This document shows positions 1 to 64,000 of a stretch of DNA of 64,000 nt, piece after piece. The DNA is from Novosphingobium sp. KA1 (GTDB taxonomy: Bacteria; Pseudomonadota; Alphaproteobacteria; Sphingomonadales; Sphingomonadaceae). The notes beneath the pieces are model-generated. The model saw nothing but the letters and a program-made list of their open reading frames with translations. It did not search any database and was not told the DNA's origin. The DNA lies in the NCBI RefSeq assembly GCF_017309955.1, contig NZ_CP021247.1, positions 1,117,501 through 1,181,500 of the forward strand. The letters run 5' to 3'. The translations under genes and the position numbers were made by a program. Each line of letters begins with the position of its first letter. The stretch's first letter is position 1.

Positions 1-1
1 C

Positions 2-106
2 CGCTTCTCCACCCTCGAAGCGATCTGCCGGGAACTCGATTGCCAACCGGGTGACCTGCTGGGCTACGCCAGCGAGCAACCGGCCGCCGCGCCCGCAGAG
101 GCCTGA
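2..106 (+). CDS. C-terminal end of an XRE-family helix-turn-helix regulator (partial)
   Basis: Only the last 34 codons are in the window. They read RFSTLEAICRELDCQPGDLL followed by GYASEQPAAAPAEA and a TGA. The pattern 'LExICRELxCQPGDLLGY' is the typical end of the short Cro/C1-type HTH proteins that recognise DNA with a five-helix domain. The Ala/Pro-rich tail is not informative. The start and the HTH itself lie upstream of the window, so the target cannot be judged. It runs in the same direction as rplJ but is 358 bases away, with a promoter-like sequence between, so it is probably a separate transcript. Confidence 0.6.
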   Translation, partial: RFSTLEAICRELDCQPGDLLGYASEQPAAAPAEA

Positions 107-151
107 AAGCTGGCCTGAAAGCTGGCCCGAAAGCCGGGCCTGAGAGCCGGG
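103..151 (+). repeat. Four imperfect 12-13 bp tandem repeats over a stop codon
   Basis: CTGAAAGCTGGC occurs twice in a row, then CCGAAAGCCGGG and CCTGAGAGCCGGG. The first unit carries the TGA stop of the upstream regulator. It looks like local slippage duplication. Confidence 0.6.
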
Positions 152-169
152 ACCGACTCACTTGACTCC

Positions 170-196
170 GAGGGCGCTTTGCGGCAAAGGCGCCCT
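170..196 (+). other. Stem-loop upstream of rplJ
   Basis: GAGGGCGC-TTTG pairs with CAAAG-GCGCCCTC around a short GCGG loop, with one bulged base. There is no T-tract after it, so it is a weak candidate for the end of the upstream regulator transcript. The rest of the gene-free stretch 107-464 holds the rplJ promoter and leader described separately. Confidence 0.4.
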
Positions 197-254
197 CGAA
201 CCGTTGGGCCCCGGCCCTTCGTTCATCCGTCCGAGACAGTTGGTGCTCCCGATT

Positions 255-283
255 TTGCGGGTGCTTAATTTCCAGCCTAGACG
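255..283 (+). promoter_or_regulatory. Probable sigma70 promoter of rplJL
   Basis: TTGCGG (255-260) and TAGACG (278-283) are separated by exactly 17 bases. They lie about 180 bases upstream of rplJ, which fits the long untranslated leader usual for this operon. Both hexamers are imperfect, so this is a reading by eye. Confidence 0.45.
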
Positions 284-289
284 GGGAAC

Positions 290-464
290 AGGAAATTTTC
301 CGGCCCTCGCTCCTTATGAAGCGTGGTGCCCTATTCGGGTTTCACCCCGAAGAACTCCTTCCCCATCGCCAACGGACCCGCTCGAAGCGCATCAGCGCTT
401 CGGACAAACGTAGCCGGCCGTGCGGAACGCAAGTTCCAAACGGTCACATGTGAAGGAGTAAGGC
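290..464 (+). promoter_or_regulatory. Probable ribosomal protein L10 leader of rplJL
   Basis: About 175 bases of transcribed, gene-free sequence precede rplJ. They contain possible stems such as GGTG(ccctattcgggttt)CACC near 325 and GAAGCGC/GCGCTTC near 376-402. In bacteria the L10-L12 complex commonly binds such a leader to repress its own translation. The position and length fit; I cannot confirm the consensus kink-turn by eye. Confidence 0.45.
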
Positions 465-977
465 ATGGATCGTTTGCAGAAAGCCGATTCGGTCGCCCAG
501 CTCAACGCGGTCTTCAACGAGGTCGGCGTGGTGGTCATCACCCGCAACCTCGGCATGTCGGTGGCCCAGTCCACCGCCCTGCGCGGCAAGATCCGTGAAG
601 CCGGTGCTACCTACAAGGTTGCAAAGAACAGTCTTGCCAAGCTTGCCATCGCGGACACCGACTACGTCGGTATCGGCGACTTCCTGACCGGCCCGACGGC
701 CATCGCCACTTCGGTGGACCCCGTCGCAGCTGCCAAGGCCGTCGTCGACTTCGCCAAGACGACCGACAAGATCGAGATCGTCGGCGGCTCGATGGGTTCG
801 CAGGTTCTGGATGCGGCTGGTGTCAAGGCTCTCGCCTCGATGCCCTCGCTCGACGAACTGCGCGCCAAGCTCATCGGCCTCGTTCAGGCTCCGGCGACCA
901 AGATCGCCCAGCTGCAGACCGCTCCGGCGGCCAAGCTGGCGCGCGTCTTCGCTGCCTACGCCGACAAGGCTGCTTGA
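465..977 (+). CDS. rplJ: 50S ribosomal protein L10
   Basis: The 170-residue protein has the normal bacterial L10 length. It begins MDRLQKADSVAQLNAVF and carries the core RGKIREAGATYKVAKNSLAKLAI, which is the rRNA-binding N-domain. The C-terminal helix (about residues 140-168) is the docking site for L7/L12 dimers. L10 is the base of the ribosomal stalk that recruits translation GTPases. The start is set by GGAG eight bases upstream. rplL follows 87 bases later in the same direction, as in nearly all bacteria. Expression is probably controlled by the upstream leader. Confidence 0.97.
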   Translation: MDRLQKADSVAQLNAVFNEVGVVVITRNLGMSVAQSTALRGKIREAGATYKVAKNSLAKLAIADTDYVGIGDFLTGPTAIATSVDPVAAAKAVVDFAKTTDKIEIVGGSMGSQVLDAAGVKALASMPSLDELRAKLIGLVQAPATKIAQLQTAPAAKLARVFAAYADKAA

Positions 978-1064
978 GTTCAAGCTTAAGCAATTCATTT
1001 CGTAACGATTTATCCCGGCGGACCGCATCCAGCACCCCGGGACCACAGATCAGGAGTTATTATC

Positions 1065-1436
1065 ATGGCCGATATCGCCAAGCTTGTTGAAGAACTGTCG
1101 CAGCTGACCGTCCTCGAGGCCGCTGACCTCGCCAAGGCTCTCGAAGAAGCATGGGGCGTTTCCGCCGCTGCTGCCGTTGCCGTGGCTGCTGCCCCGGCCG
1201 GCGAAGCCGCCGCTGTTGAAGAAAAGACCGAATTCGACGTGATCCTCACCGGCGACGGTGGCAAGAAGATCAACGTCATCAAGGAAGTCCGCGCCATCAC
1301 CGGTCTGGGCCTGGCTGAAGCCAAGGCTCTCGTCGAAGGCGCCCCGAAGGCCGTCAAGGAAGGCGCTTCGAAGGCTGAAGCCGAAGAAATCAAGAAGAAG
1401 ATCGAAGAAGCCGGCGGCACCGTCGAGCTCAAGTAA
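1065..1436 (+). CDS. rplL: 50S ribosomal protein L7/L12
   Basis: A 123-residue acidic protein with the three standard parts: an N-terminal dimerisation helix ([20 protein letters not shown]), an Ala-rich hinge around residues 36-50, and the compact C-terminal domain with [17 protein letters not shown] and the factor-binding [16 protein letters not shown] segment. It forms the mobile stalk that contacts EF-Tu and EF-G. The start is preceded by AGGAG. A strong terminator follows within 35 bases, so the operon ends here and rpoBC is not cotranscribed. Confidence 0.98.
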
Positions 1437-1470
1437 TCTTCTTCTCGGGTTCTTCCGAGCAGAAAAAGGA

Positions 1471-1505
1471 AAGGGCGGCCTCTCGGGGCCGCCCTTTTCG
1501 TTTGT
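1471..1505 (+). terminator. Rho-independent terminator of rplJL
   Basis: AAGGGCGGCC and GGCCGCCCTT form a 10-pair stem with the loop TCTCGG, followed by TTTTCGTTTG. It directly follows the rplL stop. Confidence 0.93.
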
Positions 1506-1566
1506 GGCGTGCGGAGCTGCCCATCCGCGCATGATCATGTCCGCTTGACCCGGCACGACCATTTCC

Positions 1567-1590
1567 ATAACTCGATATATAACTTGATAT
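1567..1590 (+). promoter_or_regulatory. Tandem 12-bp operator candidate before the MarR-GNAT gene
   Basis: ATAACTCGATAT is followed immediately by ATAACTTGATAT, a perfect tandem repeat apart from one base, ending ten bases before the chosen start codon. It is a strikingly AT-rich island in GC-rich DNA. Its place suggests autoregulation by the encoded MarR-type domain; that link is inference. Confidence 0.55.
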
Positions 1591-1600
1591 GGAGATTCTC

Positions 1601-2548
1601 ATGACCGACGTCGTGGCCCGGTTGGGCGGTATTCTTCTCGGCAGCCGCATGAAGCGCCTGGCCGAACGCCTGCAAGGCGATGCGGCGCGGATCATCGAGG
1701 ACACCGGCCTCGGCATCCAGCCCAGCCAGGTCCCGCTGCTGACCGCGCTCGACGACGGCGACATGACGGTGGGACAACTGGCCGACGCGGTCGGCTCCAG
1801 CCAGCCCGGAGTGACACGCGCGATTGGCCAGCTTGTCGAACTCGGCCTGGTCGAAGCCAGGTCGGGCGCGGACCTGCGCCAGCGGCTTCTCTCGCTAACC
1901 CCGGCCGGGAAGTCCGCGATGGCGCGGGTCAAGCTGCAGGTCTGGCCCGGCATCGGCCGCGCCGTGGACGAGATGTGCGAGGGACGCACCTCCGAACTGC
2001 TGCAGCACATCACCCGGATCGAGATGGCCTTGAGCGAATCCTCGATGGTGGAACGCCATGCCCGCCTCGGCCAACCGCGCCTGACGGTTCGCGAATTCTC
2101 CGACCAGCTCGCCCCCGAATTCCACGACATCAATGCCGAATGGATCGAGGCGATGTTCCGCCTCGAACCCACCGACCGCGAGGTACTGGAAAACCCTCGC
2201 GCGCGCATCCTTGATCCGGGGGGCACGATCCTGTTCGTCGAGGCAGAGGGGCTGGGTATCGTCGGCACTTGCGCGCTCCAGAAAACCGGCGCGCATGCCT
2301 TCGAACTGACCAAGATGGGTGTGCGCTCCTCCGCGCGCGGCCTGAAGGCGGGCGAGTTCCTGCTGGGCGCAATGATCGCCCGGGCCCGCGAGATGGGCGC
2401 CGATCCGCTCTACCTGCTCACCAACAGGAAATGCGAAGCGGCGATCCATCTCTATGAAAAACTGGGCTTCCGCCACGATGCCGGAATCATGGAGCGTTAC
2501 GGAGCGCGCTACGAACGCTGCAACGTCGCGATGATCCATCCGCTGTGA
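1601..2548 (+). CDS. MarR-family regulator fused to a GNAT acetyltransferase
   Basis: The 315-residue protein has a MarR-like winged-helix part (about residues 1-145, with MTVGQLADAVGSSQPGVTRA as the recognition region) and a C-terminal GNAT domain (about 160-315). The latter includes VGTCALQKTG, the acetyl-CoA loop region KMGVRSSARGLKAGEFLL, and NRKCEAAIHLYEKLGF. Such fusions are found across Proteobacteria and may sense or modify a small molecule while controlling transcription; substrate unknown. ATG at 1601 is preferred over ATG at 1589 because GGAG sits six bases before it; the earlier ATG lies in the operator repeat. It stands alone after the rplL terminator. Confidence 0.85.
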   Translation: MTDVVARLGGILLGSRMKRLAERLQGDAARIIEDTGLGIQPSQVPLLTALDDGDMTVGQLADAVGSSQPGVTRAIGQLVELGLVEARSGADLRQRLLSLTPAGKSAMARVKLQVWPGIGRAVDEMCEGRTSELLQHITRIEMALSESSMVERHARLGQPRLTVREFSDQLAPEFHDINAEWIEAMFRLEPTDREVLENPRARILDPGGTILFVEAEGLGIVGTCALQKTGAHAFELTKMGVRSSARGLKAGEFLLGAMIARAREMGADPLYLLTNRKCEAAIHLYEKLGFRHDAGIMERYGARYERCNVAMIHPL

Positions 2549-2627
2549 AACGGGTCATCCGGCGTTCAGCTTCCCGGTCGCAGCTTGCGTCCGGTAAAGG
2601 ACGAGTCACAAAGGAGCTTGCCCTCTC

Positions 2628-3281
2628 ATGCGAATGCGTTCGAGCAAGATGCGGACGAAGGGGTTTCAGGCGAGAAAGTACCTGCTGGGCGCTGCCGCTC
2701 TGGTCATTCTGGGCGCCGGCGCAGCCGAAGCCGAATCCGCCGCCGCAAGACTGCACACGATGAACGTCAATGCCCCTGACGGCTCGATCGTGCAGGTCCA
2801 GTATTCCGGTGAGGTCGCTCCCAAAGTCGAGGTCGTTCCCGCCGACCGGGTCCAGTCCGCAGCCATGCCGGACATGGCCGATCCCTTCGCCGCCATGGAC
2901 GCCATCGCGGCAATCATGGACGCGCGCATGAATGACATGATGCAACAGGCGGCAATGATGCAGGCCCATGCGGCCAGGATGCAACAACAGGCCGCCGCCC
3001 AGGACGCCCCCTCGGGCGGATCACCCCTCGTCATGACCGGCGTCATGACCGGCGACATGCCGAAAGGCGCGCAGGTGACGTACTATTCGACAAGCACCGA
3101 CGCCAACGGCTGCACCCGCGCGGTGTCCTACAGCTCCGACGGTTCGGGCACCGCACCAAAGATCACACAGGCGGCGTCGGATAGGTGCGAGGCGGTCAGC
3201 CCCTCTACCAGGACAATCCCGGCCAAGGTCGAAAGGCCGGCGGAACCACCCAGACAGGCCATGCCCGCCACCACGATCTGA
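2628..3281 (+). CDS. Secreted Met/Ala/Gln-rich protein of unknown function
   Basis: A 217-residue protein I do not recognise. Residues 1-36 look like a signal peptide: a basic start (MRMRSSKMRTKGFQARK), a hydrophobic stretch (YLLGAAALVILGAGA) and a likely cut after AEA. The mature protein has a short beta-like segment (VNAPDGSIVQVQYSG) and a helical region full of Met, Ala and Gln (about residues 78-128). The end is Ser/Thr/Pro-rich and contains two cysteines (NGCTRA and SDRCEA) that could form a periplasmic disulfide. The Met-rich helix might bind metal or membrane, but that is speculation. AGGAG lies 11 bases before the start. Confidence 0.6.
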   Translation: MRMRSSKMRTKGFQARKYLLGAAALVILGAGAAEAESAAARLHTMNVNAPDGSIVQVQYSGEVAPKVEVVPADRVQSAAMPDMADPFAAMDAIAAIMDARMNDMMQQAAMMQAHAARMQQQAAAQDAPSGGSPLVMTGVMTGDMPKGAQVTYYSTSTDANGCTRAVSYSSDGSGTAPKITQAASDRCEAVSPSTRTIPAKVERPAEPPRQAMPATTI

Positions 3282-3338
3282 AACCCGAAATCATCCCCGG
3301 CCTCGCCATCCCCTACCCCCGATGAGGTCCGGAAGAGA

Positions 3339-3375
3339 GGGCGCCACCGCATCCCCCCCGCGGCGGCGCCCTTTT
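3339..3375 (+). terminator. Rho-independent terminator
   Basis: GGGCGCC (3339-3345) pairs with GGCGCCC (3365-3371) and is followed by TTTT. It serves the secreted-protein gene and lies just before the stop of the convergent cytochrome gene. Confidence 0.7.
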
Positions 3376-3389
3376 CCTATGCAGCCCGA

Positions 3390-3848
3390 CTACTTCTGCT
3401 TTTCGAGGTAATCGATGATCTCGGCGCGCTTCACGGGATCGGGAACCGCGATCACCATGCGTGTGCCCGGCACCATCTTCATCGGCCCCTGCAGCCACGT
3501 ATCGAGCGCCTGGCGATCCCAGGTTATGCCGGACTGGCGCAGCGCCGAACTGAACGGGAAACCGGCGACATCGCCGGCCTTGCTGCCAACGATGCCGTGC
3601 AGCGTCGGCCCGACGCCGTTGCGCCCGGCCTCCACCGAGTGGCACGACCGGCAGATCGCGAATGCCGGGGGCGCCGTCTCCGCGCTGCTGGTCGCTGCAG
3701 GTTCGGGCTGCGTCGTCGTGGCAGACGCCGCCGACGGCTTTTCGTTCCCCGACGCGCTGCCGGATTGGCTGGCGGAATCCCCGCCCGATCCTCCACAGGC
3801 CGCTAGCAGCGCAAGCGGCGCGATGGTGATCATCGACTTCAGTTTCAT
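3390..3848 (-). CDS. Lipoprotein c-type cytochrome
   Basis: The 152-residue protein starts MKLKSMITIAPLALLAACGG, a lipoprotein signal with the lipobox LAAC; Cys17 would carry the lipid. A low-complexity Ser/Ala/Thr/Pro linker (about residues 20-60) is followed by one class I cytochrome c domain: the haem motif CRSCH, a GVGPTLHGIVG turn, and the Met ligand region GPMKMVPGTRM. It would carry electrons at the periplasmic membrane face. The start is chosen for the lipobox and for GGAG seven bases upstream; a longer reading is not supported. It is divergent from the MATE gene. Confidence 0.88.
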   Translation of the reverse strand: MKLKSMITIAPLALLAACGGSGGDSASQSGSASGNEKPSAASATTTQPEPAATSSAETAPPAFAICRSCHSVEAGRNGVGPTLHGIVGSKAGDVAGFPFSSALRQSGITWDRQALDTWLQGPMKMVPGTRMVIAVPDPVKRAEIIDYLEKQK

Positions 3849-3958
3849 GCGGAAGCTCCAAAACCTGGCCTGACCTGTCGGTCCTTTTCGGCGACGTTCC
3901 GTATTATGTCGGGACCTTGAAGGGAAGTGACTGATCCAGCGCAAATCCGCTTTCGTTC

Positions 3959-5368
3959 ATGGTCCCAAACGCCTATCGCCCGGCGACCATGGCGACACGT
4001 GACCTGCCCTCGACCTTCCGCACCGAACTGGCGGCCACCCTGCGCCTCGCCGGACCGCTGGCGCTTGCCAACCTGCTGCAGATGGCGGTCTTCGCCACCG
4101 ACGTGATCTTTGTCGCCCGGCTTGGCCAACTGGCACTGGCCGCCTCGAGCCTTGCCGTTGCCATCGTTGCGCTGCTGGCGATGGGCCTCAACGGCGTTAC
4201 CGGCGCGGTCGCCCCGCTGATCGCCGCAGAAATCGGCCGCCGCCACAACTCGGTGCGGGAGGTGCGTCGCTCTACCCGCATGGCGCTGTGGATCGCGGTG
4301 CTGATCGGTGCGGCCTGCATCGGCCTGTGCTTTTTCGGCGGCGCCTTCATGCGGCTGACCGGGCAGGCACCCGAAGTGGTCGCACTGTCCGGCCACTTCA
4401 TCCGGGTGATCGCGATCGCGATCGTGCCCATGGCGGTGGCCAACGTGTTGCGCACGTTTGTCTCCGCGCTGGGACGGCCGTTCTTCGCCACGGCGATTAC
4501 TGCCTTGTCCATCCTCGTCAACGTGCTGGGCAACTACACGCTGGTCTTCGGCCACTTCGGCTTCCCGGCACTGGGCCTGACCGGCTCGGCGCTGTCGAGC
4601 ATTCTTACCGCCTGCATGACCGTCATCGCCTATGCCCTGGCCATCTCGGCCGACCGCAAGCTGCGCCGCTACCACGTGTTCGGCCGGATGTGGCGGATCG
4701 AGACCGAACGCATGCGCCAGATCCTCGCGCTCGGTCTGCCGATCGCCGCCACGCTGATCGCCGAGGGCGGCCTGTTTTCGGGCGCCGCCTTCCTGATGGG
4801 CCGGATCGGCGAGGCGCAGCTGGCCGCGCACACCGTCGCCCTGCAGATCGCCGCCTTCGCCTTCCAGGTGCCGTTCGGCGTCGGCCAGGCCGCAACGATC
4901 CGCGTCGGCTATCACTACGGCGCGGGCAACAGGCACGGCGTCGGCCATGCCGGCAGCGCAGCGATCGCGATCTCGATGGCGTTCATGATCGTCTCGGCCT
5001 CGACCATGCTGGTGTTCCCGCGCTTCATCCTCTCGGCCTATGTCGACGTGAGCGCCCCCGAGAACGCGGTGCTGGTCGCCTTTGCCCTGCAGTTCCTGTT
5101 CGTGGCAGCGATATTCCAGCTGACCGATGGCTTGCAGGCCGTCGTCGCCGGCGCCCTGCGCGGCATTCAGGATACCCGCGTGCCGATGATGATTGCCCTG
5201 TTCGGCTACTGGGTGGCGGGCTTCGCGACCTCTGCCGCGCTTGGCCTGTTCACCCCGCTGGAAGGCGTTGGTGTGTGGATCGGCCTTGCCGTCGGCCTGA
5301 CCGCCGCGGCCATCCTGCTGCTGGTGCGCTGGCACTGGCGCGAGCGGTTTCACCTCGCGCCGCTATGA
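3959..5368 (+). CDS. MATE-family multidrug/Na+ or H+ antiporter
   Basis: A 469-residue integral membrane protein of normal MatE length, with twelve hydrophobic segments in two homologous halves. The first half starts LAGPLALANLLQMAVFATDVIFVARLG and has GLNGVTGAVAPLIAAEIGRR. The second half begins near residue 240 with ILALGLPIAATLIAEGG and contains QVPFGVGQAATIRVGYHYGAGN, both family hallmarks. It exports cationic drugs or metabolites using an ion gradient; the substrate cannot be told. The start is uncertain: ATG at 3989 (MATRDLP) is also possible and neither has a clear ribosome site. Confidence 0.9.
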   Translation: MVPNAYRPATMATRDLPSTFRTELAATLRLAGPLALANLLQMAVFATDVIFVARLGQLALAASSLAVAIVALLAMGLNGVTGAVAPLIAAEIGRRHNSVREVRRSTRMALWIAVLIGAACIGLCFFGGAFMRLTGQAPEVVALSGHFIRVIAIAIVPMAVANVLRTFVSALGRPFFATAITALSILVNVLGNYTLVFGHFGFPALGLTGSALSSILTACMTVIAYALAISADRKLRRYHVFGRMWRIETERMRQILALGLPIAATLIAEGGLFSGAAFLMGRIGEAQLAAHTVALQIAAFAFQVPFGVGQAATIRVGYHYGAGNRHGVGHAGSAAIAISMAFMIVSASTMLVFPRFILSAYVDVSAPENAVLVAFALQFLFVAAIFQLTDGLQAVVAGALRGIQDTRVPMMIALFGYWVAGFATSAALGLFTPLEGVGVWIGLAVGLTAAAILLLVRWHWRERFHLAPL

Positions 5369-5443
5369 GGCTGGAAGCGAGACCGTCATGCACTCGTCTC
5401 ATCCCGCACTTACACCGACCTGAAATTTTTTGACGGGTCATCG

Positions 5444-5474
5444 CTTGACGAGACCCCGAGGCCGAACCATATCC
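5444..5474 (+). promoter_or_regulatory. Probable heat-shock promoter of groESL
   Basis: CTTGAC at 5444-5449 is followed by an ACCATATC region at 5466-5474, just upstream of the CIRCE element. The spacing (16-19 bases depending on the -10 chosen) fits either an RpoH-type or a vegetative promoter. Confidence 0.45.
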
Positions 5475-5481
5475 GCGGCCG

Positions 5482-5508
5482 TTGGCACTCTGCATGCCAG
5501 AGTGCCAA
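5482..5508 (+). promoter_or_regulatory. CIRCE element (HrcA operator)
   Basis: TTGGCACTC and GAGTGCCAA form a perfect 9-bp inverted repeat with a 9-base spacer, matching the CIRCE consensus TTAGCACTC-N9-GAGTGCTAA at all but the symmetric third position. It lies 45 bases upstream of groES and predicts repression by HrcA. Confidence 0.95.
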
Positions 5509-5553
5509 TTCCAGTTTCTTGCCCTTTTAGTTCGTAGGATAAGGGAGAATCCC

Positions 5554-5841
5554 ATGACTTTCCGCCCGCTGCACGACCGTGTTCTCGTGCGCCGCGTCGA
5601 GGCCGAAGAAAAGACGGCCGGTGGCATCATCATCCCCGACAGCGCCAAGGAAAAGCCGGCTGAAGGCGAAATCGTCGCCGTCGGCACCGGCGCCCGCGCT
5701 GAAAACGGCACCATCACTCCCCTCGACGTCAAGGTTGGCGACCGCGTGCTGTTCGGCAAGTGGTCGGGCACCGAAGTCAAGGTCGGCGGTGAAGACCTGC
5801 TGATCATGAAGGAATCGGACATTCTGGGCGTGATCGGCTGA
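5554..5841 (+). CDS. groS: Co-chaperonin GroES
   Basis: A 95-residue protein, the standard GroES length, starting [20 protein letters not shown]. The mobile loop that binds GroEL is [20 protein letters not shown], and the C-terminal fold has [20 protein letters not shown]. It caps the GroEL cage as a heptamer. The start is chosen because GGGAG lies just upstream and the longer reading runs through the CIRCE element. It is cotranscribed with groEL 47 bases downstream; CIRCE implies heat induction through HrcA. Confidence 0.98.
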
Positions 5842-5885
5842 TCACCCGAATTTCCGCGTTTTTCATATTTTCTGGAAGGATTTAA

Positions 5886-7532
<1,647 letters not shown>

Positions 7533-7572
7533 GGGGCGGCTTCTAAGCCAACCACGTCACCGACGCGAATTG

Positions 7573-7610
7573 GGGCCGGAGAGAGCGATCTCTCCGGCCC
7601 TTTTCGTTTG
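7573..7610 (+). terminator. Strong terminator of groESL
   Basis: GGGCCGGAGAGA and TCTCTCCGGCCC form a perfect 12-pair stem closed by a GCGA tetraloop, followed by TTTTCGTTTG. Nothing else recognisable lies in 7611-7823 before the next gene. Confidence 0.96.
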
Positions 7611-7823
7611 CCGCCCGCCCGACGATGCCTGACGAAGCCTGGCGAGGCCCGAGAAGGACTTGCAATCCTGCCCACGCGAATCCGAATCCATCGCGAAACC
7701 GACAGGATCATGCCGGTTCCCGCAATTGCCCGCATGGACCATGCAGTTCGTCGCGTGGCTCTGGCGTTTTGCCGAATCCGTATTAACTCTTGGGGAACGG
7801 ATAAAAAGCTAGGGTAGTTCTGC

Positions 7824-8858
7824 ATGATCGGGGCAGACAAACTCGTTGCGCGGTGCCTTGCCGGCACGCAGCGCTTCTTGAAGGTCGCAACACTTGTCGC
7901 TGCCGGCGCGGTTTCGCTCGCGCCTGCCCATGCGGGCAACATCGACGAATTCCAGGAATCCTTTGATTCGGTGTTCGGCACCGAACAACGTGCGCCGCGA
8001 ACGTTCTCGAACGATTTCGAGCGGCGTCTGGCCGGCGTTGCCGAAGCCTCGCAGGGACGCATCGGCGTGGCCGCGGTGGACCTCTCCACCGGCCGCACCG
8101 TCGATGTGCTGGGCAGCCAGCGCTTCCCGATGGCCAGCACCAGCAAGGTTGCCATCGCCGCCACTTTCCTGGACGGCGTGGACAAAGGCAAGTGGAGCCT
8201 GTCGAGCGAATATCCGCTGATGATCCCGGTCGCCTCGGCGCCGTTCTCCAGCCCGATCGCCCCGGTCCGTCCCGGCGCCTACATGTCGGCCCGGCAACTC
8301 CTCGAACTGATGATCACCCGGTCGAACAACTATGCGACCGATGCCCTGCTCAAGGTCGTCGGCGGCCCCGCCGCCGTCAATGCCTGGGTCCGCCGCGCCG
8401 GGATCGAGGACTGGCACATCGACCATGACATCGCCACGCTGGTACGCGACGACGGCGCCATCAATCCCGCCAAGGTAGTCGACAAGCGTGACAGCGCCAC
8501 CCCGCTGGCCATGGTCGAACTCCTGACCGGCATCTACCAGGGCAAGTGGCTGACCCCAAGCAGCCGCAGTGTGCTGATGGGCGCGATGGGCCGCTGCGTC
8601 ACCGGACGCAACCGCATCCGCGCCGGCCTGCCCAGCGGTGTCACCGTCTCGCACAAGACCGGCTCGCTCAACAACACCTCAAGCGACATCGGCTTCATCG
8701 AGACCGCGGACGGCCGCGCCTATGCTGTGGCCATCTACGTCACGGGCCAGGGCAGCCGCCCGGCCCGCGAAGCACGCATCGCCAGCATCGCCCGCACACT
8801 CTACGAAGGTTACCTGGCCGACGCCGGCAGCTACCGCCGCACCGCCTCGGCGCGCTGA
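7824..8858 (+). CDS. Class A beta-lactamase-like serine hydrolase lacking the Glu166 motif
   Basis: A 344-residue exported protein; the signal peptide is about residues 1-37 (cut after AHA). It has the penicillin-binding fold signatures in order: Ser105-Thr-Ser-Lys108 (SxxK), Ser167-Asn-Asn (in place of SDN) and Lys278-Thr-Gly280 (KTG). In true class A enzymes an omega-loop ExxLN supplies Glu166 for deacylation. Here the equivalent stretch reads GAINPAKVVDKRDSATP with no such Glu. It may therefore be a DD-peptidase or esterase relative, or a weak lactamase. It is a single gene between two terminators, with no ampR-like neighbour. Confidence 0.85.
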   Translation: MIGADKLVARCLAGTQRFLKVATLVAAGAVSLAPAHAGNIDEFQESFDSVFGTEQRAPRTFSNDFERRLAGVAEASQGRIGVAAVDLSTGRTVDVLGSQRFPMASTSKVAIAATFLDGVDKGKWSLSSEYPLMIPVASAPFSSPIAPVRPGAYMSARQLLELMITRSNNYATDALLKVVGGPAAVNAWVRRAGIEDWHIDHDIATLVRDDGAINPAKVVDKRDSATPLAMVELLTGIYQGKWLTPSSRSVLMGAMGRCVTGRNRIRAGLPSGVTVSHKTGSLNNTSSDIGFIETADGRAYAVAIYVTGQGSRPAREARIASIARTLYEGYLADAGSYRRTASAR

Positions 8859-8871
8859 GAGTAGATATTCC

Positions 8872-8918
8872 CAAACGAAAAGGCCCGCCGGATCGCTCCG
8901 GCGGGCCTTTTCGTTTGG
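8872..8918. terminator. Bidirectional terminator between convergent genes
   Basis: A near-perfect palindrome of about 21 bases per arm (AAACGAAAAGGCCCGCCGGA and its complement) has a 4-base TCGC loop and T-tracts on both strands. It serves the lactamase-like gene and the convergent lipoprotein gene. Confidence 0.95.
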
Positions 8919-8969
8919 GGCTGGCTGCCCGGACCGAAGCCCGGGCTTGTCACCTCAGTGCCTTAACCC

Positions 8970-9293
8970 TCAGTGCTGGGCCGAGGAATCATGCGGTTCG
9001 TTCTCCGCATTGGTGACATCGGCCGCAGCGGCGGCAGCATCGGCAGCGGTGTCGTCGAGGGTCTTCTCGGCAGACTTGGCGGCTTCGCTGGCGGCATCCT
9101 TGGTGTCGTCGGCAGCCTGCGCGGCCTTGTCACCCGCGGCGTCAACCGCATCGCCCATGTCGTCAGCGGCCTGCGAGACGTCCTCGGCAGCCGAGGTCGC
9201 GGTGTCGCTGGCGGCATCCTCGGTCTTCTGCGAGCAGGCGGCGAGCGAAAGCGCCGCGGCAGCGACAGTCACGGCGATCATGGTCTTGCGCAT
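8970..9293 (-). CDS. Small Ala/Asp-rich lipoprotein
   Basis: The 107-residue protein starts MRKTMIAVTVAAAALSLAAC, a textbook lipoprotein signal with lipobox LAAC. The mature part is almost entirely Ala, Asp, Glu, Lys, Ser and Thr in an irregular heptad-like pattern such as QAADDMGDAVDAAGDKAAQA, which predicts a long amphipathic or disordered helix like LEA or entericidin-type envelope proteins. No enzyme motif is present. The start is chosen for the lipobox; a longer frame upstream lacks sense. GAGGGA lies about 11 bases before it. Function unknown; it may protect the envelope under stress. Confidence 0.8.
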   Translation of the reverse strand: MRKTMIAVTVAAAALSLAACSQKTEDAASDTATSAAEDVSQAADDMGDAVDAAGDKAAQAADDTKDAASEAAKSAEKTLDDTAADAAAAAADVTNAENEPHDSSAQH

Positions 9294-9531
9294 GTGTTCA
9301 GTCTTCCCTCTTTGCTGAAGTCGTCGCCGGTGGCCGCACGCAGCTGCCTGGGGGGCCGGTTCCGCTTCCTGACAGGTCGCGCAAGGATTAGGCCTCGTGC
9401 GCGTGCGTTTCAAGCATGCGCTCCCAAACGGCGGACAGGCGATCCGGTTCCCGGTGGATAGCGAATTATGCCCATTCCCTTTTTCGAGAGCGGTGCTGAC
9501 GCGCCGCGCGGGCGCTGCTACGGATCGTGCC

Positions 9532-12372
9532 ATGGATTCCAAGCAGCATCTCTATCTCGTCGACGGCTCGGCCTACATCTTCCGCGCCTATCACCGCCTG
9601 CCGCCGCTGACCAACCCGGAAGGAACGCCCGTGGGCGCGGTCTACGGCTATACGACGATGCTGTGGAAGCTGGCCGAAGACCTCAACAAGGCCGACGGAC
9701 CGACCCACCTCGCGGTGATCCTCGATGCCGGCAGCCATTCGTTCCGCAACGACATCTACGAGGACTACAAGGCCAACCGGCCCCCGCCGCCTGAGGATCT
9801 CGTCCCCCAGTTCCCGCTGATCCGCGACGCCACCCGTGCCTTCTCGCTGCCCTGCATCGAGGAAGTGGGCTTCGAGGCGGACGACCTGATCGCCTCCTAC
9901 GCCCGCACCGCCACCGCGCAGGGCTGGGACGTGACTATCGTCTCGTCCGACAAGGACCTCATGCAGCTGGTCGGCAAGTGCGGCATCGGCGGCGGCTGCG
10001 TCGACATGCTGGACACCATGAAGAACCAGCGCATCGATATTCCCGAAGTGATCGAGAAGTTCGGCGTACCGCCGGAAAAAGTGGGTGACGTACTGGCACT
10101 GATGGGCGACTCGGTCGATAACGTGCCGGGCGTCTTCGGCGTCGGCCCCAAGACCGCGACCAAGCTGATCCAGGACTACGGCGACCTCGAATCCGCGCTC
10201 GCCGCCGCGCCCGCGATGAAGAAGTCGAAGCTGCAGGAACGCCTGATCGAACAGGCCGAGCAGGCGCGCCTGTCGAAGGTGCTGGTCACGCTCAAGGAAG
10301 ACTGCACGCTGCCGATGGCGCTGGAGGACTTCAAGCTCGACGCCATTCCGCCCGCCCCGCTGGCCGAATTCCTCGGCAGGCACGGTTTCACCAGCCTGCT
10401 GAAGCGCCTCGACGGCGGCCACGGCAGCCCCGAACGCGCGACCCAGCTCAATCCCGCCAAGCCGGTGACCGCCGCTGGCGGCCCGACCGAAGGCGCCGCC
10501 CGCCAGCCGCTGCCCGAATGGCCCGCCATCGACCATGCCGGCTACGAATGCGTGCAGACGGTGGAAGCGCTGGAACGCTGGATCGCCAAGGCCGCCGCCG
10601 CCCACGTCGTGGCCGTCGATACCGAGACCTCGATGCTCGATTCGATGCAGGCCGACCTTACCGGCGTCAGCCTCGCCATCGGCCCCAACCAGGCCTGCTA
10701 CATCCCGCTCGGCCATGGCGGCTCGGACATGTTCGCCGAAAAGCCCGAACAGGTTCCGCTCGATACCGCGATCGCGCTGCTGAGACCGCTGCTGGAAAGC
10801 GATGCCGTCCTCAAGATCGGCCAGAACATCAAGTACGACCTCAACGTGCTGGCGCGCTACGGTATCGCTGTCGCACCGATCGACGACACCATGATCGTCA
10901 GCTTCTGCCTCGATGCGGGCCGCTCGGTCGACGGAATCGGCGGCGGCCACGGCATGGACGAACTGTCCCAGCGCCACCTGCTGCACACGCCGATCGCGTT
11001 CAAGGACGTCTGCGGCACCGGCAAGAAGGCGATCCCCTTCGGCGAAGTGCCGCTTTCGCGCGCCACCGAATATGCCGCGGAAGATGCCGACGTCACCTGG
11101 CGCCTGCACGCCCTGCTCAAGCCGCGCCTGTCCGATGAAGGCGGCACGCGCATCTACGAGCGGGTCGACCGCCCGCTGATCCCGGTCGTCGCGCAGATGG
11201 AGCGCCACGGCGTCAAGGTCGACCGTGAAAAGCTGGCCGAGCTTTCCAGCCAGTTCGCCGAAGCCATCGGCGCCCTGGAGGCCGAGATCCATGCCAGGGT
11301 CGGGCAGGAATTCACCATCGGCAGCCCCAAGCAGCTGGGCGAGATCCTGTTCGACAAGCTCGGCTACAAGGGCGGCAAGAAGGGCAAGAGCGGCCAGTAT
11401 TCGACCGACCAGTCGGTGCTCGAAAAGCTGGCCGGCGAAGGCGCCGACGTCGCCACCAAGGTGCTCGAATGGCGCCAGCTGTCCAAGCTGCGCTCGACGT
11501 ATACCGAGGCACTGCAAGCCGCGATCAATCCGAAGACGCAGCGTGTCCATACCAGCTACAGCCTGGTCGGCGCCCAGACCGGACGCCTGTCCTCGACCGA
11601 TCCGAACCTGCAGAACATCCCCATCCGCACCGAGATCGGCCGCCAGATCCGCGACTGCTTCGTGGCCGAGCCCGGCCATGTCCTGCTCGCTGCCGACTAT
11701 TCGCAGATCGAACTGCGCCTTGCCGCGCACATGGCCGACGTGCCCAGCCTCAAGGAAGCCTTCGCCAATGGCGAGGACATCCACGCCCGCACGGCGATGG
11801 AGATGTTCGGCCACGTCGACCGCGACACCCGCGGGCGGGCCAAGACGATCAACTTCGCGATCCTCTACGGCATCTCGCGCTGGGGCCTTGCCGGCCGTCT
11901 CGGCACCGAGGCCGACGAGGCGCAAGCGATGATCGACCGCTATTTCGAACGCTTCCCGGGTATCCAGCGCTATATCCACGAAACGCTCGAGACCGTGCGC
12001 GCCAAGGGCTATTCGGAGACCCTGTTCGGCCGCAAGACCTGGTTCCCGCGCATCAATTCCAAGAACGGCGCCGAGCGTCAGGGCAGCGAACGCGCGGCAA
12101 TCAACGCGCCGATCCAGGGCACCAGCGCCGACATCATCAAGCGCGCGATGGCCCGCATGAACCCGGCACTGGCCGAGGCCGGGCTCGGCCATGTCCGCAT
12201 GCTGCTGCAGGTGCACGACGAACTCGTGTTCGAATTGCCCGAAGCCGACGTGGCTGCCGCCTCAGAAGTGATCCGCAGGGTCATGGCGACGGCGGCGGAA
12301 CCGGCGGTGAAGCTGGACGTGCCGCTGGGCGTGGAGATCGGCCACGGGCTGAGCTGGGGCGCGGCGCACTAG
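9532..12372 (+). CDS. polA: DNA polymerase I
   Basis: A 946-residue, three-domain enzyme. Residues 1-290 are the 5'-3' flap exonuclease (LYLVDGSAYIFRAYH, DDLIASYA, GDSVDNVPGVFGVGPKTA). Residues about 350-540 are the 3'-5' proofreading domain with an intact D363-x-E (VAVDTETSMLDS). Residues about 560-946 are the family A polymerase, with motif A DYSQIELR near 722, motif B RAKTINFAILYG near 770 and motif C VHDEL near 894. It fills gaps and removes Okazaki primers. ATG at 9532 gives the family's usual MDSKQHLYLVDG start; the longer frame adds 45 unlikely residues. The ribosome site is weak. Confidence 0.96.
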   Translation: MDSKQHLYLVDGSAYIFRAYHRLPPLTNPEGTPVGAVYGYTTMLWKLAEDLNKADGPTHLAVILDAGSHSFRNDIYEDYKANRPPPPEDLVPQFPLIRDATRAFSLPCIEEVGFEADDLIASYARTATAQGWDVTIVSSDKDLMQLVGKCGIGGGCVDMLDTMKNQRIDIPEVIEKFGVPPEKVGDVLALMGDSVDNVPGVFGVGPKTATKLIQDYGDLESALAAAPAMKKSKLQERLIEQAEQARLSKVLVTLKEDCTLPMALEDFKLDAIPPAPLAEFLGRHGFTSLLKRLDGGHGSPERATQLNPAKPVTAAGGPTEGAARQPLPEWPAIDHAGYECVQTVEALERWIAKAAAAHVVAVDTETSMLDSMQADLTGVSLAIGPNQACYIPLGHGGSDMFAEKPEQVPLDTAIALLRPLLESDAVLKIGQNIKYDLNVLARYGIAVAPIDDTMIVSFCLDAGRSVDGIGGGHGMDELSQRHLLHTPIAFKDVCGTGKKAIPFGEVPLSRATEYAAEDADVTWRLHALLKPRLSDEGGTRIYERVDRPLIPVVAQMERHGVKVDREKLAELSSQFAEAIGALEAEIHARVGQEFTIGSPKQLGEILFDKLGYKGGKKGKSGQYSTDQSVLEKLAGEGADVATKVLEWRQLSKLRSTYTEALQAAINPKTQRVHTSYSLVGAQTGRLSSTDPNLQNIPIRTEIGRQIRDCFVAEPGHVLLAADYSQIELRLAAHMADVPSLKEAFANGEDIHARTAMEMFGHVDRDTRGRAKTINFAILYGISRWGLAGRLGTEADEAQAMIDRYFERFPGIQRYIHETLETVRAKGYSETLFGRKTWFPRINSKNGAERQGSERAAINAPIQGTSADIIKRAMARMNPALAEAGLGHVRMLLQVHDELVFELPEADVAAASEVIRRVMATAAEPAVKLDVPLGVEIGHGLSWGAAH

Positions 12373-12401
12373 GTCGTAAACTCCGCTAAAACGAGGACCA
12401 A

Positions 12402-12433
12402 GGGGAACTTGCTGCGCCGCAGCATCGTTCCCC
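12402..12433 (+). promoter_or_regulatory. Leader hairpin immediately before the MscS gene
   Basis: GGGGAAC-tt-GCTGC pairs with GCAGC-atc-GTTCCCC, ending five bases before the ATG at 12438. The only purine-rich ribosome-site candidate (AGGGGA) is in the 5' arm, so folding would control access or bring it near the start. Confidence 0.5.
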
Positions 12434-12437
12434 CCTC

Positions 12438-13574
12438 ATGACCAAGCTGATCGAACGCTACGTCGGCGTGCTGCCAGACTGGGCCGCGCAAGTCCTTATC
12501 GCGGTGATTGCAGGCGCCTTGGGCGCGGCCATCGCCCTTGCGGCACACTTCGTGCTGTTCCGCATACTGCGCCGCATCGTCACGTCCAGTACCAGCCAGT
12601 CCGACGACATTCTCGTCGCCCGTCTCGCCCGCCCGACGCGCTGGGCCTTCATGGCCATGGGTATCGTGCTGGCCGCCCGGCAGACCCCGGCGCTCAGTGA
12701 TTTCTGGGAACGCGTCGCCGGTTTCGTGATGCCGCTGCTGACCGGCTGGATCGCCATTGCCATCCTCCACGCGCTGGTCGATGCCATGACCCTGCGCGCC
12801 GACATATCGGTGGAGGACAACCGCAGCGCCCGCCGCCGCCGCACCCGCCTTGCCATCCTCAGCCGCATCGCGACTTTCGTGATCGTGTTCCTGGTGGTCT
12901 CGCTGATGCTGTTCTCGATTCCCGGCGTGATGAAGGTGGGCGCCACGTTGATGGCCTCGGCCGGTCTTGCCGCGCTTGCCGTCGGTGCCGCCGCCCAGCC
13001 TGCCCTGAAGGCGCTGATCGGCGGTTTCCAGATGGCATTGACCGAACCGATCTCGATCGACGACGTCGTCATCATCGACGGCGAATGGGGCCGGATCGAG
13101 GAAATCCGCACGACCTACGTCGTCGTCAATCTCTGGGACCAGCGCCGGCTGGTCGTGCCCACCACGCGCTTCCTCGAGGATACCTTCCAGAACTGGACCA
13201 AGACGACCTCCCAGTTGCTCGGCACGGTGATGCTCTATCTCGATCCCGCCACAGACATCACGCCGCTGCGAGAAGAATATACCCGCGCCGTCACCGCCCA
13301 TAGGCTGTTCGACGGCCGCGCACAGGTGCTGCAGGTCACCGACCACAGCGCCCAGGCCATGGAAGTACGCCTGCTGATGAGCGCGCGCGACGGGCCGACG
13401 CTGTTTGACTTGCGCTGCGCGATGCGTGAACACATGCTCGACTGGATCCGCCGCGAGATGCCTGAAGCCCTGGTGCGGCGCCGCACGCTGCAAGTGGCAC
13501 CAGTCGAACTGGCCGCCGGGCCCTCGATCTCCGAAGCCGTCGCCGATCTTGGCGCGCGGCGCGCCTCCCGCTAA
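12438..13574 (+). CDS. Small-conductance mechanosensitive channel family protein (MscS)
   Basis: A 378-residue membrane protein. Hydrophobic segments lie near residues 15-45, 70-85, 95-120 and 145-165. The pore-lining TM3-like helix is the Gly/Ala-rich KVGATLMASAGLAALAVGAA, followed by QPALKALIGGFQMALTEPI and the beta domain (DDVVIIDGEWGRIEEI, NLWDQRRLVVPTTRF) typical of MscS. It would open under membrane tension to release solutes, or act as an MscM-like small channel. It lies 65 bases after polA, with a hairpin covering the translation start. The C-terminal region (about 270-378) is the cytoplasmic vestibule. Confidence 0.9.
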   Translation: MTKLIERYVGVLPDWAAQVLIAVIAGALGAAIALAAHFVLFRILRRIVTSSTSQSDDILVARLARPTRWAFMAMGIVLAARQTPALSDFWERVAGFVMPLLTGWIAIAILHALVDAMTLRADISVEDNRSARRRRTRLAILSRIATFVIVFLVVSLMLFSIPGVMKVGATLMASAGLAALAVGAAAQPALKALIGGFQMALTEPISIDDVVIIDGEWGRIEEIRTTYVVVNLWDQRRLVVPTTRFLEDTFQNWTKTTSQLLGTVMLYLDPATDITPLREEYTRAVTAHRLFDGRAQVLQVTDHSAQAMEVRLLMSARDGPTLFDLRCAMREHMLDWIRREMPEALVRRRTLQVAPVELAAGPSISEAVADLGARRASR

Positions 13575-13615
13575 AGCACTTGCGGCCGGCGCCCGACTGC
13601 GGCACTCGCAGGCGC

Positions 13616-14383
13616 ATGATCCGTGCTTGTGCCGCCGTCCTCGCCCTGCTGCTCGCGCCTGCCGCAGCGGTCCCCGCCCATGCCGGGATCCCGGTCTGCA
13701 GCTACCGCGTCGAAGCAAGCTTCCCCCACGATCCCACCGCCTTCACCGAGGGGCTCTTCTACGCGAACGGCCTGCTCTACGAGAGCACCGGCCGCGAAGG
13801 CGCCTCGCGCATCGTGGTGCGCAAGCTGGAAGATCCCACCCCGCTGACCCAGGCCGAGATCGATCCCAGCCTGTTCGGGGAAGGCATCATCGACTGGAAG
13901 GACCAGATCATCAGCCTCACCTGGCGCGGCGGCCAGGGCTTTCGCTGGGACCGCAAGACGCTGAAGCCCGTCGGCAGCTTCCACTACGAAGGCGAAGGCT
14001 GGGGCATGACGCGCAGCGGCGAGGTGATCTACCAGAGCGACGGCAGCACCAGCCTGCGCCTGCGTGATCCCGCCACCATGCGCCAGACCGGCAGTCTCGC
14101 CGTAACCGCCGAGGGCAAGCCGGTGGACAATCTCAACGAGCTGGAATGGATCGACGGCGAGATCTGGGCCAACGTCTGGCTCACCGAGCGCATCGCCCGG
14201 ATCGATCCGGCCAGCGGAAAGGTGAAGGCCTGGCTCGATCTTTCGGGCCTGCGCCGGGGCGACGGGGCCTCGGGCATGGACGCGGTGCTCAACGGCATTG
14301 CCTGGGATGCCAAGGGCAAGCGCATCTTCGTGACCGGCAAGAACTGGTTCGGGATCTACCAGATAACCCCGGTCTGTCCGTGA
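13616..14383 (+). CDS. Glutaminyl-peptide cyclotransferase (plant/bacterial beta-propeller type)
   Basis: The 255-residue protein starts MIRACAAVLALLLAPAAAVP with a signal peptide cut near AHA. The mature enzyme has repeated beta-propeller blades and the family marks FPHDPTAFTEGLFYANGLLYESTG, EGWGMTR and LNELEWIDGEIWANVW followed by LNGIAWDAKGKRIFVTGK. The family converts N-terminal Gln to pyroglutamate on exported peptides. ATG at 13616 is preferred to a TTG further upstream because it begins the signal peptide directly. It lies 41 bases after the MscS gene and may be cotranscribed. Confidence 0.92.
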   Translation: MIRACAAVLALLLAPAAAVPAHAGIPVCSYRVEASFPHDPTAFTEGLFYANGLLYESTGREGASRIVVRKLEDPTPLTQAEIDPSLFGEGIIDWKDQIISLTWRGGQGFRWDRKTLKPVGSFHYEGEGWGMTRSGEVIYQSDGSTSLRLRDPATMRQTGSLAVTAEGKPVDNLNELEWIDGEIWANVWLTERIARIDPASGKVKAWLDLSGLRRGDGASGMDAVLNGIAWDAKGKRIFVTGKNWFGIYQITPVCP

Positions 14384-14385
14384 AG

Positions 14386-14422
14386 CCGCGCCTGCCCCCC
14401 TTTCCAGGGAGGGCAGGCACGG
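14386..14422. terminator. Inverted repeat between convergent genes
   Basis: CCGCGCCTGCCC and GGGCAGGCACGG (one mismatch) enclose an inner CCC/GGG pair. It lies between the glutaminyl cyclase stop and the Cdc48 stop. There is no T-tract, so it is a weak terminator or a transcript-end stabiliser. Confidence 0.4.
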
Positions 14423-14435
14423 CTCTCAACCGTGA

Positions 14436-16748
14436 TTACTCGCCGTGCTTTTTCGGCCGGGTCGGTTCGACCATGCCCGGGGCAATGAAACCGAGCGGCG
14501 CGACTTCCAAGGCGCGCTTCTTCAGTTCGCCCTTCATCCGCGCATATTCGGATTCCATTTCCTCGGTCACCGTGGCGCGGCTGTCTTCCAGCGCCTCGTC
14601 GAAATCCGCCATCGTAACGGTTTCCACATCGGCCCCGCGCTTGCGGATGGCAATGAGGCCGGCCCGGCGCACCACGTCCTCGAGATCGGCACCGGTGAAG
14701 CGCGCCGTCCGCGCGGCGATATCCGCCAGCGATACGTCGTCCGCCAGCGGCATCTTCGCGGTATGGATACCGAGGATATGCGCGCGCCCGCCCTCGTCCG
14801 GCGTGCCGACGTAGACCAGTTCATCGAACCGGCCGGGACGCAGCAGCGCCGGATCGACCAGCGTCGGCCGGTTGGTCGCGCCGACCAGCACCACCGACTG
14901 AAGTTCCTCCATGCCGTCCATCTCGGCAAGGATGGTGTTGACCACCCGCGCCGTCACTTGCGGTTCGCCCATAGCGCTGCCGCCGCGTGCGGGCACGAGG
15001 CTGTCGATCTCGTCGATGAAGATCACGCAGGGTGCCACTTGCCGCGCGCGGGCAAAGAGGCGGGCGATCTGCTGCTCGCTCTCGCCGTACCACTTGGACA
15101 GGAGATCGGACGACTTGATCGAGATGAAGTTCGCCTCCGCCTCCTTGGCCACGGCCTTGGCGAGCAGTGTCTTGCCGGTTCCGGGCGGCCCATAGAGCAG
15201 GAATCCCTTGGCTGGCCGGATCCCCAGCTTGCGGAACGCCTCGGGGTTCTTCAGCGGCAGTTCAATGCCTTCCTGCAGCTTCTGCTGCGCCTCGTCGAGC
15301 CCGCCGATGTCGGACCAGCCGATGTCGGGTACCTGGACCATGACCTCGCGCATGGCCGAAGGCTGGACGCGCCGCAGCGCCTCGACAAAGTCCTCACGGA
15401 TCACCTGCAGGCTTTCGAGCACTTCGGCCGGGATCGTGCGCGCTTCCAGATCGAGCTGCGGCATGATCCGGCGCACCGCCTCGATCGCAGCTTCCCGCGC
15501 GAGCGCGGCGATATCGGCGCCGACAAAGCCATGCGTCGTGCGGGCGAGTTCCTTGAGGTCCACCTGGTCGCCCAGCGGCATGCCGCGGGTGTGGATGCCG
15601 AGGATTTCGCGGCGTCCGTTCTCGTCCGGCACCCCGATCACGATCTCGCGGTCGAACCGGCCGGGACGGCGCAGTGCCTCGTCGATCGCATCGGGCCGGT
15701 TGGTCGCGGCGATGACCACCACATGGGCACGGCTGTTGAGCCCGTCCATCAGCGTTAGCAGCTGCGCGACAAGGCGCTTTTCCGCCTCCCCGTGGACCTG
15801 GTCGCGCTTGGGGGCGATGGAATCGATCTCGTCGATGAAAATGATCGCGGGCGCCGCCTTCGCCGCTTCCTCGAACACTTCGCGCAGCGCCTTCTCGCTC
15901 TCGCCATAGCCCGAGCCCATGATCTCGGGCCCGTTGATCGAGAAGAAGCTCGCCTCGCTCTCGTTGGCGACGGCCTGGGCAAGACGCGTCTTGCCGGTGC
16001 CCGGCGGGCCATGCAGCAGCACGCCCTTGGGCGGCGCGACACCCAGACGGGTGAACAGTTCGGGATAGCGCAGCGGCAGTTCCACCATCTCGCGCAACTG
16101 GCGGATGGTGTCGGCCATGCCGCCAACGTCGTCGTAGTTGACGTCACCGCGGGTGGTATCAGCTTCCTCGAACAGCTCGCGCAGTTCGACTTCGGTATTC
16201 TCGTCGATATGGACGATGCCGCGCGGCGTCGTCGAGACGACATTGAGGCGGATCTGGGTCAGCGCGAAGGCCGGCGCATTAAACATGCGGCGCAGTTCGG
16301 GCGGAATGTCGGCAACCTGCTGCTGGCCGGTGGTCGCGACGATATCGCCCTGCACCATCGGACGGCCGAAGAAGTTGCGCTTGAGCGCGCCGGACGGCCC
16401 TTGCAGGCGCATGTCCTTCTGCGCGGGTGCAAAGACCACCCGCTGCGCGGGGCGCGATTCCGCCTTGCGCACGCTGACATGCTCGCCCGAGCCGACTTCG
16501 GCATTGACGCGCTGAAGACCATCGAGCCGGATCACCGAGAGCCCTTCGTCTTCCGGATAGGCCAACACGGCACGGGCCACCGTCACGGTTTTTCCGGTCA
16601 CTTCCAGCACGTCGCCTTCCATCGCGCCGATCGCCGAGAGCGAGGCGCGCGACAGGCGGGCAATGCCCTGTCCGCTTTCTTCCTGCCGGGCCGCCGCGAC
16701 CTGCAGCTTGACCACCCGTTCGTCCACCTGGGTTGGGACTTCCGCCAT
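14436..16748 (-). CDS. Bacterial Cdc48/p97-type double AAA+ ATPase
   Basis: The 770-residue protein has the full archaeal VAT/eukaryotic p97 layout. Residues about 1-190 are the N-domain: a double-psi barrel (RLSRASLSAIGAMEGDVLEV) then a Cdc48 domain-2-like part. The D1 ATPase has Walker A GPPGTGKT (about 247-254) and Walker B FIDEID (about 304). The D2 ATPase has Walker A near 520 and Walker B near 577. Both sensor/Arg-finger stretches RRPGRFDREI and LRPGRFDELV are present. The end (PTRPKKHGE) lacks the HbYX proteasome-docking motif. It probably unfolds proteins; partners are unknown. AAAGGA precedes the ATG. Confidence 0.95.
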   Translation of the reverse strand: MAEVPTQVDERVVKLQVAAARQEESGQGIARLSRASLSAIGAMEGDVLEVTGKTVTVARAVLAYPEDEGLSVIRLDGLQRVNAEVGSGEHVSVRKAESRPAQRVVFAPAQKDMRLQGPSGALKRNFFGRPMVQGDIVATTGQQQVADIPPELRRMFNAPAFALTQIRLNVVSTTPRGIVHIDENTEVELRELFEEADTTRGDVNYDDVGGMADTIRQLREMVELPLRYPELFTRLGVAPPKGVLLHGPPGTGKTRLAQAVANESEASFFSINGPEIMGSGYGESEKALREVFEEAAKAAPAIIFIDEIDSIAPKRDQVHGEAEKRLVAQLLTLMDGLNSRAHVVVIAATNRPDAIDEALRRPGRFDREIVIGVPDENGRREILGIHTRGMPLGDQVDLKELARTTHGFVGADIAALAREAAIEAVRRIMPQLDLEARTIPAEVLESLQVIREDFVEALRRVQPSAMREVMVQVPDIGWSDIGGLDEAQQKLQEGIELPLKNPEAFRKLGIRPAKGFLLYGPPGTGKTLLAKAVAKEAEANFISIKSSDLLSKWYGESEQQIARLFARARQVAPCVIFIDEIDSLVPARGGSAMGEPQVTARVVNTILAEMDGMEELQSVVLVGATNRPTLVDPALLRPGRFDELVYVGTPDEGGRAHILGIHTAKMPLADDVSLADIAARTARFTGADLEDVVRRAGLIAIRKRGADVETVTMADFDEALEDSRATVTEEMESEYARMKGELKKRALEVAPLGFIAPGMVEPTRPKKHGE

Positions 16749-16952
16749 GACTGTCCTTTCAAGTTCCCGATGCTGGTTCTGCGCTTCGGCCTCCCCGAAC
16801 GGGCAAGGCAGAGACGATGGGAACGTGCTCAAGGAACTAGGTATGCGCCTGAGGGATTTCAAACGGACGAAAGGCCGGATTGCTCCGAACGGGCCGGGCG
16901 CGCGATGCAAAGCACATCCATTTTGCCGGATTAGGGCGCGTCTCGCGGGCAC

Positions 16953-16983
16953 AAAAAAAGGCCCGGACGTTACCGACCGGGCC
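16953..16983 (-). terminator. Rho-independent terminator upstream of the Cdc48 gene
   Basis: Read on the minus strand, GGCCCGG (16983-16977) and CCGGGCC (16966-16960) enclose TCGGTAACGT and are followed by seven T's. No protein gene ends here, so it must end a short RNA or attenuate the Cdc48 message, whose start is 205 bases downstream. Confidence 0.88.
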
Positions 16984-17040
16984 GTGGAAGTTTTGGGAGA
17001 GGATGCCTGAAAGGCAGGATCTGTATGCCTCCCGGCGACC
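16953..17040 (-). ncRNA. Candidate small RNA or attenuator leader
   Basis: On the minus strand, the sequence ahead of the terminator folds into nested stems: GGGAGG with CCTCTCCC, and TGCCT-TTC-AGGCA inside. AGGCAT also occurs twice, so TGCCT has two possible partners, as in switching leaders. A weak promoter (TTGCAC near 17050, TACAGA near 17025) and an AT-rich island (17070-17100) lie upstream. It fits either a free sRNA of about 90-140 bases or a conditional leader of the Cdc48 gene. The rest of the gene-free stretch 16749-17429 shows only the universal stress protein terminator. Confidence 0.45.
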
Positions 17041-17377
17041 AATTGTGCAAGTGCGAAATAGCCAGCGCAATGTTGCAATATATGCAATTTAAGTTGCGAA
17101 GTATCGAACTACACCGCGTAATTCGGCAAAGATCGTGCAAATCCAGTGCATTGAAAAGTGAATCACGCCTCATGATTGAACGCAGCGCAATCGGCAGGGC
17201 GATGGATTCGTGCCCGCTGACCAGCGTTGTCTGCTGCGACGCGAAATTTCCTAACCTTATTTAGCACTTCCCCACCCAACAGTTCCGCGAAAGAACGGGT
17301 AGGAACCGATTCGGCGGCAATGCCACGCCAGACGCCGCTCCAGACTGGACACCAAACGCCATCAACCGGAAACACGA

Positions 17378-17409
17378 AAGGCCGGGCTCGCAGTCGCGAG
17401 CCCGGCCTT
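17378..17409 (-). terminator. Terminator of the universal stress protein gene
   Basis: AAGGCCGGGCTCGC and GCGAGCCCGGCCTT form a perfect 14-pair stem with a 4-base loop. On the minus strand it is followed by TTTCGTGTTT. It lies 20 bases past the stop. Confidence 0.92.
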
Positions 17410-17429
17410 CTCCGGCCATCCCCGTGCGC

Positions 17430-18212
17430 TCAATGCGCAAAAAGCAGTGCCGGCGCGCCCTTGTCGCTCAGGAAATAGGCAGTGACCCCGCCGAACAGGA
17501 ATTCGCGCATGCGGCTCTTGCCGTAAGCGCCCATGACCAGCAGGTCTGCCTGGGCCTGGCCCACCGCGACGGCCAATGTCTCCTCCGTCGATCCCCGACG
17601 CTCCAGTTCCTCGAACTCGGCGTGGATGCCGTTGCGCGACAGATAACGCAGTGCATCGGTCGCGGGGAAACCGCCCACCTTCTCGATCACCGAGACGACC
17701 TTGACCAGTTCACAGCTTCCCAGCAGCGGAATCGCAGCCTTGAGCGCGGCAGCGGACTGCTCTCCACCGTCCCAGGCGATCACTGCTCGGCGGATCGGCA
17801 GGCTGAGACGGCCATCATCGGGCAGCGCCAGCACGGGAGCGCGGGCAGACAGCGCCACCGGGCCCACCATTCCGCCCGACCGCGTGAGCACGACAAGATC
17901 CGCCAGCCGCGCGGCGGCCGCCAGCGCGGGCACCGGATCGTCTTCGCTGCGAACCACTTCGAAAGGCACGTCGCCGCGGGCAAGGCGGGTTTCCACCGCA
18001 TCCGCTGCAGCATCATCGTCGGACCGGGCACGGTCGAGCGCTTCGCTGATCACATAGCTGCCGCCCATCGGGTCCATCGCGATGTAGCGCGACACCGGTG
18101 TATCGACGAGCACGGTGACGTGGCCATCAAGATGGCGCGCCAGTTCCAGCGCCGTATCGAGACGGGCATCGCTGGCGGGCTTGCGGTCGGCGTTCACGAG
18201 TATCGAGCGCAT
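17430..18212 (-). CDS. Tandem-domain universal stress protein
   Basis: The 260-residue cytoplasmic protein carries two UspA domains. The first starts MRSILVNADRKPASDARLDTALELARHL. The second (about residues 140-260) ends with VMGAYGKSRMREFLFGGVT, the G-x2-G-x9-G(S/T)-type ATP-binding signature in a slightly altered form. Such proteins bind ATP and support survival in starvation or oxidative stress. The start is chosen for the domain boundary and GGAG eight bases upstream. It is a single gene with its own terminator; the LysR gene upstream is on the same strand, 107 bases away. Confidence 0.9.
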   Translation of the reverse strand: MRSILVNADRKPASDARLDTALELARHLDGHVTVLVDTPVSRYIAMDPMGGSYVISEALDRARSDDDAAADAVETRLARGDVPFEVVRSEDDPVPALAAAARLADLVVLTRSGGMVGPVALSARAPVLALPDDGRLSLPIRRAVIAWDGGEQSAAALKAAIPLLGSCELVKVVSVIEKVGGFPATDALRYLSRNGIHAEFEELERRGSTEETLAVAVGQAQADLLVMGAYGKSRMREFLFGGVTAYFLSDKGAPALLFAH

Positions 18213-18319
18213 GGCATTTCTCCGTTTTTCCGGTCCTGCATAGCCCATGGGTATGCCGCCACCATGACCGAGATCAAAGCGCCGATTGGCGCGGGCGCTT
18301 TCCGGCATGCTGCCGGCTT

Positions 18320-19201
18320 TCAGGCACTCCCCTGGTCGATGGAGAGTTGCCCCGCGCGTTCAAACAGGTCGAGCACAACCGCCTCGCGCTCGCGAGAGCG
18401 GATCGCCGCCTCGAAATGAATACGCCGGGATGGTCGGGGCAGGACTTCGACCAGCGCCCCTGCCGCCAGTTCACCGCGCACCATCGTCTCGGGCAATACC
18501 GCCGCCCCCTGCCCGCAGGCTACGATTTCGATCAGGGTCCGCACATTGTTGCAGGTGCCAAGCGAGCGCGCCGCAAGGGCGCCACCCTCGAAGGCATCGA
18601 GCGTCACGGCATGCAGCGGCGAATGGTCCGGCAGTGACCAGACCGGAAGCGGTCTCGCGAAGCCCCCGGCGGCGGCCACAGCAGGGCTGGCCGCCCAGAC
18701 CAGTTCGACCGCGCCGATCGGCGCCGTGCGGATGCCCGGGCTCACCACCGGCCCGGCCAGGAAAACGATATCGCAAGTTCCCGCCAGCAAGTGCTGGAGC
18801 AGACGCGCCGTGAGGTCGATTTCGATCTCCACCGTCACCCCCGGCCGCTCGCGCTCGATAGCCGCGATGTAGCCGGGCAGGCAGGTTGCCGCCGCGATCT
18901 CGCCAGAACCGATGCGCACGTTGCCGGTAGCCCCGGCAAAGTCGCTGGCTTCCAGCAGGACCTGCTCCAGCCCCTGCCGCAGGGGTTCCGCCGTCTCCAC
19001 CAGCCGCCGCCCGCGCGCCGTCAACACCATGCGCCGTCCGTCGCGCTGGAACAGCGGCACGCCGAGTTGGTCCTCGATCTCGCGCACGCGCGCCGAGATC
19101 GCGGGCTGGGTGGTATTGAGTCTTTGTGCCGCAGCTGCGAACGTGCCGAGCCGGTCGATCCACATCAACGTTTCGAGATGGAAAAGGGCGATGCGCTTCA
19201 T
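18320..19201 (-). CDS. LysR-family transcriptional regulator
   Basis: A 293-residue protein with the family's N-terminal winged HTH (LGTFAAAAQRLNTTQPAISARVREIEDQLG, about residues 17-47) and the two-lobed co-inducer domain from about residue 90. It is divergent from scoAB with an 86-base shared spacer that holds a palindromic TTATCG...CGATAA site, so scoAB is its probable target. A role in ketone-body or acetoacetate use follows from that context. The inducer cannot be told from the sequence. Confidence 0.93.
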   Translation of the reverse strand: MKRIALFHLETLMWIDRLGTFAAAAQRLNTTQPAISARVREIEDQLGVPLFQRDGRRMVLTARGRRLVETAEPLRQGLEQVLLEASDFAGATGNVRIGSGEIAAATCLPGYIAAIERERPGVTVEIEIDLTARLLQHLLAGTCDIVFLAGPVVSPGIRTAPIGAVELVWAASPAVAAAGGFARPLPVWSLPDHSPLHAVTLDAFEGGALAARSLGTCNNVRTLIEIVACGQGAAVLPETMVRGELAAGALVEVLPRPSRRIHFEAAIRSREREAVVLDLFERAGQLSIDQGSA

Positions 19202-19210
19202 AATTTTGAC

Positions 19211-19226
19211 TTATCGATTCCGATAA
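19211..19226. promoter_or_regulatory. Palindromic LysR operator candidate
   Basis: TTATCG-ATTC-CGATAA is a 6-bp perfect inverted repeat ten bases upstream of the LysR start and 62 bases upstream of scoA. Its place in the divergent spacer fits a LysR recognition site. Confidence 0.6.
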
Positions 19227-19287
19227 AAAACAATCGCTATTCGTAATGGGATTGGCTGTCTAGGTTCGCTCCAAACGGGAGAACAGC

Positions 19288-19995
19288 ATGAACAAGATCT
19301 ACCCCAGCGCTTCTGCCGCGCTGGACGGACTGCTGAAGGATGGCCTGCTCATCGTCGCCGGGGGCTTCGGCCTTTGCGGCATCCCCGAACGCCTGCTGGA
19401 CGCGGTGCGCGATTCGGGCGTCAAGGGCCTGACGTTCGCTTCCAACAACGCCGGCATCGATAACGAAGGCATCGGCAAGCTGCTGCGCACCAAGCAGGTG
19501 GCCAAGATGATCTCGTCCTACGTGGGCGAGAACAAGGAGTTCGAACGCCAGTTCCTCTCGGGCGAACTCGAAGTCGAATTCTGCCCGCAAGGCACGCTGG
19601 CCGAACGCATGCGCGCCGGCGGCGCCGGCATCCCCGGCTTCTATACCAAGACCGGCGTCGGCACGCAGATCGCCGAGGGCAAGGAAGTGAAAGTCTTCCG
19701 GGGCGAGGAATATATCCTCGAGGAAGGCATTTTCGCCGACCTGTCGCTGGTGAAGGCATGGAAGGCGGACGAAAGCGGCAACGTCGTGTTCCGCAAGACC
19801 GCGCGCAACTTCAACGTGCCTGCCGCCACGTGCGGTAAGATCTGCGTCGTCGAAGTGGAAGAGATCGTCCCCACCGGCTCGCTCGACCCGGATGGCATCC
19901 ATCTGCCGGGTGTCTTTGTCCAGCGTCTGGTGCTGGGCGCGCCATACGACAAGAAGATCGAATTCACGACTACCCGCGAAAGGGAGACCGCCTGA
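19288..19995 (+). CDS. scoA: 3-oxoacid (succinyl-CoA:acetoacetate-type) CoA-transferase subunit A
   Basis: A 235-residue alpha subunit with the CoA-transferase I signature [12 protein letters not shown] near residue 27 and the conserved [14 protein letters not shown] and [16 protein letters not shown] segments. With the B subunit it moves CoA from succinyl-CoA to acetoacetate or a related 3-oxoacid such as 3-oxoadipate. The sequence cannot separate these fully, but the subunit sizes and the [20 protein letters not shown] stretch fit the succinyl-CoA:3-ketoacid group. Its stop overlaps the scoB start (TGATGA), so the two are translationally coupled. Confidence 0.93.
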
Positions 19996-20630
19996 TGAGC
20001 TGGACTCGTGACGAAATGGCCGCCCGCGCGGCAAAGGAGCTTCAGGACGGGTTCTACGTGAACCTCGGCATCGGCATCCCGACGCTGGTCGCCAACCATG
20101 TTCCCGGCGGCATGACGGTGACGCTCCAGTCGGAAAACGGCATGCTCGGCATCGGGCCCTTCCCTTATCCCGACGAAGTCGACGCCGACCTCATCAACGC
20201 CGGCAAGCAGACCGTCAGCGAACTGCCGCAATCGGCCTATTTCGACAGCGCCACCAGCTTCGGCATGATCCGCGGCGGCCACATCGACCTGGCCGTGCTG
20301 GGCGCCATGGAGATCGCCGAGAACGGCGACATCGCCAACTGGATGATCCCCGGCAAGATGATCAAGGGCATGGGCGGCGCGATGGACCTCGTGGCCGGCG
20401 TGAAGAAGATCATCGTGGTCATGGAGCACAACGCCAAGAACGGCGATCCCAAGTTCATCCCGGCCTGCACCCTGCCGCTCACCGGCAAGAACGTGGTCGA
20501 CATGATCGTCACCGACCTTGCCGTGTTCCAGCGCCCCGACCACCAAAGCCCGTTCAAGCTGATCGAACTGGCTCCGGGCGTGACGGCGGAAGAAGTCGCC
20601 GCTAAGACCACGGCGCATTATTTGACGTGA
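19995..20630 (+). CDS. scoB: 3-oxoacid CoA-transferase subunit B
   Basis: A 211-residue beta subunit. The catalytic glutamate is in [13 protein letters not shown] (SENG motif, about residue 45), which forms the enzyme-CoA thioester. [19 protein letters not shown] at the N-terminus and [15 protein letters not shown] near the C-terminus are family marks. It works with scoA as a heterotetramer and feeds 3-oxoacids into central metabolism. A terminator-like hairpin follows 37 bases after the stop, so the operon is two genes. Confidence 0.94.
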
Positions 20631-20638
20631 GAGTCGCC

Positions 20639-20756
20639 GCACCGGCCCACTCCCGTCCCGAAGAACACGAAAAGGTCCGGGGGACCTTTTCGCTGAGGGG
20701 GCCGACCTCCCACGAGTGTATCCTGATGGGAGGTCGGGTGGGGAGTGGGCCGGTGC
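20639..20756. repeat. Complex inverted-repeat element (16-bp perfect outer arms)
   Basis: GCACCGGCCCACTCCC at 20639-20654 is perfectly complementary to GGGAGTGGGCCGGTGC at 20741-20756. Inside lie two further perfect hairpins: 20668-20692 and CCGACCTCCC/GGGAGGTCGG (20702-20711 and 20728-20737). The whole folds as a three-way junction. The right arm resembles a second sequence in this window at 45422-45450. Confidence 0.8.
20668..20692 (+). terminator. Terminator hairpin of scoAB
   Basis: CGAAAAGGTCC-GGG-GGACCTTTTCG is a perfect 11-pair stem with a short T-tract. It lies inside the larger inverted-repeat element. Confidence 0.75.
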
Positions 20757-20759
20757 AGC

Positions 20760-20782
20760 AAAATCCGCCTGCGGCGGATTTT
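20760..20782. repeat. Perfect hairpin upstream of the GST gene
   Basis: AAAATCCGCC-TGC-GGCGGATTTT has 10 perfect pairs and a 3-base loop. It sits directly after the right outer arm of the inverted-repeat element and ends just before the ribosome site AAGGAG of the next gene. It could end transcription or insulate the GST leader. Confidence 0.75.
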
Positions 20783-20802
20783 CAAACAAAGGAGAGTTCC
20801 GG

Positions 20803-21489
20803 ATGGCCTACTCTTTGATCACCGCCAATCGGAACTACTCCAGCTGGTCGCTCAGGCCCTGGATGCTGATGAAGGCGCTCGGCATCGATTTTGCCGATCG
20901 GATCGAGCCCTTCACGGCGCCTGCCAATTACGACGCGTTCCGCAGCTTTTCCCCCACCGGGCAAGTCCCTGCCCTGATCGACGGAGAGCGGACGGTCTGG
21001 GATTCGCTGGGCATCACGCTCTATCTGGCCGACCGTCACCCCGGCGTATGGCCCAGCGACGAAGCCGCCCGTGCCTTTGCACAATGCGCGGTCACCGAAA
21101 TGCATGGCGGCTTCTCCGCCTTGCGCAACGACTGCACGATGAACGTCGGCACGCGCGTACGACCGAGGGCCATGCGGCCTGCGCTGGTACGCGACGTTGC
21201 CCGTCTGAGGGAGATCTTCAGCGAAGGCCTCTCCCGTTTCGGCGGTCCCTGGCTGGCGGGCGAAAAGTTCACCGCGATCGACGCCTTCTTTGCCCCGGTC
21301 GCCTTCCGCATCCGCACGTATGGTCTCGACGTCGGCACCTGCCAGGTCTGGGTCGACACCGTACTGGACCACCCGGCCATGAAGCAGTGGGAAACCGAAG
21401 CGTTGGCCGAAACCTGGCGCGAGGAAGGCCACGAGGCGGAACTCGCCGAGTGCGGCGACGTGATCGCCGACTACCGCTCGCAGGACTGA
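20803..21489 (+). CDS. Glutathione S-transferase family protein
   Basis: A 228-residue cytosolic protein. The thioredoxin-like N-domain reads SLITANRNYSSWSLRPWMLMKALGI with a serine-containing NYSSWS motif in the active-site loop, then FSPTGQVPALIDGERTVWDSLGITLYL, the glutathione gamma-Glu site. The C-domain is all helical. This sub-type, with WSLRPW, is common in Proteobacteria and usually annotated as a GST of unknown substrate. The start is fixed by AAGGAG just upstream; a longer frame runs through the repeat element. The epimerase gene follows after four bases, so they form one operon. Confidence 0.88.
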   Translation: MAYSLITANRNYSSWSLRPWMLMKALGIDFADRIEPFTAPANYDAFRSFSPTGQVPALIDGERTVWDSLGITLYLADRHPGVWPSDEAARAFAQCAVTEMHGGFSALRNDCTMNVGTRVRPRAMRPALVRDVARLREIFSEGLSRFGGPWLAGEKFTAIDAFFAPVAFRIRTYGLDVGTCQVWVDTVLDHPAMKQWETEALAETWREEGHEAELAECGDVIADYRSQD

Positions 21490-21493
21490 CCCG

Positions 21494-22450
21494 ATGCGGG
21501 TGCTGCTGACCGGCTCCTCGGGCTGGCTCGGCCGCCATCTCGCTCCGCTGCTAGCCTCGCGCGGGCATGACGTGACCGGGCTCGATGTCGCGCCCGGCGC
21601 GCATACCCGCGTACTCGGCTCGGTGGCGAACCGCAGCCTCGTGTTCCAGACGGTTGCCCATTACGGCATCGAGGCGGTCATCCACGCAGGCGCGCTGCAC
21701 AAGCCCGACATCGTCCGTTTCCCGCGACAGGCCTTCATCGACACCAACGTCACCGGCACGCTCAACCTGCTGGAAGCCGCGGCGCTGGCGGGCCACGCAC
21801 GGTTTCTGTTCACCTCCACCACTTCGCTGATGGTGCGCGCCGATGTGCGGGCCGGGGCAGGCGACAAGGGGGCTTGGTGGATGGACGAGGCATTCGGCCC
21901 GCTGGAGCCGCGCAACATCTATGGCGCCACCAAGCTCGCCGCCGAAAACCTCTGCCGCGTTGTCTCGCGCGGCAGCGGCATGGCGGCGGCGATCCTGCCC
22001 ACCGGCCGATTCTTCCCGGAGGACGACGATAGCCTTGCGGTGCCGTCCGGCCCCAATCTCAAGGCCAACGAACTGCTCCATCGCCGCCTGACCGTGGAAG
22101 ACGCCGCGCTTGCCCATCTCGCCGCGCTGGAACGGATCGAGGGCTGCGAGACGTTCGTGCTCTCCGCCCCGCCGCCCTTCACGCGCGAGGATGCAGCGGA
22201 ACTGGCCCGCGATGCCCGCAGTGTGATCCTGCGCCATTTCCCCGACGCGAACGAACTCTACCCCCGGCAAGGCTGGGTGCTTCCCGAGCGGATCGAGCGC
22301 GTCTACGATCCGGCCAAGGCCGAGCGCTTGCTGGGCTGGCGCGCCCGGAGCGACTTCGCGGCCGTTCTCGCCGCCCTTCGCCAGGGCGATCCGCTGCCCT
22401 ATGCCCATGATCCCGAATGGAGTTCACCCGTTCTGGGACAAACCATCTGA
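21494..22450 (+). CDS. NAD(P)-dependent epimerase/dehydratase (extended SDR)
   Basis: A 318-residue extended SDR. The Rossmann motif is GSSGWLGRHLAP (TGxxGxxG variant) at residues about 7-18, and the catalytic pair is in NIYGATKLAAENL (YxxxK). The Ser/Thr partner is in LFTSTTSLMV. The C-terminal substrate domain is normal in length. UDP-sugar or other nucleotide-sugar epimerases share this layout, but a substrate cannot be named. It follows the GST gene by four bases and precedes a glutathione peroxidase by 69, a redox-flavoured context. Confidence 0.87.
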   Translation: MRVLLTGSSGWLGRHLAPLLASRGHDVTGLDVAPGAHTRVLGSVANRSLVFQTVAHYGIEAVIHAGALHKPDIVRFPRQAFIDTNVTGTLNLLEAAALAGHARFLFTSTTSLMVRADVRAGAGDKGAWWMDEAFGPLEPRNIYGATKLAAENLCRVVSRGSGMAAAILPTGRFFPEDDDSLAVPSGPNLKANELLHRRLTVEDAALAHLAALERIEGCETFVLSAPPPFTREDAAELARDARSVILRHFPDANELYPRQGWVLPERIERVYDPAKAERLLGWRARSDFAAVLAALRQGDPLPYAHDPEWSSPVLGQTI

Positions 22451-22479
22451 TCGCGCCGCCTTGCCCGCACCGGCAAGCA

Positions 22480-22518
22480 GGGGCAGTCTCCGCCCCGATT
22501 CACAAGGAGACTGCTCCC
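22480..22518 (+). promoter_or_regulatory. Hairpin hiding the ribosome site of the glutathione peroxidase gene
   Basis: GGGGCAGTCTCC (22480-22491) pairs with GGAGACTGC-t-CCC (22506-22518), twelve pairs with one bulge. The Shine-Dalgarno GGAG (22506-22509) is entirely in the 3' arm. This is the layout of an RNA thermometer or protein-controlled leader. Confidence 0.6.
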
Positions 22519-22519
22519 G

Positions 22520-23065
22520 ATGACCGATATCGCCGCCATTCCCCTCACCCGCATCGACGGCAGCGCCGACACGCTCGCCAACCACGCAGGCAAAGTGCTG
22601 CTGGTGGTCAACGTCGCCTCCAAGTGCGGGCTAACGCCGCAGTACGAAGGCCTCGAAAAGCTCTACGAAGACTACAAGGCCAGGGGTTTCGAAGTGCTGG
22701 GCTTCCCGGCCAACGACTTCGGCGCCCAGGAACCCGGCAGCGACGAGGAGATCGTCGAGTTCTGCCAGCTCAACTACGGAGTCTCGTTCCCGCTCTTCAC
22801 CAAGGCGGACGTCACCGGCGAAGCCAAGCAGCCGCTCTACGCCGCGCTGACCGAAGCGATCCCCACCAAGCAGGGCGACGTCGAGGGCATGAAAGAACGC
22901 TTCAAGGGGTACGGCATGACGCCCAATGACGATCCCGAGGTGCTGTGGAACTTCGAAAAGTTCCTCATCGCGCGCGACGGCGCGGTCGTTGGCCGGTTCG
23001 CGCCGGGCACCGCCCCGCAGGATCCGCTGCTGGTCGGTGCGATCGAGGCCGAACTGGCGAAATGA
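22520..23065 (+). CDS. Glutathione peroxidase family protein
   Basis: A 181-residue peroxidase of normal length. The peroxidatic Cys is in NVASKCGLTPQYEGLEKLY (Sec replaced by Cys, as in most bacteria). GFPANDFGAQEPGSDEEI follows in place of the usual CNQFxxQEP, so the resolving Cys of thioredoxin-dependent forms is missing here. The WNFEKFLI motif near residue 145 completes the active site. It reduces hydroperoxides in the cytosol. Its ribosome site is buried in a hairpin, which suggests post-transcriptional control. Confidence 0.93.
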   Translation: MTDIAAIPLTRIDGSADTLANHAGKVLLVVNVASKCGLTPQYEGLEKLYEDYKARGFEVLGFPANDFGAQEPGSDEEIVEFCQLNYGVSFPLFTKADVTGEAKQPLYAALTEAIPTKQGDVEGMKERFKGYGMTPNDDPEVLWNFEKFLIARDGAVVGRFAPGTAPQDPLLVGAIEAELAK

Positions 23066-23113
23066 CGCTGCGGAGGGGTTTTCGCACCACCGGCACGGCA
23101 GCGCGACAGCCCC

Positions 23114-26071
23114 TCAATCGCCCACCAGCACGAAGGGCGCCCAGATGGCGGGATGGGCTGAACCGGCCAGCGTGCGATCGGCAATGATCCTGAGCTCGGC
23201 GCGGCGCAAGGCCTCCGCCCGCCCGGAACCGCGACGAACCGCTCCGCCGCCCGCCGCCTTTACCGTATACAGCGTTATACGCCCGGCCACTTCATCGCGC
23301 ACCGGCCAGTGTGACAGCAGCATTGCGCGCGCTCCGGCCGCTATGAAAGCCCGCGCCAATCCCGAATAGGTCGGCGCATTTTCGCTCTCACCCGCGCTGG
23401 TATCGCAGGCGGATAGGATCACCCAATCCGCATCCAGCCGCAGACGCGCGATTTCCGAGGCCGTCAGCAGGCCGTCATCACCCGTATCGCCAGGGCCCGG
23501 CGGTGCCAGCACCAGTGCAGGTTCGACGAGATTGCGCTGCGCCCCGCCGACCAGACCATGCGTCGCAAAGGCCAAGACCCGCATCCGGTCCAGCGGCGCG
23601 GCCTTCACCGCGGCCTCGCTCGCCGCGTCACCGGTCAGCAGGAGGCTGTCGCGGCCAAAGCGCCGAGCCATCGCCGTCAACTCACCCTGCGCGCCGGGAA
23701 GGTCGGGGAGCGCGGCCAGTTGCACCAGCCGCGGATTCGCCTCGGCGGTTATTCCCTTCGCCGCCTGCCCCGCCAACGCCGCCTTCCAGGCGCCCGAACG
23801 CAAGGCGCCGATCCCCGCGAACCCGGTCGCGGCATCCTCGCCGCGCGGTGGCCGCGCCGATCGCCGAACGGGAGGTGCCATACTGACGATCATCGAGACG
23901 GCATGGCGACGCACGAACCAGGCGGTACGTCGCAGCGCTTCAGGATCGTTGTCGTCCCCGCGTGGCGGCGCGGTCACCAGGGCGTCGAACGGCAAGGCCG
24001 CGAGCGTCCCCGCCGCCAGCACCCGCACCTTGCGAACGCCCTTCAGCGCACGCTCCACCGGTGGCGGGAACAACAGCGAATAGAGCGCATGGGCCGATTT
24101 CCGGTCGAACGGCGCCAGGCCACCAGCCAGCATGCCATCGTCGATCGAGGCGCGTATCTTGCGCTGCAGGTCCAGCAGATGACGCGGGACGACCGGCACG
24201 CTGGCCTGTGTCACCCCGCGGCCGGTGACGGCCATCACCACCAGCCCTTGCGTGTCCTGTCCGTAAAGCACCATGCCCTCGTCGCGGCGCAGTCCAGCGC
24301 GTGCATCGGCAAGGCTGGTCGGCGCGAATCCGGTCAGCGCCGCATAACCGGGAACCAGCGCCGCCAGCCGTCCATCGCGGCGGCGAACGTCCTCCTGTGC
24401 GGCCTCGACCTCCCGCTGCAAGGCCGAAAGCCCCGCGCTTTCGCCGAGGCCAATCGCCCTGTCGCGGTTACGGGCCACTTCGCGCAGACGCGCCTTGGCC
24501 GCACGGTAATCGCCGAGTGCCTGGCCGACTTGACCGCCTGCCGCATCCGCACCGAGGGCACCGAGCGAGAGCATCGAGGCCTGCAAGTCACCCATGGTCG
24601 CCATCTGCAAGGCATCGAAAGCGGTCCCGCTGTCGCCTGCCGCCAGTGCCACGCGCGCTTCCTCGACAAAGACAGCGGCCACATCCAGGCGCAGGCGCGA
24701 GACCTCAGCCTGGGGATCGGCCCGGTCCAGAAGGTGATCGCGCAGCGGCGCCACCGCCCGGCGCACCTCGTCCAGCGCCTGCTGCGGCGCGCCGTGCGGG
24801 CCCAGCAGTGCCGCGCGCCGGACCGATGCCGTCACCCGGTCCGGGTTGCTCGGCTGCGCCCGCAGCGCATAACCTGCAACCGCATGGTCAAGCAGCACCC
24901 GCGCCGCCCCCAGTTCGCCGCGGCCGCCAAGCGCCGTCGCCAGGTTCACTTCGGCCCAGAGCACCTCGAGGTCGTCCGGCGACGATGCGTTACGCCGCGC
25001 GAGGGCCAGCGCCTTGCGAAACAGCGCCAGAGCCCGCTCGGTCTCGCCATTACGCGCGGCGATGCGGCCGATCTGCCCAAAGGTATTGGCACCCGACATC
25101 GGCTGCGATTCGCGCGGAAGCGCCTCGAACATCGCGGCCGAGCGTTCGTAGAAAGGCAGCGCCTCGTCCGGATAGCCGCCATGCTCCAGCGCAAACGCCA
25201 AGGCGTTGAGAGAATAGGCGATGTCAGGATGATCGCGCGGCAGTAACTTCACGCGCAAGTCCAGCGTGCGGCGCAGGATCGGGGTCGCCTGCCCGTAGAG
25301 GCCGCCGTCATTGAGCGCGGCGCCAAGCTGGTTGAGCGCGGCGAGGGTCAGTCGATGCTCGCTGCCGAGATGGGCTTCGGCCCACAGCGCCGCACCGCGC
25401 GCCGCCGCGACGGCCGATGCGGAATCGCCCGCCTGCATCTCGATGGAGGCGAGGGTGATCCCGGCAACTGTCGGCAATTCGACGTTGTGACCGGTGCGCT
25501 GCGCGGCCGGGCCGGCAATGGCGATGGCCTGCTCGATCCGCGGCACCGCCTCGAGCACCCTGCCCCGGCGGTAATCGACCAGCGCCGCGCCATAAAGCGC
25601 GGCGGCATATTCGCTGCTCGCGGTGCCCGTCAGCCGAGCACTGAGGTCCAGCGCACGCTGCTTGTAACGCGCCGCCTCGTCGAGTTCGCCAAGGCTGGAA
25701 TGGACCGAGCCGATATTGTTGACCACTTCCGCCCAACGCGGCGTCATCGGCCCGCCAAGCGCAGCCAGTCCCTGGTCGACATGCTCGAAGCTGGCCAGCG
25801 CCTCCCGGTAGCGGGACAGCCAGAACAGCGCTTCGCCCCGGTTGGCCTCGGCCAGCAGTTCCGCCGTGCGGTCCCGCCGCGCCTCCTTGCGGGCCCGTTC
25901 AAGCCCCGCATCGATGCGGGCGAGCGCGGAGGCCGGGTCACCCGAGGTATCGAGGGCGGCCAGCGCCTGCAGATCCACGTCGACCGCAGTGCGCGCCCGC
26001 ACCGGTGTTCCCTGGAATGCCAGTATTGCTCCGAGTAGCGGCGCCAGAACGCCTGTCCGCAACCGCACCAT
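23114..26071 (-). CDS. Exported TPR protein with a C-terminal CHAT protease domain
   Basis: A 985-residue protein with a signal peptide (about 1-27). Residues about 60-480 are tetratricopeptide repeats (WAEVVNNIGSVHSSLGELDEAARYKQRAL, LAALNQLGAALNDGGLYGQATPILRR and others). Residues about 640-985 are a CHAT domain, a caspase-like fold. The catalytic His is in VLAFATHGLVGG (about 840) and the Cys in WVILSACDTSAG (about 888), both intact. The TPRs would bind a partner and the CHAT domain would cleave it or itself. It is single, convergent with the peroxidase gene; no obvious substrate gene is adjacent. Confidence 0.92.
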   Translation of the reverse strand: MVRLRTGVLAPLLGAILAFQGTPVRARTAVDVDLQALAALDTSGDPASALARIDAGLERARKEARRDRTAELLAEANRGEALFWLSRYREALASFEHVDQGLAALGGPMTPRWAEVVNNIGSVHSSLGELDEAARYKQRALDLSARLTGTASSEYAAALYGAALVDYRRGRVLEAVPRIEQAIAIAGPAAQRTGHNVELPTVAGITLASIEMQAGDSASAVAAARGAALWAEAHLGSEHRLTLAALNQLGAALNDGGLYGQATPILRRTLDLRVKLLPRDHPDIAYSLNALAFALEHGGYPDEALPFYERSAAMFEALPRESQPMSGANTFGQIGRIAARNGETERALALFRKALALARRNASSPDDLEVLWAEVNLATALGGRGELGAARVLLDHAVAGYALRAQPSNPDRVTASVRRAALLGPHGAPQQALDEVRRAVAPLRDHLLDRADPQAEVSRLRLDVAAVFVEEARVALAAGDSGTAFDALQMATMGDLQASMLSLGALGADAAGGQVGQALGDYRAAKARLREVARNRDRAIGLGESAGLSALQREVEAAQEDVRRRDGRLAALVPGYAALTGFAPTSLADARAGLRRDEGMVLYGQDTQGLVVMAVTGRGVTQASVPVVPRHLLDLQRKIRASIDDGMLAGGLAPFDRKSAHALYSLLFPPPVERALKGVRKVRVLAAGTLAALPFDALVTAPPRGDDNDPEALRRTAWFVRRHAVSMIVSMAPPVRRSARPPRGEDAATGFAGIGALRSGAWKAALAGQAAKGITAEANPRLVQLAALPDLPGAQGELTAMARRFGRDSLLLTGDAASEAAVKAAPLDRMRVLAFATHGLVGGAQRNLVEPALVLAPPGPGDTGDDGLLTASEIARLRLDADWVILSACDTSAGESENAPTYSGLARAFIAAGARAMLLSHWPVRDEVAGRITLYTVKAAGGGAVRRGSGRAEALRRAELRIIADRTLAGSAHPAIWAPFVLVGD

Positions 26072-26217
26072 AATCGCCCCTCACGCCGCCGCCGAACCCC
26101 ATCTTACAGGGTCGCCACCGGCCATGGCACTCGCTTCGCCTGAAGACAGTTTTGTCCGCCCGAAGCAAGAACGCAAGCAGTTGATATTTCAGCCGCTTGC
26201 AAGGCAGATTGGAAAAG

Positions 26218-27069
26218 TCAGCAGGCGCCGGTCTCCACCGGGCGAGCAGGATCGGCGATCCACTCGCTCCACGATCCGGGATAGAGCCGCGCCCCTGCAA
26301 GCCCGGCATGGGCCATGGCGAGGGCATTGTGGCAGGCGGTGACGCCGGATCCGCAGGACAGCACCGCAGGCTTGCCGTCGAGCAGTCGCAAAAACGCCTC
26401 GGCCAGTTCGGCGGCCGGACGGAAACGCCCGTCCGGCCCGAGATTGTCGCGGAAATAGCGGTTGCGCGCGCCCGGGATATGCCCGGCGACGGGATCTATC
26501 GGGTTGGGATCGCCCCGGAACCGCAAAGGATCCCGGGCATCTAGCACTTGCGCGGCGGCGCCCTCGATATTGGCCAGGACCTCGGCCGCGCTCACCGGCG
26601 CGGCGACCAGAGGCGGCTGCGCCGCGAAATCGCCCGGCCGTACCGGACCGGCCGGCCCCGTCTCGGCAGGAAGTCCTGCCTGCGCCCAGGCCTGCTTGCC
26701 GCCATCAAGCACGGCGACCACGTCATGCCCGACCCAGTTGAGCAGCCACCAGGCCCGCGCCGCCCAGGCTCCGCCGCTGGAATCGCAGGCCACCACCTGC
26801 TGCCCCTGCTTCAGTCCCTGCCGGCGCAGCCAGGCGGCAAAGGCCACCGGCGAAGGCAAGGGATGACGGCCATTCGCGCCATCCGAAGGCGCCGCCAGAT
26901 CATCATCGAGGTGGGCATAACGCGCGCCCGGCAGGTGCCCGGCAAGATAGGCCTCCCGCCCCTTGTCCGGCGCCCCCAGTTCGAATTCGCAATCGAGGAT
27001 CAGTACCTCCTCGCCCGCCGCCAGTAGCGCATGCAGTTCGGCAACCGAGATCAGCGTCCGATAGGCCAT
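26218..27069 (-). CDS. sseA: 3-mercaptopyruvate/thiosulfate sulfurtransferase
   Basis: A 283-residue two-domain rhodanese. The N-terminal inactive domain has LILDCEFELGAPDKGREAYLAGHLPGARY. The C-terminal catalytic domain ends with LSCGSGVTACHNALAMAH, whose CGSGVT loop is that of 3-mercaptopyruvate sulfurtransferases rather than CRKGVT of thiosulfate enzymes. It moves sulfur to thiols or cyanide in the cytosol. It is the last gene of the long MoxR/DUF58 operon, four bases after the GNAT gene. Confidence 0.93.
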   Translation of the reverse strand: MAYRTLISVAELHALLAAGEEVLILDCEFELGAPDKGREAYLAGHLPGARYAHLDDDLAAPSDGANGRHPLPSPVAFAAWLRRQGLKQGQQVVACDSSGGAWAARAWWLLNWVGHDVVAVLDGGKQAWAQAGLPAETGPAGPVRPGDFAAQPPLVAAPVSAAEVLANIEGAAAQVLDARDPLRFRGDPNPIDPVAGHIPGARNRYFRDNLGPDGRFRPAAELAEAFLRLLDGKPAVLSCGSGVTACHNALAMAHAGLAGARLYPGSWSEWIADPARPVETGAC

Positions 27070-27073
27070 CGCT

Positions 27074-27595
27074 TCAGGATCCTTGCATCATCCGCGCGAA
27101 CAGGAATTCCTCGTCGCGCTGCTCGCCGACCATGAAGTGGATGTCGGCGACCTTGGCGAAACCATAGCGCGCATAGAATTTCTGCGCCCCCTCATTGCCG
27201 CTCCAGACCGAGAGCTGCACTTCGTCGGCCTCGTGGTTGCCTGCCACCTCCAGCGCCCAGTCCATCAGCCGGGCGCCGATGCCCTGTCCGGTCGCATCGG
27301 GATCGGTGTAAAGCTGCTTGAGTTCGATCACCTGCCCGCCGCGCGCATGTTCGGGCCAACCGCAAGTCATCACCAGCTTGCAGAAACCCAGCAACCTGCC
27401 GTCCGCCTCGGCCAGCATCACCCGCATCTCCGGATCGGCGATCTCCTTGCCGATCTTGGCCTCGCTGTGCGATTCGGCGAGGAAATTGGCGAGATCCTCC
27501 GCCCGGTACATGTGCCCGAACTTGACGACAAAACTGCGGCGGCCAAGGTCGGCCAGGGCGGCGGCATCGGCGGGAACGGCGGGTCGCAGGTTCAT
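27074..27595 (-). CDS. GNAT N-acetyltransferase
   Basis: A 173-residue protein with a complete GNAT fold: MNLRPAVPADAAALADLGRRSF at the N-terminus, LKQLYTDPDATGQGIGARLMDWAL as the acetyl-CoA loop (Q/R-x2-G-x-G/A form), and GNEGAQKFYARYGFAKVADIHF at the end. The substrate is unknown. ATG at 27595 overlaps the previous stop (TGATG); a GTG one codon earlier is also possible. It lies between a second GNAT and sseA in an overlapping operon. Confidence 0.88.
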   Translation of the reverse strand: MNLRPAVPADAAALADLGRRSFVVKFGHMYRAEDLANFLAESHSEAKIGKEIADPEMRVMLAEADGRLLGFCKLVMTCGWPEHARGGQVIELKQLYTDPDATGQGIGARLMDWALEVAGNHEADEVQLSVWSGNEGAQKFYARYGFAKVADIHFMVGEQRDEEFLFARMMQGS

Positions 27596-28062
27596 CACAG
27601 GTCTTTCGTCATGCAGATCGAGAAATCATCGGAAACATAGTCGCCAAACGGCGGGCATTCGGCAAAGCCGTGGGCGCGGTAGAGGCCGTGCGCGGGATGG
27701 AACGGCTCGGGCCTGCCGGTTTCCAGGCTGACGCGAACATAACCGCGCGCGCGCGCTTCCTCGAGCAGGCGCAGCAGGATCGCCTTGCCCACCCCCTTGC
27801 CGCGATAGGCCGGTGCCGCCCGCATCGACTTCAGTTCCCCGTGCCCTTCGCCGAGGTGCTTGATCGCCCCGCAGCCGGCGAGGGTTTCACCGTCCCAGGC
27901 CGAGAAGAACGTCACGTCGCTCTGGCGCAGGCGCTCGGCCGGCATGGCGTGCACGCTTTCGGGCGGCGACCACTGGTGCATCTCGTCCAGATGGAACTGG
28001 AGCAGTTCAAGCACGGCAGGGGCCGCGAGGTCATCCTCGACAATGGTGAGCGCGAGCGTCAA
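27595..28062 (-). CDS. GNAT N-acetyltransferase (TTG start)
   Basis: A 155-residue GNAT. The acetyl-CoA loop is MRAAPAYRGKGVGKAILLRLLEEARARGY, and ETGRPEPFHPAHGLYRAHGF is the usual C-terminal helix-strand of YsnE-like enzymes. The start is TTG, overlapping the stop of the RDD gene (TTGA) with AGGGG seven bases before; no in-frame ATG fits. The substrate is unknown. Two adjacent GNATs of different sub-types next to an RDD gene are an unusual addition to the MoxR/DUF58 module. Confidence 0.85.
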   Translation of the reverse strand: MTLALTIVEDDLAAPAVLELLQFHLDEMHQWSPPESVHAMPAERLRQSDVTFFSAWDGETLAGCGAIKHLGEGHGELKSMRAAPAYRGKGVGKAILLRLLEEARARGYVRVSLETGRPEPFHPAHGLYRAHGFAECPPFGDYVSDDFSICMTKDL

Positions 28063-28988
28063 CGGGCATCCCCTGCAAACTTGTCGGCCTTGCGGCGGCC
28101 CATGCGCATGCCCGCTTCGAGCCGCGCGCGCAACTGGGTGTAATAGGCCTCGAGAAACGCGCGTTCGTCGTTCCAGCCATCGTTGCGGTCGATCTTGTGG
28201 GCAATCGTCTGATAGACGCTTTCCAGCGCCTGCAGACGGTTCTCGCGCAGCACCCGTTCCAGCGCCTGAAGCTCGTACTCGCCATAGACTGCCAGTTCGG
28301 CCTCGGTGAAGCGATACTCGCGCGCCGGGGCGGTGCCAAAGTCCTCGTCCTCGCTCCGGGGCTCCACCTCCAGCGACAGCGCCGCTTCCAGCTTCCGGCG
28401 GGGCCGCTCCAGCACCCAGGATCCCGCGATCACGTCACCGGCGCGCAAGTTGTCGCGGTTGAACAGGGGAAACAGCAGGAAGATCGCGAACCAGCCGCAG
28501 GCCGTCAGCCAGCCGATGCCGCTGTCCGCGCCCGCCTGGAGGATAAAGACGACCGGCAGGAACAGTTCGACATCGCGCAGCAGATTGCGCGCAATCACCA
28601 TCTCTGCGGTCAACCGGCCACCGTCGCGCGCGGCAATGCGAATCCCGGCCAGTCGCTTGCCGGGCGTGGCACCGCGCGGACCGAGTTCGAAGAACAGGAA
28701 ATAGGCGTTGCGGAACAGGAAGATCGCGATGAGCCACACGATCATGAGGAACTGCAGGGCGTGGCCGGCGGCGGAATTTTCCTCCAGCCTGCGATCGAAC
28801 GTGGTGACCCCGCCGGCAATGTAGATCAGCGCCCAGGTGGTTGCCACCATGAGCACGATCATGACGATGAAGTCGATCGCGACAGCGCCGAAGCGGGCGC
28901 CCCGGCTGGCGACGGTGACCGGCACCGAGATGCCTTCCGGGGTGACCAGCAGGCGATCGCGCGAGGAGCGGCGATGGCGGTTGGGCAT
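28059..28988 (-). CDS. RDD-family membrane protein
   Basis: A 309-residue protein. The RDD domain (about residues 15-190) begins VPVTVASRGARFGAVAIDF, with the Arg and Asp that name the family, and contains several membrane helices (FIVMIVLMVATTWALIYIAGG, FLMIVWLIAIFLFRNAYFLFF) and GATPGKRLAGIRI. The C-terminal 110 residues are soluble, charged and helical, ending RRKADKFAGDAR, a region not usual for RDD proteins. Transport or membrane scaffolding has been proposed for the family. It follows the SpoIIM-like gene by five bases; the 3' end overlaps the GNAT start. Confidence 0.88.
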   Translation of the reverse strand: MPNRHRRSSRDRLLVTPEGISVPVTVASRGARFGAVAIDFIVMIVLMVATTWALIYIAGGVTTFDRRLEENSAAGHALQFLMIVWLIAIFLFRNAYFLFFELGPRGATPGKRLAGIRIAARDGGRLTAEMVIARNLLRDVELFLPVVFILQAGADSGIGWLTACGWFAIFLLFPLFNRDNLRAGDVIAGSWVLERPRRKLEAALSLEVEPRSEDEDFGTAPAREYRFTEAELAVYGEYELQALERVLRENRLQALESVYQTIAHKIDRNDGWNDERAFLEAYYTQLRARLEAGMRMGRRKADKFAGDAR

Positions 28989-28993
28989 CGCGC

Positions 28994-30064
28994 TCACGCC
29001 TTGCGCCCCCGTTTGCCGATGCGCGGGTGATTGCCGCGAAAGGCGAAGAAGTAGGCGCACCATAGCGCCAGCATGAAGCCGCCGATCGCCAGCCGTCCAA
29101 ACGTCTGATCGACCAGCTGGCGGGCAAAACCTTCCAGCAGCGCGGCCAGGATCAGCATCAGCACCACCCCGGTCATCACCGTCGCCGCGCGGCGTCCAGC
29201 CTCGGAAGCCGCAGCCAGCACCGAGCGCCGTCCGGGAAATGCCATGGAACGGCCAATATGCAGCCCCGCGGCCCCCGCCAGCAGGATCGCGAAGAGTTCG
29301 GTGGTGCCGTGGATCGCCAGCCAGCCGGTGAAGTCGAGCAGCAGCCCCTTGCCGCTGTAGAGCCACAGCATCGCCCCGAGCAGCGCGGTGTTCTGCACCA
29401 GCAGCAGGAGTGTCGGCACGCCCAGTGCAAAACCGAGCGCGAAGGAGAGGATGCAGACCTGGGCATTGTTGCTGAACAGGCTGGCGGCAAACACGCTCAT
29501 GCCCGAACGGCCGGATTGGCCGAACAGCGTGGCGTGCAGCGCCTCGCGCGTGGCGCCGGGGACGCGCGATCCCGCCATTTCGGGCGAGACCAACGCCGCA
29601 TACCACTCGGTATCGTGGGCGACGAGCAACCAGCCGACCAGCGTCCCTGCGACCATGACCGCCAGCGCCACCAGCACGTCCACCCACATGGCCCGCACCG
29701 CCGCGCTCCAGCCGCCGCCCAGGAAGCCGCGCAGCCAGTCCCACAGCGAGGAACGCGGGCCGTAGACCACGAACCAAGCCCGCTGCACCAGCGCCTCGAG
29801 ATAGGCCAGCGTGGCCGCGTCGAGCGAGGTTTCGCGGGCGATCGAGAGGCTGGAGGCCACCGTGCGGTAGAGCCCCGGCAAGGCCAGCAGGTCCTCGTCG
29901 GAAAGGCTGCGCAGCCGCCCCTTTTCCATACGCGTGACGATGGCCTCGAGCCGCTGCCAGTCGCCCTCGCGCTCGAGCCGGAACCGGTCGGAGCGCAAGG
30001 CCACGCTGGCGATAGCGCTGGCCTGTCCTGCGGCCATATCCGTCCCTGTCGACATCGCGTTCAT
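28994..30064 (-). CDS. Stage II sporulation protein M-like (DUF95) membrane protein
   Basis: A 356-residue membrane protein with a soluble helical N-terminus (about 1-115) and five or six hydrophobic helices. The core is SLFSNNAQVCILSFALGFALG, VQNTALLGAMLWLYSGKG and IHGTTELFAILLAGAAGLHIG, which are the SpoIIM/DUF95 marks. The organism is not a spore former; the family is commonly found beside RDD, MoxR and DUF58 genes in Proteobacteria and is thought to act in the envelope. The start overlaps the DUF58 stop (ATGA). Confidence 0.9.
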   Translation of the reverse strand: MNAMSTGTDMAAGQASAIASVALRSDRFRLEREGDWQRLEAIVTRMEKGRLRSLSDEDLLALPGLYRTVASSLSIARETSLDAATLAYLEALVQRAWFVVYGPRSSLWDWLRGFLGGGWSAAVRAMWVDVLVALAVMVAGTLVGWLLVAHDTEWYAALVSPEMAGSRVPGATREALHATLFGQSGRSGMSVFAASLFSNNAQVCILSFALGFALGVPTLLLLVQNTALLGAMLWLYSGKGLLLDFTGWLAIHGTTELFAILLAGAAGLHIGRSMAFPGRRSVLAAASEAGRRAATVMTGVVLMLILAALLEGFARQLVDQTFGRLAIGGFMLALWCAYFFAFRGNHPRIGKRGRKA

Positions 30065-31389
30065 CCGATTGCTCCCGAACGCTTGATCGCCAGATAGGCA
30101 TCGATCAGCCGCGTGCCGATCGCCGCATAGGGTGCCTCGATCACTTCAACGCCCATCTGCCGCAGTTCGCGCAGGACCAGCGCCCGCTGGCGCAGCAGCA
30201 GATCCGCGGAAACCGCCATCGACAGCGCCTCCATGTCATCGGGTGCCGCCGACGAGATGCCTTCCAGTTCCTCGTCGGCGATCGCCACGAACAGCACCAG
30301 ATGGCGCGAGACCAGGCGGCCGATCGATTCGATCATCAGCTGCGCGCTGGTAGGATCGGCAAATTCGGAAAAGACCACGATCAGCGAGCGGCGCTGCAGC
30401 CGCGCCGCGAGTGTCGCCAGCGCAAGCGTGAAGTTCGGTTCTTCCGAGCGGTATTCGAGCCCGGCGGCAGCCCGCTGCAGGCGGTGGAAATCGCGCGAGG
30501 CGGCGATGAACGGCGTCGAGACTTCCGGATGCGCGGCAAATCCGAACAGGGCCACGCGGTCGCCGCCCTTGAGCGCGACATAGCCCGTCGCCAGTGCGGC
30601 CGAGACCGCCCGGTCGAGCCGCGGCACGCCGTCGACCGGCTCGCACATCGACTGCCCGCAGTCGAAGGCGAAGACGATCTGGTTGTTGCGTTCGACCTCG
30701 TATTCCTTGGCGTAGAGATGGACGTGGCGGGCCGAGGACTTCCAGTCGATCCGGCGGCGATCCATGCCCGGTTCGTATTCGGCGAGCGATTCGAACTGCG
30801 TGCCCTCGCCGCGAATCCGGCGGGCGAGGACGCCGAACTGCGCGTCCTTGAGAAAGACCTGCAATGCCGGCGAACGCACCGCCGCGACATTGGGCCAGAC
30901 CCGCACCTCCTCATCGAGATCGCCCGCCAGTTGCCGCGCGCCGAGCCCCAGCGGTCCGGTCCAGCGCAGCCAGGTGCGGCTGACTTTGCCGGTGCCGCGG
31001 CGCGAGGGTCGAAACGGCAGATTTCCGCGCCATTCCTCGCCATCACGGCGGAGCGAAAACTGCCCGCGCCCCCCTTCTGCCAGACGCGGATCGCAGCCCA
31101 GCGCAACCTCGATGCGCGATGCCCGCCCGCCGCGCAGCGCCGCTTCGACCGCGATGACCGCCTCGGCGCCCACTTCGACATCGCCCGGCACGGTGACCCG
31201 GAACCGCTCCAGCCGCCCGGCGAGCAAGGCGTCACAGAACACCAGCACAAAGACCGCAAGACCGACCAGAGGCGCCGCGATCCACGCCTCCGGCCGCGCC
31301 GCGCCGATCACCAGCGCGACCGGCGCGGCGATCGCCAGCAGCGCCGCCGCGCGGGCGGTGGGAACCAGGGGGGCGAAACGCAGGCTCAT
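30061..31389 (-). CDS. DUF58-domain protein with vWA-like fold
   Basis: A 442-residue protein with two N-terminal membrane helices (about 10-60) and an Ig-like strand region. The DUF58 core is ARRIRGEGTQFESLAEYEPGMDRRRIDWKSSARH, near residues 190-225. A vWA-like domain follows: VFAFDCGQSMCEPVDG is a MIDAS-like metal site in which DxSxS has become DCGQS, and SLIVVFSEFADP follows. It pairs with the MoxR ATPase directly upstream in the operon; such pairs are thought to act as chaperones or metal-inserters for partner proteins. Confidence 0.9.
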   Translation of the reverse strand: MSLRFAPLVPTARAAALLAIAAPVALVIGAARPEAWIAAPLVGLAVFVLVFCDALLAGRLERFRVTVPGDVEVGAEAVIAVEAALRGGRASRIEVALGCDPRLAEGGRGQFSLRRDGEEWRGNLPFRPSRRGTGKVSRTWLRWTGPLGLGARQLAGDLDEEVRVWPNVAAVRSPALQVFLKDAQFGVLARRIRGEGTQFESLAEYEPGMDRRRIDWKSSARHVHLYAKEYEVERNNQIVFAFDCGQSMCEPVDGVPRLDRAVSAALATGYVALKGGDRVALFGFAAHPEVSTPFIAASRDFHRLQRAAAGLEYRSEEPNFTLALATLAARLQRRSLIVVFSEFADPTSAQLMIESIGRLVSRHLVLFVAIADEELEGISSAAPDDMEALSMAVSADLLLRQRALVLRELRQMGVEVIEAPYAAIGTRLIDAYLAIKRSGAIG

Positions 31390-31393
31390 CGCG

Positions 31394-32364
<971 letters not shown>

Positions 32365-32368
<4 letters not shown>

Positions 32369-33693
32369 CGGGTAAGCTTCCTTTCGAGCGCGTGGAGATC
32401 GCGCGCAGCCTTGACGAGTTCCTGCGAACGCCGCGCCAGCCTCAGGCGCGCGGCGATCCGTGAAAAGGGTTCGGCGCCGGGATCACGCGCGGCAAGGGCG
32501 CGGTCGATGGCGGCATCGGCATCGGCGCCGTCGAGCGTGCGGGGCAAGCCGAGCGCGCGCACCAGCCGGTCGCGCGCGTGATCGGCATAAGGCCGGGAAA
32601 TCAGGTGAAGCCGCCCGGTGCGGCGCACCAGACCTGCCGCATTGGCCACCAGCGCGCGCTTGCCGAAGGCGATCGCCCGCCCGGAAACCGCCGGGGGACC
32701 GAAGCGCAGGAACGCGCGCCAGCCGAGCACCAGCGCGGCCAGCAGGAGACACAGCGTGGCCGCCAGGAACGGCGGCGTGAAGGCCAGCGTCAGCAGGTTC
32801 TGCGCCCGTCCGAAGCCGTTCAGCGTAAGATCGAAAGTGACGTCCTGGCTGGGGCCGACCTCGCTGGCCGCGACCAGCGCATCGATCAGCTGCGCCGAGC
32901 GGCGGTCCGCCATGCCCCAGTTGTCGACGAGATCGGGCTCGAACACCACAACGATCGGGTAGATGGCACCGACCTCTTCATCGATTTCCAGCGAGACACC
33001 GGCAGCCTGTGCCAGTCCCGGATAATCGCCGCCGTCGGCAATGAAACCAGCCAGAATCCGGCCCTTTTCATCCTCGACCAGCGGCACGAGGTTTTCCCCC
33101 TTGCCCCACTGCACCGCCTTGCGGCTGGGCAACGTGCCGGTGAGGCCGAGCCCCTTCCAGTTCAGCGGCCGGGCGCCGCCGTTCGCCTGCCCGGTTCCCA
33201 CGGTGACATCGTCGAGAAAACCCTTCCACTCGAACGGCGCGACGTCATCGATATTGACCCAGCCCTTCTGCGCGCCCTTCTGCTCCTGCTCGCGCGATGC
33301 GGGATAGGCCAGCCACTTGGGAGCGATGACCAGCGTCGGGCCGGTATAGCGCCGTTTGGAGACGATCTTGTCGATTGCCTTGCCGTCGCTCATGCTCGGC
33401 GGCGTCAGCACCAGCAGCCCCCGCTTGTCGAGCGAGCCGGCATTGCGTGACTTATGCACCGGATGGCCGCGCAGTTCGAGATATTGCGCCATCGCCGCAT
33501 AGCCGTTGAGCCCGCGTCCCTCGGCATGGGCCTCACCGTCATTGGTCTCGCTGAACCCGATACCGGTGCCGATCATCCACAGCAGCGCCATGAACAGCGC
33601 GGTGCCCAGCAGGACGAGCGCCAGCACCGCCCGGCGCGAGAAGGGATTGGCGCCGACTTCGACGGTTTCGGGATGCAGGTCGTTGCCGTTCAT
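32365..33693 (-). CDS. DUF4350-domain membrane protein
   Basis: A 442-residue protein with one membrane helix near the N-terminus (FSRRAVLALVLLGTALFMALLWMIG), an extracytoplasmic domain (GLNGYAAMAQYLELRGHPVHKSRNAG, then LVLTPPSMSDGKAIDKIV) and a second helix near residues 295-325. A soluble C-terminal tail follows. The ThuA/GATase-like fold of DUF4350 is recognisable in the LNGYAAM...LLVLTPP pattern. Function is unknown, but the gene is standard in MoxR/DUF58 operons. ATG at 33693 overlaps the DUF4129 stop; longer frames are shadows. Confidence 0.85.
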
Positions 33694-34343
33694 GCCGCCA
33701 GCCGCACTTGCGCAAAGGCGGCATAGGCCTCGCGCGCGGCCACCCAGTCCGGCGCGCCCAGATCGCGCAGGGCAAAGCGGCTGCGCTCCACCCGCTCGGC
33801 GATCGTGGCAAAGGCATGGCGACCGGCCTCGGGCAGCGCCGCCAGCACCGAAATCTCGCGCGCGGTGCTGGCCGGGTGGATCCAGTCCGGACGGCTGGCG
33901 CGGATCTGCTGCACGCTGCGGCGCAGGAGGAGATGGGTCGCCTCGGCGAACCGGCCTTCGGCGGCCAGCCGGTCGGCATCCTCGAGGAGGGCGGCGGCCT
34001 CGGCCCGGTCGGGCACCCATGCCGCCACGCCCTCATCCGCGTCCTTCGGCCGGCGATCCAGCAGCATCGGCCCCAGCACCCGCCAGAGCACAAACAGCGC
34101 CAGCACCGCGGCAAGCGCGATCAGCACATACTGGAAGATCGGCCAGGACATGCCCAGCGCCCGCCCGACCGGGGCCAGCAGCCATTCGAGCCAGCGGCCG
34201 AGTGCGCGCAGCCATTCGGGCGTCTGCGCCGGCGGCACCCGGACATGCGGCAAGGGCGCGTACTGGATGTCGGACGCGCCGCGCACCTCCGCCCAGTCCT
34301 CACCCGCCTTTGCTGCCGCCGCTGCTGCTGCTTGCCCCGCCAC
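33690..34343 (-). CDS. DUF4129-domain membrane protein, first gene of the MoxR/DUF58 operon
   Basis: A 217-residue protein. The Ala-rich start is followed by a soluble stretch, one membrane helix (FQYVLIALAAVLALFVLWRVL, about residues 70-92) and the C-terminal DUF4129 domain with EDADRLAAEGRFAEATHLLLRRSVQQIR and a STAREIS motif (about 163). The start is GTG at 34343 with AGGG just upstream. It opens a nine-gene run in which nearly every junction overlaps by about four bases or is separated by five or fewer. In other bacteria DUF4129 sits with MoxR, DUF58 and transglutaminase genes. Confidence 0.83.
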   Translation of the reverse strand: MAGQAAAAAAAKAGEDWAEVRGASDIQYAPLPHVRVPPAQTPEWLRALGRWLEWLLAPVGRALGMSWPIFQYVLIALAAVLALFVLWRVLGPMLLDRRPKDADEGVAAWVPDRAEAAALLEDADRLAAEGRFAEATHLLLRRSVQQIRASRPDWIHPASTAREISVLAALPEAGRHAFATIAERVERSRFALRDLGAPDWVAAREAYAAFAQVRLAA

Positions 34344-34495
34344 TCAAGCCCTATCTGCTACCACCGCGCCGATGATTGGCACGGGGTGGACCGGCAGGCA
34401 AGCCAGTGTCGCTTAACAAGTTGTCCGAACAGCGCTTTTCATGATTTCGCCCGGACGCCCGCGACCTGTCCGGCGGCGTCGCAGGCGAAATCTCA

Positions 34496-34516
34496 GGGCC
34501 AGTCCGGGACCGGCCC
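34496..34516 (-). other. Small palindrome after pheA
   Basis: GGGCC-a-GTCC-g-GGAC-c-GGCCC is symmetric and starts 14 bases past the pheA stop. There is no T-tract; it is a possible transcript end only. Confidence 0.35.
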
Positions 34517-34529
34517 CGTTCAATTTAGT

Positions 34530-35438
34530 TCAGCCCCGCGCGCGCGCCTGGCGATACGTGCCGAGCGGGCGCACGTACTTGCAGTGGAAGGCCAGTTCCT
34601 GCAGCGCCGAATCCACGCGCGGATCGCCCGGCGCGCCCTCGATGTCGGCATAGAACGTCGTCGCCGCGAAACTGGCGCCGATCTGGTAGCTTTCCAGCTT
34701 GGTCATGTTGACGCCGTTGGTCGCGAACCCGCCCAGCGCCTTGTAGAGCGCGGCGGCAATGTTCTTCACCTCGAAGATGAAGGTCGTCATCGCCTTCTCG
34801 CCCTTGAGCGCGAAGGGATCGAGCGGCTCGCGCGCCAGCACCACGAAGCGCGTGGTGTTGTTCGCCGCGTCCTCGACGTTTTCCTCGACGACCCTGAGGT
34901 CGTAGAGTTCGGCCGCCAGCTTGGGGGCGATGGCGCAGGCGCCGGTATCGCCCAGTTCGCGCACCAGCGCCGCGGCGCCGGCGGTATCGGCATAGGCCAT
35001 CGGCACGATGCCCCGCTCGCGCAAGTAATGGCGCGACTGGCCGAGGCCCTGCGGATGGCTGTAGGCGGCCGAGAACGGACCGGTGCTGCCATCGGCATGG
35101 GGCAGCGCCATCAGCGCATGGTGGATCGCCATGAAATGCTCGCCCACGATCGACAGCCCGCTTTCGGGCAGCAGGAAGTGGATGTCGGCCACGCGCCCGT
35201 GCTGCGAGTTCTCGATCGGGATGATCGCCCGCTCGGCGCGCCCTTCCTTCACCGCGTCGAGCGCGTCCTCGAACGAGAAGCACGGCAGCGGCAGGGCATT
35301 GGAATCGTATTCCAGCGCGGCGCGATGCGAATTGCATCCGGGCGCGCCCTGGAACGCCATCGCCCGGGCGGGATCTGCCGCGGCCGCGTCAGCCATGCGC
35401 GAAACGAGTTCGAGTGCGGGTTTGGGATAGGAGTTCAT
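34530..35438 (-). CDS. pheA: Prephenate dehydratase
   Basis: A 302-residue monofunctional enzyme that makes phenylpyruvate from prephenate for phenylalanine synthesis. The catalytic part has MAFQGAPGCNSHRAALEY, SFEDALDAVKEGRAERAIIPIENSQHGRV and the key TRF motif in NNTTRFVVLARE. The C-terminal ACT domain (about 205-295) has GGFATNGVNMTKLESYQIGA, an ES-Y-x version of the Phe-binding ESRP motif, so feedback control may differ. ATG at 35438 begins a normal-length protein. It is divergent from the cytochrome gene. Confidence 0.94.
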   Translation of the reverse strand: MNSYPKPALELVSRMADAAAADPARAMAFQGAPGCNSHRAALEYDSNALPLPCFSFEDALDAVKEGRAERAIIPIENSQHGRVADIHFLLPESGLSIVGEHFMAIHHALMALPHADGSTGPFSAAYSHPQGLGQSRHYLRERGIVPMAYADTAGAAALVRELGDTGACAIAPKLAAELYDLRVVEENVEDAANNTTRFVVLAREPLDPFALKGEKAMTTFIFEVKNIAAALYKALGGFATNGVNMTKLESYQIGASFAATTFYADIEGAPGDPRVDSALQELAFHCKYVRPLGTYRQARARG

Positions 35439-35559
35439 AGCGTCCGCGCGATTAGGCGGCATTGCGCGCGACCGCAATGGCTCTTGCGCTAACTTGCGGG
35501 CAACATTACGACCTCGAAGCCAAGAGGATCATCATAACAATACCCGGGGCAGACAGGAC

Positions 35560-36177
35560 ATGGACGATCGTTTCAATACAATTGCCGGGTGGACTCTGTT
35601 CGCCGGGGTCGTAGGTCTCGGTCTTTCGATTGCCAGTGGCATGTATTTTCGCGCCGACAAGCATGACCGTCCGGCGACGATGGGCTATGCGATCGAAGGC
35701 GTGGAACAGACCGCCGAGGGCGGCGCCGAGCCGCCGATCGCCACGCTGCTCGCCAGCGCCGACGTCGCCAAGGGCCAGGCCACGTTCGCCAAGTGCCAGT
35801 CGTGCCACACGGTCAACCAGGGCGGCGCCAACGGCATCGGCCCCAACCTCTACGGCGTCGTCGGCGAGGACGTGGGCAAGGGCGTGGGCGGCTTCGCCTT
35901 CTCCGACGCGCTCAAGGGCGTGGGCGGCAAGTGGGACTTCGACAAGCTGAACCAGTGGCTCAAGAGCCCCAAGGCAATGGCGCCCGGCACCAAGATGACC
36001 TTCGCGGGGCTTCCCAAGCCGGAAGACCGCGCCAACGTGATCGCCTATCTCAACGCCCAGGGCTCCAACCTGCCGCTGCCGACCGCCGCTGCGCCCGCTG
36101 CCGCACCCGCCGCCGACGCGCCTGCGGGCGATGCCTCGGCAGCACCGGCCGGCGAAGCCTCGGCCGCCGCGCAGTAA
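35560..36177 (+). CDS. Membrane-anchored cytochrome c (CycM/c552 type)
   Basis: A 205-residue protein. The N-terminal MDDRFNTIAGWTLFAGVVGLGLSIASG is an uncleaved membrane anchor. One class I haem domain follows, with CQSCHTV (haem attachment), GIGPNLYGVVGEDVG, and the Met ligand in APGTKMTFAGL. A disordered Ala/Pro/Asp tail of about 35 residues closes it. Relatives carry electrons from the bc1 complex to cytochrome oxidases in alphaproteobacteria. The start matches the conserved family N-terminus; the longer frame has no support. Confidence 0.93.
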   Translation: MDDRFNTIAGWTLFAGVVGLGLSIASGMYFRADKHDRPATMGYAIEGVEQTAEGGAEPPIATLLASADVAKGQATFAKCQSCHTVNQGGANGIGPNLYGVVGEDVGKGVGGFAFSDALKGVGGKWDFDKLNQWLKSPKAMAPGTKMTFAGLPKPEDRANVIAYLNAQGSNLPLPTAAAPAAAPAADAPAGDASAAPAGEASAAAQ

Positions 36178-36202
36178 TTCCCAGATCCGGCTCCGGCCGG
36201 CA

Positions 36203-36248
36203 GAAAACGGTCCGCAGGCTTCACCGAGTCGCCTGTCGGGCCGTTTTC
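36203..36248 (+). terminator. Terminator of the cytochrome c gene
   Basis: GAAAACGG (36203-36210) pairs with CCGTTTTC (36241-36248), with an inner CAGGC/GCCTG stem. It has a T-tract within the 3' arm. Confidence 0.65.
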
Positions 36249-36308
36249 GTCATTCGGGGGCTGCCAGGAACCCGGCCCGCGAATATACGGGCAGGACGAT
36301 AAAGGCGA

Positions 36309-36980
36309 TTACGCCTCCTCGCGCCCCTTGAAGCCCTTGGCGATCACGTACCACTCGGACGAATCCTTGCGGCTCGCCGGCGGCTTGGCATGCTTGACGC
36401 TCGAAAAGCGGCGCTTGAGCAGGTTCAGCAGTTCGGTATCGGTGCCGCCCGCAAAGACCTTGGCCACAAAAGTACCGCCCGGCGCCAGGGTCTGGATCGC
36501 GAAGTCGGCGGCAGTCTCGACCAGGCCCATCGTGCGCAAGTGGTCGGTCTGCTTGTGGCCCACGGTGTTCGCCGCCATGTCCGACAGCACGAGGTCGGGC
36601 GGCCCGTCGAGCGCACCTTCCAGCGCGGCGGGCGCCTCGTCGGCCATGAAGTCCATCTCGAAGATCGTCACCCCCTCGATCGGGTCGGTGGGCAGCAGGT
36701 CGATGCCCACGATCTTCGCCTGCGGGCGCTTGAGGCGCAGCACCTGGCTCCAGCCGCCCGGCGCGATGCCGAGGTCGACCGCGCGCTCGACACCCTTGAA
36801 CAGGTCGAACTTCTCGTCGAGCTCGACCAGCTTGTAGGCAGCGCGGCTGCGATAGCCGTCGGCCTTGGCCTTCTTCACGTAAGGGTCGTTGAGCTGGCGG
36901 GTCAGCCAGCGCGCCGAACTGGTCGTGCGCTTCTTGGCGGTACGAAGCCGCTCCTTGGGATCGCGTCCGGATCGGCTCAC
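36309..36980 (-). CDS. rlmE: 23S rRNA (uridine-2'-O-)-methyltransferase RlmE (FtsJ/RrmJ)
   Basis: A 223-residue enzyme methylating U2552 of 23S rRNA. It has the SAM-binding AVDLGIAPGGWSQVLRLK (DLGxxPGGWSQ), the catalytic K-D-K-E set with K in the N-terminal SRAAYKLVELDEKF, the D in LVLSDMAANTVGH, K in FVAKVFAGG, and E near the end in SSEWYVIAKGFKG. The start is GTG at 36980, with GGAGG seven bases before, overlapping the Ppx stop (GTGA). The basic N-terminus (about 35 residues) is typical of the alphaproteobacterial version. Confidence 0.95.
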   Translation of the reverse strand: MSRSGRDPKERLRTAKKRTTSSARWLTRQLNDPYVKKAKADGYRSRAAYKLVELDEKFDLFKGVERAVDLGIAPGGWSQVLRLKRPQAKIVGIDLLPTDPIEGVTIFEMDFMADEAPAALEGALDGPPDLVLSDMAANTVGHKQTDHLRTMGLVETAADFAIQTLAPGGTFVAKVFAGGTDTELLNLLKRRFSSVKHAKPPASRKDSSEWYVIAKGFKGREEA

Positions 36981-38428
36981 GGCCGGGCCTCCAATGCTTG
37001 TGCGCCCGCGGTGGCGAGCATGGTCTTGTTCGATGAATGCGAAGCGATGAGGCTGCGCAGGATGCCTTCGCGAATGCCGCGGTCGGCAACGCCGAGGCGG
37101 GCGGCCGGCCAGAGATCGAGAATCGCCTCGAGGATAGCACATCCGGCCACCACGAGATCGGCCCTCTCCCGCCCGATGCAGTTGAGTTCGCGGCGCTCCT
37201 CGATCGACATCGAGGACAGCCTGGCGCTGATCCCGCGCATCGATTCGGCGGGCACGATCAGGCCGTCCACCATGCGGCGGTCGTACTGCGGCAGTTCGAG
37301 ATGAAGGCTTGCCAGCGTCGTCACCGTGCCGCTGGTCCCCAGCAGGCGCAGCGGCCCGGTCTGCGCGGCGCTTTCGCGGGCCCCGGAAACGCGCTTGGAA
37401 AATGCGGCGAAGCTGTCCGCGACGATGCCGTGCATGTGGCGATAGCGCGCCAGCCGCTCTTCCAGCGTCGAGCCTTCGGGCGGGCAGCTTTCGGTGAGCG
37501 AGACCACGCCCCAGGGCACCGACTGCCAGTCGAGGATGCGCGGCACCGTGCCGGTGCTCTCGATCAGCACGAGTTCGGTGGAACCGCCGCCGATGTCGAA
37601 GATCATCGCCGGGCCCAGCCCCGATTCGAGCAGGACATGGCAGCCCAGCACCGCCAGCCGCGCTTCCTCGCGGGCGCTGATGATGTCGAGCGCAATCCCG
37701 GTTTCCGCGCGCACGCGCTCGATGAACTCGGGCCCGTTGACCGCGCGGCGGCAGGCCTCGGTCGCCACCGAGCGGGCGAGGTAGACGTTGCGCCGCATCA
37801 GCTTGTCCGCGCAGACGCGCAGCGCGCCGAGCGTGCGCTCCATCGCCGCATCGGAAAGACGCCCGGACTGCGCCAGCCCCTCGCCCAGCCGGACGACGCG
37901 GCTGAAGGCATCGATCACCGTGAAGTTCTCGCCCGAAGGACGGGCGATCAGCAGGCGGCAATTGTTGGTGCCAAGGTCGATCGCGGCATAGGACTGCCGC
38001 CCGGACGGACGCCCGGCGGGATGAGCCAGCAGCGAATCGCGGATCAGCGGCAGACCACCGGTGCCCCGTACTTCGAGCCCGCGCACTTCGAGAATACGCG
38101 ATTCGGCGGCAGCCGGCGCGGCGACCTCGGGGGAGCGCGCTTCGGCCGAGCGCGCCTGCGCGCCCTCAACCTTCTTGCCGGGTTTGCGCGACTTGCCCGA
38201 TTTGCGGGCCGTACGCGACTTCGCCCGGCGCGGCGGTGCCGACGCCCGGTTTGCTGATTCTTCGCGCGGCGCTCCGCCTGCCGCGACGGCGCCGGCATCC
38301 TTTGCCTGCCCCTTCGCCTTGGCCGTGCCCGGGCCGGACGGGCGCGATTTGCCCCTCCTCGCCTTGCGCCGCCTGCTTGGGCGGCCTGGCACGTCGACTC
38401 TTGCTGCCGGCGGATCGTGCTCCGCCAT
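36977..38428 (-). CDS. Ppx/GppA-family phosphatase with a basic N-terminal extension
   Basis: A 483-residue protein. Residues about 1-110 are low-complexity and rich in Arg, Lys, Ala, Pro and Ser (RRRKARRGKSRPSGPG, KSRTARKSGKSRKPGKK). The ASKHA phosphatase core begins about residue 145 with YAAIDLGTNNCRLLIARP, then FDIGGGSTELVLIES and LLGTSGTVTTLASLHL. It would split polyphosphate or pppGpp. The extension could bind nucleic acid or polyphosphate; it is not part of the standard enzyme. It overlaps rlmE, so the pair is coupled. Confidence 0.9.
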   Translation of the reverse strand: MAEHDPPAARVDVPGRPSRRRKARRGKSRPSGPGTAKAKGQAKDAGAVAAGGAPREESANRASAPPRRAKSRTARKSGKSRKPGKKVEGAQARSAEARSPEVAAPAAAESRILEVRGLEVRGTGGLPLIRDSLLAHPAGRPSGRQSYAAIDLGTNNCRLLIARPSGENFTVIDAFSRVVRLGEGLAQSGRLSDAAMERTLGALRVCADKLMRRNVYLARSVATEACRRAVNGPEFIERVRAETGIALDIISAREEARLAVLGCHVLLESGLGPAMIFDIGGGSTELVLIESTGTVPRILDWQSVPWGVVSLTESCPPEGSTLEERLARYRHMHGIVADSFAAFSKRVSGARESAAQTGPLRLLGTSGTVTTLASLHLELPQYDRRMVDGLIVPAESMRGISARLSSMSIEERRELNCIGRERADLVVAGCAILEAILDLWPAARLGVADRGIREGILRSLIASHSSNKTMLATAGAQALEARP

Positions 38429-38529
38429 ATTTCAAAATCTCTTCAAAAAATCTGCCGCCATGCGTGGCGGATACCTGCGCCGATGCTAACGCCCAGACGA
38501 GAAAGGAGCAAGGGCGGTAAAAAAGGGTG

Positions 38530-38558
38530 TTGACCCGAATCACGACCGCTACTAGAGG
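38530..38558 (+). promoter_or_regulatory. Promoter of tRNA-Gln
   Basis: TTGACC (38530-38535) and TAGAGG (38553-38558) are separated by 17 bases. They lie 13 bases before the tRNA's first base. Confidence 0.7.
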
Positions 38559-38570
38559 GGCGCCTCCCGA

Positions 38571-38644
38571 TGCCCCGTCGTCTAATGGTAAGACTACGGA
38601 TTCTGATTCCGTCTATCGAGGTTCGAATCCTCGCGGGGCATCCA
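38571..38644 (+). tRNA. tRNA-Gln (anticodon CTG)
   Basis: A full cloverleaf can be drawn. The acceptor arms are TGCCCCG and CGGGGCA, followed by discriminator T and an encoded CCA. The anticodon stem is ACGGA/TCCGT with loop TTCTGAT, giving anticodon CTG, which reads CAG. The T-arm carries GGTTCGAATCC. It has its own promoter. The 220 bases after it show no clear terminator or gene. Confidence 0.96.
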
Positions 38645-38865
38645 ATCTTCCCCAAATCGATGAAATTGCGGGATAGTTCCCGAGCTCTCACGGCCTCGTG
38701 CGGCGTGCGCGGCGGTTTTCGCGCGTGCCGCTCACCATGGTGCGCGGCATCAATGGGTCGGGGCTTGCTGCCGGCAAAACGGGAAATGCCCAGCCTTTCG
38801 CTGCGGCGTTGATCGGCTCGATGGGGGACAGACCGATTCGCGGCGGGGCGGGGGGAACGTGCCGC

Positions 38866-39633
38866 TCACGAGCCGTCGGTAATCAGCGTCCCGCCATCCA
38901 CCACCAGATTGTGCCCGGTGACAAAGGCCCCGGCATCCGATGCAAGGAAGACGGCAGCGCCTGCCACCTCCCGCGGCATGCCGGGGCGGCGCAGCGGGGT
39001 CATGGCCATGCGGCGGGCCATGAAGGCCTCGTCCGCCAGCAAGGGGCCGGACAGTTCGGTGGCGATGAAACCCGGCGAGATCGCGTTGACGCGTACGCCG
39101 CGCGGTCCCCACTCCACCGCCAGATTGCGCGCCAGCTGCGCGACGCCCGCCTTGGCAAGCGCATAGGCGTTGATGCGCCCGTTGCCCCTGAGGCCCGAGA
39201 GGCTGGAGACCAGCACTGCCACCCCGCCCCCACGCTCCGCGATTTTTGGCAGGGCCAGGTTGCAGAGCGCGACCTGACTGGTGAGGTTGATCGCCATGAC
39301 GCGGGCATAGTCAGCCATGTCGAGATCGGCAAAAGCCCCTGCCCTGCCGGTGATCCCGGCATTGCAGACCAGCACGTCCAGCCCGCCGAATTCCGCCACT
39401 GCGCGATCCACCAAGGCCGCAAGCGCCCCGTCATCGGTCACATCGCAGGGCTGCCCGGGCATGCCGAGTTCGGCAGCGACGCGCGCGGTGTCCTGCGCAT
39501 CCTCGCTGGAGATCACCACGCGCGCGCCCTGCGCGATCAGCCCCTCGGCAATCGCGCGTCCGATCCCGCGCGTGGAGCCGGTGACGATGGCGCTCCGCCC
39601 CGCGAGGTCAAACTGGCCCGAGAGGTCGACCAT
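38866..39633 (-). CDS. SDR-family oxidoreductase (catabolic cluster, left arm)
   Basis: A 255-residue classical short-chain dehydrogenase with cofactor motif TGSTRGIGRAIAEGL, NAG in VLVCNAGITGR, catalytic Ser in VLVSSLSGLRGNG, and YALAK (YxxxK). Its ending, SDAGAFVTGHNLVVDGGTLIT, is typical. An acidic or polar residue after the second strand (VVISSEDA) suggests NAD(H) or NADP(H) cannot be settled. It is the last gene of the leftward operon with the cupin and FAH-family genes and likely oxidises or reduces a hydroxy intermediate of the same route. Confidence 0.9.
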   Translation of the reverse strand: MVDLSGQFDLAGRSAIVTGSTRGIGRAIAEGLIAQGARVVISSEDAQDTARVAAELGMPGQPCDVTDDGALAALVDRAVAEFGGLDVLVCNAGITGRAGAFADLDMADYARVMAINLTSQVALCNLALPKIAERGGGVAVLVSSLSGLRGNGRINAYALAKAGVAQLARNLAVEWGPRGVRVNAISPGFIATELSGPLLADEAFMARRMAMTPLRRPGMPREVAGAAVFLASDAGAFVTGHNLVVDGGTLITDGS

Positions 39634-39635
39634 GC

Positions 39636-40184
39636 TCAGTCCTCGTTTGCCGCCGCGTTGTAGACGGGATCGACCTGTTCGGGCTTGGCCTCATCCAGCG
39701 GTACGCCGTTATGGAGGTAAGCGGGTGCCTCGATCAGGATGAAGGCGATCCGGCAGACCGCGTCGCTGGTGTTGCGCCAGAGGTGGTTGGTGCCGCGCTG
39801 GACGATGATGCCGCCCTCGCGCACGGTCGTCTTGCGGCCGTCCTCCAGTTCCAGCTCGATCTCGCCCTTCATCACCACCCCGTAGTCGATCGAGTTGGTG
39901 CGGTGCATCGGGCTCTGCTTGCCCGGCAGCATGTCCACCACGCGGATCACCGAGCCGCCTTCGAGCGTCGTGCCAGTGGGGCGTTCGCGACCTTCGGTTT
40001 CGTCGTTGTTGTCGGCAGGGACGGAGGCGGTGGTCCAGATCGTCAGGAACGAGGCATCGCCCGAGAGGATCATTTTCGTCGGCGTCACGTCTTCGGAGCG
40101 GAACACCGCGCGCCCGTTCCCGTCGTGGCCGGTGACGACACGCTGGATGGGCGGCAGGCCGGAATCGGAAAGGACTTCGCTCAT
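39636..40184 (-). CDS. Cupin-domain protein (catabolic cluster)
   Basis: A 182-residue single cupin. The first cupin motif is imperfect: MHRTNSIDYGVVMKGEIELELEDG carries one His and Asp rather than the full G(X)5HXH(X)3,4E(X)6G set. The second is VQRGTNHLWRNTSDAVCRIAF with one His. Metal ligands are therefore fewer than in active dioxygenases, and a binding or isomerase role is as likely as oxygenation. It overlaps the FAH gene start-to-stop (ATGA) and lies two bases from the SDR gene. Confidence 0.85.
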   Translation of the reverse strand: MSEVLSDSGLPPIQRVVTGHDGNGRAVFRSEDVTPTKMILSGDASFLTIWTTASVPADNNDETEGRERPTGTTLEGGSVIRVVDMLPGKQSPMHRTNSIDYGVVMKGEIELELEDGRKTTVREGGIIVQRGTNHLWRNTSDAVCRIAFILIEAPAYLHNGVPLDEAKPEQVDPVYNAAANED

Positions 40185-41125
40185 GCCTGTACAACCTTCT
40201 GTTCGATGACGCCGAACGGCGCGCGGCCGTCGGCAAGGGTTCCCTGCATGCGCACGGTATCGCCGAAGCGCATGAATTCGGTGCGCGGCGCGCCGAAATC
40301 GACCAGCTCGATGCCGCGCCGCTCGGCGATGCAGGAGGAGCCGATCTCGCGGTAGTTTGCGTTGGAGACGGTGCCCGAGCCGATCACCGTACCCGCCACC
40401 AGATCGCGCGTGGCGCAGGCGTGGGCGACCAGTTCGTGGAAGCCGTGCCCCATCGGCTCGCCATTGGCGGCGCCGAAGCGCTGGCCGTTCCAGTCCACCA
40501 AGAGGTCCATGCAGACGCGGCCACCCCGCCACTGGTCGCCCAGTTCCTCCGGCGTCACCGCAAAGGGCGCCATCGAACAGGGCGGCTTGGCCTGGACCCA
40601 GCCGAAGCCGGTCTTCATCTCCGGCCCGGCCAGCTTGCGCAGCGACCAGTCGTTGATCTGCACGATCAGGCGAATGTGCTGCATGCAGTCTTCGGCGCAG
40701 GTCCCCATCGGTACGCCGTCGACGATCACGCCGAACTCGCCCTCGAAATCGATACCGTTCTCTTCGGTAAGGAAGCGCACATCCTCGGCCGGGCCGTAAA
40801 ACTTGTCAGACGTGCCCTGATACATCAGCGGCTTGCCGGTCTTCACCGGCACGACGCCCAGCGCCTTGTCCATCAGTTCGCCGTGGCAGGCGAACGCGGA
40901 GCCATCGAGCCATTGCCAGGCACGCGGCAGCGGTGCGCGCAGCAACGCGGCGTCCAGCGCCTCGGGAAACTCCGAAATCCCGGCCAGCACCGGCGCGACA
41001 AAGGCCCAGCTTTCCATCGCCTGCTGCAGCGTATCCACCGGCGCGGGCGCAAAACGGTCGCCCTCGGGCGAAACGACGACGAGGCGCCCGTCGGGGGTGC
41101 CGTCATCGAGGGTTGCGAGGCGCAT
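40181..41125 (-). CDS. Fumarylacetoacetate hydrolase (FAH)-family protein
   Basis: A 314-residue FAH-family hydrolase. The metal-site glutamates are in [17 protein letters not shown] (E-x-E pair), with D in [15 protein letters not shown] and K in [44 protein letters not shown] gives the usual GT-x-GTG-like end. The family breaks C-C bonds in acylpyruvates or decarboxylates oxo-acids from aromatic ring breakdown. It is the first gene of the leftward catabolic operon and lies opposite the HisD-like gene across a shared control region. Confidence 0.9.
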
Positions 41126-41130
41126 GTCTT

Positions 41131-41164
41131 GGTTCTCTCCCGGAATGCTCTTTCCTTGAGAACC
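41131..41164. promoter_or_regulatory. Inverted repeat in the FAH gene leader
   Basis: GGTTCTC (41131-41137) and GAGAACC (41158-41164) are perfect complements 20 bases apart, directly upstream of the FAH start. It could be a leader hairpin or operator. Confidence 0.35.
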
Positions 41165-41202
41165 GGGCTAGCGAAGCCCTCCTGCGGCAACAACGGCATA
41201 GG

Positions 41203-41223
41203 ATCGATAGCAAGCCATCGATA
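41203..41223. promoter_or_regulatory. Operator candidate in the divergent catabolic promoter
   Basis: ATCGATA occurs twice with a 7-base gap. Because ATCGAT is itself a palindrome, the pair is both a direct and an inverted repeat. It sits midway between the two divergent operons. No regulator gene is next to the cluster. Confidence 0.5.
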
Positions 41224-41298
41224 ACATGCGATGGTCCCCGCTCGCCCCCCGGCGCTAGGTCCGGTGAAAATCACGTCACACCGGATCGGGAGAATATC

Positions 41299-42630
41299 AT
41301 GGCCACCTGGCTGAAGCGCGGCGCCACTGCCGAGGCAAAGGCAGACGCGGACCGCAAGGTTCGCGACATCGTCGAGGCGGCGCTTGCCGATATCGAGAAG
41401 CGCGGCGACGAAGCGGTGCGCGAGATGTCGATCCGGTTCGACGGCTGGGACCGCGACGACTACCGCCTCAGCCAAGCCGAAATCGACGCCTGCGTCGACA
41501 GCCTGACCCCGCAGGAACGCAAGGACATCGAGTTCGCGCAGGCGCAGGTGAAGAACTTCGCCCAGATCCAGCGCGCTTCGATGCAGGACGTGGAAGTCGA
41601 GACGCTGCCCGGCGTCGTGCTGGGCCACCGGAACATCCCTCTGAATTCCGCAGGCTGCTATGTGCCCGGCGGCAAGTATCCGCTGCTGGCCTCCGCGCAC
41701 ATGTCGGTGATCACCGCCAAGGTCGCGGGCGTGAAGCGCGTCGTCACCTGCGCCCCGCCGTTTCAGGGCCAGCCGGCGCGCGCGATCGTCGCCGCGCAGG
41801 CCATGGCCGGGGCCGATGCGATCTATGCGCTGGGCGGCATCCAGGCGGTCGGCGCCATGGCGATCGGCACGCAGAGCATCGATCCGGTCGATATCCTTGT
41901 CGGTCCCGGCAATGCCTTTGTCGCCGAAGCCAAGCGCCAGCTTTTCGGGCGTGTCGGCATCGACCTGTTCGCCGGGCCGACCGAAACCCTGATCATTGCC
42001 GACGAGATCGGCTGCGATCCCGAAATCGCCGCCACCGATATCCTCGGGCAAGTCGAGCACGGGCCGGACAGCCCCGGCGTGCTGCTGACCAATTCCGAGA
42101 AATTCGCCCGCGCCACAATGGCCGAGATCGAGCGCCTGCTGCAGATCCTCCCCACCGCCGACCATGCCCGCAAGGCCTGGGAAAACTTCGGCGAAGTGAT
42201 CGTGGCGGACAGCTACGAGGAGATGGTCAGGGTCGCCGACGAGATCGCCAGCGAGCACGTGCAGGTGATGACCGCCGATCCGGACTATTTCCTGAGCACC
42301 ATGACCAACTACGGCGCGCTGTTCCTGGGGAGCCGCACCAATGTCAGCTTCGGCGACAAGGTGATCGGCACCAACCACACGCTGCCCACGAAGAAGTCGT
42401 CGCGCTACACCGGCGGCCTGTGGGTCGGCAAGTTCCTGAAGACCTGCACCTACCAGCGCGTCACCACCGACGAGGCCTCGGCGCTGATCGGCGAATATTG
42501 CTCGCGCCTCTGCGCGCTGGAGGGCTTCGCAGGCCACGGCGAGCAGGCGAATATCCGCGTGCGGCGCTTCGGCGGGCGCAACGTGCCCTATGCCGGGCAG
42601 GCCGAACCGACGCCCGAGACGGCGGCCTGA
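41299..42630 (+). CDS. Histidinol dehydrogenase-family dehydrogenase, HpsN-like
   Basis: A 443-residue NAD-dependent, zinc-type dehydrogenase of the HisD superfamily. It keeps the NAD-binding [22 protein letters not shown] and IVGPGN-type segment [20 protein letters not shown], and the [12 protein letters not shown] loop. The region [23 protein letters not shown] differs from true HisD (which has LPTGGTARF), as in HpsN (sulfopropanediol dehydrogenase) and other catabolic relatives. It probably oxidises a terminal alcohol to an acid in two steps. The ATG at 41299 has GGGAG upstream. It heads the rightward catabolic operon. Confidence 0.88.
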
Positions 42631-42632
42631 CC

Positions 42633-43388
42633 ATGGCGATCCCGCAGACCCCGAGCCTGCGCCTTGATGGACGCCGGGCTGTGGTGACCGGCGCGGGCCG
42701 GGGCATCGGCCTCGGCGCCGCCGCCGCGCTGGCGGCGGCGGGCGCCGAGGTCACGCTGGTTGCCCGCACCTCGGGGGAGATCGAGGCGGCTGCCGCCGAG
42801 ATCGGCAATGGTGCATGCGCCGCGACGCTCGACGTTTCCGACCTCGGCGCCGTGGCCGCGTTCTTCGCGGACCGCGCGCCGTTCCACGTGCTCGTCAACA
42901 ATGCCGGCACCAACCGCCCCAAGCCGATGTGGGAGGTGAGCGAGCAGGATTACGATGCCGTGCTCGACCTCAATCTCAAGTCCGCCTTTTTCGTGGCGCA
43001 GGCCTGCGTGAAGCGGATGACAGGTACCGGCACCAGGGGCAGCCTGATCCACATGGGCAGCCAGATGGGGCATGTCGGCGGGCCGAACCGCTCGCTCTAC
43101 TGCGCCAGCAAGTGGGCGCTGGAGGGCATGAACAAGGCCATGGCGCTGGACCTTGCCCCACATGGCATCCGCTCCAACACGATCGCCCCGACATTCATCG
43201 AAACCCCGCTGACCAAACCCTTCTTCGAGGACGAAGCCTTCAAGGCCAGCGTGCTTTCGAAGATCAAGCTCGGCCGCATCGGCCAGGTGGAGGACCTGAT
43301 GGGCGCGGTGCTGTTCCTCGCCTCCGACGCCTCCGCGCTCATGACCGGCACCAGCCTTGTCGTCGATGGCGGCTGGACCGCCGAATAA
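42633..43388 (+). CDS. SDR-family oxidoreductase (catabolic cluster, right arm)
   Basis: A 251-residue classical SDR with GAGRGIGLGAAAALA, LVNNAGTNRPKPMWE, catalytic Ser in HMGSQMGHVGG and Tyr/Lys in YCASKWALEG. It ends TGTSLVVDGGWTAE. It starts two bases after the HisD-like stop. It differs clearly from the left-arm SDR, so the pathway has two separate oxidoreduction steps beyond the HisD-like enzyme. Confidence 0.91.
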   Translation: MAIPQTPSLRLDGRRAVVTGAGRGIGLGAAAALAAAGAEVTLVARTSGEIEAAAAEIGNGACAATLDVSDLGAVAAFFADRAPFHVLVNNAGTNRPKPMWEVSEQDYDAVLDLNLKSAFFVAQACVKRMTGTGTRGSLIHMGSQMGHVGGPNRSLYCASKWALEGMNKAMALDLAPHGIRSNTIAPTFIETPLTKPFFEDEAFKASVLSKIKLGRIGQVEDLMGAVLFLASDASALMTGTSLVVDGGWTAE

Positions 43389-43397
43389 TCGCCCCAA

Positions 43398-43440
43398 GCG
43401 TTTTCTAATCAGGTGGAACACCTGATGCCTCGGAAAACGC
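43398..43440. repeat. Nested palindrome inside the catabolic operon
   Basis: ATCAGGTG-GAA-CACCTGAT (8 pairs, 3-base loop) is nested in GCGTTTTC/GAAAACGC (8 pairs). It fills the only sizeable gap in the rightward operon. It could be a regulator site, an intergenic repeat or a transcript processing point. Confidence 0.7.
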
Positions 43441-43470
43441 GACAAACCAAAACTTCCCGCAGGATAGATC

Positions 43471-44634
43471 ATGTTCGAACCGTTCCCCGGAAACTACGTC
43501 TGGAACCTCGCCACCAACCTCGCGCTCGCCTGCGGGGGCAATTACGGCGAGATCGACGCGGCCAACCGCCCGATCATGGACGCGAGCAAGGCCGGCGCCG
43601 ATGCCGGCTCCGCGCAGATGTTCGACAGCTGGATCGCGGTCGCCGATCAGGTCACCGCCAATGCCCAAGGCGATGAGGCGGCCGGTTACCTGCTTTCCGC
43701 CGGCACCAAGTACTTGCGCGCCTCGGGCTATTATCTCGCGGCCGAGCGCATGCAGAGCCGCGACTATGCCCCGCGCTGGGCCGCCTATGACAAGGGGCTG
43801 GAGCTGTTCCACAAGGGCGCGAAGCTGCGCGGGCTGCATGTCGACAGGGTCGAAATCCCCTACGAGGACAGCGCCTATACCGCCATTTTTGTCCACGACG
43901 GTTCGGGCACGCCGCGCCCGACGCTGGTCTCGGTCAACGGGCTCGATTCGATGAAGGAGCAGGTCTGCATGGCGGGCCATGGCCAATCGAATCTGGAGCG
44001 GGGCATGAACACCCTGTTCGTCGACCAGCCCGGCACCGGCGAGGCGATCCGCAAGCGCGGCCTTCCCGCCGTGTTCGACGGCGAGCGCTGGGGCACCCCT
44101 GCGCTCGAATACCTGCTGACGCGCGATGACGTGATCCATGACCGGATCGGCATTTTCGGCCTCTCCTTCGGCGGCTATCACGCACCGCGCATCGCCGCCA
44201 ACGAGCCGCGCTATGCGCTCTGCGCGGTGATGGGCGCCAACCACGTCTGGGGCCGCCGCCAGCGCGAGCGCGTGGCCAACGAAGGCGAGAACCCGGTGCC
44301 GCACTACTGGGACCATGTCATGTGGGTCTTCGGCATCGAAGCCCAAAATGGGGGGCGCGACGCCTTCCTCGAATACGCCGACCGGATCACGCTCGACGGG
44401 CAGGTGGAGAAGATCCGCGTGCCCTTCCTGATCACTCACGGCGAGAACGACCGCCAGATCCCCGCCTTCAATGCGCAGCTCAGCTACGATCAGGCGGTGA
44501 ACAGCCCCAAGCGCACGCTCCGCGTCTTCACCAGGAAGGATTTCGAGGTCGAGCACTGCGGCGCCGACAACGGCACCGGCATGCGCGACTATATCGCCGA
44601 CTGGTGCGCCGAAACCTTTGCGGAAATGGGCTGA
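43471..44634 (+). CDS. Alpha/beta hydrolase of the DHPONH/FrsA-like group
   Basis: A 387-residue hydrolase with an N-terminal helical cap (about 1-130) and a C-terminal alpha/beta core. The nucleophile elbow is IGIFGLSFGGYHAPRIAA (Ser in GLSFGG, about residue 232). The acid is probably in HGENDRQIPAFNAQ and the base His in EVEHCGADNGTG. The oxyanion strand reads LVSVNGLDSMKEQ. Relatives such as 2,6-dihydroxypseudooxynicotine hydrolase break C-C bonds next to ketones. That suits a role after the HisD/SDR steps. AGGA lies six bases before the start. Confidence 0.87.
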   Translation: MFEPFPGNYVWNLATNLALACGGNYGEIDAANRPIMDASKAGADAGSAQMFDSWIAVADQVTANAQGDEAAGYLLSAGTKYLRASGYYLAAERMQSRDYAPRWAAYDKGLELFHKGAKLRGLHVDRVEIPYEDSAYTAIFVHDGSGTPRPTLVSVNGLDSMKEQVCMAGHGQSNLERGMNTLFVDQPGTGEAIRKRGLPAVFDGERWGTPALEYLLTRDDVIHDRIGIFGLSFGGYHAPRIAANEPRYALCAVMGANHVWGRRQRERVANEGENPVPHYWDHVMWVFGIEAQNGGRDAFLEYADRITLDGQVEKIRVPFLITHGENDRQIPAFNAQLSYDQAVNSPKRTLRVFTRKDFEVEHCGADNGTGMRDYIADWCAETFAEMG

Positions 44635-44639
44635 GCGCG

Positions 44640-45047
44640 ATGGCCGAATTCACCTTCCACCACGGCGGCGTCTCCGTTCCCAGTCTTGACGAGGCGATCG
44701 ACTGGTACGGCCGCGTGCTGGGCTTCACGGTCGAGAAGACGTTCTACATCGAAGCGGCCAGGTCCCGCACCGCCATGGTCCGCAAGGGCCCGCTGCGCTT
44801 CGAGATCTTCGAGGTGGAAGGCGCCGCCCCCCTCCCCGAGGACCGCCGCTCCCCGCCGCGCGATCTCAAGACCCACGGCAACAAGCACATCGCCTTCCGG
44901 GTGGAAGACCTCGAGGCCTTCCTGGCCGAGATGGAGGAGAAGCAGGCCGACGTCGCCTTTGTCGTGCGCGAGGCCTTCGGCAAGGGCTGCTTCATCCGCG
45001 ACTGCGCGGGCAACCTGATCGAATTCGTCGAGGAGCCGGACCTGTGA
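44640..45047 (+). CDS. VOC-family (glyoxalase/bleomycin-resistance fold) protein
   Basis: A 135-residue protein with two beta-alpha-beta-beta-beta units. HHGGVSVPSLDEAIDWYGRVLGF starts the first, and HIAFRVEDLEAFLAEMEE the second. It ends CFIRDCAGNLIEFVEEP. The metal-ligand pattern (His in HHGG, Glu near EIFEV, His in NKHIAF, Glu in LIEFVEE) is complete. It may be an isomerase, epimerase, extradiol-like enzyme or lyase of the cluster's substrate. It starts five bases after the hydrolase gene and overlaps the next gene. Confidence 0.88.
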   Translation: MAEFTFHHGGVSVPSLDEAIDWYGRVLGFTVEKTFYIEAARSRTAMVRKGPLRFEIFEVEGAAPLPEDRRSPPRDLKTHGNKHIAFRVEDLEAFLAEMEEKQADVAFVVREAFGKGCFIRDCAGNLIEFVEEPDL

Positions 45048-45334
45048 TCCACGAACTGGCCACACTCACCATCGACCCGGCCCGCGCCGCCGCGTTCGAG
45101 GCCGCGGTTGCCGAGGCGCGCCCGCATTTCGAGGCGGCCGGGGGGTTTGTCTCCTTCGCGCTGCACCGCTCGGTGGAGAACCCCGCGCGGTATCACCTCG
45201 TCGTCGGCTGGGACAGCGTCGAGGCCCACATGACGGACTTCCGCGAGTCCGAGGGTTTTCAGGTCTGGCGTTCGCTGGCGGGCCCGTTCTTCACGGCGCC
45301 GCCTTGCGTCGAGCATCTTGCCCAGGCGATCTGA
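45044..45334 (+). CDS. Antibiotic-biosynthesis-monooxygenase (ABM) domain protein
   Basis: A 96-residue ferredoxin-like protein with ATLTIDPARAAAFEAAVAEARPHFEAAGGFVSFALHRSVENP and YHLVVGWDSVEAHMTDF, the standard ABM fold. Such small proteins oxidise polyphenols to quinones without cofactor or act as isomerases. The start is GTG, overlapping the VOC stop (GTGA). It closes the rightward operon. Confidence 0.88.
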   Translation: MIHELATLTIDPARAAAFEAAVAEARPHFEAAGGFVSFALHRSVENPARYHLVVGWDSVEAHMTDFRESEGFQVWRSLAGPFFTAPPCVEHLAQAI

Positions 45335-45364
45335 ATACGCGATCTGAACACGCGATCTGAACGA
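45326..45364 (+). repeat. Three 13-bp tandem repeats at the end of the ABM gene
   Basis: GCGATCTGAATAC, GCGATCTGAACAC and GCGATCTGAACGA stand in tandem. The first contains the TGA stop of the ABM gene. Confidence 0.8.
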
Positions 45365-45406
45365 GACCCGGCACGGCATCCCCCGGCATGCGCGGGAGTG
45401 GGGGGC

Positions 45407-45461
45407 GGGGAGCGGGGAGCGGGGAGCGGGCTGGTGCCGCGAAATTCGCGTTTCGCGAATT
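45407..45461. repeat. G-run repeat plus hairpin, related to the element at 20741
   Basis: GGGGAGC is repeated three times (45407-45427), then CGGGCTGGTGCCGCGAA leads into the hairpin AATTCGCG-TTT-CGCGAATT (45443-45461). The stretch 45422-45450 matches 20741-20769 at most positions (GGGAG[CT]GGGC[TC]GGTGC, then GC before AAAT[TC]CGC), and both are followed by a hairpin. Confidence 0.7.
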
Positions 45462-45474
45462 GCCAGAGGCTCGC

Positions 45475-46113
45475 TCAGGCCTGGTTCGCCGCCGCGATCA
45501 TGTCGCACTTCTGGTTGGCTTCCCGGGCGCCGCCGCCCAGCAGCGAAACCGCCAGGAACCCGGCGAGCACCGCCACCACGAAGGCCACCGTCACCTTGCC
45601 CAGGTGCTTGTCGATCACTGCCTTGATCGGCGCGCCGAACAGGCGGAACAGCACGCCGACGATCAGGAAGCTGATCGAGCGCGAGATCACCGAGGCCCCG
45701 AGGAACACGAAGAGGTTCATGCCGATGAACCCCGCGGTGATCGTCAGCAGCTTGAAGGGGATCGGCGTCGCGCCCTTCACGATGATGATCTCCGCGCCGT
45801 ATTCGCGCAAATAGCACGCCGCCTTGGGGAAGCTGTCGGCCAGATGCAGCGCGCGCAGCAGCGCCTCGCCGAAGGCGGCATAGGCAAAGTGACCGATGGC
45901 ATACCCAAGCAGCCCGCCGACGACCGAGGCCGCGGTGGCGATCACCGCATAACGAATCGCCTTTTTCGGTTCGGCCAGACACATCAGGCCCAGCAGCGGA
46001 TGCGGCGGCACCGGGAAGAAGCTGGCTTCCATGAACGCGAAGAGTGCCAGCCACCAGCCGGCATGGCGGTGCGACGCCTTGGCCATGGTCCAGTCGTAAA
46101 GGCGGCGCAGCAT
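45475..46113 (-). CDS. YqaA/DedA-like SNARE-associated (VTT-domain) membrane protein
   Basis: A 212-residue membrane protein. EASFFPVPPHPLLGLMCL is the re-entrant Glu/Pro loop of the family, and VVGGLLGYAIGHFAY and the later IIVKGATPIPFKLLTITAGFIGMN are the second conserved part. VTT/DedA proteins act as lipid scramblases or flippases, including undecaprenyl phosphate in some. The C-terminus has two more helices and a soluble tail. It is a single gene, convergent with the catabolic operon and divergent from the GTA cluster. Confidence 0.9.
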   Translation of the reverse strand: MLRRLYDWTMAKASHRHAGWWLALFAFMEASFFPVPPHPLLGLMCLAEPKKAIRYAVIATAASVVGGLLGYAIGHFAYAAFGEALLRALHLADSFPKAACYLREYGAEIIIVKGATPIPFKLLTITAGFIGMNLFVFLGASVISRSISFLIVGVLFRLFGAPIKAVIDKHLGKVTVAFVVAVLAGFLAVSLLGGGAREANQKCDMIAAANQA

Positions 46114-46173
46114 CGAATTCTCCGCAATAAGGTATGGCCGCGTGCTTAGTGGGCACGGGTTCGGGCGGCAAGC

Positions 46174-46192
46174 AATAACCTATTTGGTTATT
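46174..46192. promoter_or_regulatory. Palindrome just upstream of the GTA promoter
   Basis: AATAACC-TATTT-GGTTATT is a perfect 7-bp inverted repeat ending five bases before the -35 box of the GTA promoter. It is an obvious operator candidate for an activator or repressor of the cluster. Confidence 0.55.
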
Positions 46193-46197
46193 TCCTA

Positions 46198-46226
46198 TTG
46201 ACAGCGTAACGCCGATTAGGTACATA
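46198..46226 (+). promoter_or_regulatory. Sigma70-type promoter of the GTA cluster
   Basis: TTGACA (46198-46203), a 17-base spacer and TACATA (46221-46226) give a near-consensus promoter about 75 bases before the first GTA gene. Confidence 0.75.
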
Positions 46227-46301
46227 TCAGGAACATCGCGAAATTCCGAGTCGCTCCGGCGGCTCCTTCGCGCCCCCACTCACAGCAACAGGATGTTCCG
46301 G

Positions 46302-46805
46302 ATGGCCGAGCCGAAGCGCGCTTCGTCCGCTGCTGCCCCGTGCAAGCGTCGGACGAGGCTCAATGCCGATCTTGCCAGGAGCGAGGACAAGCTGAACCGC
46401 CACTGGCGCACCGCCTTCCTCGCCGTGCTGGCGGAAACCTCGAATGTCAGCGCCGCCGCCCTCGCCGCCGGGGTCCACCTCAGCCGCCCCTACAAGCTGC
46501 GCCGCAATGACCCCGACTTCGCCCGCGACTGGCGCGGCGCCCTGCTGGAAGGATACGAGAACCTCGAACTGGAACTGCTCCACCGGTTGCGCTTCGGCGA
46601 AACCAAGGACGGCGAGATGAGGTTCGACAACGCCAATGCCCTGCGCCTGCTCGGCCTCCACCGCGAGACCGTGGCACGCGAGCGGGCCATGCGCGAGGAC
46701 GAGGACATCGGCGCCGTGCGCGCCTCGCTCCAGGCCAAGATCGCGCAGCTGCGCGAACAGGTTATCGCCCGCCGCGCGGCAGAGGAAGGCCCCCAGGATG
46801 GCTGA
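46302..46805 (+). CDS. GTA terminase small subunit-like protein (gp1-like)
   Basis: A 167-residue protein. WRTAFLAVLAETSNVSAAALAAGVHLSRPYKLRRNDPDF is a helix-turn-helix DNA-binding region typical of terminase small subunits. It is followed by charged helices (LLHRLRFGETKDG) and a C-terminal coiled-coil-like stretch (RASLQAKIAQLREQV). It would choose or grip DNA for packaging. ATG at 46302 is preferred (AGGA eight bases before) over ATG at 46293. The stop overlaps the large subunit start. Confidence 0.8.
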   Translation: MAEPKRASSAAAPCKRRTRLNADLARSEDKLNRHWRTAFLAVLAETSNVSAAALAAGVHLSRPYKLRRNDPDFARDWRGALLEGYENLELELLHRLRFGETKDGEMRFDNANALRLLGLHRETVARERAMREDEDIGAVRASLQAKIAQLREQVIARRAAEEGPQDG

Positions 46806-48126
46806 GGCCGACCCGCTGGACTGGCTGACCGAGGCCGAAAGCGGGGAGATCGAGGCGTTCATGGCCAGCCTCGACCGGAACGAGCGCCGCGAATGGCGCT
46901 GGGACTGGTCGATCCGGGCGCGGCCCTCGCAGCTCGCCCCGGCCGGCGACTGGCGCGTCTGGCTGGTCATGGCCGGGCGCGGCTTCGGCAAGACCCGCTG
47001 CGGCGCCGAATGGGTGCGCCTTGTCGCCGAGGAGAATCCCGATGCCCGCATCGCGCTGGTCGCCGCCAATCTGGGCGAGGCGCGCTCGGTCATGGTCGAG
47101 GGCGAGAGCGGACTGCTCGCGGTCGGTGCGCCGTGGCGCCGCCCGGTGTTCGAACCCTCGCTCAGGCGGCTGACCTGGCCGGGCGGCGCGCAGGCCACGC
47201 TCTATTCGGCCGCCGAGCCCGAATCGCTGCGCGGCCCCCAGCACAGCCACGCCTGGTGCGACGAGATCGCCAAGTGGGACAATGCCGCGGGGCGGGCCAC
47301 GTCGGCCTGGGACAACCTGCTGATGGGCCTGCGCCTCGGCCGCGATCCGCGCGTGGTCGCCACCACCACGCCGCGCAGCATGCCGCTGGTCACGCGGCTG
47401 CTGGCGGATAGCGCCTCGGGCGAGGTCGTCGTCACGCGGGGGAGCACCTTCGACAATGCCGCCAACCTGCCCGCGCGCTTTCTCTCGGCAATGCGCCGCA
47501 ATTTCGGCCGCAGCCTGCTCGGCAGGCAGGAGATCGACGGCGAGCTGATCGCCGACATCGAGGGCGCGCTGTGGAGCCGCGCCTTGCTGGAACGCTGCCG
47601 CGAGGCGCGCGCGCCTGCATGTTGCCGCGTGGTCGTCGGCGTCGATCCGCCCGCTTCTGCGGGCGGAGACGCCTGCGGCATCGTCGTCGTCGGCCTCTCG
47701 GCGGACGGCAACGCCCATGTGCTGGCCGATGCCTCGGCCGAGAAGGCCGGCCCCGAGCGCTGGGCCCGCGCCGTCGCCGAGGCGGCAGCGGCCTGGTCCG
47801 CCGACCGCGTCATCGCCGAGGCCAACCAGGGCGGCGCCATGGTCGCCTCGGTGCTGCGCGCGGCGGAAGTTTCGCTGCCGCTGCGGCTGGTCCACGCCAG
47901 CCGCGGCAAAGTCGCCCGCGCCGAGCCCGTGGCCGCGCTCTACGAGGCCGGACGCGTGCGCCATGCCGGACTGTTCCCGGCGCTGGAAGACGAGATCTGC
48001 GGGCTTGTCGCCGGTGGTTCCTACCAGGGACCGGGGCGCTCGCCCGACCGCGCCGACGCGCTGGTCTGGGCCCTCACCGAGCTGATGCTCGGCAAGGCTT
48101 CGGCCCCGCAAGTGCGCTTGCCCTGA
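46798..48126 (+). CDS. GTA terminase large subunit / DNA packaging motor (gp2-like)
   Basis: A 442-residue ATPase-nuclease. The Walker A region is VMAGRGFGKTRCGAEWV (about residues 50-66), and WCDEIAKWDN supplies the Walker B DE. The C-terminal nuclease has VVVGVDPPASAGGDACG, IAEANQGGAMV and SPDRADALVWALTELM, with the Asp and Glu ligands intact. It drives DNA into the head. It overlaps gp1 by eight bases. The longer upstream frame is a shadow of gp1. Confidence 0.93.
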   Translation: MAEADPLDWLTEAESGEIEAFMASLDRNERREWRWDWSIRARPSQLAPAGDWRVWLVMAGRGFGKTRCGAEWVRLVAEENPDARIALVAANLGEARSVMVEGESGLLAVGAPWRRPVFEPSLRRLTWPGGAQATLYSAAEPESLRGPQHSHAWCDEIAKWDNAAGRATSAWDNLLMGLRLGRDPRVVATTTPRSMPLVTRLLADSASGEVVVTRGSTFDNAANLPARFLSAMRRNFGRSLLGRQEIDGELIADIEGALWSRALLERCREARAPACCRVVVGVDPPASAGGDACGIVVVGLSADGNAHVLADASAEKAGPERWARAVAEAAAAWSADRVIAEANQGGAMVASVLRAAEVSLPLRLVHASRGKVARAEPVAALYEAGRVRHAGLFPALEDEICGLVAGGSYQGPGRSPDRADALVWALTELMLGKASAPQVRLP

Positions 48127-48181
48127 AACACGAACCTTGCGCGGCTCCGGCCGCTCCCTCCCGCCTGGAAAGGAACCCCAC

Positions 48182-49354
48182 GTGTCCTTCATCGATACGC
48201 TCGTCGCCGCCTTCAAGGGCGAGAGTGCCCGCGTGCCTTTGGCGCGGGGGCCCGCCTCACCCTGGTTCTTCGCCGAAGGCGACGGCGGGCGAGCCCCCTT
48301 CGAATATGCCTCGGCGGTGCGCCGGGCCTATCTCGAGAATCCCGTCGCCCAGCGCGCGGTGCGGCTGGTGGCCGAAGGGATCGCCGGCGCCCCGCTCAAG
48401 GCCGCCGATCCGAAGCTCGCCGCGCTCATCGGCGAGACCAGCGCCGGGCAGTCGCTGCTGGAAACGCTCGCCTGCCACCTGCTGCTGCACGGCAATGCCT
48501 ATGTGCAGGTGCTCAAGGACGCGCGCGGGCGCCCGGTCGAACTCTTTGCGCTGAGGCCCGAGCGCGTGACCGTCGTCGCGGGCGAGGACGGCTGGCCCGC
48601 CGCCTATGCCTATGACGTGGCGGGACGGCGCATGACCATCCCGCTGCACGGCGAGGATGCCTCGCCCAACGTGATCCATATCCGCCACTTCCACCCGGCG
48701 GACGATCATTACGGTGCCGGTTGCCTTGCCGCCGCCGACGAGGCGATCGCCACCCACAATGCCGCCGCGCGGTGGAACCGCCAGCTTCTCGAAAACGCCG
48801 CCCGCCCCTCCGGCGCGCTGGTCTACGAGACCGGGGACGGCGATACCCTCACCCCCGAACAGTTCGACCGGCTCAAGACCGAACTGAGCCAGGCCTATGC
48901 CGGATCGCACAACGCCGGGCGGCCGATGCTGCTGGAAGGCGGGCTCAAGTGGCAGGCCATCGCGCTGACGCCTGCCGACATGGACTTCGCCACGCTCAAG
49001 GCCGCCGCCGCCCGCGACGTGGCGCTGGCCTTCGGGGTGCCGCCGATGCTGCTCGGCCTGCCGGGCGATGCCACCTATGCCAATTACCGCGAGGCCAACC
49101 GCGCGCTCTGGCGGCTGACGCTGCTGCCGCTGGCCGCCAAGATCTTCGCGGCGCTCTGCGAAGGACTGGCGCCGTGGTTCCCCGAGGCCTGCCTTGCCAT
49201 CGACCTCGATCAGGTCCCCGCGCTGGCCGAGGACCGCGAGCGGCTCTGGTCGCAAGTGAGCGCCGCCGATTTCCTCGATGGCGACGAGAAGCGCGCGCTG
49301 CTCGGCCTGCCCGAACGCCCCCATTCCGGGAAGGAAGTGGAGAACAAATCATGA
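48182..49354 (+). CDS. GTA portal protein (gp3-like)
   Basis: A 390-residue HK97-type portal. It has FEYASAVRRAYLENPVAQRAVRLVAEGIA near the start, LACHLLLHGNAYVQVLKDARGRPVEL, and FGVPPMLLGLPGDATYANYREANRALW, all portal hallmarks. It forms the dodecameric ring through which DNA enters the capsid. The start is GTG at 48182 with AAGGA just before; the preceding 55-base gap has no other feature. The stop overlaps the next gene (ATGA). Confidence 0.93.
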   Translation: MSFIDTLVAAFKGESARVPLARGPASPWFFAEGDGGRAPFEYASAVRRAYLENPVAQRAVRLVAEGIAGAPLKAADPKLAALIGETSAGQSLLETLACHLLLHGNAYVQVLKDARGRPVELFALRPERVTVVAGEDGWPAAYAYDVAGRRMTIPLHGEDASPNVIHIRHFHPADDHYGAGCLAAADEAIATHNAAARWNRQLLENAARPSGALVYETGDGDTLTPEQFDRLKTELSQAYAGSHNAGRPMLLEGGLKWQAIALTPADMDFATLKAAAARDVALAFGVPPMLLGLPGDATYANYREANRALWRLTLLPLAAKIFAALCEGLAPWFPEACLAIDLDQVPALAEDRERLWSQVSAADFLDGDEKRALLGLPERPHSGKEVENKS

Positions 49355-49659
49355 ACCAGAAGGACATGCTTGCCGGTCTGCTGGCACAGGCGGCCTCCGA
49401 AGGCGGCGATCTGGTGACCCTGCGCGCCGTGGTCGAGGAAGCGAGCGAAGTCGGCGCGCGGCGGATGCTGTCGCGGATCGGCCTCGACGATGCCACCGCG
49501 CCCGGCGACCTCACCGAACTGCGCGAACTGCTGCAGGCCTGGCGCGACGCCAAGTCCAGCGCCCGGGCCGCCGCCATCGGCTGGTTTGTGCGCGCGGTGC
49601 TGGCCGCGCTGCTGCTTGGCCTGGCGGTGCGCTGCGGCACCACGGAGCTGCTGCGTTGA
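49351..49659 (+). CDS. Small GTA-cluster protein with a C-terminal membrane helix
   Basis: A 102-residue protein between portal and protease, the place of RcGTA g3.5. The N-terminal two-thirds are soluble and helical (MNQKDMLAGLLAQAASEGGD). Residues about 78-95 (FVRAVLAALLLGLAVRCG) are one membrane helix. It resembles the small DUF6127-type proteins I recall from sphingomonad GTA clusters; this is a memory-based match. It overlaps the portal gene by four bases and the protease gene by four. Confidence 0.75.
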   Translation: MNQKDMLAGLLAQAASEGGDLVTLRAVVEEASEVGARRMLSRIGLDDATAPGDLTELRELLQAWRDAKSSARAAAIGWFVRAVLAALLLGLAVRCGTTELLR

Positions 49660-50057
49660 GCCGCGACTTGCGCTTCGCTGGCTATGCCGCGCTGTTCGAT
49701 CGGCGCGATTCCGGCCGCGACACCATCCGCCCCGGCGCCTTTGCCCGCACCCTGGCCGAGCGCCGCGATCCGCTGCCGCTCTACTGGCAGCACCGGCCAG
49801 ACGTGCGCATCGGCTGGGTCGAGACCGCTGCCGAGGACGCGCGCGGCCTGCGGGTGGTGGCCAGGATCGACAATCCCGACGGCGCCGCCGGCCTCGCGCT
49901 CAGGCGCGGCACCGTCAACGGCCTGTCGTTCGGCTACCGCGCGCGCTCCAGCCGCCAGGATGCGGCGGGACGCGAACTGCTCGACCTCGAACTGTTCGAA
50001 GTCAGCCTCGTCACCCACCCGATGCAGCACGGCGCGCGGGTGCACCTCGTTTCCTGA
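49656..50057 (+). CDS. GTA prohead protease (gp4-like, TTG start)
   Basis: A 133-residue HK97 prohead protease. It starts at TTG (SRDLRFAGYAALFDRRD), overlapping the previous stop as TTGA, with GGAG nine bases before. The catalytic His is in PLYWQHRPDVRIGWV, and the Ser in GTVNGLSFGYRA. ELFEVSLVTHPMQHGARV is the typical end. It matures the capsid protein, whose N-terminal scaffold (about 100 residues) it would remove. Confidence 0.9.
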   Translation: MSRDLRFAGYAALFDRRDSGRDTIRPGAFARTLAERRDPLPLYWQHRPDVRIGWVETAAEDARGLRVVARIDNPDGAAGLALRRGTVNGLSFGYRARSSRQDAAGRELLDLELFEVSLVTHPMQHGARVHLVS

Positions 50058-50129
50058 CTCTGCCTTCCCGTCCTCCCGACAGTTTTCCGCCGCCCGTCCG
50101 GCGGCTCCCAAGCGAAAGGTGAATGCCCC

Positions 50130-51269
50130 ATGGAATCCACGAACCCGGTCGAAGCGCTCGACTCCTCGTTCGATCTTGTCACCCGCCAGGACGCCACCGA
50201 AGCCGCCGTCGAAGCGCTGCGCGGCGATGTCGAGGACGTGAAGTCGCGGCTCGACCGCGTCGGCCGCGCCGCCGCCCGCCCGCTGATCGAGGGCGCCGCC
50301 ACCGCCGCCTCGGTCGAAGTGAAGGGCTTTGTCGACGGCTACTTGCGCATGGGCCGCGAGACCGAGCTGAAATCGATGTCGGGCCTCGTCGCCGCGGACG
50401 GCGGCTATGCGGTCCCGCGCGAGATCGACGCGCTGATTTCCAGCCGCCTCAAGAACGTCAGCCCGATCCGCTCGATCGCCCAGGTCGTGCAGACCGGTAC
50501 GGCCGGTTATCGCAAGCTGATCAACACCGGCGGCACCGCCTCGGGCTGGGTCAGCGAGACCGGCGCCCGCGTCGAGACCGCCAGCCCCAGCCTTGCCGAG
50601 ATCGTGCCGCCCTCCGGCGAACTCTACGCCAATCCCTCGGCAAGCCAGGCCATGCTCGACGATGCCATGTTCGACATCCAGACCTGGCTGGCGGACGAGA
50701 TCGCGATGGAATTCGCCCGCGCCGAAGGCGCCGCCTTCATCACCGGCACCGGCACCAACCAGCCCAAGGGCTTTCTGGCCGCTCCCACCGCCGCGACGGC
50801 TGACGGCGCCCGCGCGTTCGGCACCCTGCAGTTCCTCGTCTCCGGCAATGCCGGCGGCTTCGACACCGCGCCGGAACTGAAACTGATCGACCTTGTCCAT
50901 TCACTGAAGGGCGGCCACCGCCAGGGCGCCAGCTGGGTGATGAACTCCAAGACGCTGGCGGTGGTGCGCAAGCTCAAGGCCGCCGACGGCTCGTTCCTGT
51001 GGCAGCCCGGGCTGATGGAAGGCCAGCCCAACCGCCTGCTGGGTTATCCGGTGGTCGAGGCCGAGGACATGCCCGATGTCGCCGCCAATGCCTTCCCGAT
51101 CGCCTTCGGCAACTTCCGCGCCGGCTACCTGATCACGGAGCGCAGCACGACCTCGATCCTGCGCGATCCCTATACCAACAAGCCCTTCGTCAACTTCTAC
51201 GCAACGAAGCGGATCGGCGGGCAGGTGCTCGATTCGGACGCGATCAAGCTGCTCAAGATCTCGGCCTGA
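50130..51269 (+). CDS. GTA major capsid protein (gp5-like, HK97 fold)
   Basis: A 379-residue HK97-fold capsid protein. Residues about 1-90 are the helical, charged delta (scaffold) domain. The E-loop and spine follow in YAVPREIDALISSRLKNVSPIR. The P-domain and A-domain carry FARAEGAAFITGTGTNQPKGFL and MNSKTLAVVRKLKAADGSFLWQP. It ends VNFYATKRIGGQVLDSDAIKLLKIS. It forms the DNA-holding head. Two inverted repeats follow the gene. Confidence 0.95.
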   Translation: MESTNPVEALDSSFDLVTRQDATEAAVEALRGDVEDVKSRLDRVGRAAARPLIEGAATAASVEVKGFVDGYLRMGRETELKSMSGLVAADGGYAVPREIDALISSRLKNVSPIRSIAQVVQTGTAGYRKLINTGGTASGWVSETGARVETASPSLAEIVPPSGELYANPSASQAMLDDAMFDIQTWLADEIAMEFARAEGAAFITGTGTNQPKGFLAAPTAATADGARAFGTLQFLVSGNAGGFDTAPELKLIDLVHSLKGGHRQGASWVMNSKTLAVVRKLKAADGSFLWQPGLMEGQPNRLLGYPVVEAEDMPDVAANAFPIAFGNFRAGYLITERSTTSILRDPYTNKPFVNFYATKRIGGQVLDSDAIKLLKISA

Positions 51270-51281
51270 CGGAAGCGGCAT

Positions 51282-51366
51282 GCCTCGGGGGGCCCTCCTC
51301 CCTCCCCGAGGCCCCGCTTTCACGCAGGGGGTGGTCTGGTGCCGCCCCTCACCGGGCCGCCCCCTG
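51282..51366 (+). other. Two stem-loops after the capsid gene
   Basis: GCCTCGGGG (51282-51290) pairs with CCCCGAGGC (51304-51312), and CAGGGGG (51325-51331) with CCCCCTG (51360-51366). They are in the largest gap within the head genes. They may end part of the transcripts or protect the capsid mRNA's 3' end, raising capsid over connector proteins. Confidence 0.5.
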
Positions 51367-51396
51367 CGCCTGTTTTCCTCCTGATCGGAGACACCC

Positions 51397-51945
51397 ATGC
51401 ACCGGGTCATCCTTACGCCGGCCACCCTGCCGTCCTCGGCGCTTGCCGAGCTCAAGCAGTGGCTCGGCATCACCACCGCGCGCGACGACGCTCCGCTTGC
51501 GCAGCTCCTTGCGAGCACACTCGACATGTTCGAGGCCTTTACCGGCGTCATGCCGCTCGCCGCCTCGTGCGAGGAAACGCTGCCTGCCTACCCCGGCTGG
51601 AACGTACTGGCCACGCGTCCGGTTCAGGCCATCGCCGCGCTCGACGGAATTGCCGCCGACGGCACTCGCTTTCCGCTTTCCTCCGGCATGTACGAGGTCG
51701 ACCTCGGTGCCGATGGCAGCGGCCGGGTGCGGCTGCCGATGCCCGCCGCAGCCAGCCGCGTCGCCGTCCGCTTCACGGCGGGCCTCGCCGCCAACTGGGA
51801 TGGCCTGCCCGATGCCCTGCGCCACGGCATGATCCGCCTTGCCGCCCACCAGCACCGCGAACGCGAGAACGAGGGCGCTTCGCCGCTGCCGCCCGCCTCG
51901 GTCGCCGCGCTCTGGCGGCCCTGGCGCCGGATGCGGCTGGCATGA
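51397..51945 (+). CDS. GTA head-tail connector/adaptor (gp6-like)
   Basis: A 182-residue connector. LAELKQWLGITTARDDAPLAQLLASTLDMFEAFTG is the helical N-terminal part of the phage gp6/phiE125 gp8-type family. VEDL-like beta strands follow (GMYEVDLGADGSGRVRLPMP), and LRHGMIRLAAHQHRERENEG is the usual C-terminal helix. It would sit below the portal ring. Its stop overlaps the next start (ATGA). Confidence 0.87.
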   Translation: MHRVILTPATLPSSALAELKQWLGITTARDDAPLAQLLASTLDMFEAFTGVMPLAASCEETLPAYPGWNVLATRPVQAIAALDGIAADGTRFPLSSGMYEVDLGADGSGRVRLPMPAAASRVAVRFTAGLAANWDGLPDALRHGMIRLAAHQHRERENEGASPLPPASVAALWRPWRRMRLA

Positions 51946-52136
51946 GCAGCGGCCTGATCGAGACCCGGGTGGACAAGGCCTTCGACGCCCTCGCCCGGCG
52001 CCTCACCGCCCGCGCCGCCGCCATCGCGACTGCCGTTACCGCCGCCAACGCCGAATCGCAGGCCCTCGCCGCGCGCGGGGACAAAAGCCGGTGGCGCCGC
52101 GCGGATCTCCTCTGGCCGCTTTTCGCGAAAGGATAG
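51942..52136 (+). CDS. Small basic/Ala-rich protein in the GTA gp7 position
   Basis: A 64-residue protein, MSSGLIETRVDKAFDALARR then a helix of Ala-Thr-rich sequence (AAAIATAVTAANAESQALAA) and a basic Trp-containing end (SRWRRADLLWPLFAKG). It stands where RcGTA has g7 (head closure), but is much shorter. It could be a reduced stopper or a species-specific part. It is coupled to gp6 by overlap and lies three bases before gp8. Confidence 0.65.
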   Translation: MSSGLIETRVDKAFDALARRLTARAAAIATAVTAANAESQALAARGDKSRWRRADLLWPLFAKG

Positions 52137-52139
52137 TCC

Positions 52140-52529
52140 ATGGAAATCGCCCTTCGCGCCGCGCTGATCGACTGGCTTGCCGCCGATCCCGTGCTGGCCG
52201 CCGAACTCAACGCGGTGGCCGAGGAAGCCCCCGCGCGCACCAGCCTGCCCTGGCTCGCCATCGCTTCGAGCGCGAGTGCCGACTGGAGCTGCAAGACCGC
52301 TCCCGGCCGCGAGATCCGCGTGGCGCTGGAGCTCCATTGCCGGGGCGATGCCCCCGATGCCGCGGGAACCCTCGTCCGTGGAATCGAAGCGCGGGTCGAG
52401 AGCCTGCCGCGCACGCAGCCCGCGTTCCAGATCGTCACCGCCCAGTTCCTGCGCGCCCGCGCCGAGCAGCGCGGCGAAAGCCGCCGCGCGATCCTGCTCG
52501 AATACCGCTTCCGCCTCATGGCGGCCTGA
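52140..52529 (+). CDS. GTA tail terminator/completion protein (gp8-like, DUF3168)
   Basis: A 129-residue DUF3168-type protein. MEIALRAALIDWLAADPVLAA at the N-terminus, PGREIRVALELHCRGDAPDAA in the middle and LRARAEQRGESRRAILLEYRFRLMA at the end fit the family. It would cap the tail tube and join it to the head. A REP-like palindrome lies between it and the tail tube gene. Confidence 0.88.
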   Translation: MEIALRAALIDWLAADPVLAAELNAVAEEAPARTSLPWLAIASSASADWSCKTAPGREIRVALELHCRGDAPDAAGTLVRGIEARVESLPRTQPAFQIVTAQFLRARAEQRGESRRAILLEYRFRLMAA

Positions 52530-52542
52530 CCCTCAGGCAATC

Positions 52543-52611
52543 CTTCGACAAGCTCAGGATGAGCGGAGCTGGGTGCCTGCTCTCCTCCCGCTCAGGCTGA
52601 GCCTGTCGAAG
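52543..52611. repeat. REP-like palindrome inside the GTA operon
   Basis: CTTCGACAAGCTCAGGATGA (then GCGG) and the inverted partner (CCGC then TCAGGCTGAGCCTGTCGAAG) face each other 21 bases apart. This is the CTTCGACA-AGCTCAGG repeat commonly scattered between genes in many bacteria. The pair sits in the only gap between tail genes gp8 and gp9. Confidence 0.85.
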
Positions 52612-52647
52612 CCTCACCGATCCAGCCCCGATCACAGGAGACATTCC

Positions 52648-53055
52648 ATGCCCGCCCAGAAAGGCAGCGCCTTCCTTCTCAAGATCTCCGACGGCGCAAC
52701 GCCCGCCGTCTATCAGACCGTCGCCGGTCTGCGCACCACGCAGATGTCGGTCACCAGCGATACTGTCGTCATCACCAGCAAGGACAGCGGCGGCTGGCGC
52801 GAACTGCTGTCGGGCGCGGGCGTGCGTTCGGTTTCGGTCAGCGCTGCGGGAATTTTCCTCGGCAGCGCCGCCGAAGCCCGCATCCGCACCAATGCCATGG
52901 CGGGCACGCTTGCCGACTACGAACTGAGCTTCGAGGACGGCGACAAGCTGCGCGGCAAGTTCCTCGTCCAGCGGCTGGACTACGCCGGCGACTTCAACGG
53001 CGAGCGCAATTACACGATCCAGCTCGAAAGCTCCGGCACGGTCGCATCGGCATGA
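52648..53055 (+). CDS. GTA major tail (tube) protein (gp9-like)
   Basis: A 135-residue tube protein of the phage TP901-1/RcGTA g9 group. It starts MPAQKGSAFLLKISDGATPAVY and has VAGLRTTQMSVTSDTVVITSKDSGGWRELL, then LADYELSFEDGDKLRGKFLVQRLDYAG. It stacks as hexamers in the tail tube. ATG at 52648 has AGGAG ten bases before. It ends overlapping the gp10-like start. Confidence 0.93.
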   Translation: MPAQKGSAFLLKISDGATPAVYQTVAGLRTTQMSVTSDTVVITSKDSGGWRELLSGAGVRSVSVSAAGIFLGSAAEARIRTNAMAGTLADYELSFEDGDKLRGKFLVQRLDYAGDFNGERNYTIQLESSGTVASA

Positions 53056-53405
53056 CGGAGCTCGGGATGACGGAACTCGGGATGACGGGGGCCGCGTCTC
53101 CGGCCAATGGCCTGCGCGGCGAGGCCATGCTCGCCATCGGCGATGCCTCCCACCGGCTGCGACCGACCTTCACCGCGCTGGTGGCCGCCGAAGAGGAACT
53201 CGGCCCGCTTTTCGCCCTCGTCGAGCGGGCCGGGGCGGGGCAGCTGCGCCTTTCGGAGATGGCGGCACTGTTCTGGCACTGCCTCGATGCACAGGGCCGA
53301 CCGCCACGAGAGGCGGTAGGCGAAGCCGTCCTCGCCGCCGGGCTTGCCGCCTGCGCCGCGCCGCTGCGCACTTTGCTCGGCCAGATTCTCAAGGGCGCAG
53401 GATGA
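53052..53405 (+). CDS. GTA gp10-like tail protein (chaperone family), triplicated start
   Basis: A 117-residue protein of the GTA gp10 family. NGLRGEAMLAIGDASHRLRPTFTALVAAEEELGPLFALVERA and LRLSEMAALFWHCL are its conserved parts. The beginning, MTELGMTELGMTGAAS, comes from a 15-bp unit (ATGACGGAGCTCGGG) repeated so that three in-frame ATGs follow one another. The second is preceded by a GGAG inside the repeat. The true start may be any of the three. It probably assists tape-measure or tube assembly. Confidence 0.85.
   Translation: MTELGMTELGMTGAASPANGLRGEAMLAIGDASHRLRPTFTALVAAEEELGPLFALVERAGAGQLRLSEMAALFWHCLDAQGRPPREAVGEAVLAAGLAACAAPLRTLLGQILKGAG
53067..53096 (+). repeat. Tandem duplication of the gp10-like start region
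   Basis: The 15-bp unit starting at 53052 (ATGACGGAGCTCGGG) recurs at 53067 with one change (GAGCTC to GAACTC), and a third partial copy begins at 53082. Confidence 0.75.
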
Positions 53406-53602
53406 GCGGGGAGCGGTTCGCTTCGGCAGCCCTTGCCCTTTGCGGTCTCGCCGCGCGCACGCTCGGCTGGCGCCCCGGCGAGTTCTGGGCAGCCACCCCC
53501 GCCGAACTCGCCGCCGCCCTTGGCCTGCCCGCCGTCACCGACGCCCCCGGAATCGACCGCGAGACCCTCCAGAAACTGATGGAAAACGACCATGAGCGAT
53601 GA
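53402..53602 (+). CDS. GTA tail assembly chaperone (gp10.1-like)
   Basis: A 66-residue protein: MSGERFASAALALCGLAARTLGWRPGEFWAATPAELAAAL. The GWRPGEFWxATPAEL core is typical of the small TAC proteins between the tail tube and tape measure genes. It overlaps the gp10-like stop (ATGA), and its end overlaps the tape measure start by eleven bases. Confidence 0.9.
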   Translation: MSGERFASAALALCGLAARTLGWRPGEFWAATPAELAAALGLPAVTDAPGIDRETLQKLMENDHER

Positions 53603-54164
53603 AATCGACAGCCTGCTGGTGGACGTGCGCGCCAGCACCGATGGCTTCACGCGCGACATCGCCCGGATGCGTTCCAGCGTCGATAGCAACCTCGTCTCCG
53701 GATTCACCCAGGCCGGACAGGCCCTGGAAAAAGGGCTGACCGGCGCCATCCAACGCGGCAGTCTCGGCTTCGACGATCTCAAGCGCGTGGCCCTCGGCAC
53801 GCTGTCCGACATCGCCGCGCAGTCGGTGCAGGGCCTGTTCTCCTCGCTGGGCGGCTCCTCCTCGCCCGGCAGCAGCACCGCGAGCCTGTCCGGTCTGTTC
53901 TCGGGCCTGCTCGGCCTGCCGGGCCGCGCGACCGGCGGCAATGTCTCTCCAGGACGGGGCTATATCGTCGGCGAACGCGGACCGGAAATGTTCGTGCCGA
54001 CGTCGGCGGGTCGGATCGAGACCGGGAACGGCAGCGGCGCCGGTCGAGATGTGAAAGTCTCGATCCACCTTTCCAGCCCGCGCGGCAGCAGCGTTCCGCA
54101 GTCGCTGCAGCGCTCCTCGCGCCAGGTCGCCAGCACCGTGCGCCGCGCGCTTTCCACCCGCTGA
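53592..54164 (+). CDS. GTA short tail tape measure protein (gp11-like)
   Basis: A 190-residue protein. MSDEIDSLLVDVRASTDGFTRDIARMRSSVDSNL starts a helical region (about 1-85). A Gly/Ser-rich stretch follows (SLGGSSSPGSSTASLSG), and GGNVSPGRGYIVGERGPEMFVPT is the conserved tape-measure C-terminal motif. GTA tape measures are short because the tail is short; this length fits. It would set tail length. Confidence 0.9.
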   Translation: MSDEIDSLLVDVRASTDGFTRDIARMRSSVDSNLVSGFTQAGQALEKGLTGAIQRGSLGFDDLKRVALGTLSDIAAQSVQGLFSSLGGSSSPGSSTASLSGLFSGLLGLPGRATGGNVSPGRGYIVGERGPEMFVPTSAGRIETGNGSGAGRDVKVSIHLSSPRGSSVPQSLQRSSRQVASTVRRALSTR

Positions 54165-54181
54165 CATACCGGAGAATTCCC

Positions 54182-56530
54182 ATGGCATTCTGGCTCGCGA
54201 ACAGGCGCGAAGGGCAGGCCAGCGACTGGATCCAGCGTTTCGATCCGCGTTTCTGGACGGTCAACTTCCCCCGCCCGATGATGGCCGCGCTGGTCTCGAC
54301 GTCCGCAGACAGCCTGCGCGTCGATGCCGCCTTCCTGCGCAAGGCCGACCTTGGCGGGCTGATCTGGGAAAGCGAGGACCGCTTCGACCACCCCCTGCTC
54401 GCCTACCGCACCGACCGCGACTATGCCCATACCGCGCTGCGTTTCCGCTGGCGCTCGGCAGGCGTGGTGCCGCTCGATGCGGTCAACGGCCCGACCCTGA
54501 CCATCGAGGGCCGCGACGAGACCGGCACCGCGCGCACCTGGTACGTGCGCCTCTGGAACTATGCCGAGGGCACCGGCGAGGATGCCGTGGTGACCTTGCG
54601 ATTCTCCGACCTCGACGGCGGCTTCATGCTTCCGGCCGAAGCCGATCCGGTCTGGCCGCGCGCGATCGAGCGCCTGTTCATCTCGTTCGCCCCGCCCGGC
54701 TACGACGGCACCAGCACCGAGCCGCTCGCCGCCGAAGCCGAAGGCTGGATCGAACTGAGCGAAATCCGCGCCGACGGTGCCCGCGCCATGCTGGAGATCG
54801 GCGACGTGATCGTGCCGCCGCACGGCCTCGCCATCGCCACCGGTTTCGACGATCAGGGCGTGCAATGCCCAAGACGGCTGATCCGCAACGCCGTCCAGCT
54901 CGGCTATCGCGGCTCGATCGTCCATTACCTCGGCATGAGCCACCATTTCCGGCTCACCCATGGCGAGAGCGGCTATCGTGTCGGCACCGGCAGCGATCCG
55001 CTGAACACCCCGACCCGTGCCTGGCACAAGGCCTTCTTTACCGAATGCGTCGCCCGGGGCCTCAGCCCGATTGCCTCGCTGTCCTACGAAGTGCTCGACC
55101 AGCATGCCCCCGCCGGCTGGAAGCAGCGCGATCTGGACGGCCATGCCGCGCTGACCGGCTGGGATCCGCCCTCCACCCTGCTTTCGCCCGCTTGCGCGCC
55201 GGCGATGCTCTGGCTCCAGTCGGTCGGCAAGGCGGTGGCCGGGCTGATGGTGGCAGCCGGTGCCCCCGTCCGCTTCCAGGTCGGCGAACCCTGGTGGTGG
55301 ACTTTTGCCGACGGCCGCATCTGCCTTTATGACGAAGCGGCCCGGAGCGCGTTCGGCGGTTCCCCGCCCGCCATCACCGACATGCGCGCGCCGCTCGATG
55401 GCGCCCAGACCGCGCTTCTCGATGCCGCCGGCGCGCTGCTGGCCCAGTCGACCGCCGCCCTTGTCGCCGCGATCCGCGCCGATGTGGCGCCCTCCCCGGT
55501 GGAAGCCCTGGCGCTGGTCTTCACGCCGACCGTGCTGGATCCGGCCATGCCCGAACTGCGCCGCGCCAATCTGCCGGTCGGCTGGGCAGCCCCGGCCTTC
55601 GACCGGCTGCAGGTGGAAGACTACGACTGGCTCACCGCCGGTGCCGATGCCTTGCGGCGGGAAGCCTATGCCACCATCGATGCCCGGCTTGGCTACCCGC
55701 CGGAACAGCAGGACTACCTCGCCGGCTTCGTGCTGAGCGGCGATGAGGCCGCCCAATGGCAGCGCATCGATGCCGGTATCGACGAAGCCCTCACCCGCGC
55801 CCCCCACGAAATCGTGGTCTGGGCGCTCCCCCAGATCGCCCGCGACGGCTTTGTCCGCCTGCCGCCGCCACCCTCCGACAGTTCAGGAACCGATCCGATG
55901 CAGGCCTTCGACGATGTACTCTATCCGATCGCGCTGGGCCGCGACGCCACCGTGATACCCGAATTTTCGACGACGATCTCGGTCACCGCCTCCGGTTTCG
56001 AGCGTCGTAACAGCCTCTGGTCGAACGCGCGCCTGCGCTTCGATGTCGGCCCCGGCGTTCGCTCGGATGCGGAACTGGGCGAACTGATCGCCTTCTTCCG
56101 CGCACGCCGGGGCCCGGCCCGCGGTTTTCGCCTGCGCGATCCCAGCGACTTCAGCTCCAATGGCATGACCGGCCTGCCCGCCGCCGCCGATCAGCTGCTC
56201 GGTATCGGCGACGGCCTGCGCGCCGACTTTGCGCTGATCAAGCATTATGGAAGCGAAGAGGCCCTGCAGGTCCGCCGCATCACCCGGCCCGATGTCTCCA
56301 GCCTGACCGTTGCGCTCGACGGCACCGTGCAGGTCGGCAACTGGAGGCTGTTGCCGCTCGGCGTGATCGTGTTCGAAACGGCGCCCCCGGCCGGCGCCCG
56401 CATCAGCGCCGGTTTCGAGTTCGACGTGCCGGTGCGCTTTGCCGAGGACAGCCTCGAAATCGCCGGGTCCGCCTTTGCGGCCGGTGAGGCCCCCAGCGTT
56501 CCCGTCGTCGAGATCCGGGAGGCCGCATGA
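54182..56530 (+). CDS. GTA distal tail protein: unknown N-domain fused to DUF2460 (gp12-like)
   Basis: A 782-residue protein. Residues about 573-782 are a complete DUF2460 distal tail domain, the full usual length of gp12: MQAFDDVLYPIALGRDATVI, GPGVRSDAELGELIAFFRARRGPARGFRLRDPSDF. Residues 1-570 are an added part, with beta-rich carbohydrate-binding-like sequence (about 80-230) and a barrel-like stretch with GYRGSIVHYLGMSHHF and VRFQVGEPWWWTFADG that resembles glycoside-hydrolase folds. An internal ATG at 55898 with AGGA before it could give the DUF2460 part alone. Role: baseplate and host contact. Confidence 0.85.
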   Translation: MAFWLANRREGQASDWIQRFDPRFWTVNFPRPMMAALVSTSADSLRVDAAFLRKADLGGLIWESEDRFDHPLLAYRTDRDYAHTALRFRWRSAGVVPLDAVNGPTLTIEGRDETGTARTWYVRLWNYAEGTGEDAVVTLRFSDLDGGFMLPAEADPVWPRAIERLFISFAPPGYDGTSTEPLAAEAEGWIELSEIRADGARAMLEIGDVIVPPHGLAIATGFDDQGVQCPRRLIRNAVQLGYRGSIVHYLGMSHHFRLTHGESGYRVGTGSDPLNTPTRAWHKAFFTECVARGLSPIASLSYEVLDQHAPAGWKQRDLDGHAALTGWDPPSTLLSPACAPAMLWLQSVGKAVAGLMVAAGAPVRFQVGEPWWWTFADGRICLYDEAARSAFGGSPPAITDMRAPLDGAQTALLDAAGALLAQSTAALVAAIRADVAPSPVEALALVFTPTVLDPAMPELRRANLPVGWAAPAFDRLQVEDYDWLTAGADALRREAYATIDARLGYPPEQQDYLAGFVLSGDEAAQWQRIDAGIDEALTRAPHEIVVWALPQIARDGFVRLPPPPSDSSGTDPMQAFDDVLYPIALGRDATVIPEFSTTISVTASGFERRNSLWSNARLRFDVGPGVRSDAELGELIAFFRARRGPARGFRLRDPSDFSSNGMTGLPAAADQLLGIGDGLRADFALIKHYGSEEALQVRRITRPDVSSLTVALDGTVQVGNWRLLPLGVIVFETAPPAGARISAGFEFDVPVRFAEDSLEIAGSAFAAGEAPSVPVVEIREAA

Positions 56531-57351
56531 CCCGCGCCTGGTTCGCCACCGAGCTCGAAACCGTCGCGACGTTCTGGCGCATCTTGCGCAGCGACGGCGT
56601 GACGCTGGGTTTCACCACGCACGACGTCGACCTGTGGTTCGACGGTGTCCGCCACCACGCCTCCCCCGGCATGGTCCCCTCCTCGATCCGCAAATCGGCA
56701 GGCTTCGAGGCGGACAGCGCCGAAGTGCAGGGAACGCTCACCCACGATGCCATTGCAGCCGGTGACCTTGCGGCGGGCCGTTTCGACGACGCCGGCGTGC
56801 ATATCGGCCTCGTCGACTGGGAAACCCTGGAGGCGAGCGTCCTCTACGCCGGAACCATCGGCACGGTCCGCGAAGAGGATGGACGCTTTGGCGCCGAACT
56901 CGTCTCGCGCAAGGCCGAACTGCTGCGCGATCCGGTGCCGCGCACCAGCCCCACCTGCCGCGCCCGGTTCTGCGGACCGGGCTGCAACCTTTCCCCGGCC
57001 GCCTTCACCCGCGAGCGGCAGGTTCTGGACGTCGATCTGGACAGCAATGCCGTCCTGTTCGGTGGTGCCTTCGATTCAACCGGCCATGCCGGGGGAACGC
57101 TGCGCTGGCTTGATGGGCCCATGGCAGGCATGACCATGGGCATCCAGGCCGCCAGCACCGGCCAGGGCGTGATACTTGACACGCCGCTCGTCCCGCCGAT
57201 CCCCGCGGGTGCGCGGGCGCTTGTCCGCGAAGGCTGCGACCACACGCTGGCGACCTGCGCATCGCGTTTCGGCAATGCCGTGAACTTTCGCGGCGAGCCA
57301 TTCCTGCCCGGCAACGATCTGCTGACCCGCTATCCAACTCCCGGTTCATGA
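56527..57351 (+). CDS. GTA baseplate hub protein (gp13-like, DUF2163)
   Basis: A 274-residue protein with the DUF2163 pattern: FWRILRSDGVTLGFTTHDVDLWFDGVRHHA at the start, and LLRDPVPRTSPTCRARFCGPGCNLSPAAF with the clustered cysteines that bind an iron-sulfur cluster in RcGTA. ACASRFGNAVNFRGEPFLPGNDLL ends it. It overlaps the gp12-like gene and the NlpC/P60 gene by four bases each. Confidence 0.94.
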   Translation: MTRAWFATELETVATFWRILRSDGVTLGFTTHDVDLWFDGVRHHASPGMVPSSIRKSAGFEADSAEVQGTLTHDAIAAGDLAAGRFDDAGVHIGLVDWETLEASVLYAGTIGTVREEDGRFGAELVSRKAELLRDPVPRTSPTCRARFCGPGCNLSPAAFTRERQVLDVDLDSNAVLFGGAFDSTGHAGGTLRWLDGPMAGMTMGIQAASTGQGVILDTPLVPPIPAGARALVREGCDHTLATCASRFGNAVNFRGEPFLPGNDLLTRYPTPGS

Positions 57352-57749
57352 CCGGTGACGAGATAGCTCGCGCCGCGTCGGCCCTCGTGGGCACGCCGTT
57401 TCGTCTGCATGGCCGCGATCCCCGCTGCGGGCTCGACTGTGTCGGCGTGCTGGCTCTCGCCATCGGCAGGACTGCCGCCTTCCCCAACGGCTATGCCCTG
57501 CGCGGAGGAAACCTGGAGGCGATCGAGCGCCTGGCATCGGCGCTGGGGCTGGTACCAGCCGGGGGCAAGGTCCTCCCCGGAGACGTGCTGCTGTTCCGCC
57601 CCGGCCCCGCCCAGTTCCATTTCGCGATCGCCGCGAAGGGGAACCTCATCGTTCACGCCCACGCCGGTCTGCGCCGGGTGGTCGCAGGCCCCTGCCCCGA
57701 CCACTGGCCCCTGATCGGCCATTGGCGCGTGCAAAATCCGAGGAATTGA
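57348..57749 (+). CDS. GTA cell-wall peptidase (gp14-like, NlpC/P60)
   Basis: A 133-residue NlpC/P60 peptidase. The catalytic Cys is in CGLDCVGVLALAIG, the His in AQFHFAIAAKGNLIVHAHAG, and the fold is otherwise complete. It would open peptidoglycan during DNA delivery. It has no signal peptide, as expected for a particle component. Confidence 0.93.
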   Translation: MTGDEIARAASALVGTPFRLHGRDPRCGLDCVGVLALAIGRTAAFPNGYALRGGNLEAIERLASALGLVPAGGKVLPGDVLLFRPGPAQFHFAIAAKGNLIVHAHAGLRRVVAGPCPDHWPLIGHWRVQNPRN

Positions 57750-57750
57750 A

Positions 57751-59946
57751 ATGGCAACGCTCGTTTTCAGCGCGGTCGGCACGATGGTCGCCGGTCCGGT
57801 CGGAGGGGCCGTGGGATCATTGGTGGGCAGCCAGGTCGACGCCGCCCTGTTCGGCTCCCCCAATCGTCAGGGCGCGCGGCTCAAGGAACTGGACGTCACC
57901 ACGTCCAGCTATGGCCAGCCGATCGCCCGCCATTTCGGCCGCATGCGTGTCGGCGGACAGATGATCTGGGCCGCCAACCTGGTCGAACACAGCGAAGTCA
58001 CCGGCGGCGGCAAGGGTGCCGCATCGGTCACGGCCTACAGCTATACGGCCAGCTTCGCGGTTGCCCTGTCCAGCCGCCCGATTCTCGGCCTCGGCAGGAT
58101 CTGGGCCGATGGCAAGCTGCTGCGCGGCGAAGCCGGCGATCTCAAGGCCGGCGGCACCCTGCGCATCCACCGCGGAACCGGTGACGGCGAACTGGACCCC
58201 CTGCTCGCTGCGGCACAAGGTGCCGGACAGTGCCCGGCCCACCGCGACCTTGCCTATGTCGTTTTCGAGGATCTCGACCTCTCGGGATTCTACAATCACA
58301 TCCCGTCGCTGACATTCGAGGTCATCGCCGACGCAGGCTTCGACCTTGCCGACATTCTCGGCGAGGTCATCGACCAGGTCGACACGCAAACGACATTCGA
58401 CGAACTGGCCGGTTTCACCAGTGACGGCGCCTTGGCAGATGCGCTGGCGACGCTTGATTGCGTCTATCCGCTCGACATCGATTGTGCCGGCACACGCCTC
58501 GTCATTGCACGCGAACGTTATCAGAGCGCACCCAAAACCGTCAGCGAAGCGACGCGCGCTGTGGGCGATGACGAATTCAGCGCCGCCACCGGCATGTCCC
58601 GGCGCCGTGCGCCGCGCGCCGAGCAACCGGTGTCGAGCCTGCGCTACTATGACGTGTCGCGCGATTATCTTCCCGGCGTCCAGCACGCGACCGGCCGGGC
58701 AACGCCGGGACAGCCCCGCACCCTCGAACTTCCTGCCGCGCTCGAGGCATCCCGCGCGCGCGCGCTTGTCGAACGTGTTTCCGGCCGGCTCGACTGGAGC
58801 CGTGACACGGTCACCTGGCGCACCGCGGAACTCGATGGCGACATTGCGCCTGGAGCCTGCGTCAGTTTCGACCAGATGCCGGGACGATGGCGCGTGCGCG
58901 AATGGGAATGGCGCGATACCGGCATTGAAATCACCGCCGAGCGCATGCCTCCGACCGAAAGCGCCTGGTCTCTGGCGTTGCCCACGGATCCTGGGCAGGC
59001 GCACCAGCAGGAAGACCTGCCTTCCGCCCCGACCCTGCTTGCCGCCTTCGAATTGCCCTATGATCCGGCGATCGGTTCGCCCGCTACGGCGCGGCCCCTC
59101 GCCGCCGTATCATCCGGCCAAGCCAACTGGAACGGCGCGGCGCTATATGCCGACCGAGGAGACGGTTCCCTGCTGCCGCTCGGGCCGAGCGGGCGAACCC
59201 GCTGCGTCATGGGACGTGTCACGAACCTGGTGGCCGCCGCATCGCCGCTTCGTTACGACCGGGGCTCGGAGATCATCGTGCAATTGGCCGACAATGACAT
59301 GCAACTGGCCTCGGCTACGGCACGCCAGCTTGCCGAAGGCGCAAACGTGGCGCTTGTCGGCGAGGAGCTTATCCAGTTCGCGCAAGCGACACTCCTCTCC
59401 GGCGGGACATGGCGTTTGACCGGATTGCTGCGTGGTCGCGGCGCGACCGAGAACGGAATTGCGACACACGCGGCAGGCGAAACGTTCGTCCTGGTCGACT
59501 CGCGCCTGACATCGCTGGATCCGGCCAAGCTTGGCAGCAACAGTACGCGCCGGATCGTGGCGATCGGCCTGGGCGATCCGCAAGGCGTGGGAACGGGCGT
59601 GGCCCTGTCCGGTCTCACCTTGCGCCCGCCCGCCCCCGTCCATGCCCGCAAGCGTATCCTCGCCGATGGCACCCGGCGCTTCGAATGGACCCGGCGCGCG
59701 CGCGGACTGCATGACTGGCGCGACGGCGTCGACGTTCCGCTGATCGAGGAAACCGAGAGCTATATTGTCAGTTACGGCCCTCCCGGTTCCCCCCTTGCCC
59801 AATGGACGACCGGCCAGGCCTCGCTCGACATCGCACCGCAGGTCCATGCCGCGCTCGCCGCCCAGGCCCCGGATGAACGATTCCATGTGGTGCAAAAGGG
59901 AACTTTCGCATTGTCCGATCAACTGGATCTCGGCCCCATAGCCTGA
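57751..59946 (+). CDS. GTA tail tip/host-specificity protein (gp15-like), short form
   Basis: A 731-residue protein. MATLVFSAVGTMVAGPVGGAVGSLVGSQVD and VTTSSYGQPIARHFGRMRVGGQMIWA are the family's opening. ADGKLLRG and VVFEDLDLSGFYNHIPSLTFEV follow, and the phage-tail_3 region and fibronectin-like end (about 430-731) are present. In the R. capsulatus protein, which I recall as about 1300 residues, a large TIM-barrel part lies between these. Here TFEVIADAGFDLADIL leads straight into the next domain, so that part is absent. Confidence 0.88.
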   Translation: MATLVFSAVGTMVAGPVGGAVGSLVGSQVDAALFGSPNRQGARLKELDVTTSSYGQPIARHFGRMRVGGQMIWAANLVEHSEVTGGGKGAASVTAYSYTASFAVALSSRPILGLGRIWADGKLLRGEAGDLKAGGTLRIHRGTGDGELDPLLAAAQGAGQCPAHRDLAYVVFEDLDLSGFYNHIPSLTFEVIADAGFDLADILGEVIDQVDTQTTFDELAGFTSDGALADALATLDCVYPLDIDCAGTRLVIARERYQSAPKTVSEATRAVGDDEFSAATGMSRRRAPRAEQPVSSLRYYDVSRDYLPGVQHATGRATPGQPRTLELPAALEASRARALVERVSGRLDWSRDTVTWRTAELDGDIAPGACVSFDQMPGRWRVREWEWRDTGIEITAERMPPTESAWSLALPTDPGQAHQQEDLPSAPTLLAAFELPYDPAIGSPATARPLAAVSSGQANWNGAALYADRGDGSLLPLGPSGRTRCVMGRVTNLVAAASPLRYDRGSEIIVQLADNDMQLASATARQLAEGANVALVGEELIQFAQATLLSGGTWRLTGLLRGRGATENGIATHAAGETFVLVDSRLTSLDPAKLGSNSTRRIVAIGLGDPQGVGTGVALSGLTLRPPAPVHARKRILADGTRRFEWTRRARGLHDWRDGVDVPLIEETESYIVSYGPPGSPLAQWTTGQASLDIAPQVHAALAAQAPDERFHVVQKGTFALSDQLDLGPIA

Positions 59947-59996
59947 CGCGCAGCGACCTGCGGCAACCTCCATCCGCCATCTCGGGAAGACATGAC

Positions 59997-60455
59997 ATGA
60001 CCGATCCTTTCGCCTTCGAGACCGTCACCGCGAAGTTTGCCTTGCCGCTGCTCCACACCGGGCAAGCCGGCAAGGAAGCCTTCGTCAACGAAGCATTCTC
60101 CCGCACCGATGCCCTGCTCCATTGCGCGGTCGAAGGTGAGCGCGACGAACCCGCGGAAGAAGCGGCCGAGGGTGATGTCTGGCTGGTGGGAGAAAACCCG
60201 ACCGGCGAATGGACCGGCCACCCGGCAAGCCTCGCCTGTCGCCAGAACGGCGCCTGGCTGTTCCTGGAGCCGCGTGACGGGCTGCGGGTGTTTGACAAGG
60301 CCAGCAGTCAGGAGCGACTTTTTTTCGGCATCTGGAGAAAAGCTTCGCAATTCGTGGAACCACTTGGCGGTACGACCGTTGACGTCCAAGCTCGGGCAGC
60401 CATCACTGAACTGATGGTTTCCCTGCAAGCCGTGGGTATCCTGCCTTCGGCGTGA
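59997..60455 (+). CDS. GTA-linked DUF2793 tail protein
   Basis: A 152-residue DUF2793 protein: KFALPLLHTGQAGKEAFVNEAFSRTDALLH at the start, DVWLVGENPTGEWTGHPASLACRQNGAWLFLEPRDGLRVFD in the middle. This domain ends many phage and GTA tail clusters in alphaproteobacteria, probably as a tail fibre or attachment part. It is 50 bases after gp15 and closes the cluster. The last 40 residues are not conserved. Confidence 0.9.
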   Translation: MTDPFAFETVTAKFALPLLHTGQAGKEAFVNEAFSRTDALLHCAVEGERDEPAEEAAEGDVWLVGENPTGEWTGHPASLACRQNGAWLFLEPRDGLRVFDKASSQERLFFGIWRKASQFVEPLGGTTVDVQARAAITELMVSLQAVGILPSA

Positions 60456-60573
60456 CAAGTGCCAATGCAACCGGGGTCAACAAGATGTCGTCGATTTCGA
60501 AGAACGGAGTCACAAGACGGCGCCAAGGCCCCGAAAACGCGACATTCTTGCAACACATGTCGTCATTGTGCGC

Positions 60574-60602
60574 TTGCACGCTGTTTATTGAGGGGGTAGA
60601 CA
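60574..60602 (+). promoter_or_regulatory. Promoter of the ompA-like gene
   Basis: TTGCAC (60574-60579) and TAGACA (60597-60602) are separated by 17 bases, 44 bases before the start codon. Confidence 0.65.
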
Positions 60603-60646
60603 CTTACGGCACTCGGTGGCTCCAAATCTCTTAGTAGGGGAAACGT

Positions 60647-61666
60647 ATGAGGAAACTCGTCATCGGACTGGCGCTGGCTTCGACAGCCATCGCCACGCCC
60701 GCGTTCGCACGCGACGACGCTTGGTATCTGGAACTCGACTTCGGCCCGATGATCGTCGAAGACGCCAGCGTTAAGGTCGACGGCGTCAAGGCTGACGACC
60801 AGCTTGATTTCAAGACCGGTTGGGATGGCGGCGCCACCATCGGTTACGACTTCGGTGGGTTCCGTCTTGAAACCGAAGCCAGCTATCGTCAGGCTGCGGT
60901 GAAGTATGTTGGCGGTCACGCCAGCAACCTGACCTTCATGGTCAACGGCCTGCTCGACTTCGGTCCCGACGACGGCCTTCAGGGCTTTGTCGGCGGTGGT
61001 GCCGGCGTTGGCCGCGTCGACGTCGACGCGATCGACGATTCGGACACCGGCTTCGCCTGGCAGGCAATCGCGGGCATTCGCGCGCCGATCTCCAGCCATG
61101 TCGATGTCGGCCTGAAGTACCGCTTCATGAACGTCGACAACGTCAAGCTGGTTGGTGACGACGGTTCGTCGTACAAGACCCGCTGGCGCTCGCACTCGCT
61201 GATGGGTACGCTGGCGTACAACTTCGGCGAACCGGCCGCTCCGCCGCCGCCGCCGCCCCCGCCGCCGCCGCCGCCTCCGCCGCCCCCGCCGCCCCCGCCG
61301 CCCCCGGCTGTGGTCTGCAACAAGGGCCCGTACATCGTGTTCTTCGACTGGGATAAGTCGGACATCACGCCTGAGGCTGCAACCATCCTCGACAGCGCGA
61401 TCACCGCTTACGGCAACTGCAACAGCGTGCCGATCATGCTGGCCGGCCACACCGACCGTTCGGGTACGCCCAAGTACAACATGGGTCTCTCGAGCCGTCG
61501 TAACGACTCGGTCCGCGCTTACCTGACCAGCCACGGCGTGCCCGATGGCGCGATCTCGAGCCAGGCCTTCGGTGAGACGCAGCCCCGCGTTCCGACCGCC
61601 GACGGCGTGCGCGAACTGCAGAACCGTCGCGTCGAAATCACCTACGGTCCGGGTTCGGGCATGTAA
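60647..61666 (+). CDS. OmpA-family outer membrane protein with a polyproline hinge
   Basis: A 339-residue protein. The signal peptide (1-21) is cut after AFA. Residues about 25-195 form an eight-stranded barrel (DDAWYLELDFGPMIVED, GGATIGYDFGGFRLETEASYR, ending MGTLAYNFGEP). A run of about 22 prolines follows (about 200-221). The C-terminal OmpA domain has YIVFFDWDKSDITPEA and GHTDRSGTPKYNMGLSSRRNDSVRAYL, the peptidoglycan-binding Asp and Arg. It ties the outer membrane to the wall and is probably abundant. AGGGGAAACGT precedes the ATG. A strong terminator follows. Confidence 0.95.
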   Translation: MRKLVIGLALASTAIATPAFARDDAWYLELDFGPMIVEDASVKVDGVKADDQLDFKTGWDGGATIGYDFGGFRLETEASYRQAAVKYVGGHASNLTFMVNGLLDFGPDDGLQGFVGGGAGVGRVDVDAIDDSDTGFAWQAIAGIRAPISSHVDVGLKYRFMNVDNVKLVGDDGSSYKTRWRSHSLMGTLAYNFGEPAAPPPPPPPPPPPPPPPPPPPPPPAVVCNKGPYIVFFDWDKSDITPEAATILDSAITAYGNCNSVPIMLAGHTDRSGTPKYNMGLSSRRNDSVRAYLTSHGVPDGAISSQAFGETQPRVPTADGVRELQNRRVEITYGPGSGM

Positions 61667-61691
61667 GTGTACCGGTAACGGTAAATGGATT

Positions 61692-61722
61692 GGGGGCGGA
61701 GCGATCCGCCCCCTTTTCTTTT
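61692..61722 (+). terminator. Terminator of the ompA-like gene
   Basis: GGGGGCGGA-GCGA-TCCGCCCCC has 9 perfect pairs and a GCGA tetraloop, then TTTTCTTTT. Confidence 0.95.
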
Positions 61723-61750
61723 GCCATCGAACATGGCGATGGCCCGATGG

Positions 61751-61792
61751 CAAAAACAAAGCCCCGCTCGATCGAGCGGGGCTTTGTTTTTG
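61751..61792. terminator. Perfect 42-bp palindrome, bidirectional terminator
   Basis: CAAAAACAAAGCCCCGCTCG is followed directly by its complement with no loop bases except the central CGATCG. Both strands end in T-rich runs. It serves queC on the minus strand and backs up the ompA terminator. Confidence 0.95.
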
Positions 61793-61813
61793 GAGTCGTA
61801 CGGAAAGCTTGGA

Positions 61814-62512
61814 TCAGGCCGCGTAATGCGTGGTATCTTCCAATCCTGCATCGGCGAAACCCGCTCGCCGCAACCGGCAGCTGTCACACAGACCGCAAGC
61901 GCTCCCGTCCGGCTGAGGATCATAACACGACCAGCTCATGCCTACGTCAAAGCCCAGGCGATAGGCTTCGCGCGCGATATCCGCCTTCCCCATGAACTGC
62001 AGAGGTGCATGGATACGGAACTTGGTCCCCTCATCCCCCCCCTTGGTTGCCAGCGTGGCGATGTTCTCGAATGCGGAAATGAATTCGGGGCGGCAATCGG
62101 GATAGCCGGAATAGTCCAGCGCATTGACGCCGATGAAGATGTCGGAGGCACCGATCGCCTCAGCCCAGGCCAGCGTGAGCGACAGGAACACCAGATTGCG
62201 GGCCGGTACATACGTCACCGGAATCCCGGGCTCCAGTCCGTCCTTGGGAACCGAAATATCGTCGGTCAGCGCCGATCCGCCGAACTGGCGAAGATCGAGG
62301 GGCAACACCACATGGCGCTCCGCCCCCAGCACCTGCGCGATCTGCCGCGCAGCGTCGATCTCGCGCCGGTGCCGCTGATTATAGTCGATGGTCAAGGCAT
62401 TGACCGAATAGCCCGCCTCACGGGCCAGTCCGCCGGATACCATCGAATCGAGACCACCGGACAGAAGGACCACAGCCTTCCTGCCCTCAGTCGCTATAGA
62501 CGTGTCTTGCAT
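61814..62512 (-). CDS. queC: 7-cyano-7-deazaguanine synthase QueC
   Basis: A 232-residue enzyme of queuosine synthesis. The PP-loop ATP motif is VVLLSGGLDSMVSGGLA. NQRHRREIDAA, ARNLVFLSLTLAWAEA and IGVNALDYSGYPDCRPEFI are family marks. Four cysteines near the end (SWSCYDP, SACGLCDSCRLR) hold zinc. It converts 7-carboxy-7-deazaguanine to preQ0. ATG at 62512 is preferred; GTG or TTG codons further up have no better support. It is the last gene of the argF-hslO run. Confidence 0.95.
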   Translation of the reverse strand: MQDTSIATEGRKAVVLLSGGLDSMVSGGLAREAGYSVNALTIDYNQRHRREIDAARQIAQVLGAERHVVLPLDLRQFGGSALTDDISVPKDGLEPGIPVTYVPARNLVFLSLTLAWAEAIGASDIFIGVNALDYSGYPDCRPEFISAFENIATLATKGGDEGTKFRIHAPLQFMGKADIAREAYRLGFDVGMSWSCYDPQPDGSACGLCDSCRLRRAGFADAGLEDTTHYAA

Positions 62513-62551
62513 GACCTCTGCGCTAGGCGCTCTCACCGGCGCTGACAACCT

Positions 62552-62959
62552 TCAACCGCCACAAGCGCCTGTCCGTCGACCCTCGGCAGCAAAGGCAAAA
62601 GGCTGGCCACCGGCAATGCCCTGCCCATCGATCTGCACCAATCCATTGGTTTCGCGTCGGACGTGGGTACGCCCATATCCGCGCCCGGCACATGTATACT
62701 GCACGGTGACTTCGTTCGGCCTGTCGTCTATCACCACAAGGCTGCATGCCGCCCTGGGGTGGCGCAACTGGATGAGGTCTCGCCCGCCGTGCAAGCAAAC
62801 CTTCCTGGGCTGGATGCCCTCGCCATGCTCACGCAGCTCCCACTGCCCCGCAGCCAATTGATCAAGCATCAGGAGCGGGCGCGTTTCAGCGAAGACAGCG
62901 GCCGAACAGAGGGTAATTCCACACCCCGCCACAAGTAGTGCACGTGCTGGATGCTTCAT
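62552..62959 (-). CDS. Secreted DUF3617-like protein
   Basis: A 135-residue protein. MKHPARALLVAGCGITLCSAAVFA is a signal peptide. The mature part carries GQWELREHGEG, KVCLHGGRDLIQLRHPRAACSLVVIDDRPNEVTVQYTCAG and GYGRTHVRRETNGLVQIDGQG, the pattern of DUF3617 with conserved cysteines. Function unknown. It lies between hslO and queC on the same strand with short gaps. ATG at 62959 is chosen for the signal peptide. Confidence 0.85.
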   Translation of the reverse strand: MKHPARALLVAGCGITLCSAAVFAETRPLLMLDQLAAGQWELREHGEGIQPRKVCLHGGRDLIQLRHPRAACSLVVIDDRPNEVTVQYTCAGRGYGRTHVRRETNGLVQIDGQGIAGGQPFAFAAEGRRTGACGG

Positions 62960-63030
62960 ACGTTTTGACCTCTGAAAGAAGCAGGGCCGGCCTGCCCGGA
63001 CCGGCCCCGATTTCGGTTTCGGTGTCGGTT

Positions 63031-63939
63031 TCAGGCCGGAATATGAAGGATCTTCGAGCAAAAGGCGCAATCCACCGGTATCAGGCCAGTTTCATCCCGC
63101 ATATCGATGCGTTCGCTTTCGGGAAAGCGGGACAGGATGTTCTGGTAATACGATACCGAGCAGCGGCATCCGCGCTGAAGCGGCTCCAGCGGTTCGACGC
63201 GAACCTCCTCTTCCTCATGGAAGAGCCGCCAGACCAGCTGCTCGAGATTGAGGACCGGATCGACCAGTTCCTCCGGACGGACACTTCCCGCCATGATCGA
63301 AACATGCTCCCAGTCGGGATGCTGTTCCTTGGCGTGGAGACGTTCCTTGCCTTCCTCGCCGTCCGGCAAGTGCTGGACCAGCAACCCGCCAGCGACGCAG
63401 CGTGCATCGCTGGAGCGCACGCTGACCCGGATGAGTGTCGGAACTTGCTCGGACATGGCGAAATAGCTCTCGCACGCATGCGCCAGCGAAGTCCCCTCAA
63501 GAGGAACAACCCCCTGATAACGCTCGTTCGAAACCGCAAGGTCGAAAGTGATCGCCAGATACCCCTTGCCGAAGATCGCCTCGAGCGAACAATCCTCTTC
63601 AAGACGCGTGGCGAGATCGGGATCATGCCGCAGGTATCCCCGCAACTCCCCGTCTCGGTAATCGCAGACCAGAAGATCGACCGCGCCGCCCTCGGCCTGA
63701 GCCTGGAAGGTCAATTGCGCACCGTCTTCCTTGAGCAACGAGCCCATCAAGGCTGTCAGAACGAGTGCTTCCGCCAGGACATGCTTGACCACCCTGGGAT
63801 AGGTGTGAGCCGAAAGCACGGTCTCGAGTACCGGCCCCAGCCTGACCACACGGCCCCGCGCATGACGCGCAGGCACCGTGAAGGCCAGCACCCGGTCGAA
63901 CCCGGTATCGTCATCCCGCGTCAGCACGTCATCCGTCAC
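63031..63939 (-). CDS. hslO: Redox-regulated chaperone Hsp33
   Basis: A 302-residue holdase. The N-terminal domain has DRVLAFTVPARHARGRVVRLGPVL, and LLVCDYRDGELRGYLRHDP and IRVSVRSSDARCVAGGLLVQHLP follow. The redox switch has both zinc pairs: CRC in QRGCRCSVSYY and CAFC near the end. Oxidation releases zinc and turns on chaperone activity. The start is GTG at 63939 because it overlaps the argF stop (GTGA); a TTG six codons upstream lies inside argF. Confidence 0.94.
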   Translation of the reverse strand: MTDDVLTRDDDTGFDRVLAFTVPARHARGRVVRLGPVLETVLSAHTYPRVVKHVLAEALVLTALMGSLLKEDGAQLTFQAQAEGGAVDLLVCDYRDGELRGYLRHDPDLATRLEEDCSLEAIFGKGYLAITFDLAVSNERYQGVVPLEGTSLAHACESYFAMSEQVPTLIRVSVRSSDARCVAGGLLVQHLPDGEEGKERLHAKEQHPDWEHVSIMAGSVRPEELVDPVLNLEQLVWRLFHEEEEVRVEPLEPLQRGCRCSVSYYQNILSRFPESERIDMRDETGLIPVDCAFCSKILHIPA

Positions 63940-64000
63940 AGCTTGCCCAATGCCCAAAGTAGAACCGACTTCTGACCGTGAATCCGGTTTTCGGCCTCAT
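63936..64000 (-). CDS. argF: Ornithine carbamoyltransferase, C-terminal end (partial)
   Basis: The last 20 codons on the minus strand read EAENRIHGQKSVLLWALGKL, followed by TGA. This is the well-known C-terminus of ArgF, which makes citrulline in arginine synthesis. It overlaps the hslO start by four bases, so argF and hslO are coupled. The rest of the gene is beyond the window. Confidence 0.9.
   Translation of the reverse strand, partial: EAENRIHGQKSVLLWALGKL

Follow-up and report, generated by a model that had tools for sequence, protein, structure and literature searches.

The window, a 64,000-nucleotide stretch of the Novosphingobium sp. KA1 genome, contains eight intact open reading frames, three leftward and five rightward, that diverge from a 173-bp control region (ORF list and Pfam). 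In window coordinates the features are:

38866..39633, minus strand: SDR1, short-chain dehydrogenase (Pfam adh_short_C2), last gene of the left arm
39636..40184, minus strand: cupin (Cupin_2), IfcD-like by context
40181..41125, minus strand: FAH-family hydrolase (FAA_hydro_N_2 domain), first gene of the left arm
41204..41235, plus strand: conserved operator-like block within the divergent control region
41299..42630, plus strand: HpsN-like protein of the histidinol-dehydrogenase (HisD) family, 443 aa (Pfam), first gene of the right arm
42630..43388, plus strand: SDR2, short-chain dehydrogenase (Pfam)
43471..44634, plus strand: ABH, alpha/beta hydrolase with a helical lid and the DHPONH/Ayg1/AntI fold (Pfam, PDB fold matches)
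44640..45047, plus strand: small VOC-fold protein of the glyoxalase/epimerase type (Pfam Glyoxalase_4)
45044..45334, plus strand: small ABM-domain protein, accessory (Pfam)

The ATG start of the cupin gene overlaps the FAH stop codon. The cluster adjoins a tRNA-Gln gene in this genome. The original prediction of a divergent eight-gene cluster with a shared control region holds: every frame is intact, each family label is backed by Pfam, and a conserved 32-bp block was found in the control region. Relatives were collected with the window hydrolase as query; 80 of the 99 loci found were kept, each as a stretch no longer than about 21 kb, some of them cut by contig ends. In this sample SDR2 and the HisD-family gene are co-oriented neighbours in 34 of 39 loci carrying both, FAH and the cupin gene share a strand and lie within 150 bp of each other in 31 of the 42 loci that have the two, and the VOC gene follows directly 3′ of the hydrolase gene in 38 of the 57 loci that have it. 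Matches to SDR1 at 45% identity or above occur in 38/80 loci, and the divergent arrangement of FAH and HisD in 22/80. When the eight-gene set was sought elsewhere, all eight families were found somewhere within the fetched stretch (up to about 21 kb) in 16/80 loci. The ABM family is present in 29/80, and the analysis gave no support to the earlier description of the ABM protein as quinone-forming.

The closest structural match of the hydrolase is 2,6-dihydroxypseudooxynicotine (DHPON) hydrolase (PDB 2jbw; top Foldseek match, 5.1e-19), whose family is among the closest known systems together with the further fold neighbours Ayg1, Wdyg1 and AntI. The predicted structure (mean pLDDT 90.6) displays the lid-bearing alpha/beta hydrolase fold, and the Ser-Asp-His triad of the DHPON hydrolase family is present as S232, D327 and H362, invariant in 28 aligned sequences. 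Fold and triad thus agree with the proposed C-C hydrolase assignment, the reaction itself being predicted. The fold alone is no proof of C-C hydrolysis, because it also serves other chemistry: in the VIA-align list SMU_737 ranks above DHPONH and FrsA lies close to it.

The HisD-family protein finds its best PDB match in sulfopropanediol 3-dehydrogenase (388 bits; the top-scoring genuine HisD reaches 264 bits). It retains Q251, H254, E319, H320, D353 and H413, which we take to correspond to the E. coli HisD site. Its sequence thus lies nearest to HpsN, the (R)-DHPS dehydrogenase, with catalytic residues retained, whereas its genomic context is that of aromatic ring cleavage and argues against a sulfonate substrate. 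It is hardly credible that this dehydrogenase marks a cluster for sulfonate or sugar-acid catabolism. Besides the PDB match, such a reading could draw on a weak similarity of FAH to diketo-deoxyrhamnonate hydrolase and on a CmpA/NrtA-family transporter set a few kb from one relative cluster; however, the FAH match scores 31 bits against a family cut-off of 500 bits, and in four annotated neighbourhoods of relatives no enzyme was seen to be named for sulfonate or sugar-acid use, while aromatic monooxygenases and VOC dioxygenases recur.

An extradiol dioxygenase homolog is present in 60/80 relative loci, a flavin monooxygenase in 38/80 and either one in 67/80, leaving 20/80 loci without an extradiol homolog within the fetched stretch (up to about 21 kb). 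In many related sphingomonads, including N. aromaticivorans with its plasmid pNL2 (cluster SARO_RS17975-18075, in which SARO_RS18010 is the dioxygenase), the window cluster adjoins a second gene group, here called module A, that comprises a flavin monooxygenase, an extradiol ring-cleaving dioxygenase, an FAD oxidoreductase, reductases, LysR and HxlR regulators, a TonB receptor and a sulfatase. In the present genome this group lies on contig 1 at 1,529,168-1,544,825, about 370 kb from the window cluster (module A homologs at C1:1,534,955-1,544,829). The eight genes, taken earlier for a self-contained cluster, are one half of a two-part unit and not a stand-alone pathway.

Module A contains both oxygenase families that an fde/ifc-type pathway calls for. 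Its group A flavin monooxygenase (C1:1531208-1532347) is 79% identical to the pNL2 monooxygenase, itself 37-42% identical to the comparator monooxygenases described below. Its dioxygenase belongs to the VOC superfamily of extradiol enzymes and is far longer than the window VOC protein, having two domains. H155, H218 and E275, as well as H198, H255 and Y264, are invariant in 10 aligned sequences; with the roles that these positions have in BphC, the active site would be intact.

The conserved block of the control region reads TCGATAGN5CATCGATANNATGCGATGGT, with a 27-bp core, TCGATAGN8CGAN4ATGCG. At up to three mismatches the full 32-bp motif found the window site alone in the genome; the shorter core gave two perfect sites in 5.78 Mb, at window position 41204 and at C1:1,543,666, and as it had been trimmed after the second site was seen, only other genomes constitute independent tests. 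The second site lies about 90 bp upstream of the module A dioxygenase gene. A further core site with one mismatch is located at C1:973200. At up to two mismatches the core matched 12 times in the genome, versus 2 for the reversed pattern, and 51 times in 84 relative loci, versus 0 for the reversed pattern; by inspection, 49 of the 51 matches fall at the same two positions. In a sample of 59 genomes of the genus (this one included), a site with at most one mismatch is present in 13/13 genomes that carry a window-type hydrolase versus 13/46 that do not, and perfect sites in 8/13 versus 1/46; at up to one mismatch the real core gave 40 matches and its reversed form 7 (in 7/59 genomes). These findings suggest that the 27-bp motif is the operator of both halves. 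The module A LysR protein is probably the regulator that acts through it, and linkage suggests that the promoter of the module A monooxygenase gene also belongs to the regulon.

The shared motif bears on the possibility that the eight genes form a complete pathway of their own, one that turns the side chain of a polyphenol into acids and leaves the ring uncleaved, with the proximity of module A in relatives being incidental. The cluster does stand apart from module A in this genome, beside the tRNA-Gln gene, and includes no obvious ring-cleaving oxygenase, but it has the motif in common with the ring-cleavage module, kept after separation, and repeatedly adjoins that module in other genomes. 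We regard this possibility as very improbable.

Monooxygenase, dioxygenase, alpha/beta hydrolase, cupin, FAH and epimerase homologs make up operons in root-associated Burkholderia and Sphingomonas, which share gene content with the published A-ring meta-cleavage pathways for naringenin (fde) and isoflavones (ifc). In this comparison the operons stand in for authentic sequences, the link to the characterised Fde and Ifc enzymes being one of gene content, gene order and protein family. Relative to the operons of Burkholderia anthina and Sphingomonas R1, identity is 44-45% for the window hydrolase, 52-58% for FAH and 34-37% for the cupin. The ABM protein is 51% identical to one near the operon in Burkholderia only, and the pNL2 and Blastomonas homologs of module A reach 37-43% (monooxygenases) and 36-46% (epimerase). 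In the cupin, which matches PDB 3es1 at 1.7e-92, H92 and H132 are invariant in 10 aligned sequences (numbering from the aligned row); the Sphingomonas R1 cupin matches no other locus in this genome, and by context the window cupin is a putative counterpart of IfcD.

In Herbaspirillum seropedicae SmR1, passages of the literature describe a flavin monooxygenase that hydroxylates the A ring, followed by dioxygenation of that ring by FdeC (PMC11069340, PMC11303751, PMC8552027, PMC9781135), with FdeE partnered by the Rieske protein FdeD (PMC8552027). The order of oxygenations matches the one proposed here. The Burkholderia FdeD-type ferredoxin, however, had no match in the window or in three further stretches of this genome, and a ferredoxin occurs in 2/80 relative loci; since this partner was not found in the stretches searched, the system is not classed as an fde operon in the strict sense. 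The ifc pathway of Variovorax sp. V35, as far as the accessible part of its report describes it (PMC11069340), involves a flavin monooxygenase, a VOC ring-cleaving dioxygenase, a DHPONH-like hydrolase and an aryl-pyranone cupin, families that are all present in the two-part system, and its hydrolase and cupin loci are said there to resemble fde genes. Published ifc intermediates agree with our scheme by formula. Unlike ifc, for which the same part names no HpsN-like dehydrogenase, the two-part system has one, and its genes are divided between two loci in this genome; its dioxygenase is longer than the comparator dioxygenases and distant from them (23-30% identity). Annotation of the Burkholderia, Sphingomonas R1 and Diaphorobacter operons examined shows no gene of the HisD family. 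Two Variovorax plasmid stretches carry cupin, FAH and epimerase genes without the full ifc cluster.

The view that the set has no known assignment thus fails at the family level: operons of fde/ifc content also bring together homologs of the hydrolase, the cupin and FAH, along with genes for a flavin monooxygenase and a VOC dioxygenase, in agreement with the earlier guess of polyphenol or polyketide catabolism. The match to a described pathway is one of type, not of the exact gene set. No Fde- or Ifc-named protein was among the matches listed (120 for each of two queries against 5.8 billion proteins), titles and opening lines of abstracts of open-licence PMC papers yielded no assignment of the eight-gene set, and the term fde is absent from the main text of PMC4440368. 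A carbofuran-phenol origin of the genes was dropped because many different strains carry the set.

A more serious alternative, to which we give about one chance in five, is that the two-part regulon degrades some other phenolic polyketide (a stilbene, xanthone, anthraquinone, coumarin, phlorotannin or other acylated polyhydroxyarene) with the same enzyme families, true flavonoids being left to a more fde-like cluster on contig 2. That separate cluster is close to Sphingomonas R1 (monooxygenase 71%, VOC 69%, hydrolase 82%), and a hydrolase of the 43-47% type also occurs in 11 of the 13 genus-sample genomes with a window-type hydrolase, versus 12 of the 46 others. The divergence of the module A dioxygenase from its comparators and the action of AntI, Ayg1 and Wdyg1 on polyketides fit the same idea. 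Against this alternative, fde/ifc-type operons share the whole series of FAH, cupin, epimerase, monooxygenase and ABM families, and a Parahaliea locus joins a window-type HisD-SDR-hydrolase-VOC run directly to a VOC dioxygenase, a ferredoxin and a monooxygenase resembling the Burkholderia series (69%, 47% and 53% identity, respectively).

Several features read from sequence (gene content, conservation, the linkage seen in relatives, the motif common to both halves, fold and catalytic residues of the hydrolase, active-site residues of the extradiol enzyme) lead us to consider it probable that the eight genes make up the lower half of a bipartite regulon for flavonoid-type A-ring meta-cleavage, of the same kind as fde and ifc. 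Weighing against this reading are the distance of the dioxygenase from its comparators, the ferredoxin not found in the stretches searched, the loci with no extradiol homolog in the fetched stretch, the matches of the reversed motif in whole genomes, the daidzein result described below, and the occurrence of relatives in marine gammaproteobacteria, where flavonoids are less obvious. As the partner half lies about 370,000 bases away under the same control sequence, the cluster would represent a new version of a known pathway type and not an unprecedented one. Substrate class and individual reactions are predicted as follows. The upper half would supply uptake proteins, the sulfatase, the two oxygenases and the LysR-type regulator, through which both halves would be switched on together via one operator motif. 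The monooxygenase would add a hydroxyl group to the A ring beside an existing one, and the dioxygenase would open the ring to give an acyl-pyranone. We propose that the window hydrolase then splits the C-C bond that joins the acyl chain to the pyranone, releasing oxaloacetate (from 5-hydroxyflavonoids) and an aryl-hydroxypyranone. The cupin would open and decarboxylate the pyranone to an aryl dicarbonyl; the HpsN-like dehydrogenase and the SDRs would act on aldehyde, alcohol and ketone groups, and the acylpyruvate or beta-diketone that remains would be cleaved by FAH.

In the accessible part of the Variovorax study, disruption of the DHPONH-like hydrolase gene left daidzein degradation unaffected and the step from X2 to X3 has no assigned gene (PMC11069340). 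The hydrolase counterpart may be dispensable for daidzein because this compound lacks the 5-hydroxyl group that would create a hydrolysable acyl group. More tentatively, and with somewhat less than even confidence, we suggest a second, undescribed branch of A-ring meta-cleavage, distinguished by the longer, distant dioxygenase, the HpsN-like dehydrogenase and a DHPONH-type hydrolase that, by cutting an acyl-pyranone, frees oxaloacetate straight from an A ring of the phloroglucinol type, its regulon torn in two (about 370 kb) yet under a shared operator.

In the literature covered, the genetics of aerobic flavonoid A-ring cleavage is known from very few bacteria. The present findings would bring Novosphingobium and Sphingobium, N. 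aromaticivorans DSM 12444 among them, within the range of this pathway type, and provide a motif with which further members may be found. They also give the DHPONH-like hydrolase a concrete candidate reaction, along with a possible reason why its earlier knockout was silent.

The window carries, at 38866-45334, a set of eight genes in two divergent arms. All eight are intact, and each of the labels given to them in the original prediction is backed by Pfam:

left arm (minus strand): FAH-family hydrolase, cupin, SDR
right arm (plus strand): HisD-family dehydrogenase, SDR (SDR2), alpha/beta hydrolase, small VOC protein, ABM protein

HpsN-type enzymes are the nearest relatives of the dehydrogenase in the PDB; those of the alpha/beta hydrolase and of the cupin are DHPON hydrolase and 3es1, respectively. 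The GC content of the cluster (0.669) equals the window mean (0.669). SDR2 is separated from the hydrolase gene by an interspersed palindromic repeat (43397-43453; GCGTTTTC..AATCAGGTG GAA CACCTGAT..GGAAAACGC) that folds as a two-tier hairpin; 16 further places in the KA1 genome match that part of the query (manual count), and the corresponding spacer in two related loci, L012 and L013, measures only about 28 bp. A tRNA-Gln (CTG) gene at 38571-38644 adjoins the end of the left arm and may mark the entry point of the cluster. Elsewhere, the window holds a gene-transfer-agent type cluster (46636-59946; terminase-like protein, HK97 portal and capsid, Rcc01695-type distal tail, baseplate hub and a partial megatron family match) and an mmgR/suhB small RNA (16945-17022, minus strand) scoring above the Rfam gathering score.

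With the window hydrolase as query, a scan of genomes identified 99 related loci, of which the best 80 were retained. Families were counted with the window proteins and annotated relatives as references; the counts are lower bounds because locus lengths vary and contig ends cut some loci. The hydrolase, present in 80/80 by construction since it served to choose the loci, was accompanied by extradiol dioxygenase (60), small VOC protein (57), cupin (50), FAH (47), epimerase (43), HisD (42), SDR2 (42), a phytoene-dehydrogenase-like FAD oxidoreductase (41), SDR1 (38), flavin monooxygenase (38) and ABM protein (29). Sixteen of these 80 loci contain the full set of window families, not always contiguously, and the divergent FAH|HisD layout is kept in 22. 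In one relative (L091, 20069-21888) the FAD oxidoreductase has as its partner a 77-aa protein that matches no Pfam family; the partner's family, too, is found in 41 of the 80 loci, and both occur in the Burkholderia operon region.

Plasmid pNL2 of N. aromaticivorans has a version of the cluster that lacks the ABM gene. After it come a pair of VOC dioxygenase-like genes and genes for flavin monooxygenases, the FAD oxidoreductase, SDRs, an epimerase, a sulfatase, regulators of the HxlR and LysR types, and a TonB receptor. In the window no such partner genes adjoin the cluster, and a pNL2-like set (module A) lies about 370 kb away, at C1:1,529,168-1,544,825 of the KA1 genome. Among the genes of this stretch are one for a sulfatase-like protein and two for MFS transporters, and the natural substrate range may include sulfated phenolics.

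Alignment of the FAH|HisD spacer from 22 relatives and the window revealed a conserved block, TCGATAGN5CATCGATANNATGCGATGGT, weakly matched (18 of 25 specified bases) directly upstream of the module A dioxygenase gene. A core, TCGATAGN8CGAN4ATGCG, was derived post hoc from both sites. At up to 2 mismatches it gave 51 matches in 84 other loci, against 0 for the reversed pattern. By our reading of the list, 37 belong to the control region of the cluster (upstream of HisD, or of the hydrolase in loci without HisD; 6 of these 37 overlap other matches, being the same place read on the reverse strand), 12 immediately precede the dioxygenase gene and 2 lie elsewhere. The whole KA1 genome has two perfect core sites, one per half and 385 kb apart, with one further site at 1 mismatch and 9 at 2 (reversed control, 2). 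G005, the second member of this species (hydrolase 99% identical; coordinates agreeing with locus L011, strain IC081), shows the same split, its sites lying 371 kb apart; in G057, another genome of the genus, 6.3 kb separate them. Among 59 genus genomes, KA1 included, sites were counted by sequence regardless of gene context. At up to 1 mismatch there were 40 core matches against 7 for the reversed control (in 7 genomes), and the core occurred in 13/13 genomes with a window-type hydrolase (at least 84% identity) and 13/46 others; perfect sites occurred in 8/13 and 1/46, respectively (Fisher p 5e-6, a guide only because the genomes are related). The shared motif suggests that the two halves would be co-expressed.

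A study of the Variovorax isoflavone (ifc) cluster (PMC11069340) describes IfcA as a flavin monooxygenase for isoflavone 8-hydroxylation, assigns ring cleavage to the glyoxalase-family protein IfcB, and gives 2-hydroxy-5-(4-hydroxyphenyl)-4H-pyran-4-one as substrate of the cupins IfcD1/D2. It also reports, within the cluster, a DHPONH-like hydrolase whose loss left daidzein degradation unaffected, and a relationship of ifc loci to the H. seropedicae naringenin (fde) genes. The cluster and module A were likened to fde/ifc via operons of similar content, rather than authentic Fde/Ifc sequences. Such content is found on public plasmids of Burkholderia anthina (sorghum rhizosphere/root exudates), Sphingomonas R1 (tomato rhizosphere), Diaphorobacter (hydrolase-VOC-ferredoxin-monooxygenase-MFS-cyclase-cupin-FAH-epimerase) and Bradyrhizobium elkanii (soybean nodules), the last with no hydrolase annotated within the stretch viewed. 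Identities to the B. anthina/R1 operons are 44-45% (hydrolase), 52-58% (FAH) and 34-37% (cupin) for window proteins, 36-46% for the pNL2 epimerase and 37-43% for the pNL2 and Blastomonas monooxygenases; the window ABM protein and the pNL2 FAD oxidoreductase are 51% and 50% identical to Burkholderia proteins. Parahaliea L051 combines both types: a window-type HisD-SDR-hydrolase-VOC run (84, 74, 75 and 68%) is directly followed by VOC dioxygenase, ferredoxin and monooxygenase (69, 47 and 53% to Burkholderia). In locus L058 a 73% hydrolase has the latter three close by, encoded on the other strand. In the KA1 stretches searched, no ferredoxin turned up, and for this reason the system is not classed as an fde operon.

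A more fde-like set lies on contig 2 near 1.066-1.071 Mb. Its monooxygenase, VOC protein and hydrolase are 71%, 69% and 82% identical to those of R1, its cyclase 76% to that of Burkholderia and its FAH 65% to the window protein. No cupin match was found in this set; with the R1 cupin as query, the window cupin was the only match in the KA1 genome. The 43-47% hydrolase type occurs in 11/13 genus genomes with a window-type hydrolase versus 12/46 others.

A flavonoid is a candidate substrate of the two-part system. The cluster and module A probably form a regulon that is split in two yet jointly marked, and that yields one testable chemical prediction.
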